Shown piece by piece: positions 1 to 64,000 of a stretch of 64,000 nucleotides of DNA (positions are counted from its first letter, which is position 1; each line of letters begins with the position of its first letter). Position numbers and translations under genes: made by a program. Source of the DNA: Paramacrobiotus metropolitanus (lineage: Eukaryota; Tardigrada; Eutardigrada; Parachela; Macrobiotidae); the NCBI RefSeq assembly GCF_019649055.1, contig NW_026570321.1, positions 372,001 through 436,000 of the forward strand, written 5' to 3'. The notes beneath the pieces were generated by a model. That model was not told where the DNA came from, did not search any database, and saw only the letters and a list, made by a program, of their open reading frames with translations.

Positions 1-80
1 TACTCACACAAATCAATCACACGTGAGATGTCCCACAATTTTGATCTAACTGGTAAGGTAAGTAAGTACATAGTACAATG

Positions 81-242
81 TAGGACTAAATGGTCGCATA
101 TATAGCCCCATACCCAGCATTCTGTACGCAAGCGGTGCAGTGCACTTGTACGAAACGGATATTTTGAACTCAGTCCTACAGTGCACTGCGCTGCATTCGT
201 ACTGAATGTGGAGATGTTGGGTATGCGACCATTTTGTCCTAA
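81..242. repeat. Short inverted-repeat (MITE-like) element
   Basis: The ends form a terminal inverted repeat: TAGGAC followed by ATGGTCGCATA on the left, and TATGCGACCAT followed by GTCCTA on the right, with one or two differences. A second inverted pair around GCAGTGCACT lies inside, so most of the 160 bp could fold back. There is no coding capacity. I could not define a convincing target duplication, so the superfamily is left open. Confidence 0.5.
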
Positions 243-651
243 GCTGTAAGTACACATGCAGATATCTTTAAACTAACTGGTAAGTAGAGTATGGTGGTTC
301 CCGCAACAGAAATTTTTTTTTGTTTTGTAATTAAACAACGGTTTCACTTACAATTAACAGCCGGTAAAACCTGATCAAGGTAAACTACAGTACACCTGAC
401 AAGGGTTTCCGTGGTCAAACGCATTGAGCGACATACTCTCAAAAGAAATAGACGGAAATATGGAAGATAATCAGGTCAACTTTCCAAACGATCATTCACA
501 AAAAAATTAGTAGATGCGTTTACCCAGAAAACCATAAGACTAAAATCACCACTTAAAATAAAAATCCCAACGATAAGCAGCACAACAGTCTTCTCAACAC
601 AAAGGTAAGGATTGCTGTAAACTGAAACCATTCCATGAAACGCCAAACTAT

Positions 652-1803
652 TTACTCGATCTCCTCCACATGTCGACCAATGAACGCCAGGGCACTGGTT
701 CGCAGTTTCTTTAGATCATGGTTTTCCGCAAAGCACAGACGCTGAACAACGTTATCTTTCGTCAGCGAAGCAGCCATCATCGTCTCGCATTCCGCACGCA
801 AATCCACCATATCGTACTTCTCCGCCGCCATCCACAGATCGGTCAGCATGTCGTTTGCTTCCAGCGGCGAGCGGGTGTATGCAAACTGAATCATGGCCTC
901 CAGTACATCCGGGGAGATATCGTTGATCTCACACTGTCCGGTGTTCTTCTCCTCCATATCGTTCTGGAACATGGCAGCAAACACCGGCGACTGCGCGGCC
1001 ACGATGGCACGATGCACCGCGATATCTTTACCCCCGCAAACCAGTTTGAAATCGGTCAGCATACGGGAATCCAGCAACTGCTTCATATCCTGTCTATGGG
1101 CGATAGCGTCCTCAGCCTTTTTGGCCACGTAGAACGTAAGATTAACAAAGACCACCACTCCTCTCTTCAGTGCATAGTGGGTATATCCGCTCGAGTACGT
1201 GGAGGTGACGAGCTCCATTAGGTTAGTTCCTGAGGCAGTAGGAAGGCGCCATCCAGTTTCTTCGATGCGTATGTCACATGGTCCGTCCGCGGAAGCCCTA
1301 TTTTAAACAACCAAATATTGCAGGACCTAATCTACATAAAAATGGATGATATAGGTTTAATTTACCATCTGGGGAGCAAAACACTGAGTGGACACTCAAG
1401 TAACCTGTACGAACTTTCTATATGGCTAACCATAAAAAGTATGTTAATATCTGTCCAGCAAAAGCCCAGAAGATAAAGTACAGAGTAGAGAGACAAGTGG
1501 CATAATTCTACAAACGCACCGTACTCGGCATTCTACCGAAATCGCGTTGGAAGACTTCACATTTGCTGATGGCTCTTTGGGACACACCGTAGCAGTAACG
1601 GCTGCGCTGTTTTCAGTCACCAACATCGTGACTGTCCAGACGGATGCTGGGATATCGGGATAGGTGGGATCCGCATCGACGCTAATATCAGCCGTATACG
1701 GTATCTGCTTGCTGGTGTTAATTGCTCCGCAGACGAACTGATCCGTAGGGATCTTGTACAGCAGATTCACTGCTGGGGTCTTCGTTGGGGGTAACAGTGG
1801 CAT
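652..1803 (-). CDS. BTB/POZ protein with divergent MATH-like N-terminus, gene 1 (intact)
   Basis: Two exons on the minus strand, 1803-1520 and 1297-652, give 309 codons plus stop. The intron has a GTGCGT donor and a TAG acceptor and interrupts an Arg codon, as in all paralogues of this window. The N-terminal exon (MPLLPPTKTP start, ADISVDADPTYPDIPASVWT segment) and the start of exon 2 form a beta-rich domain that I read as a divergent MATH/TRAF-like domain. The BTB domain follows (LTDFKLVCGGKDIAVHRAIV, then AAQSPVFAAMFQNDM), with the usual helical continuation ending in FIGRHVEEIE. SPOP-like MATH-BTB proteins recruit substrates to cullin-3 ubiquitin ligases; that role is inferred from family resemblance. 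The start ATG was chosen because all five paralogues begin MP-x-x-P at the same place. It is the copy on the far side of the giant element from the other four and has no frameshift. Confidence 0.8.
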
Positions 1804-2737
1804 GGCAGAGAATTACTGCAGAATTTAAAATTAGCTCCAATCTCCAGGAAACAGAAATGCAGTAAAAGTGTAAGTGAACGGACATGTAGTTAGAATACTC
1901 ACCGTCGAACTGGCAGATGAACACAATGGATTACGCACAGCAGGAAGTCACGAAAGTACTACAACTTCGGTAAAATTCTGACTGGATTCAACTGCAAGAA
2001 TAATTTGTTCGTTCGCAAAACGAACTGTGGCACTGAAAAAGTGGAATATCTGAAGAGCAGTTACGCTAACCATAAGCACCTACAGTCTAGAGGTACAGAG
2101 GAAGCAGATTCAGATTGGTAGCCATGTTTCCCCGGTAAGCCAATCATTATGCGTAATCCACTGTCAGGTGGGAAATATGCAGCCAATCAGAAGACTGGAG
2201 GCGGGGCTAGCGTAGTATTCCATTTACCGATTACTACGAAATTTACCGATTACCGATTAAATTTAAGTCCCTCTACGATAACTTTTTTAATGGCGATCTG
2301 AATTGCTCTCAGTTCCGAGTTGCTGAGCGAAGAAATCAAAATACTTAGAAGTTTGTACTAAGGTCACTCTGGACGTTTAGCATGAACTGGTAATGCAGCT
2401 CTTCCCTGTTCTCGCAGTTCGCATCAATATATACTGTACCAAGAACTTACTATAGGTAGAAGGACTGGGAAGCGACTCTGCAACGGTCGACTACGTTATC
2501 ACTGTCGCATACAGAATGCACTGCTGTGCTATTGCTTACCACAGGCCCACAGATTTTCTTATCCGTTTTTAAAGATATTCTCAGTTCCTTTCTCCTCTAA
2601 AGCTTTCTGATATTTTAACAGATCATACTGAATTTAGAAACCCAAACGTGAAGGGCTAGAAATAGAAGAGAAAAGGATATGCTGAGAAAACTGACAAAAA
2701 CCGTAAAAAACGCGCATTTGTCACCTGGCAGCCGCCC
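1804..2737. other. Intergenic DNA between BTB gene 1 and the 5' LTR
   Basis: This stretch should contain the promoter of the minus-strand BTB gene 1. I see no coding sequence, no RNA gene and no obvious repeat. Around 2222-2275 there are AT-rich direct repeats of the type ATTTACCGATTAC. Confidence 0.5.
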
Positions 2738-3730
2738 TGACGTGTACTGGCGTCCTCCTCACACTAGTACACATCGGTACTACTTTACTACTTCTACTTC
2801 TACCCTTACAACTAAGGCTTAGGCTTTACTACATCTTCTACGCGAGTCCTGACCCCGAGTCTCTACTTCGACTTCTCAGAAATCCCCAGCAGAGAACTTT
2901 GACCGCGACTTGCCATTTCGACGTGACCGCGCTTCGATGACGTAGCTCAACCTATTGTTCTAGTGTATTAGTTGACCTGATGTTCTCATTAGTCCACGTG
3001 TAGTGATGCAGCGGTGTGATTAGTCCACGTGTCCTCAGATGTCTCTTATTGGTTAGATGTAAATCCCTATTGTTCTCAGACCCGTACCTGCGCGTACGAA
3101 GAGCCAGCACTTGCGGTGCCCAGGGCTATATAAGGCGCTCGTCGCCCACACAAATGTCAAGAGTTGTAATCCCAACAAAAGTAGAGTCTTGTTACTCGAT
3201 CTGATTAACTTCAGGCTTTTGCTCTGGTCTTCTCTTTCCAAGTGAGGCTGTTCAAACTGACCTCTGGGTGACCTTTCACCTATTGTCAGGGGTCATTCCT
3301 CTACTTCGTCGACGTGCATTATCATCTTCGGATAGTCTCGTGACGTAACAGGCTACCCACTTGATCCCACTTGTTTGCCGTGACCTTTCGGTCCCTTCGA
3401 TCTTCATGCCCTGTAGCGCCAGGTTGATGGATTTGTCATACTCATACGCTTCAGCTACCATCTAGCGTCGGACAGGTAACGTATAACTTCACGCATCCCT
3501 TGTGTTCCCTTTCGTGTCTTCTCTTTCAGCAGGCTTTCGAGTTCCGGATCCTCTTCTTCATCCCTGCATATCATCTCATACTTGTACATCAACATCCTTA
3601 ACCTTTCGCTCCATGAAATACATAAGAAGTTGAGATTAAGAGTCGCTCTATTCCCCCGACTGGTCGTGGTCTGGGAAGTGCATATTTCCACCGCACGTCT
3701 TTTATTTTATTTTTTCCTTATTGCACGACA
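2738..3730 (+). repeat. 5' long terminal repeat of the giant element
   Basis: It is nearly identical to 30415-31394; the visible differences are two short indels near the start, a few substitutions around 2820-3070 and one G near 3658. It starts TG and ends CA, has a TATA box at 3127 and two CACGTG-type sites about 50 bp apart near 2995-3030. The second half is open in antisense in two overlapping frames (3691-3455 and 3461-3276), which I do not regard as a proven gene. Confidence 0.9.
3127..3134 (+). promoter_or_regulatory. TATA box of the 5' LTR
   Basis: TATATAAG lies in the middle of the LTR, with GC-rich flanks, and is repeated at the same place in the 3' LTR (30792-30799). This is where an RNA polymerase II promoter of an LTR element is expected. 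Transcription should start about 25-30 bp downstream, close to the direct GCCCACACAAATG stretch. Confidence 0.75.
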
Positions 3731-3748
3731 TGGCGCCCACCGTGGTTC
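3731..3748 (+). other. Primer binding site (tRNA-Lys-like)
   Basis: TGGCGCCCACCGTGG begins at the first base after the CA end of the 5' LTR. It is complementary, with one mismatch, to the 3' end of a typical metazoan tRNA-Lys(CUU), whose PBS reads TGGCGCCCAACGTGG. It would prime minus-strand DNA synthesis. Copies or near-copies of this motif recur far inside the element (18763, 19936, 20057, 23285, 28595). Confidence 0.8.
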
Positions 3749-4455
3749 AAACTTTCCCGATGGAGCAGAAAGTTTAATTTAATTTGATAGTACAATTAAA
3801 TTGATGGTGCAGGATGGTTGGTGGTCAACTCGAGAGAGCCCACATTTAAGAAAGTCCGTTAGGAGCCACTAGTGTGGTGCAGGAGGTCTGCGTTCCAGTT
3901 CTGACCTAGGGTAACCGAGTCCCCCGGTTTGATTGATGTATAGATTGATTCGCACTTAGCGATATATATTTTGGGTGACAATACGGACTGAGAACAGTAT
4001 AGGCACTTGAAAACTGTTCGTGTATGCGGCACTTTACGTGTCTATGATTGAAAAAGCACCGTAAGACCATTCGAGGTCAAAATTTCCTTTCATTTTTTAT
4101 TTTTCTTTTCTGAACCGGGCAAGCCAGAACGACTACGTGAATTTGAACGGCAGAACCAGCAGGATTAGCTGAGTGGAATTGTAAGTCAAACGTGCGAAAA
4201 TTCGCAGTGTATTTTTAGCCGTTCTTTAATATTGAATCTTCGTAAAAATGTCGAATTTTGGTAAATATGGCGTATCCGAGTTAGCGGAGTAGCCATCGTA
4301 CTACGATTTTTGAAAATTTTCGGTAATCAACAGAGCAGATATAGCTGTCTCTTGTTGTGAAACGCAGTGTCACTGTTAACTGGAAATCAGTCACAGTGTT
4401 GTAACTAGCGGTTAAATACGATTCGCAGTTGAAACCTTAAAGGTCAGCTGTAAAT

Positions 4456-4553
4456 ACGAGTTGCTTACACATGCTTGAGTGCGTGTTGTAGCAACGAGAT
4501 TCATACGAGTTGGTTACGCATGCTTGAGTGCGTGCTGTAACAACGAGATTTTC
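4456..4553 (+). repeat. Tandem duplication of a 49-bp unit
   Basis: Two adjacent copies begin ACGAGTTG at 4456 and 4505 and share GCATGCTTGAGTGCGTG-type cores, with five or six substitutions between them. The copy is in the leader of the giant element and is not coding as far as I can see. Confidence 0.75.
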
Positions 4554-4826
4554 GGACGTGTTGTTTCAGTACCGCGGAGGTTGGTATTGAGTCAGCGTCG
4601 TCCTAACGAAACGGTGTTGTCAGGAGTCACAGCTTTGAGTAGCGTACGTGCATTTCTGTCAAGAACCGTGGGTCATACGAGTTGGTTGATTCGTCAATCA
4701 ACGGGAACAGTGTAACTTTCACTTTCTGAATCCAGTTGTAATTGGTAAGGTTAGTCGCGGTTGCATTGCAAACAAAATGTCAGAATTAGCAGATTTAACT
4801 GTGAAACGAGATGGCTTTTGGCCATT

Positions 4827-4931
4827 GAGAAAAGATGAATCAGATAGATTGCAGTCGAAAGCGGTTGAAAGCGGGTTTGAGAAAAGTTGAATCAGATATT
4901 TCAGTTTCCGAAAGCGGTTGAAAGCGGGTTC
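4827..4931 (+). repeat. Tandem duplication of a ~52-bp unit
   Basis: Two adjacent copies start GAGAAAAG(A/T)TGAATCAGAT and end GAAAGCGGTTGAAAGCGGGTT. They lie at the 5' edge of the short upstream ORF. Like the 49-bp repeat, the duplication could be part of a packaging or translation-control structure, but this is only a suggestion from its location. Confidence 0.75.
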
Positions 4932-4965
4932 GATACTCGTTTCAGTTTCGAAGAAAGTTCCTGTA

Positions 4966-5169
4966 ATGTATAGGGCAGTAGGGTTAGAACCTCCGGAGAA
5001 AAAGAGCGCGTATGCAGTCAACAATGGGTTGACTGGGAAGACAAAATTCAACGTTGGTAAGAGCTCGAGTTACTATAGCACTTGGTTCTCGCACGAACGG
5101 TCTATCCCGTCAGCTTATTTGAATATGTCAGAAGCAGAGTTTAAAGCAGCAAAGAATGGGCGACTTTGA
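4966..5169 (+). CDS. Possible short upstream ORF in the leader
   Basis: An ATG at 4966 opens a 67-codon frame (MYRAVGLEPPEKKSAY start) that closes 139 bp before the main ORF starts to be open. The same frame is open upstream to 4918 without an ATG. It has no recognisable domain. It could be the first coding exon of the polyprotein, a regulatory uORF or chance; the GGTAAG at 5053 inside it resembles a splice donor. Confidence 0.25.
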   Translation: MYRAVGLEPPEKKSAYAVNNGLTGKTKFNVGKSSSYYSTWFSHERSIPSAYLNMSEAEFKAAKNGRL

Positions 5170-5355
5170 ATGTCACTGCGTACGAAGAAGTGCAGCAAAG
5201 AAAGGAGTCAGGTACTGGTAAGAAATCTCGGATACCATAGTTATGTCAGATGGGCAGTTAAACGCCTCGGTAATTATTGAAATTCTGGGAATGCGGTAAG
5301 TGAGTCGTTGTTGGACTTGGAAGATAGTTCGGCTTCGAGTGCACAGAAAAATGGC

Positions 5356-8300
5356 ATGACTCTGTCCAGTATGCAGTTGATTTCAAGTCAGTCAGTCGGT
5401 ACGGTTAATCCTGGGAAACAGGTAACTCCGTCAGTGGTAAATCCAGATCAAGTGGTGGATCCGAGGAGATCGGTGATGTCGCAACTGGTAAATCCACACT
5501 CAGTAGGGCAGTCAGTAAGTGTGCAGAATGCAGAAGTAGTTGGAAATGCGGTTGAAAAATTGAATTCAGCAGTGGTAGGGAATTTTGTGACTCCGTCCAA
5601 TATGGCGAGAGAACGTAGTGCAGCGGCTCAAGTAAGCGATGAACGCGTGTTTACTATGAGCAATGATCAGAATAATAATACGGTTGGCAGTAATTTCCTT
5701 GGTAATATTACGATGAGAGAAGGAACTCCTTTTTCTGAAAATTCAGACGATGAAAATAATACGGCGTTTAACTGTGAAAAGTTATTGTTGGATGAAGATA
5801 TTCCTTTCGATGAAAATGTGAATAATCTTTTGCATCCCCTTCAGTCAGATTTGCGGCATTTCATTTTTGAAAATGATTTTGATCCTTTAAATCAGGAATT
5901 TGCGCAAGAAGTAAGTGAGGTTGACGCTAAGTTGAAAGCTTCAAAATCGGAGCAAGAGGCATTAGCAGTCACTCGTGATTCATTGGGTACTATGATCCGG
6001 TGTACGAAAAATTATGTTGCATTGTGTCTTAGGCAATTGCAAAATAGCGATGAAATTAATCGGTTGAATGAAATTTTGTCTAAAGACGATAAACTGAAAA
6101 ATAAATTACACGGTGATATTTCGGCTTTAAGGCAGCAGTTAACGGCAGTTCAGGCAAGTAATGCAGAACATGAGAAAAATGTTCGTGCACTTTCGAGTAA
6201 GTGTCAGGTGAATGAAAAACGTATTCGCGATCTTGAGGAGGAAGATTCTCAGTCATCGAAATTAATTTTGGAAAATCAGGAGCTTAGTGCTCAGTTGCGG
6301 TCAGCAAATGAACATTTGCAGAAAGTGAAGGCAGAAGCGTCAAAATCGCTTGGTTCAAGTAATTTGCAGGCTCTAGCTGTTTTCAAAGAAAATGAGAAGA
6401 AATTGCTTTTGGAAATTGAGCAGTTGAAAGTTAATTGTAAATTGGAATGTAATGCGAAAATTGTTGCGGAAAAAGATTTGAAGTCAGCTCTGAGCAGAGA
6501 GCGTAAGCTTAATGCAACGCTTGAAGAGAAAGAGAAATTAATTCATTCAGTTGGTGTCAGAATTCACGGTAAAGATTCCGAAATTCTTGATTTAATGCAG
6601 CGTATGGAAAAATTGCGAGTTGAAGCAGAAGAATTGAAAGGCAATCAGTTTTCACACGAAAGAGAGTGGAATTTTGAACCTGAAGTTCGTGTAGGTACGG
6701 GTAATTTGGCTTTTAATCAGCCACCGGCTTACAGTAATATTGCACAGATGTCAGGTCAGTCTCAGGGTTTTGTGCCAATGAGCAGTAACGCGAATGTGAG
6801 TAATCACGGCAGCGAAAGTAGTCAGTTTCACGCAGGAAATTTAGGCGGTAGCAGCAGCAATCAAGTTTGCGGGGGTGAAAACTCTCTCCGAGTTCCCTCA
6901 GTTTCGCATAATGACAGTGGTCAGTTAAACGAACCGAGATCAGATCAGCCTCGTTCGGCAGCGTCTCGTGTTAGGCATCAGTCGCAAGATAGGCGGCATA
7001 CGCAGGCGGTTAACGTAGGGCATGTTCCCTTAATTAATGTTGAAATACCGGTAAATAACGGTATCGATGATGACGGTAATGTCGACATGGAAGACGTGAA
7101 TGCAGCGCCGGCAGGTGGTTTGGCTGCACAGCAGAATGCGAATCCAGACTGGCTTGGTGTGATCAAAATTATGGCGGAGGCGATGAAGAATGCAAATTCC
7201 AGTAAGCCGAGTAATGTGATGAAATTACAACCGTATGAAGGTAAGCGGAAGTCAGGTTCGATCGAACATTGGCTCACGCAAGTTGACCAGTGTCGATTGT
7301 CGAACGGATGGAGTGATAATGATACGTGCAGACAAGTTGTTGGTGCATTGAAAGGTAACGCAGTATTATGGTTCCAAGGTTTACTTCGCGATAAACCAAA
7401 CCGCGATTGGGAAAATTTTTATAAGAAAGAAATTCTAATTAATTATTTAGCGAGAGGTAATTCCTTCCGTGGTCAGTATTCAGGGCGTGGAAATTATGCA
7501 CGTCAGTATGGTAATTTTGGAAACAGTAACGGCGGTAACTGGAGTGGTCAGCCTGTTCAAATGGTTCCACCAGTTTATCAGAATCCGGTAGTTTTGCAGC
7601 AGCCTGTGTCGTCTTCAGTACAGCAACCAGTGTATGCTCCAGTACAGATGTCGAATCCAGTTCAGATGTCGAATCCAGTGCAGATGTCAGATCAGCAGTC
7701 TTTTGTTCAGATAGCGCAACAGCCAGGTAGTATGGCGATGGCTCCGGTAAATAGCGGTCAGCCAGTTCAGAATTTTCAGCCTTTGCAGAATAATCAGAAT
7801 ATGATGAACTCACAGAATTTTCAGAATCAGGGTAATTTTAGGCAAATGGCGCCTATGAATAATTTTCGCGGACAGAATAATTTTAGACCGAGATTTCAGA
7901 ATGGTAATAATTTTAATCACGGCGGTTTTAATGGAAATAATGGAAATTTTCGTCCTCGGTTTAACGGTAATAATAATTTCGGTAACAGTGGTAGTAATTT
8001 CGGAAATAACGGCGGAAATTTTTCGAATGATATTCGAAATGATCAGCAGCAGAATAATGGTCAGTTTAATGAGAGTCAAATTCAGAGAGACAAGTGGAGA
8101 TTGTCGAATGGTAGGGAAATTTGCTATAAGTGTCATGATTTGCATGCGGCGTCAGCATGTCAGCGACCCTTAGCGTATCCTCGTCTGATTGAACCTACCA
8201 TAGAAATGTTGCGACGTTATGGCGCGCAGGTAAATGTGATTGAATTTGAGTATATATGGCAGAAGAAACCAGCGCAGTGTAATACGACGGAAGTTATTGA

Positions 8301-11300
8301 CATGTCGAAGTATCCAGCGTCAGAATTGGTAATTCATAAGCCGACGTTAGACGCGCAGGCGTGGTATTGTACGATTGACGTGAATTACAAACAGGTTAAG
8401 GTCATGATCGATACAGGTTCGAGTATTTCGATAATTCCCTTTCGGTTAGCGAAGAAGTTAGATTTGCATATTTTTCAATGTCCGAGTCATGTTAAGAGTG
8501 TGTTGGTAAATACGGCACATAATGGTCAGCACGCAGTTGAACCTCTGTCGACTTTAATTACTATTCATGAATTTGGTACGGCATTTGAGCACACGTGTTT
8601 GGTAAGCACAAATTGCGATCGTGATCATATTATTTTGGGAATGGACTTTTTCGTCACGAAGCCTTTTATTTTGGACTTCAGTTCTATGACTTGGCGTATG
8701 ATTCGTCAGAATTCGTTAGCAAAACTTCATGAGAATGCGTTAAGGAAGACTTGCGATATGGATGAGATTGTCAGAGAGCATAATTTCGTAGAGTTAGCTC
8801 CAGTGCATACGTATTATGGTAAGTCGATTCCGGCTTTAATGCAGGCAAACATGTTGGGTTTCGCGCCGTATGCAGAATTTCTTCCGTATAAGACAGCGCA
8901 TAATGTGTACATCGGTGCACCAGTCGATATTTGTCAGATGGAGATGGATTATGCGGTGAGAAAATGGCCGAGAGTGTCAGATTCGATCTGTTATGCAGAT
9001 GTAGATAATTCGGAATCTCAGTTGAGTAATAATCGGCAAGCAGGTGGCGGTAAGCAAGTTTGCGGGGGTGTATCTCAATCCACCGCCCAGCAGAGAGAAG
9101 TTACGAACGATACGGCAGTAAATCGTAGTGTAAGGGATGCAGAATTAGCGGACGTACGTAAGCGATACGATAAATTACTTGGTGAACCGGTAAGCGTGAG
9201 TAATCAGAATTTTCGCGGACAAAATAATGGCAGAATTTTTGAGGAAGAAGTTTTCAGTATTACTAACTCAGGTGGACAGCAAGTTTGCGGGGGTGTGTCT
9301 CAGCAAGTTTGCGGGGGTAATTCTTTCCCAGCCGATAGCAGTATTAAGCAAGTTTGCGGGGGTGAAAGTATGCGTGAGAATGTACGCGGTAATGTTGAGA
9401 ATGTGCGTACTCATGCGGTCCCACCCGCCCAAACCCTTCAGAATAATTCTCAGAATAAGAGTATTGTGCAGCGACGTACTTTTCCTGATTCGAATATGGT
9501 CAAACGTAATCAGCATTTGATGGAGAAAGGTATTAATCAGCCAGCGGTTAGTGGCGATAAAGCGGTTAATAATGGTAAATCTTTGACGATTGCGGGTAAG
9601 AAATTGAACGTAGTTCCAGTTGAACAGAATAACGGTAAGAGAGTGCCTGTTAAAAGTGCACAGTATAAAGTTGATTCTGATTGGAAACGTTGGATGATTC
9701 CGAGACTTGATCCGGAAACGCGTGAGATGAAACCGAGTCTTGCGGATTTCAATAAGGTCACGTTTTGGCGAGCACAGCAGCGAGCGCAGGGTGACGCTAA
9801 GTGTTGGTATCATTTGCATTTAAATCCTCAGAAGGCAGATACAAATTTCATTAAGGAGGAGATTAATTGGTTTACGATTTACGATGGAGTTTTGTGTCAT
9901 AAGAATGAGGCGCGAGGCGCTAAACCACGTATTTTTGTACCGTATCATTGGCGTGTCAAACTAATTTTGGCAGTACATGCGGCGGTTAAGCATGAGAAAA
10001 TTTTGAAAGATACTACGACTTATCGTCTTTTGGTTGAAAAATTCTATTGGCCGAATATGCTAGTTGAAATTGATCATGTCGAGTCTAATTGCAAGTTCTG
10101 TTATCCTGAGCATCGGGATACACGTCCTCCGAGACATCCAGATCCGGCAAGTAATGAGTACTTGCAGTCAGATTTGTCGAAAGATGAAGTGGCAACTTGG
10201 GTCGATCCGAAATACACGAATAAGTTCGCGGTATTGCAAGGAGAAACTGGAGATTTCGTCAATGGAAAATTTGTACCGGCTGAAGGCAGTTACGATGTTG
10301 ACCTTGGTAAGGCACCAGTCTCAGCGGAAGACCAGCGTGCTATGGCGAGAGCTATTTCTCGAGTGGATTTTGACGGTCCTATTCAGGTAAATAGACCAGG
10401 AGTAATACGTGATCCGTTACCGAGTAGTCTGTTGGATCCGATTAAGCGGAATAGAGTAGATGCGGCATATAAGAAGAGCGATAAGCCGACGAAGCCTAAG
10501 AAAAACGGTAAGAAAGTGACATTTTCAGGAATAGCACCGGCAGATGATGATGAGTGGTCAGTTCCACCTGTTCAGTCGAATGTTAAGCAAAACGTTAGAC
10601 AGTCGAATGTTGAGAAGAGAAATTTTCGGAATGGGTCTGTTCCTCGGAATGAGTCTGCTTTTCGGAATGAGCCTATATTTGAGTTGAACAAAGAAGTACC
10701 TGCGGTGAGCAGTGAAACGGCACGTCTTGTGAATGAAGCGGCAACGAAGCAGAATAAACCGGCAGTTGATTTTTGCACTATGGAAGTTTTTCCTCAATTT
10801 GCGGTTGATATTAAACCTCGGTCTAAAGGAGTGATTCGTGCACGTATAAATAAGTCTGAATCTGAAATTGCTGAATTGGTGAGAAACGGTTTGGTTGAGC
10901 AAAATTTTGAGTATGAAGGTAAACGGTTTGGCAATTTGCTTCTGTTTGACGGTGTGATTGATGTTAATGAAAATGGATGTCTGCGTATTCCTGTGATGAA
11001 TCTGTCGGATAAAACTGTGCAAATTGGCAGTAATCTATTTCTAGGTGAATTAGATCCTATTGACGAAATTTATGCGGTTGATTCGGATAAATTCAACGAT
11101 AAATTTCATGACGCAGTTTGTACTATTGCAAAAGCTTGCGAGTGTTGGGCGAAAAAACTCGTTAATAGGAAAGTAGGTGTCGATAATATTGACCGAGATA
11201 CGGAGGAAATGGTCAGTAAACTCGAGTCTAAGCATTTGGTGTCGGATTCTACTTTTGGAACTCCAGCGGTTATTGTTCAGAGGAGTAACGGGTCAGTAAG

Positions 11301-13008
11301 TCTAACTGACGATTGGCGGAAATTATCGCATAGGATAAAAGACTTACCGAAGCGAGAGTGTCAGGTAGCCACTATGGAATCAAGGAAGGTTGTTAGTTCG
11401 GAAACAGAGAAGGTTAGTGGTGTTCCCGAAATTCAGAACAGTACGCAGCAAGTCGATATTAGTATCGAAGGCATGTTCGAGAGTGTACCCGAATCAGAAC
11501 TAAATATAGTAGTTTTAGGAAAGCAAAAGGTCGTGGAAACTGTGCCGATCCCGGCAGTACAGGCAGTTAAGGAAGTTGTTTCAGTACCGGTAATTCAAAG
11601 TCAGAAAGCAGTAGAAATTAATACGGCAACTATGAAACGGTTAGCTGATTTTAGTAAATTAGGGTTAGTACCTCAATATCCGATTGAAATTCAGCCGAGA
11701 AATAGGGGAGTTATACGTGCTCGTATTAATAAATTCGGAAGTGAATTAGCAGAATTAATTAAGGGCGGATTATTGGAGCAGAATTTCGAGTATGAAGGTA
11801 AAAATTGCGGTCTATTATTGTTTTGTGACGGTATTGTTAAGTTTGATGAAAATGGTTATTGCGGTATAATTGTTGTGAATAATTCGGACGAATCAGTAGA
11901 TTTATCTGAAAATTTTTATTTGGGAAATGTTATTCCGGTTGAAGAAATTTATTCAGAAGGCGAAAACTATAATGAAGATGATTTTCACGATGTTGTTTGT
12001 AAAAAGTTACAGGCATGTGAGTGTAACGCAGTTAATATTTTTAATGAAAGAAATGGTGCTAATAGTATTTGCATTAAGACGTCAAATGCTTTTTGTAATA
12101 ATGGGAAGTCAGTTTGTATTGTTAGAGATAGTAAGGGAATACATAAAGTAGCGGATGATATTAGGAAATTAACTAATGAGGATTTTTATTGTTATTTGCC
12201 GAAGCAAGCAGTTGCAGTTAATGCCAGTCCTGAAATTATTTTTGATGGAGTAGTTAGTAGCGGCAGTCAAGTACAGCATGTTGATGCATGTACCGTTGAG
12301 AAATCTACGGTCGCACATAAGCGGGTTGAACCGGAAGTTAGTCCTGTAGCAGCACAACAGAAAGTAGTGGTAGAGTCTGTAGTACCAGTAAATGTAACAG
12401 GTTATGTGGAAGTACCGGTAGAGTTGCGTGGTAAATACGTAACACCGCAAGAGGAATCTAAGAAAGCGGAAGCTCAGTGTATAGAAGTTGTTAAAAATGA
12501 CGAATCCAAAGTGAAAAGTAAGCGGTCAGGAAAATCTAATAGTTTGCCTAAATGGACTAGACCGAAGACGAATGACGGTGATGAATTTTACTTTCCGTCT
12601 AATGCGGAATGGGACAGTAAAGCTTTTTGGTTGGAACAACAACAGAGGTGTGTAGATATTCAGTCATGGCGTAATTTTTATAAGAATCCGAAGAATGTAG
12701 ATTCTGAGGCAGTACGTGCGGAAATTAATTCGCTGTTAGTGGAAAACAATGAACTTGTTCGTCATAAAACGCCAGGTAGTGAGCGGCATAATTCGCATAT
12801 TTTTATTCCTTTTCAATGGCGCGAGAAGCTTATGTTAGCTACGAATAAACGGGTTAATTATGAGAAAGAATTCGGTCCAGATATGACAATATTCAAGTGT
12901 CTGTTTGAAGTTAAAAAATATTATTGGCCTAATATGAGAGAAGAAATTGAAAAGTTTGAAAGTAAACTCCCTGGGCATATTTTTAAGCAAAAATGGGGTA
13001 CGAGTTGA
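5356..13008 (+). CDS. Giant Gag-protease polyprotein with duplicated linker and integrase HHCC domains
   Basis: The first ATG in this frame is 5356 (2550 aa); the frame is already open from 5281, so an upstream spliced start is possible. Domains by residue from this ATG: 184-432 long coiled coil; about 622-699 Gag-like segment (LQPYEGKRKSGSIEHWLTQV); about 700-910 N/Q/G/F-rich, RNA-binding-like; 923-935 zinc-knuckle-like CX2CX3HX4C, one residue shorter than a standard knuckle; about 1005-1115 retropepsin with DTGSS (Asp 1019) and ILGMDFF near 1093; about 1450-1585 integrase N-terminal region with HX4H (1541, 1546) and CX2C (1579, 1582). Two copies of the beta-rich post-protease linker of Ty3/gypsy proteins follow (about 1808-1904 and 2096-2201, both with GVIRARINK), then a second HHCC-like region (about 2415-2549) that has lost the metal ligands. 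No RT, RNase H or DDE core is present. It should make virus-like particles and cleave itself. Confidence 0.85.
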   Translation: MTLSSMQLISSQSVGTVNPGKQVTPSVVNPDQVVDPRRSVMSQLVNPHSVGQSVSVQNAEVVGNAVEKLNSAVVGNFVTPSNMARERSAAAQVSDERVFTMSNDQNNNTVGSNFLGNITMREGTPFSENSDDENNTAFNCEKLLLDEDIPFDENVNNLLHPLQSDLRHFIFENDFDPLNQEFAQEVSEVDAKLKASKSEQEALAVTRDSLGTMIRCTKNYVALCLRQLQNSDEINRLNEILSKDDKLKNKLHGDISALRQQLTAVQASNAEHEKNVRALSSKCQVNEKRIRDLEEEDSQSSKLILENQELSAQLRSANEHLQKVKAEASKSLGSSNLQALAVFKENEKKLLLEIEQLKVNCKLECNAKIVAEKDLKSALSRERKLNATLEEKEKLIHSVGVRIHGKDSEILDLMQRMEKLRVEAEELKGNQFSHEREWNFEPEVRVGTGNLAFNQPPAYSNIAQMSGQSQGFVPMSSNANVSNHGSESSQFHAGNLGGSSSNQVCGGENSLRVPSVSHNDSGQLNEPRSDQPRSAASRVRHQSQDRRHTQAVNVGHVPLINVEIPVNNGIDDDGNVDMEDVNAAPAGGLAAQQNANPDWLGVIKIMAEAMKNANSSKPSNVMKLQPYEGKRKSGSIEHWLTQVDQCRLSNGWSDNDTCRQVVGALKGNAVLWFQGLLRDKPNRDWENFYKKEILINYLARGNSFRGQYSGRGNYARQYGNFGNSNGGNWSGQPVQMVPPVYQNPVVLQQPVSSSVQQPVYAPVQMSNPVQMSNPVQMSDQQSFVQIAQQPGSMAMAPVNSGQPVQNFQPLQNNQNMMNSQNFQNQGNFRQMAPMNNFRGQNNFRPRFQNGNNFNHGGFNGNNGNFRPRFNGNNNFGNSGSNFGNNGGNFSNDIRNDQQQNNGQFNESQIQRDKWRLSNGREICYKCHDLHAASACQRPLAYPRLIEPTIEMLRRYGAQVNVIEFEYIWQKKPAQCNTTEVIDMSKYPASELVIHKPTLDAQAWYCTIDVNYKQVKVMIDTGSSISIIPFRLAKKLDLHIFQCPSHVKSVLVNTAHNGQHAVEPLSTLITIHEFGTAFEHTCLVSTNCDRDHIILGMDFFVTKPFILDFSSMTWRMIRQNSLAKLHENALRKTCDMDEIVREHNFVELAPVHTYYGKSIPALMQANMLGFAPYAEFLPYKTAHNVYIGAPVDICQMEMDYAVRKWPRVSDSICYADVDNSESQLSNNRQAGGGKQVCGGVSQSTAQQREVTNDTAVNRSVRDAELADVRKRYDKLLGEPVSVSNQNFRGQNNGRIFEEEVFSITNSGGQQVCGGVSQQVCGGNSFPADSSIKQVCGGESMRENVRGNVENVRTHAVPPAQTLQNNSQNKSIVQRRTFPDSNMVKRNQHLMEKGINQPAVSGDKAVNNGKSLTIAGKKLNVVPVEQNNGKRVPVKSAQYKVDSDWKRWMIPRLDPETREMKPSLADFNKVTFWRAQQRAQGDAKCWYHLHLNPQKADTNFIKEEINWFTIYDGVLCHKNEARGAKPRIFVPYHWRVKLILAVHAAVKHEKILKDTTTYRLLVEKFYWPNMLVEIDHVESNCKFCYPEHRDTRPPRHPDPASNEYLQSDLSKDEVATWVDPKYTNKFAVLQGETGDFVNGKFVPAEGSYDVDLGKAPVSAEDQRAMARAISRVDFDGPIQVNRPGVIRDPLPSSLLDPIKRNRVDAAYKKSDKPTKPKKNGKKVTFSGIAPADDDEWSVPPVQSNVKQNVRQSNVEKRNFRNGSVPRNESAFRNEPIFELNKEVPAVSSETARLVNEAATKQNKPAVDFCTMEVFPQFAVDIKPRSKGVIRARINKSESEIAELVRNGLVEQNFEYEGKRFGNLLLFDGVIDVNENGCLRIPVMNLSDKTVQIGSNLFLGELDPIDEIYAVDSDKFNDKFHDAVCTIAKACECWAKKLVNRKVGVDNIDRDTEEMVSKLESKHLVSDSTFGTPAVIVQRSNGSVSLTDDWRKLSHRIKDLPKRECQVATMESRKVVSSETEKVSGVPEIQNSTQQVDISIEGMFESVPESELNIVVLGKQKVVETVPIPAVQAVKEVVSVPVIQSQKAVEINTATMKRLADFSKLGLVPQYPIEIQPRNRGVIRARINKFGSELAELIKGGLLEQNFEYEGKNCGLLLFCDGIVKFDENGYCGIIVVNNSDESVDLSENFYLGNVIPVEEIYSEGENYNEDDFHDVVCKKLQACECNAVNIFNERNGANSICIKTSNAFCNNGKSVCIVRDSKGIHKVADDIRKLTNEDFYCYLPKQAVAVNASPEIIFDGVVSSGSQVQHVDACTVEKSTVAHKRVEPEVSPVAAQQKVVVESVVPVNVTGYVEVPVELRGKYVTPQEESKKAEAQCIEVVKNDESKVKSKRSGKSNSLPKWTRPKTNDGDEFYFPSNAEWDSKAFWLEQQQRCVDIQSWRNFYKNPKNVDSEAVRAEINSLLVENNELVRHKTPGSERHNSHIFIPFQWREKLMLATNKRVNYEKEFGPDMTIFKCLFEVKKYYWPNMREEIEKFESKLPGHIFKQKWGTS
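6862..6876 (+). repeat. Internal copy of the plus-strand primer motif (QVCGG copy 1)
   Basis: CAAGTTTGCGGGGGT, translated Q-V-C-G-G. Eleven bases (GTTTGCGGGGG) are identical to those directly before the 3' LTR at 30404-30414. Four further copies lie at 9055-9363. Confidence 0.7.
9055..9363 (+). repeat. Cluster of four internal plus-strand primer motifs (QVCGG copies 2-5)
   Basis: CAAGTTTGCGGGGGT occurs at 9055-9069, 9280-9294, 9304-9318 and 9349-9363. Each is in the same frame (Q-V-C-G-G) and identical at the nucleotide level, although synonymous changes would be free. The surrounding protein is low-complexity linker between protease and integrase-like region. Identity with the sequence abutting the 3' LTR suggests a nucleic-acid rather than a protein function. 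Confidence 0.7.
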
Positions 13009-15210
13009 GGAAACTGTACATTGCAGTATAAGTGTTGTTAATCTCAGTAGACAGGAAATAACGTAGTGAAGCGGCGTGTACGTAGGAGCTGCAATTCGCC
13101 TGTTATAAGCGCCTATAGTTGTATAATCAGTAGGCAGTGCTTTAAAATGGAGAAATTCGATGTAGTGTATAGCAGTGTGAAAATTTTTATTATGGGAAAG
13201 CGTGGTTAACAGTAGTGCAATGGCTTAAGAGCACTTCCACAATGTTGTCAGCATTATGCTTAATTAACGGTTAATAGAGCTGTATGAAGTCAGAGCAATG
13301 ATGAATTTAAAAATAATTTTTGTCGAATATGTCGTATATTTTTGTATCTGACATACGGGTAATATTTTAATCAGAAATTAAGAAGTCTAAGATGTATAAT
13401 GTATTGTTGATTCGCGGTATATGGAAATCAGAATTCAGTGTTGTGAGAAATTGTAGCGTAAAGGCTAACGAAGTACTGCATGTCGTTCAGAGTGCTCATT
13501 ATAGGCAACATAAGAACGGTAGTGGTCAGCAGCAGGCTGGCTAAGATAATCTTCTTTTACTGAAATTTCGTAGTATATTGGTCCAGTGTGGACGGTGATA
13601 GATGCAAAGTACGGACAAAGAATATCCTGGTTGTTTGCGTATGAATTTGCAAATTTAAACAAATTTTTAGAATCACGGCATAGTTTTTATGAAACCGTAG
13701 CAGCATAATTCGGTTGATTTCAAATAATAGGAGTAAATACGGTGAAAAAAAAAAAAATAAATACAGTGAAATGGTTATAAGCATTTCAAATTCATTCAAG
13801 TAATGCTCTAACAGCTCAAGTAAACTCGAATGGCAGATTAAGTCGGCGCTTCGGCGACTTAAAATTATAATTTTGCGAGAAAACGTAGTGAAATGAGTGT
13901 TTGGCAGATTTCCGTTGAACATAGCGTTGGCCTCTCAAGAAAAGCAGCGATAAATGAAAATTTAGGATTTATCCTTTCCTTTTGTGAAATATCGAAATGA
14001 GTAGTAATGTAGGATAGTTTTTCCATAAATAGCGGACATGCTATTTTGCAGTATGATTCTGATTTTGAGTGCAGGTGTGGTTAGCCGTAGTGTCATGGCT
14101 AAAACGCAGGAAATTCCATATATTGTCGTTTGAATCAGCCATTTGGTACAAATATGGATCTAACCAGTACAAGGCGGTTAAAGAAATTTAAGTTTTTATG
14201 CACAAAATAGTTTTTGCACAAAAGATGTCGGTAAATTTTTGAATTAGTGAATAAAAAGGATTTGAATATTGCAACATGATTCCGAGTAAAGTTAAAATCA
14301 GTAGCGAATCGTAGTACAGGGGTTGAAACCCAGATCGATATCCGTTTAAAGAACTAGATCAGTTAGTATAAGTAGCGGATTTAGCCAGCGCTAAGGTGGC
14401 TTGGAAATTAAGTTTTTGTGGAATTTTGTAGTATTGCGGTTTAATGGAAGGTGTGGCACTAAGTCTTTAAAAGTACACGTCAAAGTGCGCACGTTCAGAT
14501 TAAAAGTGAAAATGTCAGAATTTAACTTTTTGATTTGGAGAATATGTTTTTACATAAGGAGATTTTGTTTTGGAGCGGAAGGCATCAAAAGAAGTGCGAA
14601 GGGATAGTTTTGGATGCGGTTATGAAAATTGTATATCGCGGCATGTGTAACTCATTGGTAGTAAATATGAAATCTTGTAGAATACTGGCGTTAAGGTTCA
14701 GTATCTGCTGGTCTCGAAACGGTACGCATTCTTCACTTTGAAATTCGAGCAAACGATTATTGAAATTTATTTTTATCGCGAGTTTGTAGAATTGCGGCAG
14801 AGCACGGAGTGGCCGTCTCAAGCCAATGCAGTATGTGAAAATTGGTATTAGCAAATGTGGGAAAGTGTAGTGTAATGACAGCTGCAGTTCTTCTATGCTA
14901 TTGTTGTCAATAAGCAGCTAGTAAAATAAAGGGAAAAGTTCATATTTATTTTTCGAGATAATAATAAGAGAAGATTAAGTTTTTCGTAAAAAATGCAGAT
15001 AATGTAAGAAAATTGAAATATTTATGGAGTATGTGTATTTTTGACGAGAAACGGGTTGCGAGTCACGCAAAAGCCGTTTGATGACGTAATGCTCAGCACG
15101 TGCCAGATGAGCGGTCAGCAGTAGTGTGCTTTGTGGGTCGCGGAGTTTTGTGTTCAAACAGTGTAGTTTTGCGCGGTGTAGAACTTGTTCACTAATTTTG
15201 ATGGTGAATT
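13009..15210 (+). other. Non-coding tract 1 of the giant element
   Basis: No credible ORF. The + strand is poor in C and rich in G and T, with frequent GCGGTA, GCAGTA and GTAGTG words. Several isolated A-box-like strings occur, e.g. CAGTAGTGCAATGGCTTAAG at 13210, CCGTAGTGTCATGGCTAA near 14096, CGTAGTACAGGGGTTGAA with a GATCGATATCC behind it (14310-14342) and TGTAGTGTAATGACAGC at 14866. They look like decayed relatives of the tRNA-like units further downstream. Confidence 0.45.
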
Positions 15211-15513
15211 ATGAATCCCTCTCGTATCGGAAGTCTGGATATTCTAGCTCAGCACTTTGACAAGTTTAGTTCTGAGAAGTCTGTCGAAATGCCAGCGTTG
15301 ATTAAACCTGATGCGGAAGGTTTGATTCGCAGCGGTACGAAGACGATCTTCGTCCGTCAGTACAATCGTGAAAATGACGAGAAAAGTGTGTTTGTGATTA
15401 CGGTCGAGGAAGGACCGGAGGCGGAGAATTCGGAGTTTTGGTTGAAAGTTCACAGTCTGGTGGACGAGCAGTTGCAGAAAACTGCGCAGCAAGAGAATGC
15501 GGGTCAGAATTGA
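15211..15513 (+). CDS. Accessory ORF A, 100 aa, unknown function
   Basis: ATG-started ORF of 100 aa (MNPSRIGSLDILAQHFDKF start) in the sense direction of the element. It is acidic, without Cys, signal peptide or membrane segment, and has a predicted mix of strands (TKTIFVRQYN, EKSVFVITVEEGPE) and a C-terminal amphipathic helix (EFWLKVHSLVDEQLQKTAQQ). I recognise no family. The base composition switches from the C-poor surroundings to ordinary coding composition exactly over the ORF, which argues that it is real. Confidence 0.6.
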   Translation: MNPSRIGSLDILAQHFDKFSSEKSVEMPALIKPDAEGLIRSGTKTIFVRQYNRENDEKSVFVITVEEGPEAENSEFWLKVHSLVDEQLQKTAQQENAGQN

Positions 15514-16472
15514 CCAGTGAATCGTATGGAGGAAGTGTGTGGAATTGTCTTTTCGGTATTCTGTTATTTGAGCTTTCGGTGAAAGCTTGTCTGATTTTGA
15601 AATCTTTATTTTTGTGAGTTTTATGGGTTTTAAGCTTTAATTTTGCGATACAACGCGATTGGGAGAACCCAATGGTGTAAGTGCGGCGAAAACGGCGGAT
15701 TGAATGCGATTTTGCGGTATTTGTTTGCAGAAATTACCTATTGTGTTGATCGGTTGTGAATTTATGGATTTTATTAGAGAATTGGTCCTTCTTCAGTTTT
15801 GAACACTTCCGAATTGAAAGTGTTCGGTATTTGTCAATAAACGTGACGTCGACGGTGTATTTCCGGTTGTTGTACAGTATAACGTACTGAATGTATCCCA
15901 GCTGGGATATTAGCGGCAAAACTTATAGAAGAGTTTAGATGTATGGAAATGCATTGTAAAAAACGCAAACCTGGGTGTTAGATAAACGTGTATACTTCCG
16001 AATCGTAAATTCTAAGTATTTGGGAAGAAAAAGGACTTCCGAGCACTATTGTGTAGTATGACACAACAAAATACAGAATCCTGTATTGTAGCGTAACGAA
16101 GAGTACTGTAGGGTGTAAATGTACGGTGAAGAACCTAGCAGTTGGGGATACATTTTGGAAATTCCAGACGGGTGTTTTCATCTGTCGGTTGTAAATTTAA
16201 GGTAGAGAACTTAATTCTCTATCATTCTAAACAAAAAGGAAGAAAAGATTGGTAGTGTTTAAGTGAGAAAGAGCAGTTTTGCAGAAATCAGTGGTGTAAC
16301 GAGCTTAGGCCCAATAAAACAGCTGTATAACGATTGCGCAATCGCAAATTTGTGGTTTTTGGACTTCGAAATTTTTGAATTTGAACACTTTTTATTCCAT
16401 AAGATTCTCGTCGTGTTTTGAGCAGTTTGCTCGTCTGATTTTTGAAATTTTGCACCCCATTGTGCAAGCGTA
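15514..16472 (+). other. Non-coding tract 2 of the giant element
   Basis: About 960 bp between accessory ORFs A and B. No ORF with coding character; T-runs and GCGGTAT words are common. A short imperfect inverted repeat (GAACACTT..AAGTGTTC) lies at 15806-15828. A sense AATAAA near 15836 and others could serve as poly(A) signals for ORF A, but this is not provable here. Confidence 0.35.
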
Positions 16473-17048
16473 TTGACTTTTGCGATGGCAGCAGCTTTTC
16501 GTGCGGATAAGAGTGGACAGGAGTTGATTGTTCCTGTTACTCGTCGTATCAGACGTATTGAGCCAGTTGAGAGCTCTATTGCGGAGAATGTTGTTGTTTT
16601 GCGAGCGGATGGCGAACCTGCTGATTCACAGCGACCTGTGGCATGTCGCCCATGTGATTTGAAACGACGACCTGATATTAGTGGCTTGGAGAGAGCGTTG
16701 GAAAAGCTCGACCTCAATGAGGAGAAGAAGGCAGCGAAGAAGCGCGAAGCAGTCACTGGAATTTCAGTGAAGTTTGGTGTCAAACGTTCAGGATTTACGG
16801 TATTTCGTCGAACCGAAGTCGCGATCGAGAATACGACCATCCATTTGAAAGGAGAAACAGCCCTGGTGAACGAGCTGGTGCGGAAACTAAACGAGAACAG
16901 ATTGAAGATTCGTCGCGTTTGGCAGAATGGTCGGATTGTGCGGATTTTGGGTCCCACTTACACGGTTCCGTGGCGATGGTCGGCAAAGGTGAGGAATCGT
17001 CCGATGCAGCACTTTCGGTGGTATACGTTTCCTAAGGATCGTCAGTGA
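16473..17048 (+). CDS. Accessory ORF B, 191 aa, basic protein of unknown function
   Basis: The annotated ATG (16473) follows a TTTTGCG stretch; an ATG at 16482 in the same frame (MAAAFRADKSGQEL) is an alternative start. The protein is Arg/Lys-rich. A helical charged segment (LERALEKLDLNEEKKAAKKR) sits in the middle, followed by a beta-rich part (ISVKFGVKRSGFTVFRRTEV) and a Trp/Arg-rich tail (TVPWRWSAKVRNRPMQHFRW). The charge suggests nucleic-acid binding; no named domain was recognised. It is not an RT or integrase fragment that I can see. A sense AATAAA follows at 17211. Confidence 0.6.
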   Translation: MTFAMAAAFRADKSGQELIVPVTRRIRRIEPVESSIAENVVVLRADGEPADSQRPVACRPCDLKRRPDISGLERALEKLDLNEEKKAAKKREAVTGISVKFGVKRSGFTVFRRTEVAIENTTIHLKGETALVNELVRKLNENRLKIRRVWQNGRIVRILGPTYTVPWRWSAKVRNRPMQHFRWYTFPKDRQ

Positions 17049-17349
17049 AACAGTTTCGTAACTGTGACGGATTATGGTGGTTGTTTTTAGAAGAAACCGT
17101 TTGAGAAATGAGCATTTTGGTAGTGATTTGTGCGGTAATGATTCCGGTATGATTATCTTTACTTTGTTGAATTTGTACAGTGATCTCTTTTGTTGTGGAG
17201 TATTGTTCTGAATAAACAGTCTGCGGAAATTGTACAGCGTGTGAATAAATTTGTGGTCTAATTATCGATGCGGTAGTTGGTAGAGCCAGTGTATAAACAC
17301 AGTTTCCGTAAATTATCAGTGTAAAACAGTAAAATAAATCAAATTTATA

Positions 17350-17457
17350 GGAAATTCGTAGTGGCCGAGTGGTTAGCGAATGCCTATGGGTGAATCACCT
17401 GTTAAAATTAACAATTGAACGTTACGAGTTCGAGGCCAGTGTAGGATAATATTTTTG
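17350..17457 (+). ncRNA. tRNA-like unit 1 (Ser/Leu-type A-box)
   Basis: TTCGTAGTGGCCGAGTGGTT is the D-arm/A-box pattern of class II (Ser/Leu) tRNAs. About 70 bp on, ACGAGTTCGAGG resembles a B-box, and a T-run follows at 17452. Acceptor and T-stem pairing are poor, so a functional tRNA is unlikely. Confidence 0.45.
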
Positions 17458-17546
17458 GGACTTATTTTTGCCGGACGTGATAAATAAGGTAGCAGAGTCG
17501 AGTAAAATTTATTAGCGTATAGGAAAACAAGAAATTGTGGAATCTG

Positions 17547-17633
17547 GAAGATAGCGTGGTGGTTACGATCTTCAGTGAAGTCGAGTGTTTAAAACCACAG
17601 TCACGGGTATCAATCCCAAACGATTAATTTTTT
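17547..17633 (+). ncRNA. tRNA-like unit 2
   Basis: TAGCGTGGTGGTTACGA matches the A-box. GGGTATCAATCCC at 17605-17617 forms a 3-bp stem with a 7-nt T-loop-like loop. TTTTTT at 17627 is a Pol III terminator. GAAGAT and ATCTTC around the A-box could also pair. Confidence 0.5.
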
Positions 17634-17651
17634 GTAGTTTACTTAGTGAAT

Positions 17652-17744
17652 TATCGATAGCTTAGTGCAGAGATCCATGGTGACGCCGTAATGGATTAAT
17701 CTCTGTGTAACTGGGATCGAGTCCTTGCTGAAATTTTATTTTTA
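17652..17744 (+). ncRNA. tRNA-like unit 3
   Basis: A-box-like TAGCTTAGTGCAG. A long central hairpin (CAGAGAT/ATCTCTG plus CCAT/ATGG) sits where the anticodon or variable arm should be. B-box-like GGGATCGAGTCC at 17713-17724 and a T-run near 17734-17742 complete the unit. Confidence 0.5.
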
Positions 17745-17981
17745 GTATTTATTCGGAAGTAGCAGTATGTTGCAGCACGCTAAAAGAAATTACAAATTAC
17801 ATCAGAAATCGTAGTGTAGGGTTTCAGCAGACAATTCTACAAGGACCCGAAGTGAAAACAACAAAAAACGATAACAGATGTTAAGAGCGGTAAAATTATA
17901 GGAAAATTTCACCTTTTTGTAATTTAGCATAGGGATGTATTTTCACTTATAGCAGTATGAATTTCTGTAATTTTTAGTAAA

Positions 17982-18112
17982 GCCTCATTAGCGTAGTGGT
18001 AGAAGCCACGGACAACGCTACGATCACATACACTTGAGTAGTTGATATCCTGTCAGCATACGGGTCTGATCCGGTTTGAAAATCAGGATAGCGCTTGTAG
18101 GCAACTTTTTAG
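17982..18112 (+). ncRNA. tRNA-like unit 4
   Basis: CATTAGCGTAGTGGTAGAAG is close to a canonical A-box (TTAGCxxAGTGGTA). GGTCTGATCC near 18062 resembles a B-box, enclosed in a 7-bp stem (TATCCTG/CAGGATA). A T-run is at 18106. The unit is longer than a tRNA, as if it carried an insertion. Confidence 0.5.
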
Positions 18113-18123
18113 CCTTATTTTTA

Positions 18124-18240
18124 GCGAAGTCTGTAGTGTCTTATGGGTAGTAACCTTATAGTCGCAGAACATGGAAGCCTTCAAAAACAGCATTTGCTCA
18201 TGTGTTCTGGAGTTCGATACTCAGCACAGTCATAATTTTT
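18124..18240 (+). ncRNA. tRNA-like unit 5
   Basis: TCTGTAGTGTCTTATGGGTA (A-box-like). A central 9-bp stem CAGAACATG/CATGTGTTCTG with one bulge. GGAGTTCGATACTC (B-box with GAGT/ACTC stem) at 18209-18222, then TTTTT at 18236. Confidence 0.5.
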
Positions 18241-18335
18241 GGTAATTTTTATGTGAATTTTAGTAGGATTTATATTTGTAATTATAGGGCAGTATGTATT
18301 GATAATTATCAGCGGTATTTGGAATTGTACTTTTA

Positions 18336-18428
18336 GTAACTGTGTAGTTGGCGCAGTGAGTGCGGCCTACGTGATATTTTCGCATTGCACACCAAGAGAA
18401 ACCGGTATCAACTCTTCAAAATAATTTT
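18336..18428 (+). ncRNA. tRNA-like unit 6
   Basis: TGTGTAGTTGGCGCAGTGAG resembles the A-box of initiator or elongator tRNA-Met. CCGGTATCAACTC near 18403 resembles a B-box and sits in an AAGAG/CTCTT stem. A T-run follows at 18424. Confidence 0.45.
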
Positions 18429-18762
18429 TGGCGTGTATTATTTTTCGGTGGATGTATTCTGTAATTATGAATTCGCGGAAAAGCCAGAATCTTATTATTT
18501 TAGTTGGAATTTACAGGAAATCAGTTTTTATTTTGGCGGTATATGTAAACTTCGATTTTAGCGGTATGTAAAAGTTGTAGAGCAGTGGCTCTATTGAACG
18601 AGCGCATCAGGAGTTATGACGAGAGATCGTATAGCAGAGCGGAAATTGTAGTAAAAATTCCTTTTTCTCTTATGGAGTAATTTGTGAGTATTTTGTAGTA
18701 TTTTTGCGGACAGCAGTTTGTGTCAGAAAATCATAGAACATCAAAATATACTAGTACTGATG

Positions 18763-18781
18763 TTGGCGCCCCCCGGTGTCA
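18763..18781 (+). other. Internal PBS-like site 1
   Basis: TTGGCGCCCCCCGGTGTCA shares TGGCGCCC and the following CGGTG pattern with the true PBS at 3731. It stands alone, without an LTR end before it. Confidence 0.5.
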
Positions 18782-19224
18782 TCTCTCCTCATCAGTTACT
18801 AGCTAATCCAATTATATTTTCGAATGAGTATGGCAGAGTTTTGCTTTATTGACGGCGGAATATGTAAAATTCTAGCATTTATTATAGGCAGAAGTAGTAG
18901 TGCAGTGGCTATATGATAAATCTGTACAGCAGCGTTATAATGTATGTTCAAGTGTAAAAACCATGCAGTATGATTTGGAAATTCCTTTTATTGGAAAATC
19001 AGTAGGAAATTATTTTTGGGATGAAAATGCGGATTTCAGAATTTATCAAGTTATGTGTAATTGAGTAGCGGTAGTTATGACGTTTATGTGCTTCAGTATG
19101 GTCAGCAGTATGAGTCAGTATTGCGTGTTTTGAGTGGTAGAATTCTTCAGTGTTTCAGTCCGAGATTTTCAGTGGCAGATATTTGATTAAAATTATTCTT
19201 ATTTGTTGAGAATTTTGTATTATC

Positions 19225-19611
19225 ATGTCGAAGCGTGGTGATATTATCAAGCAGCACAGCGGTGCTCGAGCTCTTTTGTTTCCTGAGAATGCATTTGATG
19301 ATCGCGTGAAAATGGCAGACAGTGTGAGAGAGCGTGTGATGGAAGATCTCTCTTCCAAGGTTCTCGACTGGCATGTGAAAGACGACTTGAAGAACGAACC
19401 TAATGCGGCGAAAGTGGTGGAGAAAGCGAATGTTGAGGCCTCAGTGCAGTCTCGTGAAGTTCCGAAAGAAGCAGAGAAGACGATGACCAGTGGGTCTCAG
19501 CAGTCAGCTATGAGTAAGGAAGAAGCGGACAAGGAGTTCTTTCGCAAGTATTATCGTCCCTATAACCTTCCTCAGCCGAGAATTGATCCTCATTTTCCTC
19601 ATGGTTGGTAA
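19225..19611 (+). CDS. Accessory ORF C, 128 aa, unknown function
   Basis: ATG ORF starting MSKRGDIIKQHSGARALLFP and ending DPHFPHGW. It has a charged helical middle (DSVRERVMEDLSSKVLDWHV) and a Ser/Gln/Glu-rich linker. No Cys or His metal motif, membrane segment or known domain is recognised. The composition is coding-like against a C-poor background, and the ATG follows TATTATC as in other ORFs of the element. Function unknown. Confidence 0.6.
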   Translation: MSKRGDIIKQHSGARALLFPENAFDDRVKMADSVRERVMEDLSSKVLDWHVKDDLKNEPNAAKVVEKANVEASVQSREVPKEAEKTMTSGSQQSAMSKEEADKEFFRKYYRPYNLPQPRIDPHFPHGW

Positions 19612-19935
19612 TGGACATGTTTTCGATTCTATGGAATTGTTCTCACTTAGTACCTTGATTTATCGGTGATTATAGCTTTTATTCAGAGATTTTAGAGAGA
19701 TTCCTTTATGTTTGTGGAGCAGAATTTCTCAGCATTTTAGATACTTTATTGGTGGATTTAGCGGTGTCTTTGTTCAGTATTTAGTTGCGGATTTATTCAG
19801 AGGACTTATTGAAGCTGTAGTTCGGTGTCGAGTATTATTGTTTGTTCGCGGATTAAAGCGGTGATTTTGCAGTGATTTTGTTTGCTTGTCAGTTTATAGC
19901 AGTGTGTCACCATAATAACAACGGCAGTGGTGGTG

Positions 19936-19950
19936 TTGGCGCCCCCCGGT
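19936..19950 (+). other. Internal PBS-like site 2
   Basis: TTGGCGCCCCCCGGT, identical over 15 bases to the site at 18763. Upstream stands CACCATAATAACAACG, which also precedes the site at 28595 in altered form, so the two are copies of a longer degenerate module. Confidence 0.55.
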
Positions 19951-20043
19951 ACCAGCAAACCTCACCATTCACTCGCCGTCTGTAACACCAAAAATCCAGT
20001 AAACACAGGAGAAAAAGTAGAATTATAGAATATGAGTAGTTAT

Positions 20044-20063
20044 TATTGCACGACAATGGCGCG
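20044..20063 (+). other. Internal LTR-end plus PBS-like site 3
   Basis: TATTGCACGACAATGGCGCG reproduces the junction between the LTR end (TTGCACGACA) and the PBS (TGGCGC) found at 3721-3736, with one inserted A. It is followed by unrelated sequence. Confidence 0.6.
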
Positions 20064-20263
20064 TAACCATTTGTTCCTTGTAAGTTTGGATGTAGGAAAT
20101 GTGTATTGCGGCATGTAAATTCAGTAATATTGTAGTGTTGAAATTTGTAGTGTAGTGGCGTGAGATACTATCTCCATGCCTCTGTTTAGCCTTACTTTCT
20201 AAAACATTAGTAGTCGAAACTTTAGCTTTTGCAGTGAATCGTAGTATTTTTATTTCGGTGAAA

Positions 20264-20361
20264 TTCGTAGTGGCCGAGTGGCTGAGAGATCTCGCAGTAG
20301 TTATTCAAGACGAATAGTAACAGCGATGATCGGAGTTCAATTCCTGACTTGTAATTTTTTT
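20264..20361 (+). ncRNA. tRNA-like unit 7 (Ser/Leu-type)
   Basis: TTCGTAGTGGCCGAGTGGCT (class II A-box), GGAGTTCAATTCC (B-box) at 20332-20344, and an eight-T run at 20354-20361. Spacing fits a class II tRNA with long variable arm. The T-stem pairs only partly. Confidence 0.55.
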
Positions 20362-20401
20362 TTGCTTCGTAGCGTGTTTATTGTTAGTAGAATTATCGAA
20401 T

Positions 20402-20502
20402 TTCGTAGTAGTCGAGTGGTTATGAAGTGGCGCTACAGATCTGGACATTGTCATCGGTAGCAGTATAGCCATAGTTCGAAACTCGAGCAAGTCGTAATTT
20501 TT
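20402..20502 (+). ncRNA. tRNA-like unit 8 (Ser/Leu-type)
   Basis: TCGTAGTAGTCGAGTGGTTA (A-box) and TAGTTCGAAACTC (B-box, AGT/ACT stem) at 20472-20484. A T-run follows near 20498. Confidence 0.5.
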
Positions 20503-20541
20503 GCATTTCGGAGTGTGTATTTTTGACATAATTATGAATAG

Positions 20542-20635
20542 TGTGTAGTGTCTGAGTTGTTATGCGGTAAGGTGCACAGCACAAATAACTCTAAGGCATT
20601 CAGTTCGAGTTCGCAAGTAGAGTAAATTTTCGCGG
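20542..20635 (+). ncRNA. tRNA-like unit 9
   Basis: GTGTAGTGTCTGAGTTGTTA (A-box-like) and CAGTTCGAGTTCG (B-box-like) at 20601-20613, with a weak TTTT at about 20630. Confidence 0.4.
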
Positions 20636-20742
20636 AATTATGTTTTTGGAAATTCAAGAAATATTGCAGTAAAATTTAGAATGGTATTAATAACAGTAAT
20701 TTTTCAGTATTAGCGGTGTTGTAGTGTTGTAATTTTTAGTAA

Positions 20743-20850
20743 TTTGCGTAGTGGCGCAGGGTACATGCTTTACAGATCATAGTAGTTTCTGTCAAATAGT
20801 AGGACAAGCAGGTCTCGAGTTCAACCCGTGCTAGCAGTAGAATTTTCTTT
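20743..20850 (+). ncRNA. tRNA-like unit 10
   Basis: TTGCGTAGTGGCGCAGG (A-box-like) and TCGAGTTCAACCC (B-box-like) ending at 20827, inside a possible AGCAGGT/ACCCGTGCT stem. A T-run near 20844-20850. Confidence 0.5.
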
Positions 20851-21045
20851 TTCCATTCAGTTTTGAGCAAACGAATGACTTCTTATTTTTAAGTAAATCG
20901 TTGGAATAGTATTATGAATCATGAAATAAGCGGAGATTAGATTGGTAAAAATTGAGAACTGTTGTGGTAATACTTACCGGAGTTGTTATAGTCAGTTATC
21001 CAGCAACAGTTTAGGGCGTAGTAATTTACGGCATTGTTGTGAAAA

Positions 21046-21155
21046 TTCGTAGTAGTGCAGCGGTATCAGCGGTCGAGCCATGTAGCGCTAAATCTGATTT
21101 TAAACGGCTTTACTTCCGTAGCACTTGTTCGATTCCCCTTAAGGGCGAACTTTTT
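21046..21155 (+). ncRNA. tRNA-like unit 11
   Basis: TTCGTAGTAGTGCAGCGGTA (A-box), TGTTCGATTCC (B-box) at 21126-21136, TTTTT at 21151. Between B-box and terminator lies the palindrome CCCTTAAGGG. Confidence 0.5.
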
Positions 21156-21628
21156 GCAAAACTTTGGTTCTATTTTTGTGTTTCCGGTATTCAGTAATTA
21201 TTCTTATTAGTATTTACGGTGAAATCACTTGAGAGATTATGAATCTTATATTTATGGTAATTAAGCGGATAACCTTTTTATACTTCGTATTACTCAGTGA
21301 ATTATTAGCGGCTTTAGCAGTAGCAATAGTGTCAGCAGTTGTACTTCGCATTTTTATTTTGATTTCGTAAAACACAGAAATTTTACTTCGTATTGAACAT
21401 TGCGGCAGTATCAGAGTACGCCAGAAAAATAAAATCAAAACAGAACTTTTCACCAGTGTTCATCGTAGTTGAACAGTATTCACTCGGTAATTTGTGCAAA
21501 TATACAGAATAAAATCGCAAAAGGCGATCTGAATAAAATTGAACGCAAATATACAAGACGTAAGAGAAAAGATAAAAGAAATAAAATCAATACAGCAATA
21601 CAGCAGACACGGTAAAAGACTTCGTAAT

Positions 21629-22018
21629 TCAGTTCTTCTTGAAACGCTTGGCAGCAGGAGTTTTCAGATCCAGAGATCCATCAGGTTTACGTGAGAAAAC
21701 CATAGCAACCGATTTAGGCATGTCTCCACGTGTTTCAGTTCCTGGTGCGTTAGGACGCTCAGCAGTCACAGTAGTTGGATCGCGCAGCAGAGATAGCGTG
21801 TCCTCAGCAGTCTCAGTTTTCGGCAGTAGCGGAATAGGATTTGCGGCCAAGAGTCCACACAGAGGCATCGGCCCATGCATCGCAGCAGCATCGATTTTCA
21901 TGGCAGTTTGACGCAGAATACTTTGTGCATCAGTTCCGAGATGGGGAATTCGTACTTCGATGGTGGTTCCTTCGCGAGCACAGCGATCACAGCCACGACT
22001 ATGCTCTTGAACCAGCAT
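21629..22018 (-). CDS. Antisense accessory ORF E, 129 aa
   Basis: Minus-strand ATG ORF starting MLVQEHSRGCDRCAREG and ending in the basic tail KTPAAKRFKKN. A CX2C pair lies near the N-terminus (residues 10 and 13); the middle is Pro/Thr-rich. The basic C-terminus could be a nuclear localisation signal. No family recognised. It runs against the direction of the element, 248 bp downstream of antisense ORF F, so both could sit on one antisense transcript. The + strand here is not C-poor, unlike the non-coding neighbours. Confidence 0.5.
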   Translation of the reverse strand: MLVQEHSRGCDRCAREGTTIEVRIPHLGTDAQSILRQTAMKIDAAAMHGPMPLCGLLAANPIPLLPKTETAEDTLSLLRDPTTVTAERPNAPGTETRGDMPKSVAMVFSRKPDGSLDLKTPAAKRFKKN

Positions 22019-22266
22019 TCCTGTAATGATAGTAAATCAGTAGGGAAATTTATACAGAAATTGTAGTCGTAAAATTCAGTATTAATAGTCAGAAATTGCA
22101 GATAATTAGCGGAATCATATAGGGATTAATTTTGTAAATATTTAAGCGGAAATGAAAAGTATGCAGATATGTTGTATTAATTAGTAGGGAAGTACTCGCA
22201 GTAAATTATAGGAAATTATGCAGTAAATATTTAAACGGAAATATAGAGATATAGTAAGCGGTGAAA

Positions 22267-22923
22267 TTAGCTGTGTTTGATCTTACCGACTCCTCGAGCT
22301 AATTCGTCCGACAGTCCTTGAGTTCGTCGATCTGTCATTTCGCGGTATACGATCGCACTCACGAACTTGTCTCCTCCGATAGACGTTAGGCATCCAATTT
22401 CCAGTAAGAAGTTTCTTTCCTTGTGGTAGTACTTGATCCAGTTGTGTAAGCAGACAGTGTATGTTGTTCGGATGACGCGTTGAATCTCGAATTTCGTCAT
22501 TGCGTATCCTCCTTCTTCCAGCACAGTCAGAACAGCGTTTCGCAGTTGCAGTCGCGTGGTAATTTCTTCGTTGCGATCCCGCTGAATTCGTGACGATACT
22601 TCCAGGAAACAACGTCCTTCTTTCACTCTTTTGCGTAGGAACCCAGAAGTTACAGCAGTCTCGATGTACTTGTCGATGTTCAGCATGGTGAATTCATGAT
22701 GTGCGTTGTTCAATGTAGCCTTTAGATAATCAACATCCACGTAAAATCCAGAATCGGTGTGGTGTCCTATGATAGTTCGGACAGCGAACTGAAAAGCTTC
22801 GTACAGTCGCATTTTTCGCGTGTAAAAACTCGTAGTGTCACGATCGAAAATTTGTTCGATACCAACATGCAGTCCAGCAGGAGCAGTAGATAAGGAAGTA
22901 ATAGCGTTTAGCATAGCGGACAT
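22267..22923 (-). CDS. Antisense accessory ORF F, 218 aa
   Basis: Minus-strand ATG ORF of 218 aa (MSAMLNAITSLSTAPAG start). The sequence alternates amphipathic helices and short strands (KMRLYEAFQFAVRTIIGHH; RLQLRNAVLTVLEEGGYAMT; FEIQRVIRTTYTV) and looks like two repeated helical or winged-helix-like units, but I cannot assign a named domain. Four Cys without a metal pattern; no signal or membrane segment. It is the longest accessory ORF opposite to the element's own transcription, a position comparable to antisense genes of some retroviruses or to a captured host gene. Confidence 0.6.
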   Translation of the reverse strand: MSAMLNAITSLSTAPAGLHVGIEQIFDRDTTSFYTRKMRLYEAFQFAVRTIIGHHTDSGFYVDVDYLKATLNNAHHEFTMLNIDKYIETAVTSGFLRKRVKEGRCFLEVSSRIQRDRNEEITTRLQLRNAVLTVLEEGGYAMTKFEIQRVIRTTYTVCLHNWIKYYHKERNFLLEIGCLTSIGGDKFVSAIVYREMTDRRTQGLSDELARGVGKIKHS

Positions 22924-23543
22924 TTCAGTAACTATAGGTCACGCTTTAAGGAAATGAAACGTCTCAGTAATTCTGGTAGGAAAACGTATGAGGAAACAGA
23001 ACTGAAAATTTTTCGGAAGCGGTGATGACTTTTATAGGCTTATAGCAGGAAATTGTGCAGTTGTATGTGTGTATGTGTGTATCGCCCTTGTATGGCAGTG
23101 TGTCAGTGCAACTCGTAGTACGTATGTTCTTCCCATGTATTGTACGCCTTAGTACTTTAGCGCGTATTTCAGTGCAGATGTACAGTTTTCTTCTCAGAAT
23201 TATGGAATTGTTAGTTTTTTGCGGTCAGATTTTCAGATTATCAAATTTTAAGTAGTAGGATATCTTTTTCCTTATTGCACGACGTGCGCCCAAACGTGGT
23301 TCAAATATGCGGAAATAACCTTCAGTTTGTGGAAAAATCAACTTTACAGTAGATTTTCGGTGTAAATTGTAGCGTATGTTTAATTTCGTGGTATGGCAGT
23401 TTTATGTACAGTGTGCTGAGAGTGATGACAGTGCAGATTTGTTGTGGTTTTTAATTCAAAGAGATACCGACAGTGTTGTGATTTCGTCAGAGCAGTGAAC
23501 TCTTTTGTTGTGGTTTTTCGATTTTTGATATTTTTCGGTAATC
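22924..23543 (+). other. Non-coding tract 5 with LTR-end/PBS copy
   Basis: About 620 bp between the divergent starts of antisense ORF F and sense ORF D, so it may be a bidirectional promoter region. It contains the best internal copy of the LTR end plus PBS (23264-23305). Confidence 0.45.
23264..23305 (+). other. Internal copy of the LTR end plus PBS (site 4)
   Basis: About 42 bp match the LTR/PBS junction at 3709-3750: TTTTTCCTTATTGCACGAC, then GTGCGCCCAAACGTGG, then TTCAAA. A small rearrangement falls at the CA/TGG junction itself. It lies 240 bp before accessory ORF D. Confidence 0.75.
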
Positions 23544-24539
23544 ATGCCTCCTAAAGCGATTAAGCGTAAGCGGGAAGAGAGTTCTTCTTCTTCTTCTTCC
23601 AGTAATAGCAGTTCGAGTAGTAGTGTTAACTTTGCTGATGAATCGGAAGTGTCTTTCGTTTCGATCTCCAGTATTCCTTCGAATGAGTCAGATGTGACGG
23701 AAACTCAGAGATTTTTGGCAGATGTTGATCCTTACGCAGTTGATTATATCGTGAGAGAACCTGATCCTGAAATTGGTAATCGCAGTGACGTAGCAGATGT
23801 TGAGAGTGTGCACAGCGGCAACTCCAGTGCAGGTCTCGAGAAACCAGCGGAAATGTTCGATTGTTTTCAAGAAGACGGGAAACGTTATAAGGTGATCTCT
23901 ACGACTGATACTGAGAGTTTTACGACCTTGATGTCTACTCCCAGCGAAACGTATGATGACGAAGATGAATGTGCGTCGTGTTCAACTGGTCCTTTACCTA
24001 ACACAGCGGAGAGATTAGCTAATTTGGCGGATGTGAATGTTGAAGTTGAGTCAGATCGCAGTTCGGAGTTTGAAGAGCAACCCATGGTGTATCACGAGAA
24101 AACTCCTCCGAAACGTGATGACAAAGGTAACATAGTCCTTCATCCTGGAACTCGTTTGTTTTTGAATGGCAAGTTGTACCATGCCGGAAAACTTATCAGT
24201 GTGAAGAAGTTTAACCATTTTGTGCGTAATATGTCCAAAGAACGGAACCGATATCTTAAAACTCAGTATTTATTTGCACATCCTGATTCGATTGAGAGTT
24301 TGAACCTGGTTGCGCAGTTGCATCGGAGAAATGACAGCGTCGTCGACTTTCCCACGCGGATGATGTTCAATGGCGGGTTATTGTATTCGCAGCATGTTGG
24401 TAAACCTTCCCCAGCAGCAGTGCGGAAGAGGCAGCGGGAAATGAGTCCTGAAATCGTTGGAATTCCTTCAGTTGTGTTGTCGCGTGAATCTTCTCCTGAA
24501 ATCCCTGTTCAGTCTCGTAAGAAGCAGCAAACTTTTTGA
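23544..24539 (+). CDS. Accessory ORF D, 331 aa, acidic Ser-rich protein
   Basis: ATG ORF beginning MPPKAIKRKREE (a likely nuclear localisation signal), followed by a poly-Ser tract and a long acidic, probably disordered region with repeated Ser/Glu/Asp. The C-terminal third is more ordered (RLFLNGKLYHAGKLISVKKF; NHFVRNMSKERNRYLKTQYL). The tail again is basic and Ser/Pro-rich (SRESSPEIPVQSRKKQQTF). It resembles acidic nuclear phosphoproteins in composition only; I recognise no domain. It could be a chromatin or RNA-associated accessory factor of the element. Confidence 0.6.
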   Translation: MPPKAIKRKREESSSSSSSSNSSSSSSVNFADESEVSFVSISSIPSNESDVTETQRFLADVDPYAVDYIVREPDPEIGNRSDVADVESVHSGNSSAGLEKPAEMFDCFQEDGKRYKVISTTDTESFTTLMSTPSETYDDEDECASCSTGPLPNTAERLANLADVNVEVESDRSSEFEEQPMVYHEKTPPKRDDKGNIVLHPGTRLFLNGKLYHAGKLISVKKFNHFVRNMSKERNRYLKTQYLFAHPDSIESLNLVAQLHRRNDSVVDFPTRMMFNGGLLYSQHVGKPSPAAVRKRQREMSPEIVGIPSVVLSRESSPEIPVQSRKKQQTF

Positions 24540-24959
24540 TCTTTTGTTGTCGGTTCGTATTTGTTGTGTTTTTACTTGGAATGGTGTGTAGTATTACGGT
24601 AACTACGCGGAAATTGTCTTTTGTTATTTGCAGTCGTCGCACAGGAACGGTAGTATTTTTGTGTCAGTGCTTTTCGCGGTATTTTCTAGTTTTTACCCTG
24701 GTCGTACGGATCGGTGTACTATGACGTATTTCACTTTTTATTTGTTGATCAGTGTAATCTGTGTGATGCAAGTACGAATTGCGGATGTGCGGTTGTTCAG
24801 TCATTAAAATTCGGGAGCGTGTTAGCGCTAATGCGGTTGGAGTTTTGCAGTCAGATTTCAGTGTGTGGTTTGAGAACTTTGAATTCACTTTTTATTTTTA
24901 TTCGGAGATTTTATTGCGACCTTTTTCATTTATTTCCTGGTCACTTTTGCTTGGTAGTT

Positions 24960-25883
24960 ATGGATCTTAACGCAGCTTTTAATTATATGGTAGATGCTTT
25001 GTGTAGTAATGGTCATCAGTATGGTAATCGCGGAAATTATCGTGGTCGTGGCAATAATCGGCGTATGAATTACTATCGTCCTTATTCTCGTGGCGGTTAT
25101 CGTGGAAGAGGTTATAACGGATATCAGAATAATGCTCAGCAGTGGCAGCGAAATCCTCAGTATCCTTTGGCAAATAATGGCGGAAACGGTATTAACGGTG
25201 TTCAGTTGGTTGTACCGGAGAATGTACCTATTGTTGGAGCGGTTATGCCTGTTGTGAATAATCCTGGTTGGCAAGCTCAGAACACGGAAGTTGTCCAGCA
25301 GAACATGGCGGCTTTGCAGTTGAATCAGCCTGTGGCGAACGAGGAAATGGACATTAACGAAGAGAACATCGTTCCTCAGCAGCAAGGTCAGAATGTCGGT
25401 AATGCTAACGGTGTTGTTGGTGTGAACGATCAGAATCCTGTGGCGGTTGGCAATGTGGTGAATCCAGAAGTTGTGGCTCAAGTTGCTAATAATGTCCAGA
25501 ATGCGATGAATGGCGGAAATGTTGCGGCAGAACCTTCTCAGAATGTTGTGGTGAATGAACCTTCAGTTGTGGTTCCTGGTATTGCGTATGTTCCTATGAA
25601 TGGTGACGGAAGACCTCAATATCCTTCAATCAATCCTTCGGATATCTTTCAGCGTAACGCAGATGAAGAGCGGCGAAAACAGTCAGCAGAGCGAGCACGT
25701 ATGGCGGCGGATGCTAAACGTAATGATTTGTCCGGTTTGCAGTCTCGTTCCTCATATCCTGATGTGCAGCGCAGTCGTCTTCGTGTTCAGTCTTCAGATA
25801 ACCTTGTCGCTCCTGATACTAGAGCTCATCGTCGTAATAATTCTGTTGATAATTCTTCGCAGTCAGCCTGTAAACCTCAGTGA
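24960..25883 (+). CDS. Accessory ORF G, 307 aa, RG/N/Q-rich RNA-binding-like protein
   Basis: I choose ATG 24960 (MDLNAAFNYMVDALCSNGHQ); the frame is open upstream to 24714, but that part is hydrophobic and unlike the rest. Residues about 20-70 are rich in RG, RY and NY (YRGRGNNRRMNYYRPYSRGG), a typical RGG/RNA-binding composition. The middle is N/Q/V-rich, and the C-terminal part is charged and helical with an ERRKQSAERARMAADAKR stretch. Composition strongly resembles the N/Q/G-rich segment of the main polyprotein, so it may be a second nucleocapsid-like protein. This is inference from composition. Confidence 0.6.
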   Translation: MDLNAAFNYMVDALCSNGHQYGNRGNYRGRGNNRRMNYYRPYSRGGYRGRGYNGYQNNAQQWQRNPQYPLANNGGNGINGVQLVVPENVPIVGAVMPVVNNPGWQAQNTEVVQQNMAALQLNQPVANEEMDINEENIVPQQQGQNVGNANGVVGVNDQNPVAVGNVVNPEVVAQVANNVQNAMNGGNVAAEPSQNVVVNEPSVVVPGIAYVPMNGDGRPQYPSINPSDIFQRNADEERRKQSAERARMAADAKRNDLSGLQSRSSYPDVQRSRLRVQSSDNLVAPDTRAHRRNNSVDNSSQSACKPQ

Positions 25884-26183
25884 TGATGTCACGGTTTGTA
25901 ACTCTCTGTGTTGGCATCTTTGGTCATGATTTTGCGGTATATTGTGAATTTCTTTTCGCGTTTATATGTTCTCAATTTTTGCTGTATATACGTTCGCGAA
26001 AGACAAGTTTAAGCTCTCAGTGCAGTCGTGTGTTCAATAAACGTTCGGTGTGTGGATAAAGTATGGAAGTGTGAAGATGGAAGTAACGGAAGTAATTGGA
26101 GCAGTAATTTTGGAGTTATAGGACATTTTCCATCGTATTTTAGTCGTGCGGTATGATATGGTAAGATTTTAGGCAATGTAGAA

Positions 26184-29100
26184 TTTCGTAGTGCATTGGC
26201 TCAGTGATTACAGTTTATGGGCAATGTTAGCGGTATTAACGGGTGCTATTACTCAGTATTACTATAGCTTGTGAAATATGATTTTGCAGTATGTAATTCG
26301 AGATTTTATTTTTCGCATAACTTCGTAGTGAATGGGCAGTTGAGTAATCGTATGAGTTCGTGTAGCCTAGCAGTGTAAATACGTCAGCGTGTTGAAGTAT
26401 TACAGTACTATTTCAGACATTTGATTTCGCGGTGTGTAGTTTGAACTTTAATTTTTTTTGTGGATTTTCGTAGAATTACGGCTAGTAAGACTAAGAATGT
26501 TTCGGTAGCGGTCGGCATTTACCCTCTTCTGTCAATTTTGGGTGTGCTATAGATTTATTAACATCGCGGTATGAGAAATAGAGTTTTATTTTTTCGTGGA
26601 ATTTCGTAGTGTGACGGCCTTGTAGTATTTTTGGCAGATGCAGTAGCGGCATTCTAGCTCTGTAATTCATCAATTGACTCACTCTAGCTAAAAGATTACC
26701 TAACATTAATATGCGATATGCGGTTTTGAAATTAAATTTTTGTTAAAACATGTAGTACTATGGCAGCATGGACATTCAGTATAATCTGGCAGATAAAATG
26801 CAGTTAGTGATCATTGTTTCAGAAATAGCTTTTTGCATTATGAATTTATGTAAGTATTTGTTTGCGGTATGAGATTTGGAACTTGTATGTTAGTGGCGAT
26901 TTGTAGTGTTCCGGCTTATAAAATACTGGTATAATAACACCTCAGTATTTTGCCGAATAGTGGACAGATACGGCGAAAATAACCTTGTATTCAGATTTAT
27001 GCAATATTCCTAGAACTTAACTTTTTCAGTTTTTGCGTACTTACCTCATCATAGTGGGTTATTAGTAACCAATTGACTCGTAAAATTTGACGCTAGTATT
27101 ATCGGACTTATCTTTCAGCAGCACAGTATTAGTGTATTTGTTCAACAGCGGCATGTTTACGTTGCAGTGTGAATACCGAATATCGTAGTGTTATGGCGTG
27201 TACTTCGTACGAAATGTTCATCCTGTGTTAGTAGCACGCTTTGATAAATTAAGGCTTATGCCAGTGAAACTTTCCTTTTTTGTTGAATTATGTATGGGTT
27301 AGTAATTTTTGCTTAGATATTAGCTTTTGTAGTGGGTGTTGGCATATTTGTCAGAAGCAGCTAATAGTCGTGGTACAGTAGTATGTGGATTTTCGTAGTG
27401 TGTGCGATAGCTTATAACACACAAGTGGTCATTTTGAGTGTATTGAGCAGCAAATTGTATTGCTTGCAGAATAATCGGTAAAACTTCAGTTTTTGGTATC
27501 ATTTTTGCAGTATGAGCAGTGTTAACTTCGTCAGTATAGAAATTTGTAGTGTGGTGTCCAGCTCGAATACTGTATGGAAGTTGATCCTGAACGTTGAATT
27601 TGTTCCGGTTTTGTGAATAATATCAGTAAGCAGTTGAATTTTCCTTTTTCTCAGAAAATTGATAGCGGTGTAGTATTTTTGTGCGTTCCCACCCTCCCAA
27701 TCCCGTTTAAAAAATAATTATGGATGCAGCATGAAATTGGTAGTAGTAATTTTCGTGATTGTTCGTAGTAGAACGGCTCTATGAGAACGGTGCTCCTCCG
27801 GTTGCAGCGGTTTAAATCAACAGTTGTTTCCAGCATTACGCGCTTGTTGCTAATAAGCTCAAAAATAGAGTTTTGTCAGTAGAATTTTGAAATAACTTTT
27901 TGCGGTAATAAATAATAAGTATTTTTTGCCCATAACGATAACAACATCAACGATATGCGGTAATAGTGTTAGCGCTTATCGGTGTCACCATTCCACACTA
28001 TTTAGTTGCATCCCAATAACCCAATTATTAATCAGTGTAACTTAGCAGTAATTCGCAGAATATGCAGTAATTTTTATCTCAGTATAAGTAACTCGTAGTC
28101 CAGTGTTTCGAATGGAATATCAACCGGTTTGATCAATGAGTCGTTATTAGCAGTGCAGCATGTGATTTTCGGTATTAATTTTTGTTGAACTTCGTAGTGT
28201 AATGGTTTTATATCACTGTATCGGCGGTCATTAAAAGCTTACTCCAGCATATGTGATATTCGCTTTAATATCTATAAATGCAGAATTTTCAGTATCTTTT
28301 TTACCTTTTGCGGCATGTTAGCGGTAATTATTAGCAGTATCGGAGTATCGTAGAGTAGTGTTCGTGTATGCAAGGAAATCGTACCAGAACCTTTCCTAAT
28401 AACTTTGTGCGGTGTGTGAATTTCGATTTTAGTTTTTGCAGTACTTCGTAGTAGTTCGGCTTGTGGGTGTAGATAAAATTGAGCATTGAGCAAGATTCCT
28501 TAAATGTTGATATGCAGTAGTTCAAATTTCCTTTTTTGTAACACCATAATAACATCTTATATATCTTAACAACATCTTAAAACCATAATAAGTCTTGGCG
28601 CCCCCGTGGCCCTTAAAACTTCTAACACCTTCAGATAATTATTTACGCGGTATGTGTATGGTTAATATTTTCGGTATCGGTAGTTTGTAGTTGATCGGCT
28701 TTGTGTTGTCTATACAGATGGATGTGTGTAAAGTCTTATATAAATCCTTACTTGCGGTATTTAGAGTCTCGGTAGTATTTTTAGTAATTCTCGTAGTTTA
28801 TCGGCATGTTGAGTCAGCGCGACGGTTTACGGTTCTCTTTAATCAGCAGTATGTTAGAATTAATGCAGATGTCCAGTTTCGTAGGAATTATCTTTTTGTC
28901 GAGATTTCGTAGTATATGAGCTTTATGACGGCAGTGTTGCAGGGTTATTTAAGGCTTTTCTAAAAACTTTAGTCGGTGCAGTATGTAGTCGAATTTCAGT
29001 GTTTTTGTCGAATTTCGTAGCTTAGCGGTCTTTATATCCATATCGATGTCTTCTTAATCTTCTGTAGCAGTTTAAACCAGTGTATTTGCAGTATGTTGGC

Positions 29101-29990
29101 GGTAGAACTTTATTTTTGTGAATCGGCGTAGGATATCGGCTTTAGTGTGTGTTTCTCATCATCCAGTTACAAGCTTATAAGACTCAGATTTTGGTGTATG
29201 TAGCGGTAAAACTTCTTTTTCGTTGAATGCTCGTAGTTAGACGGCTTAAGATCCAGCAAATCCAGACAGTTTCTATATCGTCTATAATTAGTAATAACTT
29301 TGTTGCGTTTAAACTTTAAAATTTCTACCTTGTTTTTCGATATTACCTTTGCAGTATGATTTTCAACAGTCTTTAATTTTGCGGCTTATCGTAGTGTCTC
29401 GGCTTTAATCGCTTGTAGATCTTTTAACATTGCATCTTAAGTGCAGATTTACTCTCCAGTTTCAGTAGCAGTATAGCAGTCGGTTTTAGTTTTTGTTAAT
29501 TTTCTTAGTATTATGACTTGCAGTCCATCAATCAGCTCTGCTTTCACGTTCAGACAGCATTGAATTAGCAGATAAGCTTTCGCAGCATGTGCAGTAGAGT
29601 TTGTATTTTTGTTAACAGTCGTAGTGTAGTGTCTCAGTTCCCATTCCAGCATAGTGCGTTGTAGAGTGCTTTGTAGAATAGAATGATGCACAGATCTTAC
29701 ATTTTATCAGAGTCAGCAGCTTTAGAATTTTCAGTTTTTGTTAATTTCTGTAGTATGTTGTCAGTCTAAGCGTTTTGCATTGCGTATCGTCTGAACTTAG
29801 TATTTCCTATCAGTGCTGTATGATTAGTAACTTTTATCTTTTTAACTAGCTTTCGTAGTATAATGTCTGTTTGTTCGCTTTCTACCACGTTTCACGGTTT
29901 AGCGCAGATATAACTTTCCTTGTTGCAGTTAGTCTTTTAATCCTCTAATTTTTATTAGTTATTCGTAGTATAACGGTTGTCAGTCGTCTC
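26184..29990 (+). repeat. Quasi-periodic array of about 26 degenerate tRNA-like (TTCGTAGT) units
   Basis: Unit starts read by eye: 26184, 26321, 26467, 26603, 26747, 26901, 27183, 27392, 27543, 27762, 28092, 28191, 28348, 28445, 28684, 28791, 28906, 29013, 29124, 29231, 29389, 29512, 29619, 29747, 29852, 29962. A typical unit reads T-rich tract, then GT(G/T)AAT, then TTCGTAGTNTNNCGGCTT. The core TAGTGTAATGG-type string fits an A-box. B-boxes are mostly unrecognisable, though some units keep one (e.g. GGTTTAAATC near 27810). Spacing is near 140 bp at the left and near 107-115 bp at the right. Confidence 0.65.
28595..28610 (+). other. Internal PBS-like site 5
   Basis: TTGGCGCCCCCGTGGC is close to the genuine PBS and, like the site at 19936, is preceded by ACCATAATAA-type sequence. 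A more decayed relative (TTAGCGCTTATCGGTGTCACC) lies near 27970. Confidence 0.5.
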
Positions 29991-30403
29991 ATACATCCAC
30001 TTTCAATACGGAATAACATCTAAATGATCAGTCTTAAAGCACTTAATGCTATAAACAACATCTTTTTTCAACATCTTTTTAAATACGATAACACCTTGGA
30101 TCTCATGGACGTTCCTGCTCTCCGCCTTTCCACTTCCTTGGACTTCCGGATTGCCAGTTACGCTCCAGGATCCGATGACTTATAACACTCAAACTCACTA
30201 ACAACTTACCGGACCGAGCGATGTTACTTACTTTCGATGGCACCGGATAGTCGGGATGGAATTTGGCGATAGTGCTAGATGTTGCACGCACTATGCGGAT
30301 GGAGCAGATGTTACTTTTTCCTATGTCCCTATGTTCCTTCCTCTTCGTTCCACTTCGTTCCGCAGAGCTTCACTTTTGTTCCACTACGATCCAGAGAAAT
30401 CTC

Positions 30404-30414
30404 GTTTGCGGGGG
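30404..30414 (+). other. Plus-strand primer (polypurine-tract-like) site
   Basis: GTTTGCGGGGG directly precedes the TG of the 3' LTR. The G-run is the position where plus-strand DNA synthesis of an LTR element is primed. The same bases occur five times inside the polyprotein gene. Confidence 0.65.
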
Positions 30415-31394
30415 TGACGTGTACTGGCGTCCCTTAGTACACATCGGTACTACTTTACTACTTCTACCCTTACAACTAAGGCCTAGGCTTTACTACACCT
30501 TCTACGCGAGTCCTGACCCCGAGTCTCTACTTCGACTTCTCAGAAATCCCCAGCAGAGAACTTTGACCGCGACTTGCCATTTCGACGTGACCGCGCTTCG
30601 ATGACGTAGCTCAACCTATTGTTCTAGTGTATTAGTTGACCTGATGTTCTCATTAGTCCACGTGTAGTGATGCAGCGGTGTGATTAGTCCACGTGTCCTC
30701 AGATGTCTCTTATTGGTTAGCGTGTAAATCCGTATTGTTCTCAGACCCGTACCTGCGCGTACGAAGAGCCAGCACTTGCGGTGCCCAGGGCTATATAAGG
30801 CGCTCGTCGCCCACACAAATGTCAAGAGTTGTAATCCCAACAAAAGTAGAGTCTTGTTACTCGATCTGATTAACTTCAGGCTTTTGCTCTGGTCTTCTCT
30901 TTCCAAGTGAGGCTGTTCAAACTGACCTCTGGGTGACCTTTCACCTATTGTCAGGGGTCATTCCTCTACTTCGTCGACGTGCATTATCATCTTCGGATAA
31001 TCTCGTGACGTAACAGGCTACCCACTTGATCCCACTTGTTTGCCGTGACCTTTCGGTCCCTTCGATCTTCATGCCCTGTAGCGCCAGGTTGATGGATTTG
31101 TCATACTCATACGCTTCAGCTACCATCTAGCGTCGGACAGGTAACGTATAACTTCACGCATCCCTTGTGTTCCCTTTCGTGTCTTCTCTTTCAGCAGGCT
31201 TTCGAGTTCCGGATCCTCTTCTTCATCCCTGCATATCATCTCATACTTGTACATCAACATCCTTAACCTTTCGCTCCATGAAATACATAAGAAGTTGAGA
31301 TTAAGAGTCGCTCTATTCCCCGACTGGTCGTGGTCTGGGAAGTGCATATTTCCACCGCACGTCTTTTATTTTATTTTTTCCTTATTGCACGACA
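30415..31394 (+). repeat. 3' long terminal repeat of the giant element
   Basis: It matches 2738-3730 along its whole length, with TATA box at 30792-30799 and the CACGACA end at 31394. The low divergence between the LTRs points to a fairly recent insertion. No AATAAA is seen inside; one stands just outside at 31404. Confidence 0.9.
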
Positions 31395-32787
31395 GAAGCT
31401 TCTAATAAAGAAGCGATCTCGGGGGTTGCCCTTACAACGGTCTGCGTTTGGCCTTAACCAGTGAGGTGGTTAATGTGACACCTGTGGATTCTGGCTGCTG
31501 CCTTTTGTAGTTTTTTTGTCGGTATCTGTGTTTTTTGTCGGTTTCTGTGTTACATTCGCGAATGTCGTAAATCGTCCTAACTGTCAGTTATGTTTACGAT
31601 GTGTTGGTTTGAAAATGTCCATCGACCGTCTAGGTTGGAATTAATAATTTTTAAAGGGTGTATTGCTTTACGAGCATCGCAACACCGTTTGCATTTAAAA
31701 CTCGGACCTTTAAAGAGAAGTGCGATTGTATAGATATCGTGTACAATGTGCTCGCACATCGTACATACGCATTCTAAATTTTCAGACGCATCATTCGCAT
31801 GCACAATATTAGCTTGTGCGGAAGCGCACCGTTAAAAATATTTAATCAACGAAGTGCATAATGCATAGTGCATACAGTTATCCGAAAAGTTCTTAAACCC
31901 ATTAATTCGTATACGAATAATACGAGTATAGCTACAACAACAACTTTGCAACATTTCGGTCATTTCCAAAACGTAGAGTAGCCTTCTAACCGTACTTGTA
32001 TATCATATGTATCATGTACAATATGTATAAGGCAATGTTAAACAAAAAAAAATTCTTATTCAGCAGTGCGATTTCTGTGAATAAAACGAAAGTAGAGATT
32101 CAAGATTGGTCTACCGTTCCTTGCGTATTCCTTGCGTTCCTTGCGTAGTTTCTAGCGCAGATCATGACAACAAAATTGCTATAGAACATGTACTGTCATG
32201 CAAAAGTAAAACAAAGATTCTGGGCATCAATTGTAACGTGTTTTGGTGAGGTCACAATTACATATTTCTGGTATTTGCGCATCTAAGTACTACTGGTCAG
32301 GATTTCACTCACATTCACACAGTGCTTATATACGACATATATCTGGGAGTTGACACTTGTGAGCTGTGACAACACGGACAGCACGCACTGTACCGCTGCA
32401 TCGTTTGTTAGGCAATCATGCAAAATTCAGGGAGAAGGTCAACTGGTCAACCCAAGATATACTGCAAGCTACCCATTCGTAGTTATGGAAATTTTGCAGA
32501 ACAACTCACTGCATTCGCCTGCGGCGCTCGGTTGACCATTAGTCAAAAGCAATAACTTTGCACTTTCGTGAACGCCGGATCGAGCCACCGATTGACTTAT
32601 CGAACGGGGAAACGAAGCACAGTTGGTTGTATTAAATTATAGAAAAGATTATATATAAATAAACGATTACAGAAAACGTCAGTGGTTATTGTCATAAAGA
32701 AAACTGTAAAGAAAGGAGAATGTATAATGGTTATAGACCCGCAACCAGAAAACAATGCAATTAAGTGAGGGAACTCCCGAGACGCGC
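31395..32787. other. Intergenic DNA right of the giant element
   Basis: No gene seen. It starts with GAAGCTTCTAATAAAGAAGC, a short inverted repeat touching the LTR end, and contains TTTTTTGTCGGT(A/T)TCTGTG twice near 31507-31550. The rest is AT-rich and featureless to my eye. Confidence 0.4.
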
Positions 32788-34794
32788 TTAAGGGATGTTA
32801 AGGGGATCTTGACCGATGAACTGTCCAGCAGCTATTTTCAGCTTGGTCAAACCATGTTCACGAGCCAAATTGAAATACTGCAACACGTTCTCCGTCGTTA
32901 TGGAGCTGGCCATCCGACGAACGCATTCCGCACGCAGATCCTCCATATCGTACTTATCCGCGGTGTGCCATAACTCCGTCAAATTGCTCGCTTCGAAAGG
33001 CGCACGCGTGTAGGCATAATCAATCATGATCTCCAGAATAGGGTTGTTAACGGTGCGGTTTTTTACCAGTGCACCGGTGCAATTTGAAAAAATTGCGGTG
33101 CGGTTTTGAAAATAAATTGGTACAGGCGGTGCGGTTTTTGGGAAAAATCACACCGGCGCACACCGGTGCGTCTGGGTAACCGCGTTGCCGTACACCGGTT
33201 AACCACCGGTTAACCGAAGGATATAATTATAATAATTTTGTAATTAAAATAAATAATTTTTGTGAAATGACGCTGCAAACTGGGTTGAAGTGGGTTCCCG
33301 CCCACAGGGTGCACAGGCTGACGCGATCGTAAATTTGTATTCTGTAACGTGTAGACCATTTCACTCGCAATTCACATGTCTAATTACTCGAAGCTCGCTT
33401 GATACTATGGCTGCTGCAACAACCGAGCTGCCACAAGAAAGAGATTGTGCAGCACCGTGCGCAAGAGTTTGTCTTGATTTTCCACGCTCTGTAGTGTTGT
33501 TTCAGTCAATAAAACTCATAAAATAATCAGTTCTCGATATTTTACGTTTTGGAGCAGATAATGTCTACATCTTCATATTTAAACAGTTAAGGTTAGTAAT
33601 GTCTGGCACGGTGCAGGCGTTGATGTGTCTTAAGCCTGGGTATCCCACTGGCTACTGCAAAGCAGTGCCAAGAAGTTGTTGAAACTGATAAAAAATAAAA
33701 TCGGTAATTAGTTGCTCTTTCGGCTATTTACTTGCGCTACACCGGTGTACACCGGTGCGGTGCGGTGTGAAAAATTGCGGTGCGATTTCTGTTTTTCACC
33801 GCACCGTCCGGTGCGATTTTTCCCTTTACACCGGTAGGCTAGGTGCGGTTTCTTGTAAAAAACCGCACCGAAGGCACACCGGTGTACACCGCACCGCACC
33901 GTTAACAACCCTACTCCAGAACATCCGCACTGATCCCGTCAATCTGGCAGACTCCTGACGACTGCTCCAACATTTCGTTCTTGAACATGGCAGCGAAAAC
34001 CGGTGATTGAGCCGCTAAGATTGCGCGGTGCACGGGGAATTCTTCATTGGCACAGACCAATTTGCAGTCGGACAGCGTCGGCGATTCTCGCAATCGCTGT
34101 AAATCTAGTCGGTCTTTGCTGCTTTCTCCGGTTAACTTCTCGGGATAAAAGAACAGATTGACAAATACATGGGTGTTTTGTTTCAGTCGATAATGGTTTT
34201 TCCCACATGAGCCATAAACAGCTGTGGTCAGTGACTCGAGCGACGGAGTGCCGCAATCTTTCCGAGTATATGGTGCGATCTTGCATGGTACGCCAATCCT
34301 GGAAGCAAGCGCTTTAATCGGTTTGTTTGAAATTTTTACTTGCGTTTAAGTTACAACGAATGGAATTCTTTGTGATACTGTTCAAGATATTACAGTAAAT
34401 GTCTCCCTAAAGGCTTGTTTCCTATTACGTGATCGCCAAAGTCAACGCCCTGGCGCAAGGGACTACCAATACGGTGTAGTACCGTAGTACGTCCACCAAA
34501 ACTTCCGTAAAGTACCCAAAGTACGGCATACCGGACAGTGCATTCCACCAACATTGTGCTAGTGTTTTTGACTCCTTCTTTAGGGCGAACTGTTGCGGTT
34601 ACAACAGCTTTTCCGTCTTTCTCTGCGATCGTCAGCTCCACAGACCACACCGATGGAACAATCTCTGGATAATTTTGCTGCTCTTCAACTGCTATATCGG
34701 CCGTATAAGTCGAGTGTACAAAGACGAACTGCTCAGTGGGAATCTTGTACATCAAATTTCGTGCGGGAGTTTCACGAAACGGTGATACTGGCAT
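32788..34794 (-). pseudogene. BTB/POZ gene 2, interrupted by a hAT-like MITE
   Basis: Same architecture as gene 1: exon 1 34794-34532 (donor GTATGC) and exon 2 from 34298, ending at the stop at 32788. The BTB domain (LSDCKLVCANEEFPVHRAIL; AAQSPVFAAMFKNEM) is cut at the ADVLE / MIDYAYTRAPFEA boundary by an 875-bp insertion at 33039-33913, flanked by a direct repeat of 8 bp. Outside the insertion the frame is intact, so the damage is recent. The C-terminus (GQFIGQDPLNIP) matches genes 3-5. As it stands it can make only a truncated protein, unless the insert is removed. Confidence 0.85.
33039..33913. mobile_element. Non-autonomous hAT-like element (MITE) inside BTB gene 2
   Basis: Terminal inverted repeats TAGGGTTGTTAACGGTGCGG (left) and its complement (right, 33894-33913) are perfect over 20 bp. 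The flanking 8 bp, CTCCAGAA, are duplicated exactly (33031-33038 and 33914-33921), the hallmark of hAT transposition. The subterminal regions carry many CACCGGTG/GTGCGGT motifs in both orientations. There is no transposase; a 78-codon frame at 33290 is not recognisable. Confidence 0.9.
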
Positions 34795-36409
34795 GTTAGC
34801 AGGTGATAGAAACAGTGTCACAAAGCAGAGATTCTTCTACAACTCAGAATTTGACGAAGCGCGAAATACTGCGAGTGACAGGAAACCGGCTTACCGGTTT
34901 TACTGGTACTCGTACAGTCGTACAGATTTAAGAAATGCAGAGAGTCAACTTAATCGCTTGCACAGCAGAGATACAATCGAGTAAATCTGATTTTACATAT
35001 GACTTTTAACAGCATGCAATCGAGAAGTTACGATTTCAAACTCCCGTTTCCCTGGTAATTTAATGTCATTCATGATATCTACAGTCCACAAGACTAAACA
35101 TTTGATTTGCGGTTCGTAGGTAGAACCACAAACTGACGTGCAGGCAAGCGTGTCTGGTTTTTTGCCTAACGAGTTAAACGAAAGAAACCACACGTAATAT
35201 ATTTAAAGTTTTAAACGGCATCTTGATACTTAGCAACAGAGCTCCCATTACTGCAGCCTTCCTTTGGAGATTCTGAATTGCGTAGTGCGTACTTATTACA
35301 GTACGAGTACTGTATCTGTGCAATAACTACTGCATCTGCCCGATCAAGTTGTATCGCCTGTTATTTTCGACACTTGCAAGCGAACGACAAAAAATTTAAG
35401 CCAAGAATACTGTGCATTCCATCCGGTTAAAAGATAAGGTTTACAAAGTTATTATGGTAGTGATCGACTTATAATTATTATATTTGTATTATGCTTTCGG
35501 CAACGGATGCATTAGTGAGGCAGGAGGTTTTGTTTTCACCATACCTTCATCAGTTCTCAGCGCCGAAGTGCTGCTAAATGTGTTACATAACTTACTCCAT
35601 TTCTCGACATATTTGTCCACTTAAATACGATTAAGTAATTTTGTTGTGTGCCGATGCCGACAGCTTTTCATTTTTGGAAAAGAAATAACAACGGAAGATC
35701 CTTCGGTAGTTCACAACTTCACATACTGAGTACATGATGCACTAAGCTGGATTTAGGTGAAAAGGTCACAGTTGCAAACGTTACGTAATAATGCCTAACA
35801 GTTCTTTAGCCAGAGCAAAGAATACAGTGGAATGAAAATGTAACGGGAGAAAATCTGCTAAATTTGTTTCCGAGATGAGCAAAAGTGAAATGGTGCACAA
35901 ATGTATTTGCAAGAGTAGCGTATCTGTGCAGACTATACTGCTTACAATTAGTTCTACGTATTTCGTAAGGAACTGAAAACCCCGACTTTTCTACAACTGG
36001 TGATGCCTCGGCCCGTCTCGGTAGGGTCACTAGGGTCGTCCATTGAGCTGTGTAACGAGCACACCATGATTCTGTCGACGAGAATTGATCAGTTTCATTC
36101 GATGTTTTGATTATACCGTATACGAGTATGTAATACGCTTTTCAAATGCATGGGTACTTTTGTTAGTCTGAGTTACTTTATTAATTTTAATTTCCATTAT
36201 TCAGTTTTACCTCTCTTCATGATTGTTAAGCGTACCAACAACAACTAATAAGCCTTATGTTGCTTAAGTCATAGCACAAAATTCGAGAATGTGTCCCACT
36301 GTACCACGGCGGCAGTAACAATTTGCGTACTTCTATCTATACAATCATGACGGAATTTTCTTCGGTTCGATTGAGGGAATAGCAAAGTATGCATAGTAAA
36401 GCATACAGC
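34795..36409. other. Intergenic DNA
   Basis: Promoter side of BTB gene 2 and 3' side of the papain-like gene. I see no coding exon, RNA gene or clear repeat. Confidence 0.4.
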
Positions 36410-36972
36410 CTAACCGCGGGATCCGAAGTTGTGCTTGTTTATCTGGAACAGCTGATTGCAGGATGCATCGTTACAGTTGCTTTTAAACACATTATAATTC
36501 TTTCCTCCGGCCTTGATGGCATCCGACAGCGTAAAACCTGGCTTCACTTTGTGTTCTCTTCCAGAGGCCTACAAAAATGTATTGCTCTCTTATATTCTGC
36601 ACAACTTGTACCGATATGTGTATATTAAATAGAACTCCATTGTACACTAGAAAAGAATATTATTTCTTTTAATTTGCCAAATTCTTGCGTGCTAATTACC
36701 TTCCAGTTGCTGGACATATGTTGAGCACTTGTTATCACCGTGTTACCGCCTTTGCCTAGCTTTCCGGGCACTTTGTGACTCAGCCAGGTGTCGCCGGATG
36801 CAGTCTTGAAAACGTTGCCGCTGTGATGAATGCCCAAGTTTTTATCTAGCCACTTCCCTCCAGGTATATTTAACGGACGCGTATGATGCTGCACCGATAC
36901 CACATCATGGCCAAGTGTCTTCCTCAGTTGTCCGATTGTCAGATCCTGCACATTGCACAAGTACTCGTACAA
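36410..36972 (-). CDS. LRAT/NlpC-P60-like (papain-fold) gene, two 3' exons
   Basis: Exon A 36972-36700 (donor GTAATT) and exon B 36568-36410 join in phase 0 and end in a stop; about 143 codons are visible. Exon A has GIHHSGNVFKTASGDTWLSH with a candidate catalytic His, then TVITSAQHMSSNWK. Exon B has GGKNYNVFKSNCNDASCNQL with a candidate catalytic Cys in the NC-N-D context. The order His then N-C is that of permuted papain-like proteins (LRAT, H-REV107 group). No ATG lies at the front of exon A, so a 5' exon is missing from my reading. Substrate unknown. The family call is moderate. Confidence 0.5.
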
Positions 36973-38126
36973 CAGATGCTTCAGAAGTCACCACTTTGCT
37001 GTGAGTATGGTTGTGCACATGTAGCGAGGGACAAATGGTATTAAGTACCGTATTCACTTAGACTGAGTTGCGTACTACCATTATGTTAGTCCATTAAGTT
37101 GTAGAACTACCGGTACTTATAACTTTACATGTAAACGTAACTGCGCTTTCCCGCATCCAAAACAACTTTTTTGTGGTTGGCGCTTTATAGTGCTAACGTC
37201 AGAGTTATTTCGCAAGAATTATTTGAGGAACAGCAGTACAGCAAGTGCCGCAGCATTTTACCTTTGAAAATACGGTAACAATCATGCAAATCCCGATGAA
37301 TCCAATCAGTGTATGACGCATGTTGGCTATTATCCCGGCAAACAGGAAAGGCTAATGCCACTTTAACCAAAATCACAAGTGGTGTGCGATGAAATCTGCG
37401 CTCGCTAAGTAAAAGACGGTGTGCAAGATGAAGTGTACCAACCAGGTAAGTCTTCTCGAGTTTTAATAATGGTTTCAGGTACGAATGTGGAATCTCGAAC
37501 ACTTATTCCCTTATATATAGCGTTGTCCTGGAATAATCACAGTTTAGCTCATCAGTTATACGTTATACAATCGTTATTAATCAGCCCAGCATCTGATGCA
37601 ATATTGGCATAGTGCGTCAACGATTGCTTATGACTTATAGTTGCTTAAGTTTTCATGAGCGGACATTGAACTGCGATAAATTTGGAATGTCCAATATGGC
37701 TATCCTGCGGATCTCTACACCGAACATTTATGTGTAAGAGCGCTTGTTTGCTCTGCACTTTGCATGCGGTCCCGGTACAAAGTACTCCTCAGTCCACTCT
37801 GTACAATGGTATTTTGTTCTTATCTTAAATACCGGCAAGCAGTATTACACGACATTCCAGTCCAGTGATGTCGTACCGGAACCTGCTTATTTCAGATTGG
37901 AGCCCAAACCGTAGCATGTTACATATATGCCGTAACAGATTTTAATTATAATATCCGATAAGGTCATATAATTATACTATTATAATATGTACTACCTACG
38001 GTGACTATACTTCACCTACTGATATACCTACTGATAGCAGCATAACACCCATAGAAGAATGCAAGTAAGCCATAACGTTTTTAGATACCCGCACCTTTTC
38101 AGTTAGGTAAGTTTGATAAGTAGTAA
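36973..38126. other. Intergenic DNA
   Basis: Probably holds the 5' exon and promoter of the papain-like gene, which I could not identify. No repeats of note. Confidence 0.3.
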
Positions 38127-39138
38127 TGCTAGGGCCACACTTCAAGTGCGATGCAAATTTCATCGAACTTTTTTCCTTCGCACAGTTCGAAGCTTTTCTT
38201 CGCACCAAAAAGTGCGAGAGGTGCGAACCGAAGAAAAAGTTCGAACAAAATTTGCTTAAAACGTCAGCACTCACACTTCATCGAACTTCTACGAAACTGA
38301 GATCTGCTCCGCCTTCACCAAGTCATGAGCGCAAAACTGACGGGATTCAGGTCGAGAGCTACTGCATTTCGGTTTGAATTTATAAATCTTAAAATTATTG
38401 TGGCAATGAGATAATCCTTAATAATTCTCTCAAGCGGAATTGAATTCCTCCCTTGAAAAATGCGTCCTAACATTCTGCCGAAAAAACGTCTGTTGTTGAC
38501 CATCCTCCTGTCTAGCGTTTTGATCACGCGCTACTGTCCGTTAACGTCTGCTGTCAACGTCTAGATTACTGTCCATTACAGTTGTATGCATACGTGCTGA
38601 TTTTTGTACAAAATCATATACACCTATAACCTGTCAATAAAAACGTCGCTGCACTGGCGGGTCTATAATTAAATGATTTCGTTTACAGAATTTTGGCTAG
38701 CGGTTGTTTTCAGCACGATATCGCAATTCGATATCGATTAGGGAAAAGTACAGTCAACAAAATTTTTAAAGAAACGTTGGCAAGGCATGACCTTTTATTG
38801 ATAATGCATGTAATACACTTGCACATAATACATTTGCACAAACAGGTACCACTAATTATTTTATGCTATTTATCTGTTTTAGAAACATTCAGAATCACAT
38901 CCGGTTGCTCGGTATTGGTCCATTCCTTCGCACAAGTGCGAAGGAGAAAGAAAATCCCCTCCCACCAAAAACGGTGCGAAGACGCTCTTCGCACTCGTTT
39001 TAAGAAAAAAGTGCGAAAGGCGCTCATTCTTTTTGTTCGATGCGAAGGATCCCTTAGAACATTTTGCGCTCACACTTATTAGCACTTTTTGTCTTCGCAC
39101 TGTGCGAAGGCCTTCGCACTTGAAGTGTGGCCCTAGCA
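38127..39138. mobile_element. PIF/Harbinger-type element remnant
   Basis: Inverted ends TGCTAGGGCCACACTTCAAG (left) and the complement (right, ending CTAGCA) are perfect over more than 20 bp. A TAA target duplication lies on each side (38124-38126, 39139-39141), fitting the TWA preference of Harbinger elements. Many TTCGCAC/GTGCGAA words sit inside. Around 38690-38785 (+) the translation GCFQHDIAIRYRLGKSTVNK resembles the helix-turn-helix of Harbinger transposases; the rest of the transposase is gone. Confidence 0.75.
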
Positions 39139-39165
39139 TAAGCCGCTATACGACCTTATCAGGTG

Positions 39166-39914
39166 TACATATTGTCATAATATTACTAAACCTTAAGGTA
39201 TTCCATCGACTGGCGTGACGTCACGATATGTGAAACGCATTGTCCAACGCACAAGGGAACCCCCGCGGGATCGGTGTGGTTTGAAAATTTCAGATTCATG
39301 CAACTCGTTCGTGGTATATCTCAAAAAATGCAGAAAAAAATTTTAAGTTTGGGAAACGGAAGTGGGTAAATGAAACGTTGTCAGGAACACGAAAGTTTTA
39401 GGATTACGTTCTTATCACTAGCATAGAGGTCTACGTGGTGGTTTGCCACAGACATCCCTGCTGATCGAAAATCTTTGATTTTTAACTTGTGATAAAACGA
39501 AGCAACTAAAACCTGATCAGCTAAACAAAACAAAACAATTAAAATTTGATCAGTCAATCAAAGGCATCAAACAATTTAATTTTAATCAAAACAAATGATT
39601 TTTGGTCAGCATAGAGGTCTATGGCAAACTGCCTCATAGACCTTCGTGGTAAGCAATATTTACTTTGTTCGTTAACGTCTCGTTTTCCTGACACTTTTTA
39701 CTTGTCAATCTTTACTTCTCAAACTTCAAATTTTTTTCTGCGTTTTTTGAGCCATAGTACGAACAGATTCGGCGAATCTGAAAGTTTTTGCAAACACGAA
39801 AGCCGCAGGGGTTGCCCACTCTTCGCACAGGACGCTTCATCTACCGTGACGTCATCGTACAAAGTGCAAGCTCGATGGAATACCTTAAGGTTTAGTAATA
39901 TTATGATATTGTAC
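39166..39914. mobile_element. Foldback/MITE element with long inverted repeats
   Basis: Arms at about 39166-39209 and 39872-39914 are complementary over some 40 bp, including ATAATATTACTAAACCTTAA and GGTATTCCATCGA. A GTGACGTCA stands just inside each arm. The centre has two copies of AGCATAGAGGTCTA (39419, 39608). No ORF. The superfamily is not determined. Confidence 0.65.
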
Positions 39915-41546
39915 ATACTGTAGCCTGTACTACATAATCACGCTCATTACGGCATGCGGGTACACTGCGGTCTTCTGCAGTAATAACAAACAACCTGATT
40001 GTCGTAATCGCCGTAATGTCATCGGCCATTGGTGCAATGTGTAAAATCGACGTTGTGAAGCATCGGATTCCGATAATATCTTACGTAGGCGTTCCATCAT
40101 CAAGACTAAAGTATTCATGGAGTTATGCCACGCTATTTTTGACACCCCTGTTACAGCAATGTACGAATTGGAAAAAAGGAATTTATTCAACCAATCTACA
40201 AATGACTACGAGTACGCCTGTGCAGACATCATCCGAAGTAGTGAAGTAAAGTTAATCAAGTAGTAAAGTAATTTTGTTGATAGTCTTCGTGCGAAGAAAG
40301 CACTTTTACCACGGCCAAGTGTGATAACTTTGTTTGAACTGACTTTTATGGTCAGTTTTAAAGGCTCGAACTGACATCCGAATACGATCTTTTACTGCCC
40401 AGTGCGGACATGTACAGTGTATTAAAAGTTTATTAATTTTCATCTCCCAAGCCGGTATTTTCGCTCTATCATCCGACATCCATTGGGACGAAAATGGATT
40501 GTTATCATCCATTTTCATCCCAAATGGATGTTATTCTCGTGCCTTATATATACCGTACTTCTATTTTATCTCCTTCGTGCATCTGCACTGGTTTCAGAGG
40601 CTTGTGAGATTTTGGTTTGCAAGGTTTTCGCTGGCTGTAAAGCACTGTCTGCTCTCATTTTGTCACCGATTGCACATGATCGCCGCATGGAATCGCCTTT
40701 TATACAATTACATAAATACTGTAGCGCACGACGCCACTAAAGTACTGCATATGTGTTCATCAACCTGAACATATACTTTGTACGTACTTTTTACGCTCGG
40801 AAACATTTACAGCTTTACACAGTTTTTGTGCAATTTTACCACTGGCATCCCAACACTCCACAGCACTCTGCGTCCTGCATGTTAGGAATGTTATGGAAAA
40901 AAGAACATTTTATTTTTAGGTACATAGAGATGGCGGGCTCACTCGTGCCCTAGAAGATTCTGCGGGTTAGAATTCGGCAGTTCAAAAACATAAAGACATT
41001 TTTGCAGTCGAGCCCATAGACTATTCAAGCTGCAGCATCGAGAGTACTTTGTATTACAGATACAGTACTAGACTACTACTTCCTTGTTCATCACTCGTGT
41101 GGCCACAACGCTACCAGCCAACAGAATTTTATTAATTATTACATGCACGATGACGTTGAACTATAGTTGAACTATGTTAGCTAACATAGGAAATGAAGAA
41201 CATTATGACGTAACTTAAATCGCATTTTTCCGTATAAAACTAACAATGAGCAAAAATAAGTCTGCGAAGCGCAATGGCATTCACATACAGACAACAAAAG
41301 TACTATAAATAATACAGTTCTCACCATGTTAGATCGAAGAACGTACTCGTACTCGTAAGTGGTAAATAAACACTATCGCGTTATGCGGTACTAGCAGTAT
41401 TTAAGTAAACCCCGAAAGTCGTAACTTTTAAAATGGTAATAGCCGGAATCAAAACTTAAGCGGTAAAGGAAACCGAGTAGGGTACGAACCTGCGAGCCGC
41501 AAGCCAGAAAGTGAAAATTCGCCTTCTGATTTCTTCTGAGACATCC
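39915..41546. other. Intergenic DNA
   Basis: No gene recognised. 40484-40530 has a short inverted arrangement of CCATTTTCATCC/GGATG words. On the minus strand near 41475-41500 there is GCAGGTTCGTACCCTAC, a B-box-like string without a matching A-box, possibly a tRNA-derived SINE fragment. Confidence 0.3.
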
Positions 41547-42579
41547 TTAATTTATGTTACAGGGATTTTGGCCAATGAACTTTCCAGCAGCAATTTTCAG
41601 TTTGGTTAAATCGTGTTTACGGGCCAAATTAAAATACTGCAAAGCGTTATCCGCCGTGATAGAGTTCGCCATCCGATGTACACATTCCTTACGCAGATCT
41701 TCCATATCGTACTTGTCCGCGGCATGCCACAACTCCACCAAATTGTTCGCTTCGAAAGGTGCACGCGTGTAGGCGAAATTAATCATAATCTCCAGAACAT
41801 CCGCACCGATGTCGTCAATCTTACAAACACCCGACGATTTCTCCAACATATTGTGCTGAGACATGGCAGCGAAGACCGGCGACTGAGCGGCCAAGATGGC
41901 GCGATGCACGGGGAATTGTTGACCAGCACAGATCATTTTGCAGTCGGACAGCGTTTGCGATTCCCGCAATCGCTTCAAATCCAGCCGCTCTTTGCGGCTT
42001 TCCTTGGACGACTTCTCCGGATAAAATATTAAGCTGACAAACACGCTGCCGCTGCGATTCAGCCGGTAATGATATTGTCCACATGAGCCCTTTACAACTT
42101 CGACCAGGTTGTACAACTTGGCTCCCACACTGCGGCATTTCTCCAGCTCGATCTTATAATCGCACGATCCAGCCGTTCTGAAAAGTAGTGAGTGTATTAC
42201 GTGATCCGTCTATGGTTAACATCAAACATTAAGTTTCTATCATTGCAAAAGATTTATTATGATGTTGTCACTGATGTGAGGATTGAGAGTTCTGGAATAC
42301 ATACCGGACAATATATTCAACCATCATCGTGCCACTGCTTTTGGCTTCTTTAGGGCTAATGGTTGCAGTAACAGCTCCATCTTTCTCCATGATCGCCAGT
42401 TGCACAGTCCACACCGATGGAAGGATGTCGGGATAATTTGGTTGTTCTTCGACAGCTATTTCGACGCTGTGAAGAGATTGATATCCGTATTGCGGCGAAA
42501 GCAGAGTGAACTGTTCCAGGGGAATCTTGTAAAACAAGATTAGAGGAGCAGGAGCTTGGCCAACGGGCAAAAAGGGCAT
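41547..42579 (-). CDS. BTB/POZ protein with divergent MATH-like N-terminus, gene 3 (intact)
   Basis: Exon 1 42579-42305 (donor GTATGT) and exon 2 42177-41547 (acceptor TTTTCAG) give 301 aa. The start MPFLPVGQAPAPLIL is aligned with its paralogues; an upstream in-frame ATG (42594) adds five residues. N-terminal beta-rich domain: VEIAVEEQPNYPDILPSVWT. BTB core: LSDCKMICAGQQFPVHRAIL, AAQSPVFAAMSQHNM, IMINFAYTRAPFEANNLVEL. C-terminus: AGKFIGQNPCNIN. It is probably a substrate adaptor of cullin-3 ligases by family analogy. A motif shared with genes 4 and 5 lies about 235 bp upstream. Confidence 0.8.
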
Positions 42580-43884
42580 CTTGGAAATACTCATAATAAT
42601 TATTTCAGAAGGAATGAAAGAGTTTAAAACAGAGAAGCTCTTGAACTTAAAATATTTTTGCTCGGCGAAAGTTGGGATTTGGTCTGTCTTCTAAAACATT
42701 GCCATTTCGAATTCGTTGATTAAGAGTGCCGACTCAGCGGATGTTATGGGAGAGAGCGTCCAGCGCAGTGTGCACACTGCGCAGCTTTTGCGGTACGAAA
42801 ACTTTGTCGGCACTATCGCGGTCTTCCTTTGATAGCGTGCGGTGCTTATGAAGGTCGCAATTTCGTGTGGTTCCGCACTGCTTTTCCAGGTTGCCCTTTG
42901 AAGTGTTGTGTCAACAACACCTTTAAAGCAGTATGTATGTTAGTATGTATCGGCAATGAATTACTGGTACAGTGATGTATTTCCGGTCGATCTGCAACTC
43001 TAGGCAGTGTACCTAGTGCGATTTGCTCCAAAGCAAAATGCAACCGGAAGTCGAAAATGATCGTGCTACCGAAAATTGAAATCGACGTCACGCCAAGGAA
43101 GCTGTGATTGGTCAGAGTTTTAGCTCGGCTCGCAAATTTGCCAGGCTAAGCATTTTGGCTGAACCTGGCATATTCTGAAAATTCCAAAAAACCGACTTTT
43201 TGGAATTTTCATATTTTCTCGTCTTCGGGGAGATGCCGAGAGTGTCTGAAATTCCAAATCTACTGTGTCGTCGTGCCGTACTCCCGTTGTCTAGCAGTTA
43301 CGAATAACAATCTTTGAATTTATGTTTCTCCGTGCATATTGCTACTGCCTTTTTTCAGTCGCACAGCACCTTTACCATGTCAAACTGCTTAACTTAAAAA
43401 TATTGGGAAATTCCAGTAAAAAAATGGGCGTAAATCCAATTAATGGTGCATTTTGAATTTTGCCACAAGCAGCACTTTGTCATCGCACGCGGTCTAGTAG
43501 ACACAACCGGCTTTTCCAATGTGACGGGTTTTCTCTAAATTTTAAGTACTGTACTCTCTTTCTAAATATGTCCAACTCGAATCATAACGTACTGAACCGA
43601 CCAATCCAACAATCTTTATGACAACCAAGAAAACTTTTCAATTTAAACGATTTCCACATTTTTCAACAAAAGCAAGAATGATCATCTCGAATACAAACAT
43701 TATTAACAATTCCTGCGATTAGAACAGCATTCATGATAACTTCGGCTGTAAGAAAACCCAAAACGGAAACAAATTGTATATCCAGTACTGTTCACGACAA
43801 ATGTCGACGCACTCACAAGTCACAACGAAAAGCAGCTTTATAGTTTATACACAGTAGTGTCACTGTGTCAGTCCATGGCCATGT
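42580..43884. other. Intergenic DNA between BTB genes 3 and 4
   Basis: It contains the upstream motif of gene 3 (42813-42835), a 20-bp perfect palindrome (42763-42782, GCGCAGTGTGCACACTGCGC) and a 14-bp hairpin (43177-43190 with 43197-43210). No coding sequence. Confidence 0.45.
42813..42835 (-). promoter_or_regulatory. Conserved upstream motif of BTB gene 3
   Basis: On the + strand CTATC, then GCGGTCTTCCTTT, then GATAG: a hairpin-capable motif whose loop is shared with 45285-45298 and 47182-47206, each 230-370 bp upstream of a BTB start codon. Confidence 0.4.
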
Positions 43885-44919
43885 TTAACTGATGTTAAGT
43901 GGATCTTGACCAATGAACTTTCCGGCGGCCATTATCAGTTTGGTCAAACCGTGTTCACGAGCAAACCTGAAATACTGCAAAGCGTTATCCGCCGTGATAG
44001 AGCTGGCCATCCGACGCACACATTCCGCACGCAGATCTTCCATGTCGTACTTGTCCGCTGCATGCCACAACCCCATTAAATTTGTGATTTTGAAGGGCGC
44101 ACGCGTATAGGCGAAGTGAATAATCACTTCCAGAAGATCCGCACCGATGTCGTCGATCTTGCAGACTCCGGACGACTTCTCCAACATGTCGTTCTGAAAC
44201 ATGGCGGCAAAAACGGACGACTGGGCAGCCAAGATGGCGCGATGCACGGGAAACACCAGCACAAACCAATTTGCAGTCGGACAGTGTCTGCGATTCCCGC
44301 AATCGCTTTAAATCCAGACGGTCTGTGCTTTCCCCGGTCGTCTTCTCCGGGAAAAAGGTCAAGTTGACAAACACATGACAGTTTTGCTTCAGCTGGTAAT
44401 GGGAGTTTCCGCATGGGCATTGTACATAGGCGCTCAGACCTCCGATAGCACTCCGCATGCTGCTATCCACCACCGAACATTTCTCCTTCTCAATCTTATA
44501 ATCGCAAGACCCCAAAGCCCTGAAATGCAGCCAAAATACTGACTAATTTTCCGGTTACCTCTGCAGAATCATTACCATAAAGTATTCTCATTACATTTGT
44601 GGGATATATTCGCGGATTCGCTGGCCAGTAAGTACTACTGACGTACCGGACTTGATATTCAACCATCATTGTGGTTCCACTTTTGGCTTCTTTAGGGCTA
44701 GCTGATGCAGCAAAAACTGAGTTTGTGACCGTCAGTTTCACAGTCCACACCGATGGAAGGATATCACGGAAATTCGGCTGTTCTTCAACAGTTACGTATA
44801 TCGACGGCGTAAGTCGGCGGTGCGCCCGCGTATTGCGGCGGACACAGGACAAACTGTTCGGCGGGAATTTTGTACAACAAAACCAGAGCGGGAGCCTGAC
44901 TTACAGGCAATACAGGCAT
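43885..44919 (-). pseudogene. BTB/POZ gene 4, two frameshifts
   Basis: Exon 1 44919-44647 and exon 2 44519-43885, with the standard borders of the family. In exon 1, one extra base near 44803 breaks the frame between the YAVDI part and the VEEQPNFRDILPSVWTV part. In exon 2, a deletion near 44255 between LSDCKLVCAG and FPVHRAILAA breaks the frame again within the BTB domain. The C-terminal half is otherwise well preserved (ADKYDMEDLRAECVRRMASS; GKFIGQDPLNIS). Two independent lesions make a functional product unlikely; sequencing error could explain one but hardly both. Confidence 0.8.
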
Positions 44920-45796
44920 TCTCGATTATTATGGTTACCAGAAAAAGAATAAAACCCAATCCAGATTAAACGCCAAATTCAATGAAATCATGAAAGTCAA
45001 GAATGTTAAGCTTGATCAAGGTTGTCTTCGTCGGTCTCTGTGTGACTGTGTGTGTGACCGTGTTACACATAAGACTGTTCTAGCTGTTCAGAGTTCAAAC
45101 TTTCCCGCATACTCGCACTGCTGCATAATATATTATGTACTGTACAGTAATTCGTCGCATATATGTAATTATGGGAGTGCGCTGAATTTTGCAGTTTGGG
45201 AGCGCGGGGCGGGAACTATGTCTGAATGAGTGCACAAAGCATACCGCTGTTAACTTGTAACGCTGTACCGTCGCCGTAAGCCGCCGCGGTCTTTCTTTAA
45301 CTACGCTACAAAGCGGCCCATTTGAAGTGCTTCAGGTTGTTAAGGTCATCGTCGTCGATCGATCGATGGTAGATAAACTGGAGAAAATTAATACAATGTA
45401 CTTCGGATGACGTACATCACTAGACGAAATAAATGGACATCATGTAGAATAATTTTAGTAATCTCATTACATACCATGTTGTCCCATTATTTTAAGTATC
45501 AACAGAAGCCAGCATCTGTACGAACCTGAATGCGTAATTATACGCTTGCAAAGCGTTACTGCGTCTGCAATCTGCATCATAGGAAGCACAACAAGGAGAA
45601 AACCAGCTGTGGATACTTACTCTTAGTACTATTATTTAAGCACAGGAAAAGACAAGGGAAATAATCAAATCCTCTCACACTTATAGTCCGATTAGCAGGA
45701 TTAAAACCGTTAGCGATAAGGAAAGCTATGAATGATATATCATTAATATGCAAGTCTGCAACCAAACGCCGGCTTCTCCTTCCGATCAGACCAGGC
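44920..45796. other. Intergenic DNA between BTB genes 4 and 5
   Basis: Only the upstream motif of gene 4 stands out (CGCGGTCTTTCTTT, 45285-45298). A CGATCGATCGAT simple repeat lies near 45355. No coding sequence. Confidence 0.4.
45285..45298 (-). promoter_or_regulatory. Conserved upstream motif of BTB gene 4
   Basis: CGCGGTCTTTCTTT (+ strand) shares the loop part of the motif found upstream of genes 3 and 5; the flanking stem is not preserved, in line with the decay of this gene. Confidence 0.35.
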
Positions 45797-46868
45797 TCAA
45801 GCGATGTTACGGGGATCTTGACCAATAAACGTTCCAGCAGCAATTTTCAGTTGGATCAAACCCCGCTCACAAGCAAAGCTGAAATACTGCAGAGCGTTAT
45901 CAGTCGTGATTGAGTTCGTCATCCGACGAACGCATTCCGCACGCAGATCTTCCATATCGTACTTGTCCGCTGCGTGCCACAACTCCATCAGATTGTTCGC
46001 TTCAAAAGGCGCTCGCGTGTAGGCGAAATTAATCATCATCTCCAGAACATCCACACCGATGTCGTCAATTTTGCACACTCCTGACGATTTCTCCAACATG
46101 TCGTTCTGGAACATTGCGGCGAAAACCGGCGACTGGGCAGCCAAGATGGCACGATGCACAGGGACCTCTTGACCGGCACAGACCAGTTTGCAGTCGGACA
46201 GCGTCTGCGATTCCCGCAACTGCTGCAAATCCAGTCGGTCTTTGCTGCTTTGCATGGCTGACGGTGCTGCGTGAAAAATTAAGTTGACAAATACAAGGCC
46301 GTTTGCTTTCAGTCGGTAATGGGTTTTTCCGCAAGAGCCACGTACAGCGACGGTCAGATCTTCGGTAAGCAGGCTGCTGTAACCCACCTGAGCGCGTTGC
46401 TCTAATTCGATTTCAAAATCGCACGGTGCGCGAGTTCTGAAGAGCAGAGAGTATAATTAAATGGTAAGATCGGATCTTTTGTGTTTAGTATTATTTCCAT
46501 AAAGCTTTTCTAAATTTAAGCGATGTGATCGCTGGTTACTGGTTAGTGGGAGTCACTGGGGACACAGTATGTACGTACCGGACAGCGTACTCTACCATCA
46601 TTGTGCTGCTACTCTTGGCATCTTTAGAGCTAACTGTTGCAGTTGCTGTAGCTTTTCCATCCTTCTCCCAGATTAGCAGTTGCACAGTCCACACCGATGG
46701 AAGAATGTCAGGGTATTTCGGCTGTTCCTTAACAGCTATGTCGATGACATATCGGCAGGTGTCTTCTCCGCCGCCGTAAGGCTGCGGCGGGCAGAGGACA
46801 AACTCCTCGGTGCGGATCTTGTATAACAAAACTAGAGCGGGAGCTTCGCCAACGGGCAATACAGGCAT
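45797..46868 (-). CDS. BTB/POZ protein with divergent MATH-like N-terminus, gene 5 (intact)
   Basis: Exon 1 46868-46579 (donor GTACGT) and exon 2 46436-45797 (acceptor CTTCAG) give 309 aa. The start MPVLPVGEAPALVLLYK aligns with the paralogues, although the frame is open further up with MFRIRITVLLITSTAVDAAN, which looks like a signal peptide but is probably leader. N-terminal domain: IAVKEQPKYPDILPSVWT. BTB: LSDCKLVCAGQEVPVHRAIL, AAQSPVFAAMFQNDM, MINFAYTRAPFEANNLMEL. C-terminus: FIGQDPRNIA. It is closest to genes 3 and 4, so tandem duplication is the likely origin. Confidence 0.82.
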
Positions 46869-47181
46869 TATCGAAATACTGCAGTTACCAAAGAAGGAAT
46901 GATAAATTTTGAATCCCACGTTGGCTGCGTCAACCGCCGTGCTAGTGATTAGTAAAACAGTAATGCGAATACGGAACACTGTTAACTAACACGTTTCTTG
47001 CGACCTATGCTCGTATTTAATTGCAAACTGCCTCGGTTATTAAGAAAGAGCATTGAAAGACGTGTTATTCGAAACTTCACAACGCACTGCCGCCTTGGAA
47101 TCGATTGAACGGTAACGTTACGACCCCGCCAGTGCTCAAGTTACAGCCTGTTACCGCTGTCGGTTGATGTATGTATGGTCG

Positions 47182-47206
47182 GCTGTCGCGGTCTCCCTTT
47201 GGCAGC
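47182..47206 (-). promoter_or_regulatory. Conserved upstream motif of BTB gene 5
   Basis: + strand GCTGTC, GCGGTCTCCCTTT, GGCAGC: six stem pairs around the same loop as at 42813. The stem bases differ from that copy but still pair, which looks compensatory. Confidence 0.4.
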
Positions 47207-48321
47207 ACTACAATTACTACAAAAGGCCAATTGCGCCGTATGTACGATTTATTCTCGAAGTATATAATTGTATTACCTGATTTGGCTTCAGTTGAATTAA
47301 AGACAACTGAACGTACGTTAGTTAGGAGTATCTGTAGACGCCGTATGGTTTGTTAATTTTCCAATTCATTTGTTTATATTCAAATTTCAATTTCAGCGGA
47401 TGTGTTGTACTTTGTATAGCGCCGATTTTCGCTAGTTTGCGGCCGCCGGTAAACTTAATTATCATAATTATAGAAAGCGCGTACTACGCTATCATGATAA
47501 TTATTTAAACTACTGATTGATTTAATTTGTTCTTTTTCAAGTTATCTCTGTAAGTCTACCAAACCGGTTACATCAAAATACAGATCAGGGATGCAAAACG
47601 TGTCTGAGCGCCGGGGCCCGATGAGTGGGAGGAGACCGCGTGCCGGTCCGCCGGGGCCGGAGATGGCGACTGCTGCCCGGTGCTGTACCGCCTGTAGTGG
47701 CCCTGTACGCATGCTAGTGCGCCTTATCTCGGGGGGTATAACAGGACTTATCCTGCATAATTGACATATATAGTAGTTATGTAATATATACCTTTAAAAA
47801 TGCGGAAGTTGTCGCTACGCGTACCGCACACAAAGTCACGTAATTGATAATCCATCAGTTGACTCAATGGCCAGTCCATATATGACAAAAAGCCGGCGCT
47901 GTTTGACATTAATTAAAATTATATGTAGGGTTAAAACATTCGACAAACTGTCGTAGTCGTGGTATTGCTGTAAATCTGCGATTTTAAAGCCGCGCATTTA
48001 AAAATTTACGGTAGCGAGGACATTAATCGGCACAAGCCGCGCAACCAATGCGATTCATCGCACTTTTAAAACACCTACAGAGCAACAGTGCATAATCTGC
48101 CATGTATCTGTACTATGCTTTTAGAAACAGCATGTCCCCTGTTCTACCCTGCCTATAACTCTCCGGTGACCTTTTTATGGCCAGTGGCCACCGGGTCCCG
48201 CAACCCAGATAAAATAATGGTTTCTTTCAAATTGTTCGTGTCAAGCCCTGGCATAGTTGTATCTGTATCTTTCTTTATCCTCTATTCTGCTAGACTACTA
48301 TTCTGCGGTTAGCGTTATCCA

Positions 48322-48367
48322 GGCCGACCAGGCGGACTAGGCCATTGCCTAGTCCGCCTGGTCGGCC
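48322..48367. repeat. Perfect 21-bp inverted repeat with 4-nt loop
   Basis: Left arm 48322-48342 (GGCCGACCAGGCGG start) and right arm 48347-48367 are exact complements, separated by CATT. GC-rich and very stable as RNA or cruciform DNA. It is not attached to a gene I can see. Confidence 0.85.
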
Positions 48368-50246
48368 GTATATGCGATTCAGGTGATACGTACTGGCACG
48401 CATCACGGGCAGTGGGCAATGAATGGGCACTGGGCACATAAAGAGCCCGGGAGATTTGGTAGTTGCATTAACTGATTATTATGCTGCTGTAGACGTTGGA
48501 ATGGTACACTCTTAAATTTGTTACAGATATTTTATTCCGAATTTTTATCATGGAAGCCGACTTGCATTAAACCTCAGTTTTGGTGCTTACGACTGAGTTA
48601 CGAACAACATTTTATCTTCTTCATTGTTTCCCTTAACATTTTATCTTCTTCAGTGTTTCCCTTTGAACGTTTAAAAAGACTCTTTAGTCTACATTTTTAT
48701 GTGAATACTCGCATATCGCTGCAGAGATATAAGGCAAGTTGGTGGTTTTGTTTGCGCTTATTAAATTTTTTGGATATAAAGCGAGTACACTGTATGTATG
48801 CAAAGTATCTGTACTCGTCGATAGTAGTATGTCAGGTAAATTCGCAACTTGTACTTTTACACTTATACAGTACTTCCACTAGTTCACGAAGGTGGCTGTT
48901 TGACATTCTATATAACTTCAAAACTACGTACGAGGCCGTCGTTTCCATCGGGATACTTAATTTGATCTTACAGTACCTGTGTGCACGTGTCTGTACAGAA
49001 ACTGCTGGAGCTCGACTACTCCAGCTTGTCCATGTTCGCAAGCGTTGATCGCCGACAGGCGTTCAAAAATTGTCGATGTGCCACCGTGGTTTACGTAAAT
49101 TTACTTGCTAAGAAACCAAAGCCCCTATCCTATACCCCTTGATTAGAATGACGCTTTTTTAACATAAGTATTATTACATCTGGAGTAGTAATATTATGTT
49201 AGAAGTCAATTTCGGGAATGCAGAATCACTCTGGCAAATGTTTTGTATTCCCATTGGTGTATCTTGATTCTTGTTGCACCCTGTAGCGAGCGCAGTTTAA
49301 AAACTCACAGACTGCTTTGGAACGTGTTCTGTTTGACCTCAGAATGGAAACCAAAAGAAAACCTTAGCAGTTAGAACCATAAGAAATAAGAAAACCTAAG
49401 AAGCATAAGAAAACCTAGGATTCGTAAGAAGCGCCAGAGTGGTGGTTGCGCTGGCGACAAGTTTCAACATGGTATGTACATTTTCAATGGAGATACATCA
49501 CATTTTCATATCTTTAAATTTGTCAGGAGTGAGTTTCCACTCTTATAATGAATCGGTAACGTGATGTTACTACTTGGCATATATGCATATGCTTAAAAAC
49601 CATTATTCCAACCATGCGGCATAAGTGCATCTGTGCCCTGTGGGCAAAGCCAAAAGGGTAAACATCGTAAACTGTATCGGCACAGAACACTGCAGGTACT
49701 GCCTGCCGTTTCCTAAAACCCGTAAACTTTCCAGGAAGAAGTATTACGCAACAGATGGCTCGGTCAAATCGTAAGCATTACCGCACCAGGCGTACCTAGA
49801 GCAGTAGCGTACCTACCGTGCCTGTTGAGTTTATGAAGCATTACGCATATTTTCTTAACCAATCAATCCTTAAGGACAAATAAAGATACATCCTCAATAC
49901 ACATAGATCGCAATCGCCCAGAAACGCATATAATTTTGAAGATTGCTTTTACCGTACACCAAGCTAGAATTTCACATATCATCAATACATTATCAGTTCA
50001 GTAACAGAATATAAATTACAAAAATGCATACAGTATGTAAATATTATACTCTAAATAGGTTTCAGTAAGAAGAGTCATAAATGCAGTAATGTGGAAGCAC
50101 AGTACTACCAGGTCATTTCACTCACTTCCGGGACTTCACTTATAAAGAGATTAGATTAGCCATCAAATGCAAGTTTAGAAAATGTAAACACTTAAGAAAT
50201 ACAATACTTAGCAATGGACGCGGTGCTTTTCTTATTGTAGCTCGTA

Positions 50247-52941
50247 ATGGATCCCAGACTAGTGTTCCCGGCATTTCGATCGCCTTTGGTTGGGAAGAAG
50301 TTCATCAACTATCAAAACACCGTTGCAGTGCAGTCGACGAAGGGTAGCTGCTGGCTCGGATATATCCTGGACATTGACGATGACAAAGTGTTGGTTGACT
50401 TTGATTCCTCCGAAGAGCCTGCACGCTACATCCCCGCATCGCGAGTGTGGCCGTTACAGTTACCGCCCAATCATGAGCATGCGTATTGCAGAGAGTATTG
50501 CAATATTTCCGTGTTCGCGGCTCTCCGCGACAAACACAACGGCCCCTGCTGTTTTCGTCCGGCCACTTTGCTTAGTTTTGCTAGCGCCTGCGAAATGTTT
50601 TTCATCCGCACGAACCTGTCTGTACCCGGAAGTGGAAGAGATGGAGCGTCTTGTATTGCAGTGGTTAATCAGTGCCAGGTAACGAGCCGGTTACCACTGG
50701 GCGAACCATCGCTGCTGACAAGAACTGATGGCGTTCTTTACACCAAGCATGAAATCCTCGTTGCCACGACGCAATCTGCATTTAACAAAACAGCAGACGC
50801 GCTTCAGTTTATTGAAATTTTTGGTGATGAGTCTTGTGGGCACCCTGATCCGGAAGAGAAGAACATCTTTTTTGGGGAACTGCCGTTTCCATCTGCGAAT
50901 CGGGTCGGATCGGTGCACATTTGTTGTCGTTCGATACCAGTCAGACACCGCAACCAAAACCTGGACAGCCGAAAGGTTGCTGAGGATATTACAGCAGCAT
51001 GCAGCGTGCCATAGTAGTCTGCCGATAGTTCAGACTTATGATCTCGAAGGTTTGCCAGCATCGAGTTTTAATAGAAACATTAGAAGTTACATGGGCAATT
51101 TAGCACAAGACTGTCTTTAAGCGTGGTGTATACTTTTACGATCTAAGAACTCCTTTAACATTAGAGAACGAATTTTCATTTCACTCATTCTGTACCACGC
51201 AGGTTGAAGTACGGTGCAGAAAAGCGGCACTAGCTTAATAATATTAGGCACTGCTAAAAACACAGAACCAGTAACTTAAGAAAATCTGGTATCGCGGCAG
51301 CTCTGGACCTTTAATCTAATTTTACATTATAACTGCGTGCACGGATACAATTACACACGGGTACTTGTTGGCTGGCGCCTGGCTGCACGGGTGACCTTTA
51401 CAGGTCCGCACCGACGTGCTCGCTGAGTGCCCGGGAAGTCTCCACAGGTGTTGGCTGCATGCACTGACTTCTACATACTGTATACATCTATGTCTTTATT
51501 AAGTAAATTTTATTAAGTATTTTAGGCTTTGCAAGTTATAATTATTTTCATAAGCTTTTATCACACTTTATTCAACAGTGAATCATTTTTCAGTCGATTT
51601 CAAAATCATATTTTTTGGTAAGCCACTATCGAGGTAAGTATATATAGTAAAGTATATCGAGGTAAGTACTGTATAGTTAAGTTACAGAAATTTTTGTCTC
51701 CGGGTCAGCCTTTTCGCCCCTGCCGGTGACAGGAGGGAACGGTGTGACGCACTGTACATCGCTTCAAGGACAGGCCTTCAGATGACCTTCCATCGTTTTC
51801 GGCTCAAATGTTGCACTTTGCCCACTGAAGTCAGGAACTGGGAATAAGACAAAAATTAAAAATCGTGCCCCATTCCTCGTCGAAAGCGATGTTTTTAGCT
51901 TTAATCTTAAAAAACTGTTTACTTCTTGTACTTCGTATAAATTGGTTGCCTTCTTAAATATACTTCAGGATTGGAGCGCAGCTGCGGAAGTAAGGGCAAA
52001 AGACCTTTGAATACCGACACAATTTGTCCGGCTGCTTGCTTATGTCACCTGCCTCTCATACTTCTGACCGAGATCCTGGAACATCTGGATCTGCACACGC
52101 AGGCCCAAGCCATACGGTAAATTTGGTTTAAACGTCTAATGTAAATTGATGTCTTAAAAATAGGAACACTAATTCTACCCAAGCATTGTGCTGCACTATA
52201 GAGTGATTATTCTACAGAGTCTGCGCATTGTGGCAAGCGATACTGGACAATCCCTGCACAACGCATCATCTCAGTGTCTTGACCGACAACGTTCCAATCA
52301 CTCAAACCGATCTGCACAACTGCTGCCCCATGTTGATGGTGTTAAACCAGGCGATCACTTCCGCCACGAAGAGTGTCACCATCACAGCACGGGCCCACGA
52401 CTGGGAGGCGGAGCACTTTAACTTTCGCACAGCATGTATGGTGCTGGACGTTTTGGGAGTTAAGCGAATCAAGCTGCCGTTCCTGGTGCTTAGATTCTTC
52501 TGCTGGAAAAATCTGGACATTTTTACATTGCGTTACTACAAGCCACACTGTGGGCAACTAATCATGGACGGATGCGAAGTGGTATACGGCGAGCATTGGT
52601 ATACGATGCAGTCAGACGTGTTTGGCTTCCAACCGGAGTGCGTTCGCTTGGCAGATCACGAAATGCGCTTCATAAATGATTCCCGCGATTCTAAACCCGC
52701 AGATCGTTTCCGCGTATACAAACCCGATCCTGCAGCGCTAGCGCAGTCAGTTGTGGATGGGGCCCCGATCATCATACCCCGATTAATCTGTAATTGCCGA
52801 GAAGGCCGGGCGACGCGCCAGCGCCCTACTTCTCTGCTAACAATTCCGCGCGCGCCACCCATGACTCTGGCAGACCTCTTGAACAATGGCTCCCGGAGAG
52901 TAAGTAGTGCAGCCAATCCACCCTTAGGGGTACACAGATAA
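50247..52941 (+). CDS. Tudor-like / F-box protein gene
   Basis: Exon 1 starts at ATG 50247 (MDPRLVFPAFRSPLVGKKF). GSCWLGYILDIDDDKVLVDF and PARYIPASRVWP fit a Tudor/Agenet-like beta-barrel. This frame stays open to 51014. From about 50910 the next frame (to 51120) reads more protein-like (ERLLRILQQHAACHSSLPIV), so an indel or an unrecognised splice may lie there. Exon 51969-52116 encodes LPLILLTEILEHLDLHTQAQ, a good F-box first half. Exon 52218-52941 continues VCALWQAILDNP and a 240-residue C-terminal part of unknown type ending NPPLGVHR. Donor GTAAAT and acceptor CTACAG join in frame. F-box proteins link substrates to SCF ubiquitin ligases. That the exons belong to one gene is inferred from order and strand. 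Confidence 0.55.
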
Positions 52942-54043
52942 ATGCACGGCTGCAGAGGGACTACAATTCGTCATCTTTCGATCCCCGGAACTCATCGTGG
53001 GAGATGAAATCATGAATCCATCCTGTCAACGAAACAGACATTATTAACCTAGCAACGTTATACGAGTATTTTGTCCTCAGTCGAGTTGCTGTCGTCTACG
53101 AGTGAAAGCAGAATAAGAAGGGTAATAATAAAAAGGGTAGCAGAATAAAAAGGGCAAACACGAAAGTGGGAATAATGACGGAATTAAATGGATATCTTTT
53201 TAAACGCAACTGCCAACTGGAAAGCACGAAATTATTATATTAGCTTATTACATTAGCTTCAGTGCTCTCAATTTATTAAGCAAGGAGCTTTAAGCAAAAC
53301 AATTAAACACATAAATATTTTTTTATTTTTTCATCCCAGAAAAGGCTAACTTATTTGAACTTGAAATATTGCATGTAGAACATTCTTGCGCATACGCCAA
53401 AATGTAACGAAGGTAATAGACTACAGAAGCCCAGCAGTCAGCACTAAGCAGATATTCTTCAAATTACATTACAGTAACTAAGTAAACGCAACTGTTCTCG
53501 AATTGTGGTTGCATCTTGCTGCGTTTGCTAAAAGCCGACCATTATCGCAAGATATGCGGTTTTAATTAATTGAAACCGTCTACCGTCTATCTTGTGATAT
53601 ATCCGAAGCACCTTAAGGGGAAAATTTACAGTCGGCAACATGTTGTTAAGTATTTTTATTGCTGATGTACGGTGACCTTTGGTTTTGAAGGATAACCTTC
53701 AACTAAGAACGTCCGATACGGTAGTTTACGCGTTGAAAAATGTCTTTCCGGATTACTTACTTTCCACAAACGAAAATTTACTGAACCCATTTTTACTGAA
53801 TTTTACAAAATTTACTGAATTTACTGATCCCATTTCGTACTCGCAGCGTTTGTATTCGTAGACCACGGAAGCCGATCGGCCACACAGCTAGTGGAGAAGA
53901 TCGGAAACGGCATCGCAATTGCTGCCAACCAGAACAGAATGCGCGAAATAATTTTTCGATAGAGCATCCGCTCCAAATTACAGCGTACTGAGCGTAGAAT
54001 GCGATCTGCACAATGGGGATGGCGGCACTGTGGCACAACTTCC
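52942..54043. other. Intergenic DNA
   Basis: No gene seen. It has short purine-rich repeats (AATAAAAAGGG) around 53110-53155 and repeated TTTACTGAA(T/C) words near 53776-53825. Confidence 0.35.
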
Positions 54044-54137
54044 CTGGCTGCATGTTCATGTCACCTGCCTCAATACTTCAGAGTTCTGACCGATATCCTG
54101 GAAGATCTGAACCTGCACACGCAGGCCCAAGCCATAC
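54044..54137 (+). pseudogene. F-box exon relic
   Basis: This stretch is a diverged copy of the F-box exon at about 52033-52116. It shares TGTCACCTGCCT, TTCTGACCGA(T/G)ATCCTGGAA and CTGCACACGCAGGCCCAAGC, with an insertion of a few bases in the middle. The splice donor is lost (CATACTTAT instead of CATACGGTA). No ORF remains around it, so it is a leftover of a duplication of the neighbouring gene. Confidence 0.75.
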
Positions 54138-54603
54138 TTATTCATAGTCTTAATTTGCGCAAAATTTAAAATTTTAAGCAATTTCACTGCACTGTGTACA
54201 TCGTGTTTAATCGAAAAAATTCCCCACAATTTATCGTTGATTTAATGAACCCTCGTTTCTAGTTTTTGGTTACATACAGACTTAGTCTAGCAAACCGGTT
54301 ACATCAAAAACACGGATTAGGAAGGATACAAAACTGCAACATTAATCCATTTCAAGAATAAAAAATAACGATCGATACATGCATCATAAAAAAGCTGCTC
54401 ATTGTCATGACAATTCACATCTAATCTCCAGCCGGCCAAAACATGCAACAATCAAATACTTTCACGGATACAGGAAGCACATCCACAGGAGAAAGAACAT
54501 TTGGTCTGTAATAATTCCTTTCATCCTGACTGATTTCCGCAATATCACTTGGCAAAAAGGTATTTCGTTCCCGAGAACATCGACACACCGGCACAGTGAC
54601 TTC

Positions 54604-57600
54604 TTAAATCTTCTTAACAAAATCCAGGCCCAACTCGGCGGGCAGCTGCACGGAATCCAGCTCGATGCTGCTGGGCGTGTAGGGAAAGACAACGGGATAA
54701 ATGTAGTCGGTGTTCAGCGTGTACGTCGTCACCGGCGGCGAGCCCGGCGTGTGAACGGGCAGACCGGGAGCGTTCGGCTCTTGCCGCTCCAGGAGGCGCT
54801 TCTGCATCTTCTTCACGAATTCCGGCTCTACGCGGTCGAAGTCTTCGCTTGGCGTGTAGTTTTGTACGAGGCGAAGGATCTACAAAAAACGGTTTCGTCC
54901 AGTTCAATCTGTAGGTTTGAAAGCAAAGCGAAAGGGCGTCTTGTCATATTTCTGCTAATTCCCAACGTCACATGCATTTACGAAATAGCTACTTCTTTGC
55001 AATTCTACCATTAAGATTCACTGCTCAATTAATCAACGAACAGTATTCTTAAATAACATGGTAACAGTCAACATTTAACGGCAACGGGTGAGTACCGTAC
55101 ACAAACAGTGCTCTTATACAACCAGAAAACGCTCAGGAAAGCATAAGATTCAATTTCAAAATTTAAGCTAAAATTAGTAGAAGCCCAGATAAAGATCCTA
55201 ATCATGATCAGAAATAATCAACCAATGAATCTGATGTCCTAAATTCCCCCAAATTCCCATACAAAACTACTGTAATTCGAAAAACGATAAATTACTGTAG
55301 CTGACAAATCGTAATTATCGAAAATACTGTTAAACTTTGCAAACTGAAATTATTTTACGCTGAGATAAAAAAATTACACGAAAGAAATAACAAGAAAATC
55401 TACAGCCCATCAGTTCATCATCACGTTGTCACCTTTATTTCATACGAGTGCAGGAAAAACACACCTGAGCATTGGAGAGGATCTTGCAGAATCCGATAAT
55501 ATTGTCGATATCGTCATCGCGGGCTTTCCTGGCCTGCAGCACTTGCGCGCACTCCGTGATGGCGTCCATGCCCGACATCACCTCGTCCAGGTGGAGTACG
55601 CTGGCGTGATTGCGGACCCATTCCTGAATGGCACTCACGTTGGCACTAAAAATAAATGCTCATCAAGACTGCATGACTCAAAAATTTAGCCACTCACATA
55701 GCACAAAAACAGATTAAACTCAACCTTCGAACAATTCCATACATCGGTAAATTTTGTTAGGAAAAATGGAAAGTTTAAAATCACTATCTTCACTGCGCAA
55801 AAGGTTTTTAACTCACAACTTATACGCGTCTAATATTAACTGAGTATTTCAAAGCTCACAACAGTATAACTGTTCGGTATTACGATCACACAGGAGCCAG
55901 TATTCTACAACTTATCCAAAAATTAATGTTGCTTATCCTGCTCTCAAGACGAACGATGACGCTAACTTCCACTAACTTAGCTGCGAATGCGAACAATTAA
56001 CAGTGTTTTATGCAAAATCCTTACCGTATTTGTATTCCCGTCGTGAAGGTGCAGAGCTTGTTACTCTGCATGAGGACGTTAACCGAGTGCGCGGATAAGC
56101 AGTAGAGCAGCTGGCGGAAGATCTGCCGCAGCATGGCCGGATCCAGGGCGTGCTCCTCGTGGACCAGGTGGAAGAAACGGCCCAGATTGCGGTGGATGGA
56201 ATGGTGACATTCCGCCGGATTCTTTGTCTTCCACTTCCTCAGGGTCTGCCCGGTCGGCTTCAGACCGACTACTGACTCGTATTCGATGATGGCTTTAGCT
56301 GCAAAGGTTATTAAATTTAGAAAACCACATTAACATTATCGCTGTCGTTTATATATTTCTACATAACTTATTTCCAGTCTCAACATCGCTGCTCGGAAAA
56401 TTTTTAAAAAGCAGTGAGAAGTCAAATTACTGATGAAAATCTGCGGTACTATCACGTAAAACTAGCTGATCCAGTTGGATCAACCGCTCGTAGTTTTTGT
56501 GTATGAAAGTAAATTTACGAAAATAAAAAAAGTACTGAAGGCTAGCCTTTTTAACCATAATGAGAAAACAATGTTAGTCGGTATGTAAGTAAAACGCAAG
56601 AATGGACGCAATAGCAATTCATAACAAGCCACTAAACTACGATATATACAGTACACGATCACATCCATTGTGAACTTCACAGGTCAGTTAATTATTAGCG
56701 CATCAGATCATCAACGAAAACGCATGTAGGTAACTATAATTTAGAAGCAATTAAACAAAACCATCATTAAAAGAAACCAACATAAAAGTTCTTGTGAGCT
56801 GCAGACGCAACTTATTTTTTAATTTAGCTAAACAAAGTACAAAACAACGATTCCACAATTCTCAAATTAATGTCATCAAAATTAAATTCTCAGTTAGCAT
56901 GTAGTTAGTTAAAACACTGATAATTTACTACAAGTACTCTAGAATTAATCTGAATAAAAATATCAAAAAAATAATTTAGGCGCTGTGTATTCTCTTACCG
57001 GCATCATCCTTAAGATCACGTTCCATCAGCTGCACCAGGGAACGATAAATACTCAAGCAGAGATCATGGAAGCGCTCGCGGAACACACTGAGATCAAAAT
57101 TCTTCAGGCAGTGCTTGTTCATCTTGGGCGTATTATCCTTCTGGAACTTCTCCTCCCCACCGTACTGCTTCATCAAATCCACCAGCCGCAACCCGTTCAA
57201 CAGCCACAACGCGAAATACTCCACGTGCTCCTTCTTTTTCTTCAGCACCGCCTCAATCTCCGTCTTCGTGGCCGACAGCAGCTGCTTGACGGCGCGCTCA
57301 TTGTCCACGTGATCGGTGTAGCGTACCGCCATGAACAAGAGGAAGGCGGGTAATCCCGGCACGGTAAAAGCGGTGGCCACCGGCGGGGTGACCGAGACCA
57401 CGGCGTGCACCAGGAGGTCCGCCTGCTCCACGGGGTACTCCAGGATACCCTGGAAGTCGCCCTTCTTGGAGATCACGGGCAGATCGTCGCCGTTCACGTG
57501 GTAGCCGTTGTGGGAGGATGTGCGCAGGCGGTCGGCGGGGGTGGTGCCTGTACAAACACCGATAATGGTTACTTTTATCTTGAAAGAGACAAAAAACCGT

Positions 57601-60600
57601 ACTCACTAACGCTAGAAAATTAAAGGCAGTGAAAGTGAAAAACAACAAAATTCTTTATCAAGTCATGACCTAAATACTACTCCGCTAGCAACAAAACTAT
57701 CATGATAATCTGCGAGATGCACCGGCACGCTGCTATTACAAGTCAGACCACTACACCGATTCAACACAGTATCTGGCGCTAAATTACCGTAAGTAACAGC
57801 AGAACTGTCCGCAGTTGACAACGTAGCAGGTGTATTGTCGTAAAATTTGATTCGTAATTCGTATTTTCATAAATTTGACCTATCGTTATTATCAGCAAAA
57901 TTATTACCAGCTACCGAATAATACTGAAAACAAGTGAAAAAACGATGTAGTAATTCATGAAACAAAACGATAACTACCATTATAAAACCTATCTTGTGCG
58001 TCGAAATACAGTAACACGGCGGAACTTCCATCGACAGACACTAACCTTGCTGATTATACACGTAAAGCGACTTCTCCAGCGTGCGAATCTTCCTCCTTAG
58101 ATCCTTATTCTCCTTCAGAAGATGTTCGTTTTGAATCATAACATGCTGAAACGACAAATCCGATAAATTACGCTCCATCTTCATGACCATCAAGAATATT
58201 CCGAAATCTAAGCGGCTCTACATGTTGCAATATGAGCAAATAACAGCAGAAGAGTTGTAAAGGATCACCATCACATATAAAAACAGCATCATTCACGCTC
58301 ACGGAAGTAAAAAGTTCAAATGCCAGCCATAACTTAACGCTCCGGCGTCTGTTCGCGTTCGCCCCATTAAATTGACACCGCCCACGGCGCCGTGTCCATC
58401 AAAGTTAGCTGGTCAACTGCTGCGCTGCATTTATGCGTTTTTCGATACAAAAGATGACAAATATGTACTCACCGTGGTGTCGGTGACTAATTCGCTTATT
58501 CCATTCCGCGCGCTTTCGGCTTTGGCCATCTGCAACAGACGAAAAAAGTACGATAAATAGCAGAAGCTTTGAATAATCAAAAACCATAAATTTCTCCTAA
58601 ACAAGGGACGCGGACCAATATAGTTCTTATAATTGGGTATGAAAAAACTGCTTTATCAAACTACTGCATTGCGCTGGTAAATCTGCACCGAATAACACGA
58701 CTCTGAAGACCAAAAGATTGATATCACACAAGCCCCAACACTACGCTTTCTATATAAACGATCCTGAGTTACAAGCGGGGAAACCCCGCAAAATATATAT
58801 TATCACTTAAAATATAGTAACAAGCAAACAAATGTTTGGTCAGAATTAGAAGCGTACGATTACTAATCATGCATAAATTTCAATTGGGAAGAATATCAAA
58901 ATTCTTAATTAGAAATAATTAATTTTTTAATACAATTAAAATTCGCGTTGGAATCAAAGTACTTTCAGTTAGCAAAAATCTGGCGCTGACAAAATGTCAG
59001 CTGAGTTTGAAAAACACCGCTCACAAGCTTTCGCATCAATGTAAACAGCTCATAACGTTATGCCAGTTAGAACAAAATAAAAGCGAAAATGATAGGCAAA
59101 TCATATCCACAATTTAACGGTGAACACCAGGACAGCAGCACTATTACCTTATTGACCACTGTCCGCAGGCACTGATTCTCCTTAATAAGCGCCGTGTACT
59201 GGTTGCTGAGCTGGTTGCGTCCCTGCACCAGCTGACTGGTCTCCGTCGCCTGGATGGTGAGTGCTTCGCGCAGCGAGTAGAACAGCTGATTCAACGACGA
59301 TCCGTCTAAACTGCTCACATCCTCCACCAGAACGTTGGCCATCGTGCCAGCACCGTTGATGTTCAGTTCTACTAGATTCTGCAGGGCCTGGATTAGCTCT
59401 GAAAAGTAAAAAGCTATTCAGCACCTTATTGCTACATCGTTTAGCCTGTTTCTTAAAGGCTGACAGGACAAAGCCGTAACAAAAAGGTTAAACGAATTTT
59501 CTTAGCACAAGTCAACATAATCTGACATATTAGTAACACGTAAATAATAGCTGAACACGTACATAATCTCGGTCTACAGCCACTACACGACAATAATCAT
59601 AACGGTATAGCAAAAAGCGGGCATCATGCCGCATGTATCTTACAATTAACCCATTTCCGGGCTAATTCAAAATTCCTCTGTACAAAGTTATATGATTTAA
59701 ATTAAATACGATAACTGAAAACAACTGAACGACTCCAGCTGAAGTAGCTTACCGATTCGCTGTTCTTCGTTTAGACGTCCTTCAAATCCATCCAGCGCCT
59801 GCCGGGCACACTGCCGCAGCGCCAAATTCTCTTCCAATAAACGACGCAGCTTCTCACTGATGACTTCATCCGGTGCCGGGCGGATTTGCAGTTGATGCTT
59901 CAGTGTCTGGTTCTCGATTTTTATGTTCTGCAGCTCCTCTTCGGCACTGGTCAACTCTCCACTCAAACTTTGCAAATCCTACACCAAACATGACTGAACA
60001 TCAACGAATGACAATTCAGATTCAGCAAATCGAAGGTCCGTACCAGTGCTTCGTCACCCAGCCCAGCAAAACCCGGCAGTTCGCGCATCTTATCGGGAGA
60101 CAACGTCCAGTCGGTCTTGCCGCGTTTGCCCGCAGTGTTCTTCGACCGCTGCGTCGAATAGCCATCATCCTAACGGAAGAAAAAAGCTTACTCATAAAAC
60201 ATCCACGAATAATTTTGTTTTGTGTAACAGCAAAAAAGTTCCACTTAATATACCCCAATTTCCGGTAGCATGCCGGTGGACGCACTATCCAAACTAGCCA
60301 CACTGCCCGTGCTGACATCCGACGGGCTGCGATTGTGACCGCGCCGAGAACCACCTTCCATTCTACAAAACATTTCACATTTCACAAAAGCCAGAAAATC
60401 TACACCGCCATTTGTAACGTTATAACACCCTTTTAAAATTTACTTTCTTCGAATAAAAGTACAGCCCACAATCTGATTCTGCAGGTGTGGCGCCGTTTTC
60501 ACTAAATAACATAATTATCAGAGTTCAAAAATACAGACGTTCGGACTCTCAGTCAACATACAGCACATAGATATCGTAGATCAGTGGCAAAGAATGCGTC

Positions 60601-63600
60601 CTAGCGCCGTGTGAGAAATTGCGATTGCATAATAAGAATTACGAAATGTGAATTAGAACGGACGATAACAAAACCGTCTCCAGGTTTTAGACAAAAGTTT
60701 TTTTTTAAAAAACTAATAAAAAATCGTGGGAACTATCACTTGTTATTCGGCAAAGTTTTAAAAAAGTGTAATATAAACCCTGAAAACTATAGCACTTACT
60801 GGACGGCGAAAATTTTTAAAATCGAAAACAACAACCGTGGAAACTATAGCACTAAAAACTAGCCCTTGAGCTCACCTCAGCTGATCCTCCAGATTGGCAT
60901 GTCGCTGTTTCCAGCGATCCAGATCATTGACCACCCGCTGTCGGCCTTCGCGTTCCTCCGCCACCTCCCGCTGTAGCGTCTCAATGCGCTCTTCAAACTC
61001 CCGCATCACCACGTCGCTGCGGTTCTTGGAGACTTCATGCAGCGCCTGATTCTCCAGCTTCAGTTTCTGCAGCGCGTCGGTATGCTGCTCCGCCTGGTGA
61101 CCCAGCTTGGCCTCCCGATCAGCCAGGACGGCTTTGTAGTTGCTGATCTCGCCGTTTAGGGCCTCCGCGTGTTTCTGCTCGTGGGTGAGGGTTTTGCGCA
61201 GATCGTCCATCTGGTGCGCGATGGTCTGGGCTTCCAGCGCTTTCTGGTGGAGTTCGTGTTCGAGCTGTTTGACCATGGCGGCACGGGCGCGCAGCTCACG
61301 GATCTCCTCGTCCAGTTTGCGGCGTTGAACCAGTTCACCGTTCTACACAAACATGCCAACAAAAGATGTTGTCGCCTTTCTTAAGAATGACAGCGATAAA
61401 CTATACAGTAGTAAAACCTGTCAGTATTTCTAACAGAGTTGTATTTAATTATATCATAAAGATATCAATATTAAGAAGGGCAGACATTTACGTATGCAAT
61501 AAATGAATATTACTGTAGTGCTAGGGTCAATTCAGCGGCAACGATAGTGGCTATTTTCGCCTTCGGTGATGTACGAATTAAACAATAACGATTTACTAAT
61601 TTTATTGCAATAAATAGTTTCAACTGATGTAAATTTTTTGCGCTAATAGTTCAGATTACCATGTTTAACTAATACAATGATTTCCACGATTACTTACTTT
61701 AAAGATGGCGAAGAAAACAAATAATTAGCAAGACTGCATTAGCAGATGAATTTCCTGGTCATGTTTTACGGATTTTTTAAAATTTCTGTCAATGTTTTCC
61801 TTTTGCGACCATAAAAAGCACTTTGGTTTACGGTTTACAAAAATTACCAGTTCATCCACTTTCTGTTGCAAATGAATAATCTTATTCTCCAGTCCTTTGT
61901 TGAGTTGCTTAACATGCTCGACACTGCGTGCTTCCACCTACATTCCAAATTAAACATATTAAACACATACACTAACCAAAGACGAATAATTTATCCACAC
62001 GACTTATCCTACCTTGAGCGTCTTGAGCTGCTTGCGAGCCAGGTGCCGGCGGATGCAGCACTGCACCAGCACAATTCTCCGCAGCGTTTTCTGGTATTTT
62101 CTGCGCGCCAACCATCCACGCACGTGTTTCTGGATGACGATGGCTTTCTTGTGCCGTAATGCCGACATATATCGCAGTCGAGCCGCTCGTCCACGCGCCA
62201 GGGATTGCAGTAATACTGTGGCTTTGTGGATTTTCGCATAGCGCCGCCGAGCCAAAAATCCCCGTATCGCTGCTTGGATGGTGGTAGCAGCGGCAGTGCG
62301 GCGCATCTCTTGATAATGCCTGTAATTTGAAAAGTTTAAGTTACCATACTTTTACAGTGACTTACAACAACAAATTTGAAAAACTGACGTGGAGGTATGA
62401 AAAAAATTGTAAATTCATATTTTTTTCTTAGACTACACATCCAGTCGCTGTTTTAAAATGATTACTGACCTCATTATTATTTCAATAACATACATTTAAT
62501 CTTAAATTATTTCACAATAAAAAAGCCTCAGCCGGCAGATACCGCGTAAATAAAATAGCAAAAGGTCACAACTGCAAACATATTCACATGATCATACCTT
62601 CTGGCAAGATATCCGCGCGCCATAGTTTGGATTTTGATCGCTATACTGCGTAGCTGCAGGAACTTCTTCCTGGCCAACCACCCGCGAATGCTCTTTTGTA
62701 TGAGCAATCCACAGGCCATGCGGCGTTCTGACCGCAGTTTCTCCATGTAAGCGACTTGTCCAGCACGGAAGAATATCATGGTTTTGCCGAGTTTGTACTT
62801 ATCCGGATCCGTAATCAGTTTCCGCACAATGATCTCCACGGTCTTGCGGATATTCTTCCGGTCAATCTCCTTGCTGTGGCACATGGCGCGATAGCGCAGA
62901 AAGAAATCTTTATACGTCCATCTGTGAAAAAGTAATGCGCAAATTACAGATCTGATATGAGACAAGCAAAAATTAGCCATGTCAAAAATATTTCAATTTT
63001 TCGGAAACCAAACTGTGATCGAGTCTGTAATGAAACGCTTTCGAAACAACTTGACATGCAGGTCGTATTCATCCATTATCCACTGTTCTACTGTTTCCCC
63101 ATCAATAACAACAACCATTATTACTGTGTCCTAGTTTCAACTGCACAGTTTACGGGCGAAACAGGTAAGAAATAAAAAAACGCACAAATACAAATTTCTA
63201 TATCTGTATCGCCCCCAGATAAATGGAAAGTTAGAAAGTGCTACGAAAAAACACGACAAAAACCGTTAAAAGACCATGATATCGACGCATAACGGATAAA
63301 AAACATCACCTAGACCGAATAACACAATCCGAAACCGTACCTGGAGGGGAATCCCGCCGCACTGATCCTAATGGTCTCTAGCACACCACACGCTCTCAGC
63401 TGCTGAATAGCCCGTTTAGGATCGAACTCAAAAGCAGCTTTCTCGTCATTGGGCTTGATACAGCGGACATAATGCGGCGTCGTCTTGGTCATCGTTGCCA
63501 TCAACGCCTTCAGCGAATCCTCAAACTGCGACCCCACCGACTGCGTGTTCATCTTCTGCCCTTGACCGCTCTTCTGCGGGACGACTTTCGTCTTGTCCGG

Positions 63601-63882
63601 CGTCTTACCGGCACTTTCCGGGGTGTCGGCAAAGAGTTGTGCCACCAGGGTGTAATCACTGGCGCGGAGAAGGTTGACGAATTCCTCGTTCATCGTGTCG
63701 CGGTTCTTATCCAGGAATCCATTGCAGTCGTACTCTACTTTGTCGGCGAAGTGGACGACGATGAAGGATTCGTTGGAGAAGCGGGGTTTTTCGAAGTACT
63801 TCCAGGCTTTGTCGGATTTTTCGCGCTCCTTGGCGGTGGTGTACATCTTCTGCACCCAGGACTGATCGGAGCCTTTCGGAAC
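54604..63882 (-). CDS. Unconventional myosin class V heavy chain (3' part, 15 exons)
   Basis: Actin-based cargo motor. Exons: 63882-63341, 62921-62598, 62319-62013, 61937-61848, 61342-60876, 60362-60254, 60169-60044, 59978-59753, 59398-59148, 58529-58473, 58145-58046, 57547-56999, 56298-56025, 55645-55465, 54879-54604. All borders are GT/AG, and every phase agrees, giving 1292 codons plus stop. Exon 1 has the end of the motor: [28 protein letters not shown] (actin-binding/strut part) and the SH1 helix [20 protein letters not shown]. The converter follows ([13 protein letters not shown]), then six IQ motifs for calmodulin or light chains, a coiled-coil stalk over exons 4-11, and the globular DIL domain in exons 12-15. 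The 57-bp exon 58529-58473 is a good candidate for alternative splicing. The N-terminal motor exons lie beyond the right edge. Confidence 0.93.
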
Positions 63883-64000
63883 CTTCGTACAAAAAAACAT
63901 AAGGAATTAATAAAAATTGCCGTTTTCATTAATCGATACTGCGTAATATACAGTTCGAATGAAATTTCAGCCGGCTCAGTGGAAATTACGAGCGCCTTAG

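Follow-up and report, generated by a model that had tools for sequence, protein, structure and literature searches.

Arrays of candidate Pol III recruitment modules inside a giant LTR element of the tardigrade Paramacrobiotus metropolitanus

In a window of 64,000 nt from the tardigrade Paramacrobiotus metropolitanus (GCF_019649055.1, NW_026570321.1, 372,001-436,000 of the forward strand), a giant LTR element carries short units which, judging from their sequence, probably form an array of Pol III recruitment modules and not of tRNA mimics or processing punctuation. We established the presence of Pol III boxes, their geometry, their strand bias and the conservation of their cores between element copies. 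The units would be short Pol III-type transcription modules, all oriented along the element's own direction. Class I has the type 2 promoter layout, with an A box, a B box and a T-run spaced as in host tRNA genes; class II consists of an A-box-like core and a T-run without an exact B box, with the motif GCRGYATG 36-40 bp upstream of many of them. A first-pass annotation had reported eleven plus-strand units with an A box, most of them also with a B box and a T-run behind, in a retroelement at 17350-21155. Curation by eye arrived at the same number, eleven A-B-T units, all on the plus strand. The series is present there but is not confined to this stretch, as 37 more units lie at 13.0-15.0 and 26.2-30.1 kb. 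Overall, the observation holds whereas its interpretation has to be changed, which leaves the earlier reading partly supported.

All described Pol III-type units are internal, lying between the two LTRs (Table 1). The window copy has what characterizes an LTR retroelement, namely paired LTRs, a primer-binding site and gag/protease, and compared by eye, TGGCGCCCACCG is complementary to the 3' end of host tRNA-Lys(CTT) plus CCA. Reverse transcriptase, the mark of an autonomous LTR retroelement, gave no Pfam match at E<=1 in the 2566-aa ORF of this copy, and no target-site duplication was seen by eye at its ends. Neither an antisense ORF at 22270-22923 nor residues 1000-1650 of the 2566-aa ORF had protein relatives at E<=0.001, and the translated stretch 8200-13005 had no PDB match at E<=0.1. 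Three small ORFs are under purifying selection (dN/dS 0.12-0.17), which indicates that the element family is under selection.

Table 1. Features of the LTR element and its candidate Pol III units, in window positions
Feature	Position	Strand	Basis
Whole LTR element, 28,657 bp	2738..31394	+	direct repeats 27.66 kb apart; ends set from sequence
Left LTR	2738..3730	+	direct repeats; second copy 98% over 983/997 query bases
Right LTR	30415..31394	+	direct repeats, sequence-read end
Primer-binding-site-like TGGCGCCCACCG	3731..3742	+	compared by eye with host tRNA loci L048/L049
2566-aa ORF	5308..13008	+	Pfam (E<=1): aspartyl protease, integrase zinc-binding; translation
Class II array 1, 11 units with an A-box-like core and no B box	13062..14975	+	pattern scan, cross-copy comparison
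Small ORF	15211..15513	+	dN/dS 0.12, 11 copies; no Pfam match
Small ORF	16485..17048	+	dN/dS 0.17, 11 copies; sub-cut-off weak Pfam matches only (16473-17045)
Class I U1	17362..17456	+	A box to T-run end
Class I U2	17552..17633	+	A box to T-run end
Class I U3	17658..17737	+	A box to T-run end
Class I U4, doubtful B box	17989..18110	+	A box to T-run end
Class I U5	18134..18240	+	A box to T-run end
Class I U6	18348..18429	+	A box to T-run end
Small ORF	19225..19611	+	dN/dS 0.13, 10 copies; no Pfam match
Class I U8	20271..20363	+	A box to T-run end
Class I U9	20409..20502	+	A box to T-run end
Class I U10	20549..20630	+	A box to T-run end
Class I U11	20752..20846	+	A box to T-run end
Class I U12	21053..21155	+	A box to T-run end
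16 exact GCRGYATG motifs; [CT]GTAG 36-40 bp downstream of 14	26148..29589	+	
Class II array 2, 26 units [CT]GTAGTNTANYGGC	26187..30060	+	pattern scan, cross-copy comparison

The 11 plus-strand class I units at 17.36-21.16 kb that entered the tests of geometry and conservation were selected by eye. Their B box follows 52-75 bp after the A box, and the T-run comes 9-15 nt past the end of the B box in 10/11 units, which compares with 10-15 nt in all 24 host tRNA genes measured; in U4, the T-run is 33 nt off the B box. T4 occurs within 25 nt past the B box in 10/11 units (chance 0.31). The combination of A box, B box and T-run terminator that marks a tRNA gene is found in class I only, and here all three lie within about 100 nt, as compact as the Pol III genes of bovine leukaemia virus (BLV). 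Inner T4 runs are as frequent in class I (2) as in self-shuffles (1.87), so their scarcity results from base content.

Pattern counts in 17350-21155, which do not depend on unit curation, gave eight plus-strand and no minus-strand matches to TRGYNNARNGG (mean 0.60 and maximum 2 in 20 shuffles) and four plus-strand matches to GTTCGANNC, with none on the minus strand or in 20 shuffles. The looser GGTTCGANTCC, allowing two mismatches, matched five times on the plus and once on the minus strand (shuffle mean 0.85, maximum 3), and the longer TRGYNNARNNGG had no match, compared with 0.60 in shuffles. Combining the A-box pattern, a B-box matrix from 24/30 host tRNA loci and TTTT, and confining the scan to the two stretches that contain units, 17300-18650 and 20200-21200, we obtained 8, 7 and 5 plus-strand matches at three thresholds and none on the minus strand; 40 shuffles had means of 0.42, 0.17 and 0.07 and maxima of 3, 2 and 1. 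The boxes exceed shuffled sequence, and the units are also retained between element copies, the two comparisons that had been proposed along with the original description.

For the latter comparison, 12 copies were aligned for the middle part and 6 for the 26-30 kb part, in both cases including the window; further matches exist. From 132 unit-copies, 12 were excluded because the unit was missing, consisted of gaps over more than half its length or belonged to copy L017 beyond window position 19400, leaving 120 with the window's own 11. The A box has at most one change in 105/109 unit-copies, the window's own excluded. In the main slide test, which leaves out L017 beyond position 19400 because LTR sequence stands there instead, class I A boxes scored 0.033 versus 0.125 when slid (0/3000 slides). 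Constraint is weak for the B boxes (87/3000) and not clear for the T-runs (310/3000), and the bodies are unconstrained and drift like background. With L017 kept throughout, the means were 0.076 for A boxes, 0.091 for B boxes and 0.142 for bodies, with 0/2000 slides for A and B boxes together. The reported number of eleven stands for the curated units of the window and is less firm across copies, since the B box of U4 has four changes in 9/11 other copies, and in 8/11 U10 is either missing or has a disrupted B box. Within a single unit, for example U1 or U12, the centres differ markedly in some lineages.

Constraint is strongest on the A boxes, so the earlier suggestion of decayed tRNAs fits badly. 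An origin from decayed tRNA genes or SINE insertions would explain why the boxes vary among units as if derived from several tRNAs and why the cloverleaf is gone, but every unit lies on the plus strand, and what class II units have in common is the cassette only, with sequence information falling to about zero beyond +18. We regard such an origin as highly unlikely.

ARAGORN found 0 tRNAs in the window. Rfam gave no matches there at gathering scores, and in 17300-21200 even E values up to 10 yielded no tRNA, so a cloverleaf that scores as tRNA is lacking. As a group, the units have no folding or covariation excess, either in single-sequence folding against shuffles or in alignment folding. These results speak against the proposed tRNA mimics, and equally against tRNA-like structures at which RNase P/Z would cut a giant transcript; although all units share the element's sense orientation, as such punctuation would have it, we find this function very improbable.

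The units might instead be compact Pol III genes that encode structured RNAs of the pre-miRNA or VA/EBER kind (cf. BLV, MHV68), with the hairpin product being what counts. A box, B box and terminator indeed share one short unit, and a few units lean towards the pre-miRNA hairpin product of the BLV type: U8 with a centre z of -2.55, and U3 and U4 with full-unit z of -1.77 and -2.31. However, the means are -0.32 for class I centres (n=11, U8 alone below -1.5), -0.93 for full class I units (n=11, only U3 and U4 below -1.5) and +0.19 for class II, with controls at -0.16 to -0.05. For the class I clusters, alignment folding, in which lineage-divergent centres such as those of U1 and U12 can mask structure, yielded -0.05 and 0.24. 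Given also the drifting bodies, structured-RNA genes appear quite unlikely, and RNA structure as a conserved property is not supported. The strong central hairpins described earlier have some basis in U3 and U4, as full units and if the numbering matches, and none in U5, which contains a 9-bp hairpin but has a z of -0.67.

Class II units are more degenerate than class I units, with 8/37 A boxes matching the consensus exactly and 24/37 with at most one change; an exact B box was not found in them. The T-run lies about 80-120 nt past the A-box-like core, and T4 runs inside the bodies are sparse (7 observed, where base content would give 18.9). For 14/16 exact motifs at 26-30 kb and 3/3 at 13-15 kb, GCRGYATG precedes [CT]GTAG by 36-40 bp; even spacing would give 1.5 and 0.2 such pairs, and the minus strand has none. 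At 26-30 kb, the spacing is 38-39 in 13/16. The core CGTAG is constrained in both arrays (6/3000 and 0/3000 slides), whereas GCRGYATG is clearly constrained in the first (4/3000) and not in the second (512/3000; exact motifs alone 129/3000 and 340/3000). Assembly-wide, core plus T-run gave 19 matches, 17 of them on known element-bearing contigs. No exact GCRGYATG and one with one mismatch occur in the 100 nt upstream of the 24 host tRNA genes (of 30 loci) that the pattern could orient, and none upstream of host U6 genes (3 of 4 loci), which points to no host factor for GCRGYATG.

The fixed spacing of GCRGYATG and core, the near-complete restriction of cores to the element and the degenerate A boxes would also suit an array of sites, in RNA or DNA, for a protein of the element that acts in packaging, integration or replication, with the likeness of class II to Pol III boxes being incidental. 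This explanation leaves the A-B-T geometry of class I unexplained, as well as T4 runs that are sparse in the bodies and reappear at 80-120 nt, and we consider it unlikely. Alternatively, the cassette could be a 40-nt intron (GTATG ... CGTAG), as many cassettes have GT...AG ends and include a T-rich segment. Yet GC replaces GT in 6/16 exact motifs at 26-30 kb and in 5/14 well-spaced ones, the spacing is nearly fixed and the shared sequence runs beyond the supposed acceptor, which makes an intron hardly credible.

Under recruitment of Pol III, GCRGYATG would lie approximately where TFIIIB would sit, and TFIIIC and Pol III would bind the units and transcribe them. The earlier proposal of internal Pol III promoters in a retroelement gains support from enrichment, strand bias, terminator geometry and A-box conservation. 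Against recruitment count the degenerate class II A boxes with no exact B box, a GCRGYATG constraint that is clear in the first array alone, T-runs with no clear constraint and the near absence of GCRGYATG upstream of host tRNA and U6 genes. With constraint on the cores and background-like drift in the bodies, what selection sees may be recruitment, or the act of transcribing, and no specific RNA product; drawing in the machinery of tRNA genes would then count for more than any one RNA. A benefit could be, for instance, a provirus that is kept open or insulated from silencing. More tentatively, about 48 Pol III modules of two architectures, one of them B-box-less with an A box and GCRGYATG about 38 bp upstream, might be kept to coat the element's DNA with TFIIIC/Pol III and not for their RNAs, so that the element escapes silencing or shapes its own transcription.

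The literature compared here describes one to five Pol III genes per retrovirus or LTR element. BLV has five Pol III pre-miRNA genes with hairpin products and a terminator before the B box (PMC4267658). Like BLV, the tardigrade element appears to have a number of separate, compact Pol III genes of type 2 on its sense strand, but it has 11 + 37 candidate units, a class I terminator after the B box, no general hairpins and a class that lacks the B box and has a motif upstream. TRIMp3 Helenus, Ajax and Cassandra are described as non-autonomous LTR elements whose small-RNA-gene Pol III boxes are conserved without a functional RNA (PMC10886601), and our element resembles them in these respects. In contrast to Helenus (311-1263 bp, promoter in the LTR) and the short non-coding TRIMp3 type, it measures 28.7 kb and has dozens of internal units, a 2566-aa ORF and selected small ORFs. 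The accessible text of PMC11071193, on tardigrade transposons, contains 0 occurrences of Paramacrobiotus. The TMERs of MHV68 likewise form a row of tRNA-like Pol III units, there in a viral genome. TMERs have cloverleaf-like heads and miRNA hairpins, unlike the tardigrade units. The action on chromatin proposed here would be akin to that of fission yeast TFIIIC/B-box boundary elements and B2 SINE boundaries, in which Pol III boxes appear to act other than via a product. Those boundaries are not known to form arrays inside an LTR element or to have the class II architecture. We found no published description of a Pol III-module array inside an LTR element, or of a coating strategy, in the open-licence PMC literature. 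Dozens of modules with constrained cores and drifting bodies would offer a natural system that separates attracting the Pol III machinery from making small RNAs, and would give a tardigrade example of mobile elements using Pol III for chromatin or transcription control.

Two further ideas about GCRGYATG were rejected. A tie to the T-run and not to the core fails because 6/17 well-spaced exact motifs from both arrays have no T4 in the next 52 nt, so the T-run is dispensable for the spacing. Pairing with the CGTAG core, reasoned and not computed, was given up, as one base pair would be lost with C at the Y position. In alignment folding of class II array 1, a few windows scored low: on the plus strand 4/26 fell below -2, three of them below -3, and on the minus strand there were 2/26.

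The A-box pattern TRGYNNARNGG occurs eight times on the plus strand of 17350-21155, against a mean of 0.60 in 20 shuffles (maximum 2), four times at 13009-15100 (shuffles 0.50) and four times at 26000-30060 (shuffles 0.30), and is absent from the minus strand of all three stretches. The big ORF contains two on the plus strand (1.65 in shuffles) and the flank at 32-64 kb three plus and two minus (1.80). GTTCGANNC is found four times on the plus strand of 17350-21155 and not on its minus strand (shuffles 0), is absent from the 13-15 kb array, the 26-30 kb array and the big ORF, and occurs in the flank three times plus and twice minus (1.0 in shuffles); the longer pattern TRGYNNARNNGG is not enriched in 17350-21155 (0 occurrences). 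When the A-box pattern was combined with a terminator and a B-box matrix built from host tRNA loci, three thresholds gave 8, 7, and 5 plus-strand and no minus-strand matches in the class I stretches, which hold the units with A box, B box, and T-run (shuffle means 0.42, 0.17, and 0.07). The same scan gave 4, 1, and 0 in the 26-30 kb array (0.62, 0.30, and 0.12 in shuffles) and none in the 13-15 kb array. The boxes of 17350-21155 are enriched over shuffled sequence and lie on the plus strand, where the first-pass annotation had placed all the units.

The eleven class I units, picked by eye, also match its description of an A box, a B box 50-90 bp on and a T-run behind: the A-to-B start distance is 52-75 bp, and a T-run of 4-9 begins 9-15 nt past the B box in 10 of the 11 (33 in U4). 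Host tRNA genes, measured alike, show 10-15 nt in 24/24. T4 lies within 25 nt downstream of the B box in 10 of 11 units (chance 0.31). In the comparison between element copies, A boxes are at 0.033, compared with 0.125 after sliding (0 of 3000 slides), and B boxes at 0.070, compared with 0.109 (87 of 3000); T-runs and bodies gave 310 and 793 of 3000. Among the 120 unit-copies present, including the window's own 11, the A box has at most one change in 116 (identical in 86), the B box at most two in 105 and T4, by a loose criterion, falls within 50 nt in all; the three hold together in 101. The U4 B box has no support in other copies, and U10 is missing in five of 11 others and has a broken B box in three more. 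In some copies, U1 and U12 (L009-L019) and the units at 29016 and 29964 (L055-L058) have very different centres between unaltered flanks, as if centres had been swapped between lineages.

The units had further been described as tRNA mimics or decayed tRNAs, some of them with strong central hairpins. ARAGORN and Rfam found no tRNA, and single-sequence folding gave mean z of -0.32 for class I centres, -0.93 for full units, and +0.19 for class II bodies (controls -0.05, -0.16, and -0.06). Alignment folding against 25 column shuffles each gave -0.05 and 0.24 for the class I clusters and -0.48 and 0.65 for the class II arrays. Strong centres are not borne out for the group; full class I units show a slight tendency to fold (U3, U4), which falls short of what tRNA mimics or a set of pre-miRNAs would require. 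Non-coding 15514-16480, with short hairpins by eye, folds beyond column shuffles on both strands (12 windows; mean z -1.2 plus, -2.09 minus).

Positions of features in the element
Feature	Position	Strand	Remark
Left LTR	2738-3730		LTR search and sequence
ORF, 2566 aa	5308-13008		
Class II, first array	13.06-14.97 kb		11 units, by eye
Antisense ORF	21636-22036	minus	
Antisense ORF	22267-22923	minus	
ORF, 331 aa	23544-24539	plus	
ORF, 389 aa	24714-25883	plus	by eye, RGG/RGY- and asparagine-rich
Class II, second array	26.19-30.06 kb		26 units, by eye
Right LTR	30415-31394		LTR search and sequence

The sequence [CT]GTAGTNTANYGGC is common to the 37 class II units, likewise picked by eye. They fit the A-box consensus exactly in 4/11 (first array) and 4/26 (second), and within one change in 9/11 and 15/26 (random positions 0.021). 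CGTAGT is restricted to the plus strand at 26-30 kb (16; 1.95 in shuffles), at 13-15 kb (5; 0.80) and in 17350-21155 (9; 1.55). Of the 16 exact GCRGYATG motifs at 26-30 kb, 14 precede a [CT]GTAG by 36-40 bp (13 of them by 38-39 bp; even spacing predicts 1.5), as do 3/3 at 13-15 kb (0.2). Allowing one mismatch gives 19 pairs for 30 motifs (2.3) and 7 for 13 (0.6). No pair of either kind is on the minus strand. Pairing is weaker in the class I stretches (1 pair for 6 exact motifs, and 1/1), and the flank has 0/4 exact and 1 for 42 with a mismatch. Across the 170-Mb assembly, TTTTTGNNNNNNTTCGTAGTNTA has 19 matches, 17 on contigs known to carry the element and two elsewhere (C3, C156); its reversed control has none. 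Comparison of element copies shows constraint on the CGTAG core in both arrays (6 and 0 of 3000 slides), less on the 14-nt core (164 and 8), and on GCRGYATG in the first array (4), with no clear constraint on it in the second (512); bodies show none in either (1081 and 1228). T4 runs are depleted inside bodies (7 against 18.9 predicted from base content) and return at ~80-120 nt, in the second array mostly as the T-run 13-15 nt ahead of the next core.

Cores that are kept, terminators in place, bodies that drift, and a sense that is always that of the element would be expected if selection acts on TFIIIC/Pol III binding or on short transcription as such. The units may keep chromatin open or insulated against silencing, a reading we favor from the parallel with TFIIIC boundary elements. 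GCRGYATG may stand in for the B box in class II, or these arrays may be binding arrays of another kind; their place in the Pol III reading is its weakest link. BLV carries five compact Pol III genes (PMC4267658) and Helenus, Ajax, and Cassandra one small-RNA promoter per LTR (PMC10886601); neither matches the element in unit number, size or a B-box-less class.

The 2566-aa ORF has Pfam matches to protease and integrase zinc-binding domains and none to reverse transcriptase (E ≤ 1), so that the window copy looks non-autonomous. Its pol pieces look shuffled; it holds two integrase-zinc-like stretches and, by eye, a repeated segment of ~90 aa. The family itself appears to be under selection, since dN/dS values of 0.12, 0.17, and 0.13 (11, 11, and 10 copies) show constraint on three small ORFs; summed over all copies, they have 1, 0, and 1 in-frame stops and 1, 3, and 2 frame-gap codons. 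The second antisense ORF has no Pfam match and no relatives at E ≤ 0.001, and the 389- and 331-aa ORFs have no Pfam match above cut-off.

The element adjoins a gene for a BTB protein. Its LTR has at least 41 matches in the assembly (40 of 123 candidates scored), with at least 14 same-strand pairs spanning 12.4-28.9 kb, counted from the matches listed. The LTR matches listed are 93-98% identical (one 108-base piece 80%) while middle parts of the element diverge by 8-18%, which may point to LTRs having passed from one lineage to another or to a recent expansion. Directly after the left LTR, TGGCGCCCACCG is by eye complementary to the 3' terminus of host tRNA-Lys(CTT). Further primer-binding-site-like copies lie on the plus strand: TGGCGCCCCCCGG at 18764 and 19937, in hairpin-like surroundings, TGGCGCCCCCGTGG at 28597, and, at 23265-23305, a stretch 85% identical to the LTR-end/PBS junction. 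Those at 18764 and 19937 are mostly retained between copies, the former being deleted in 2 of 11 others.
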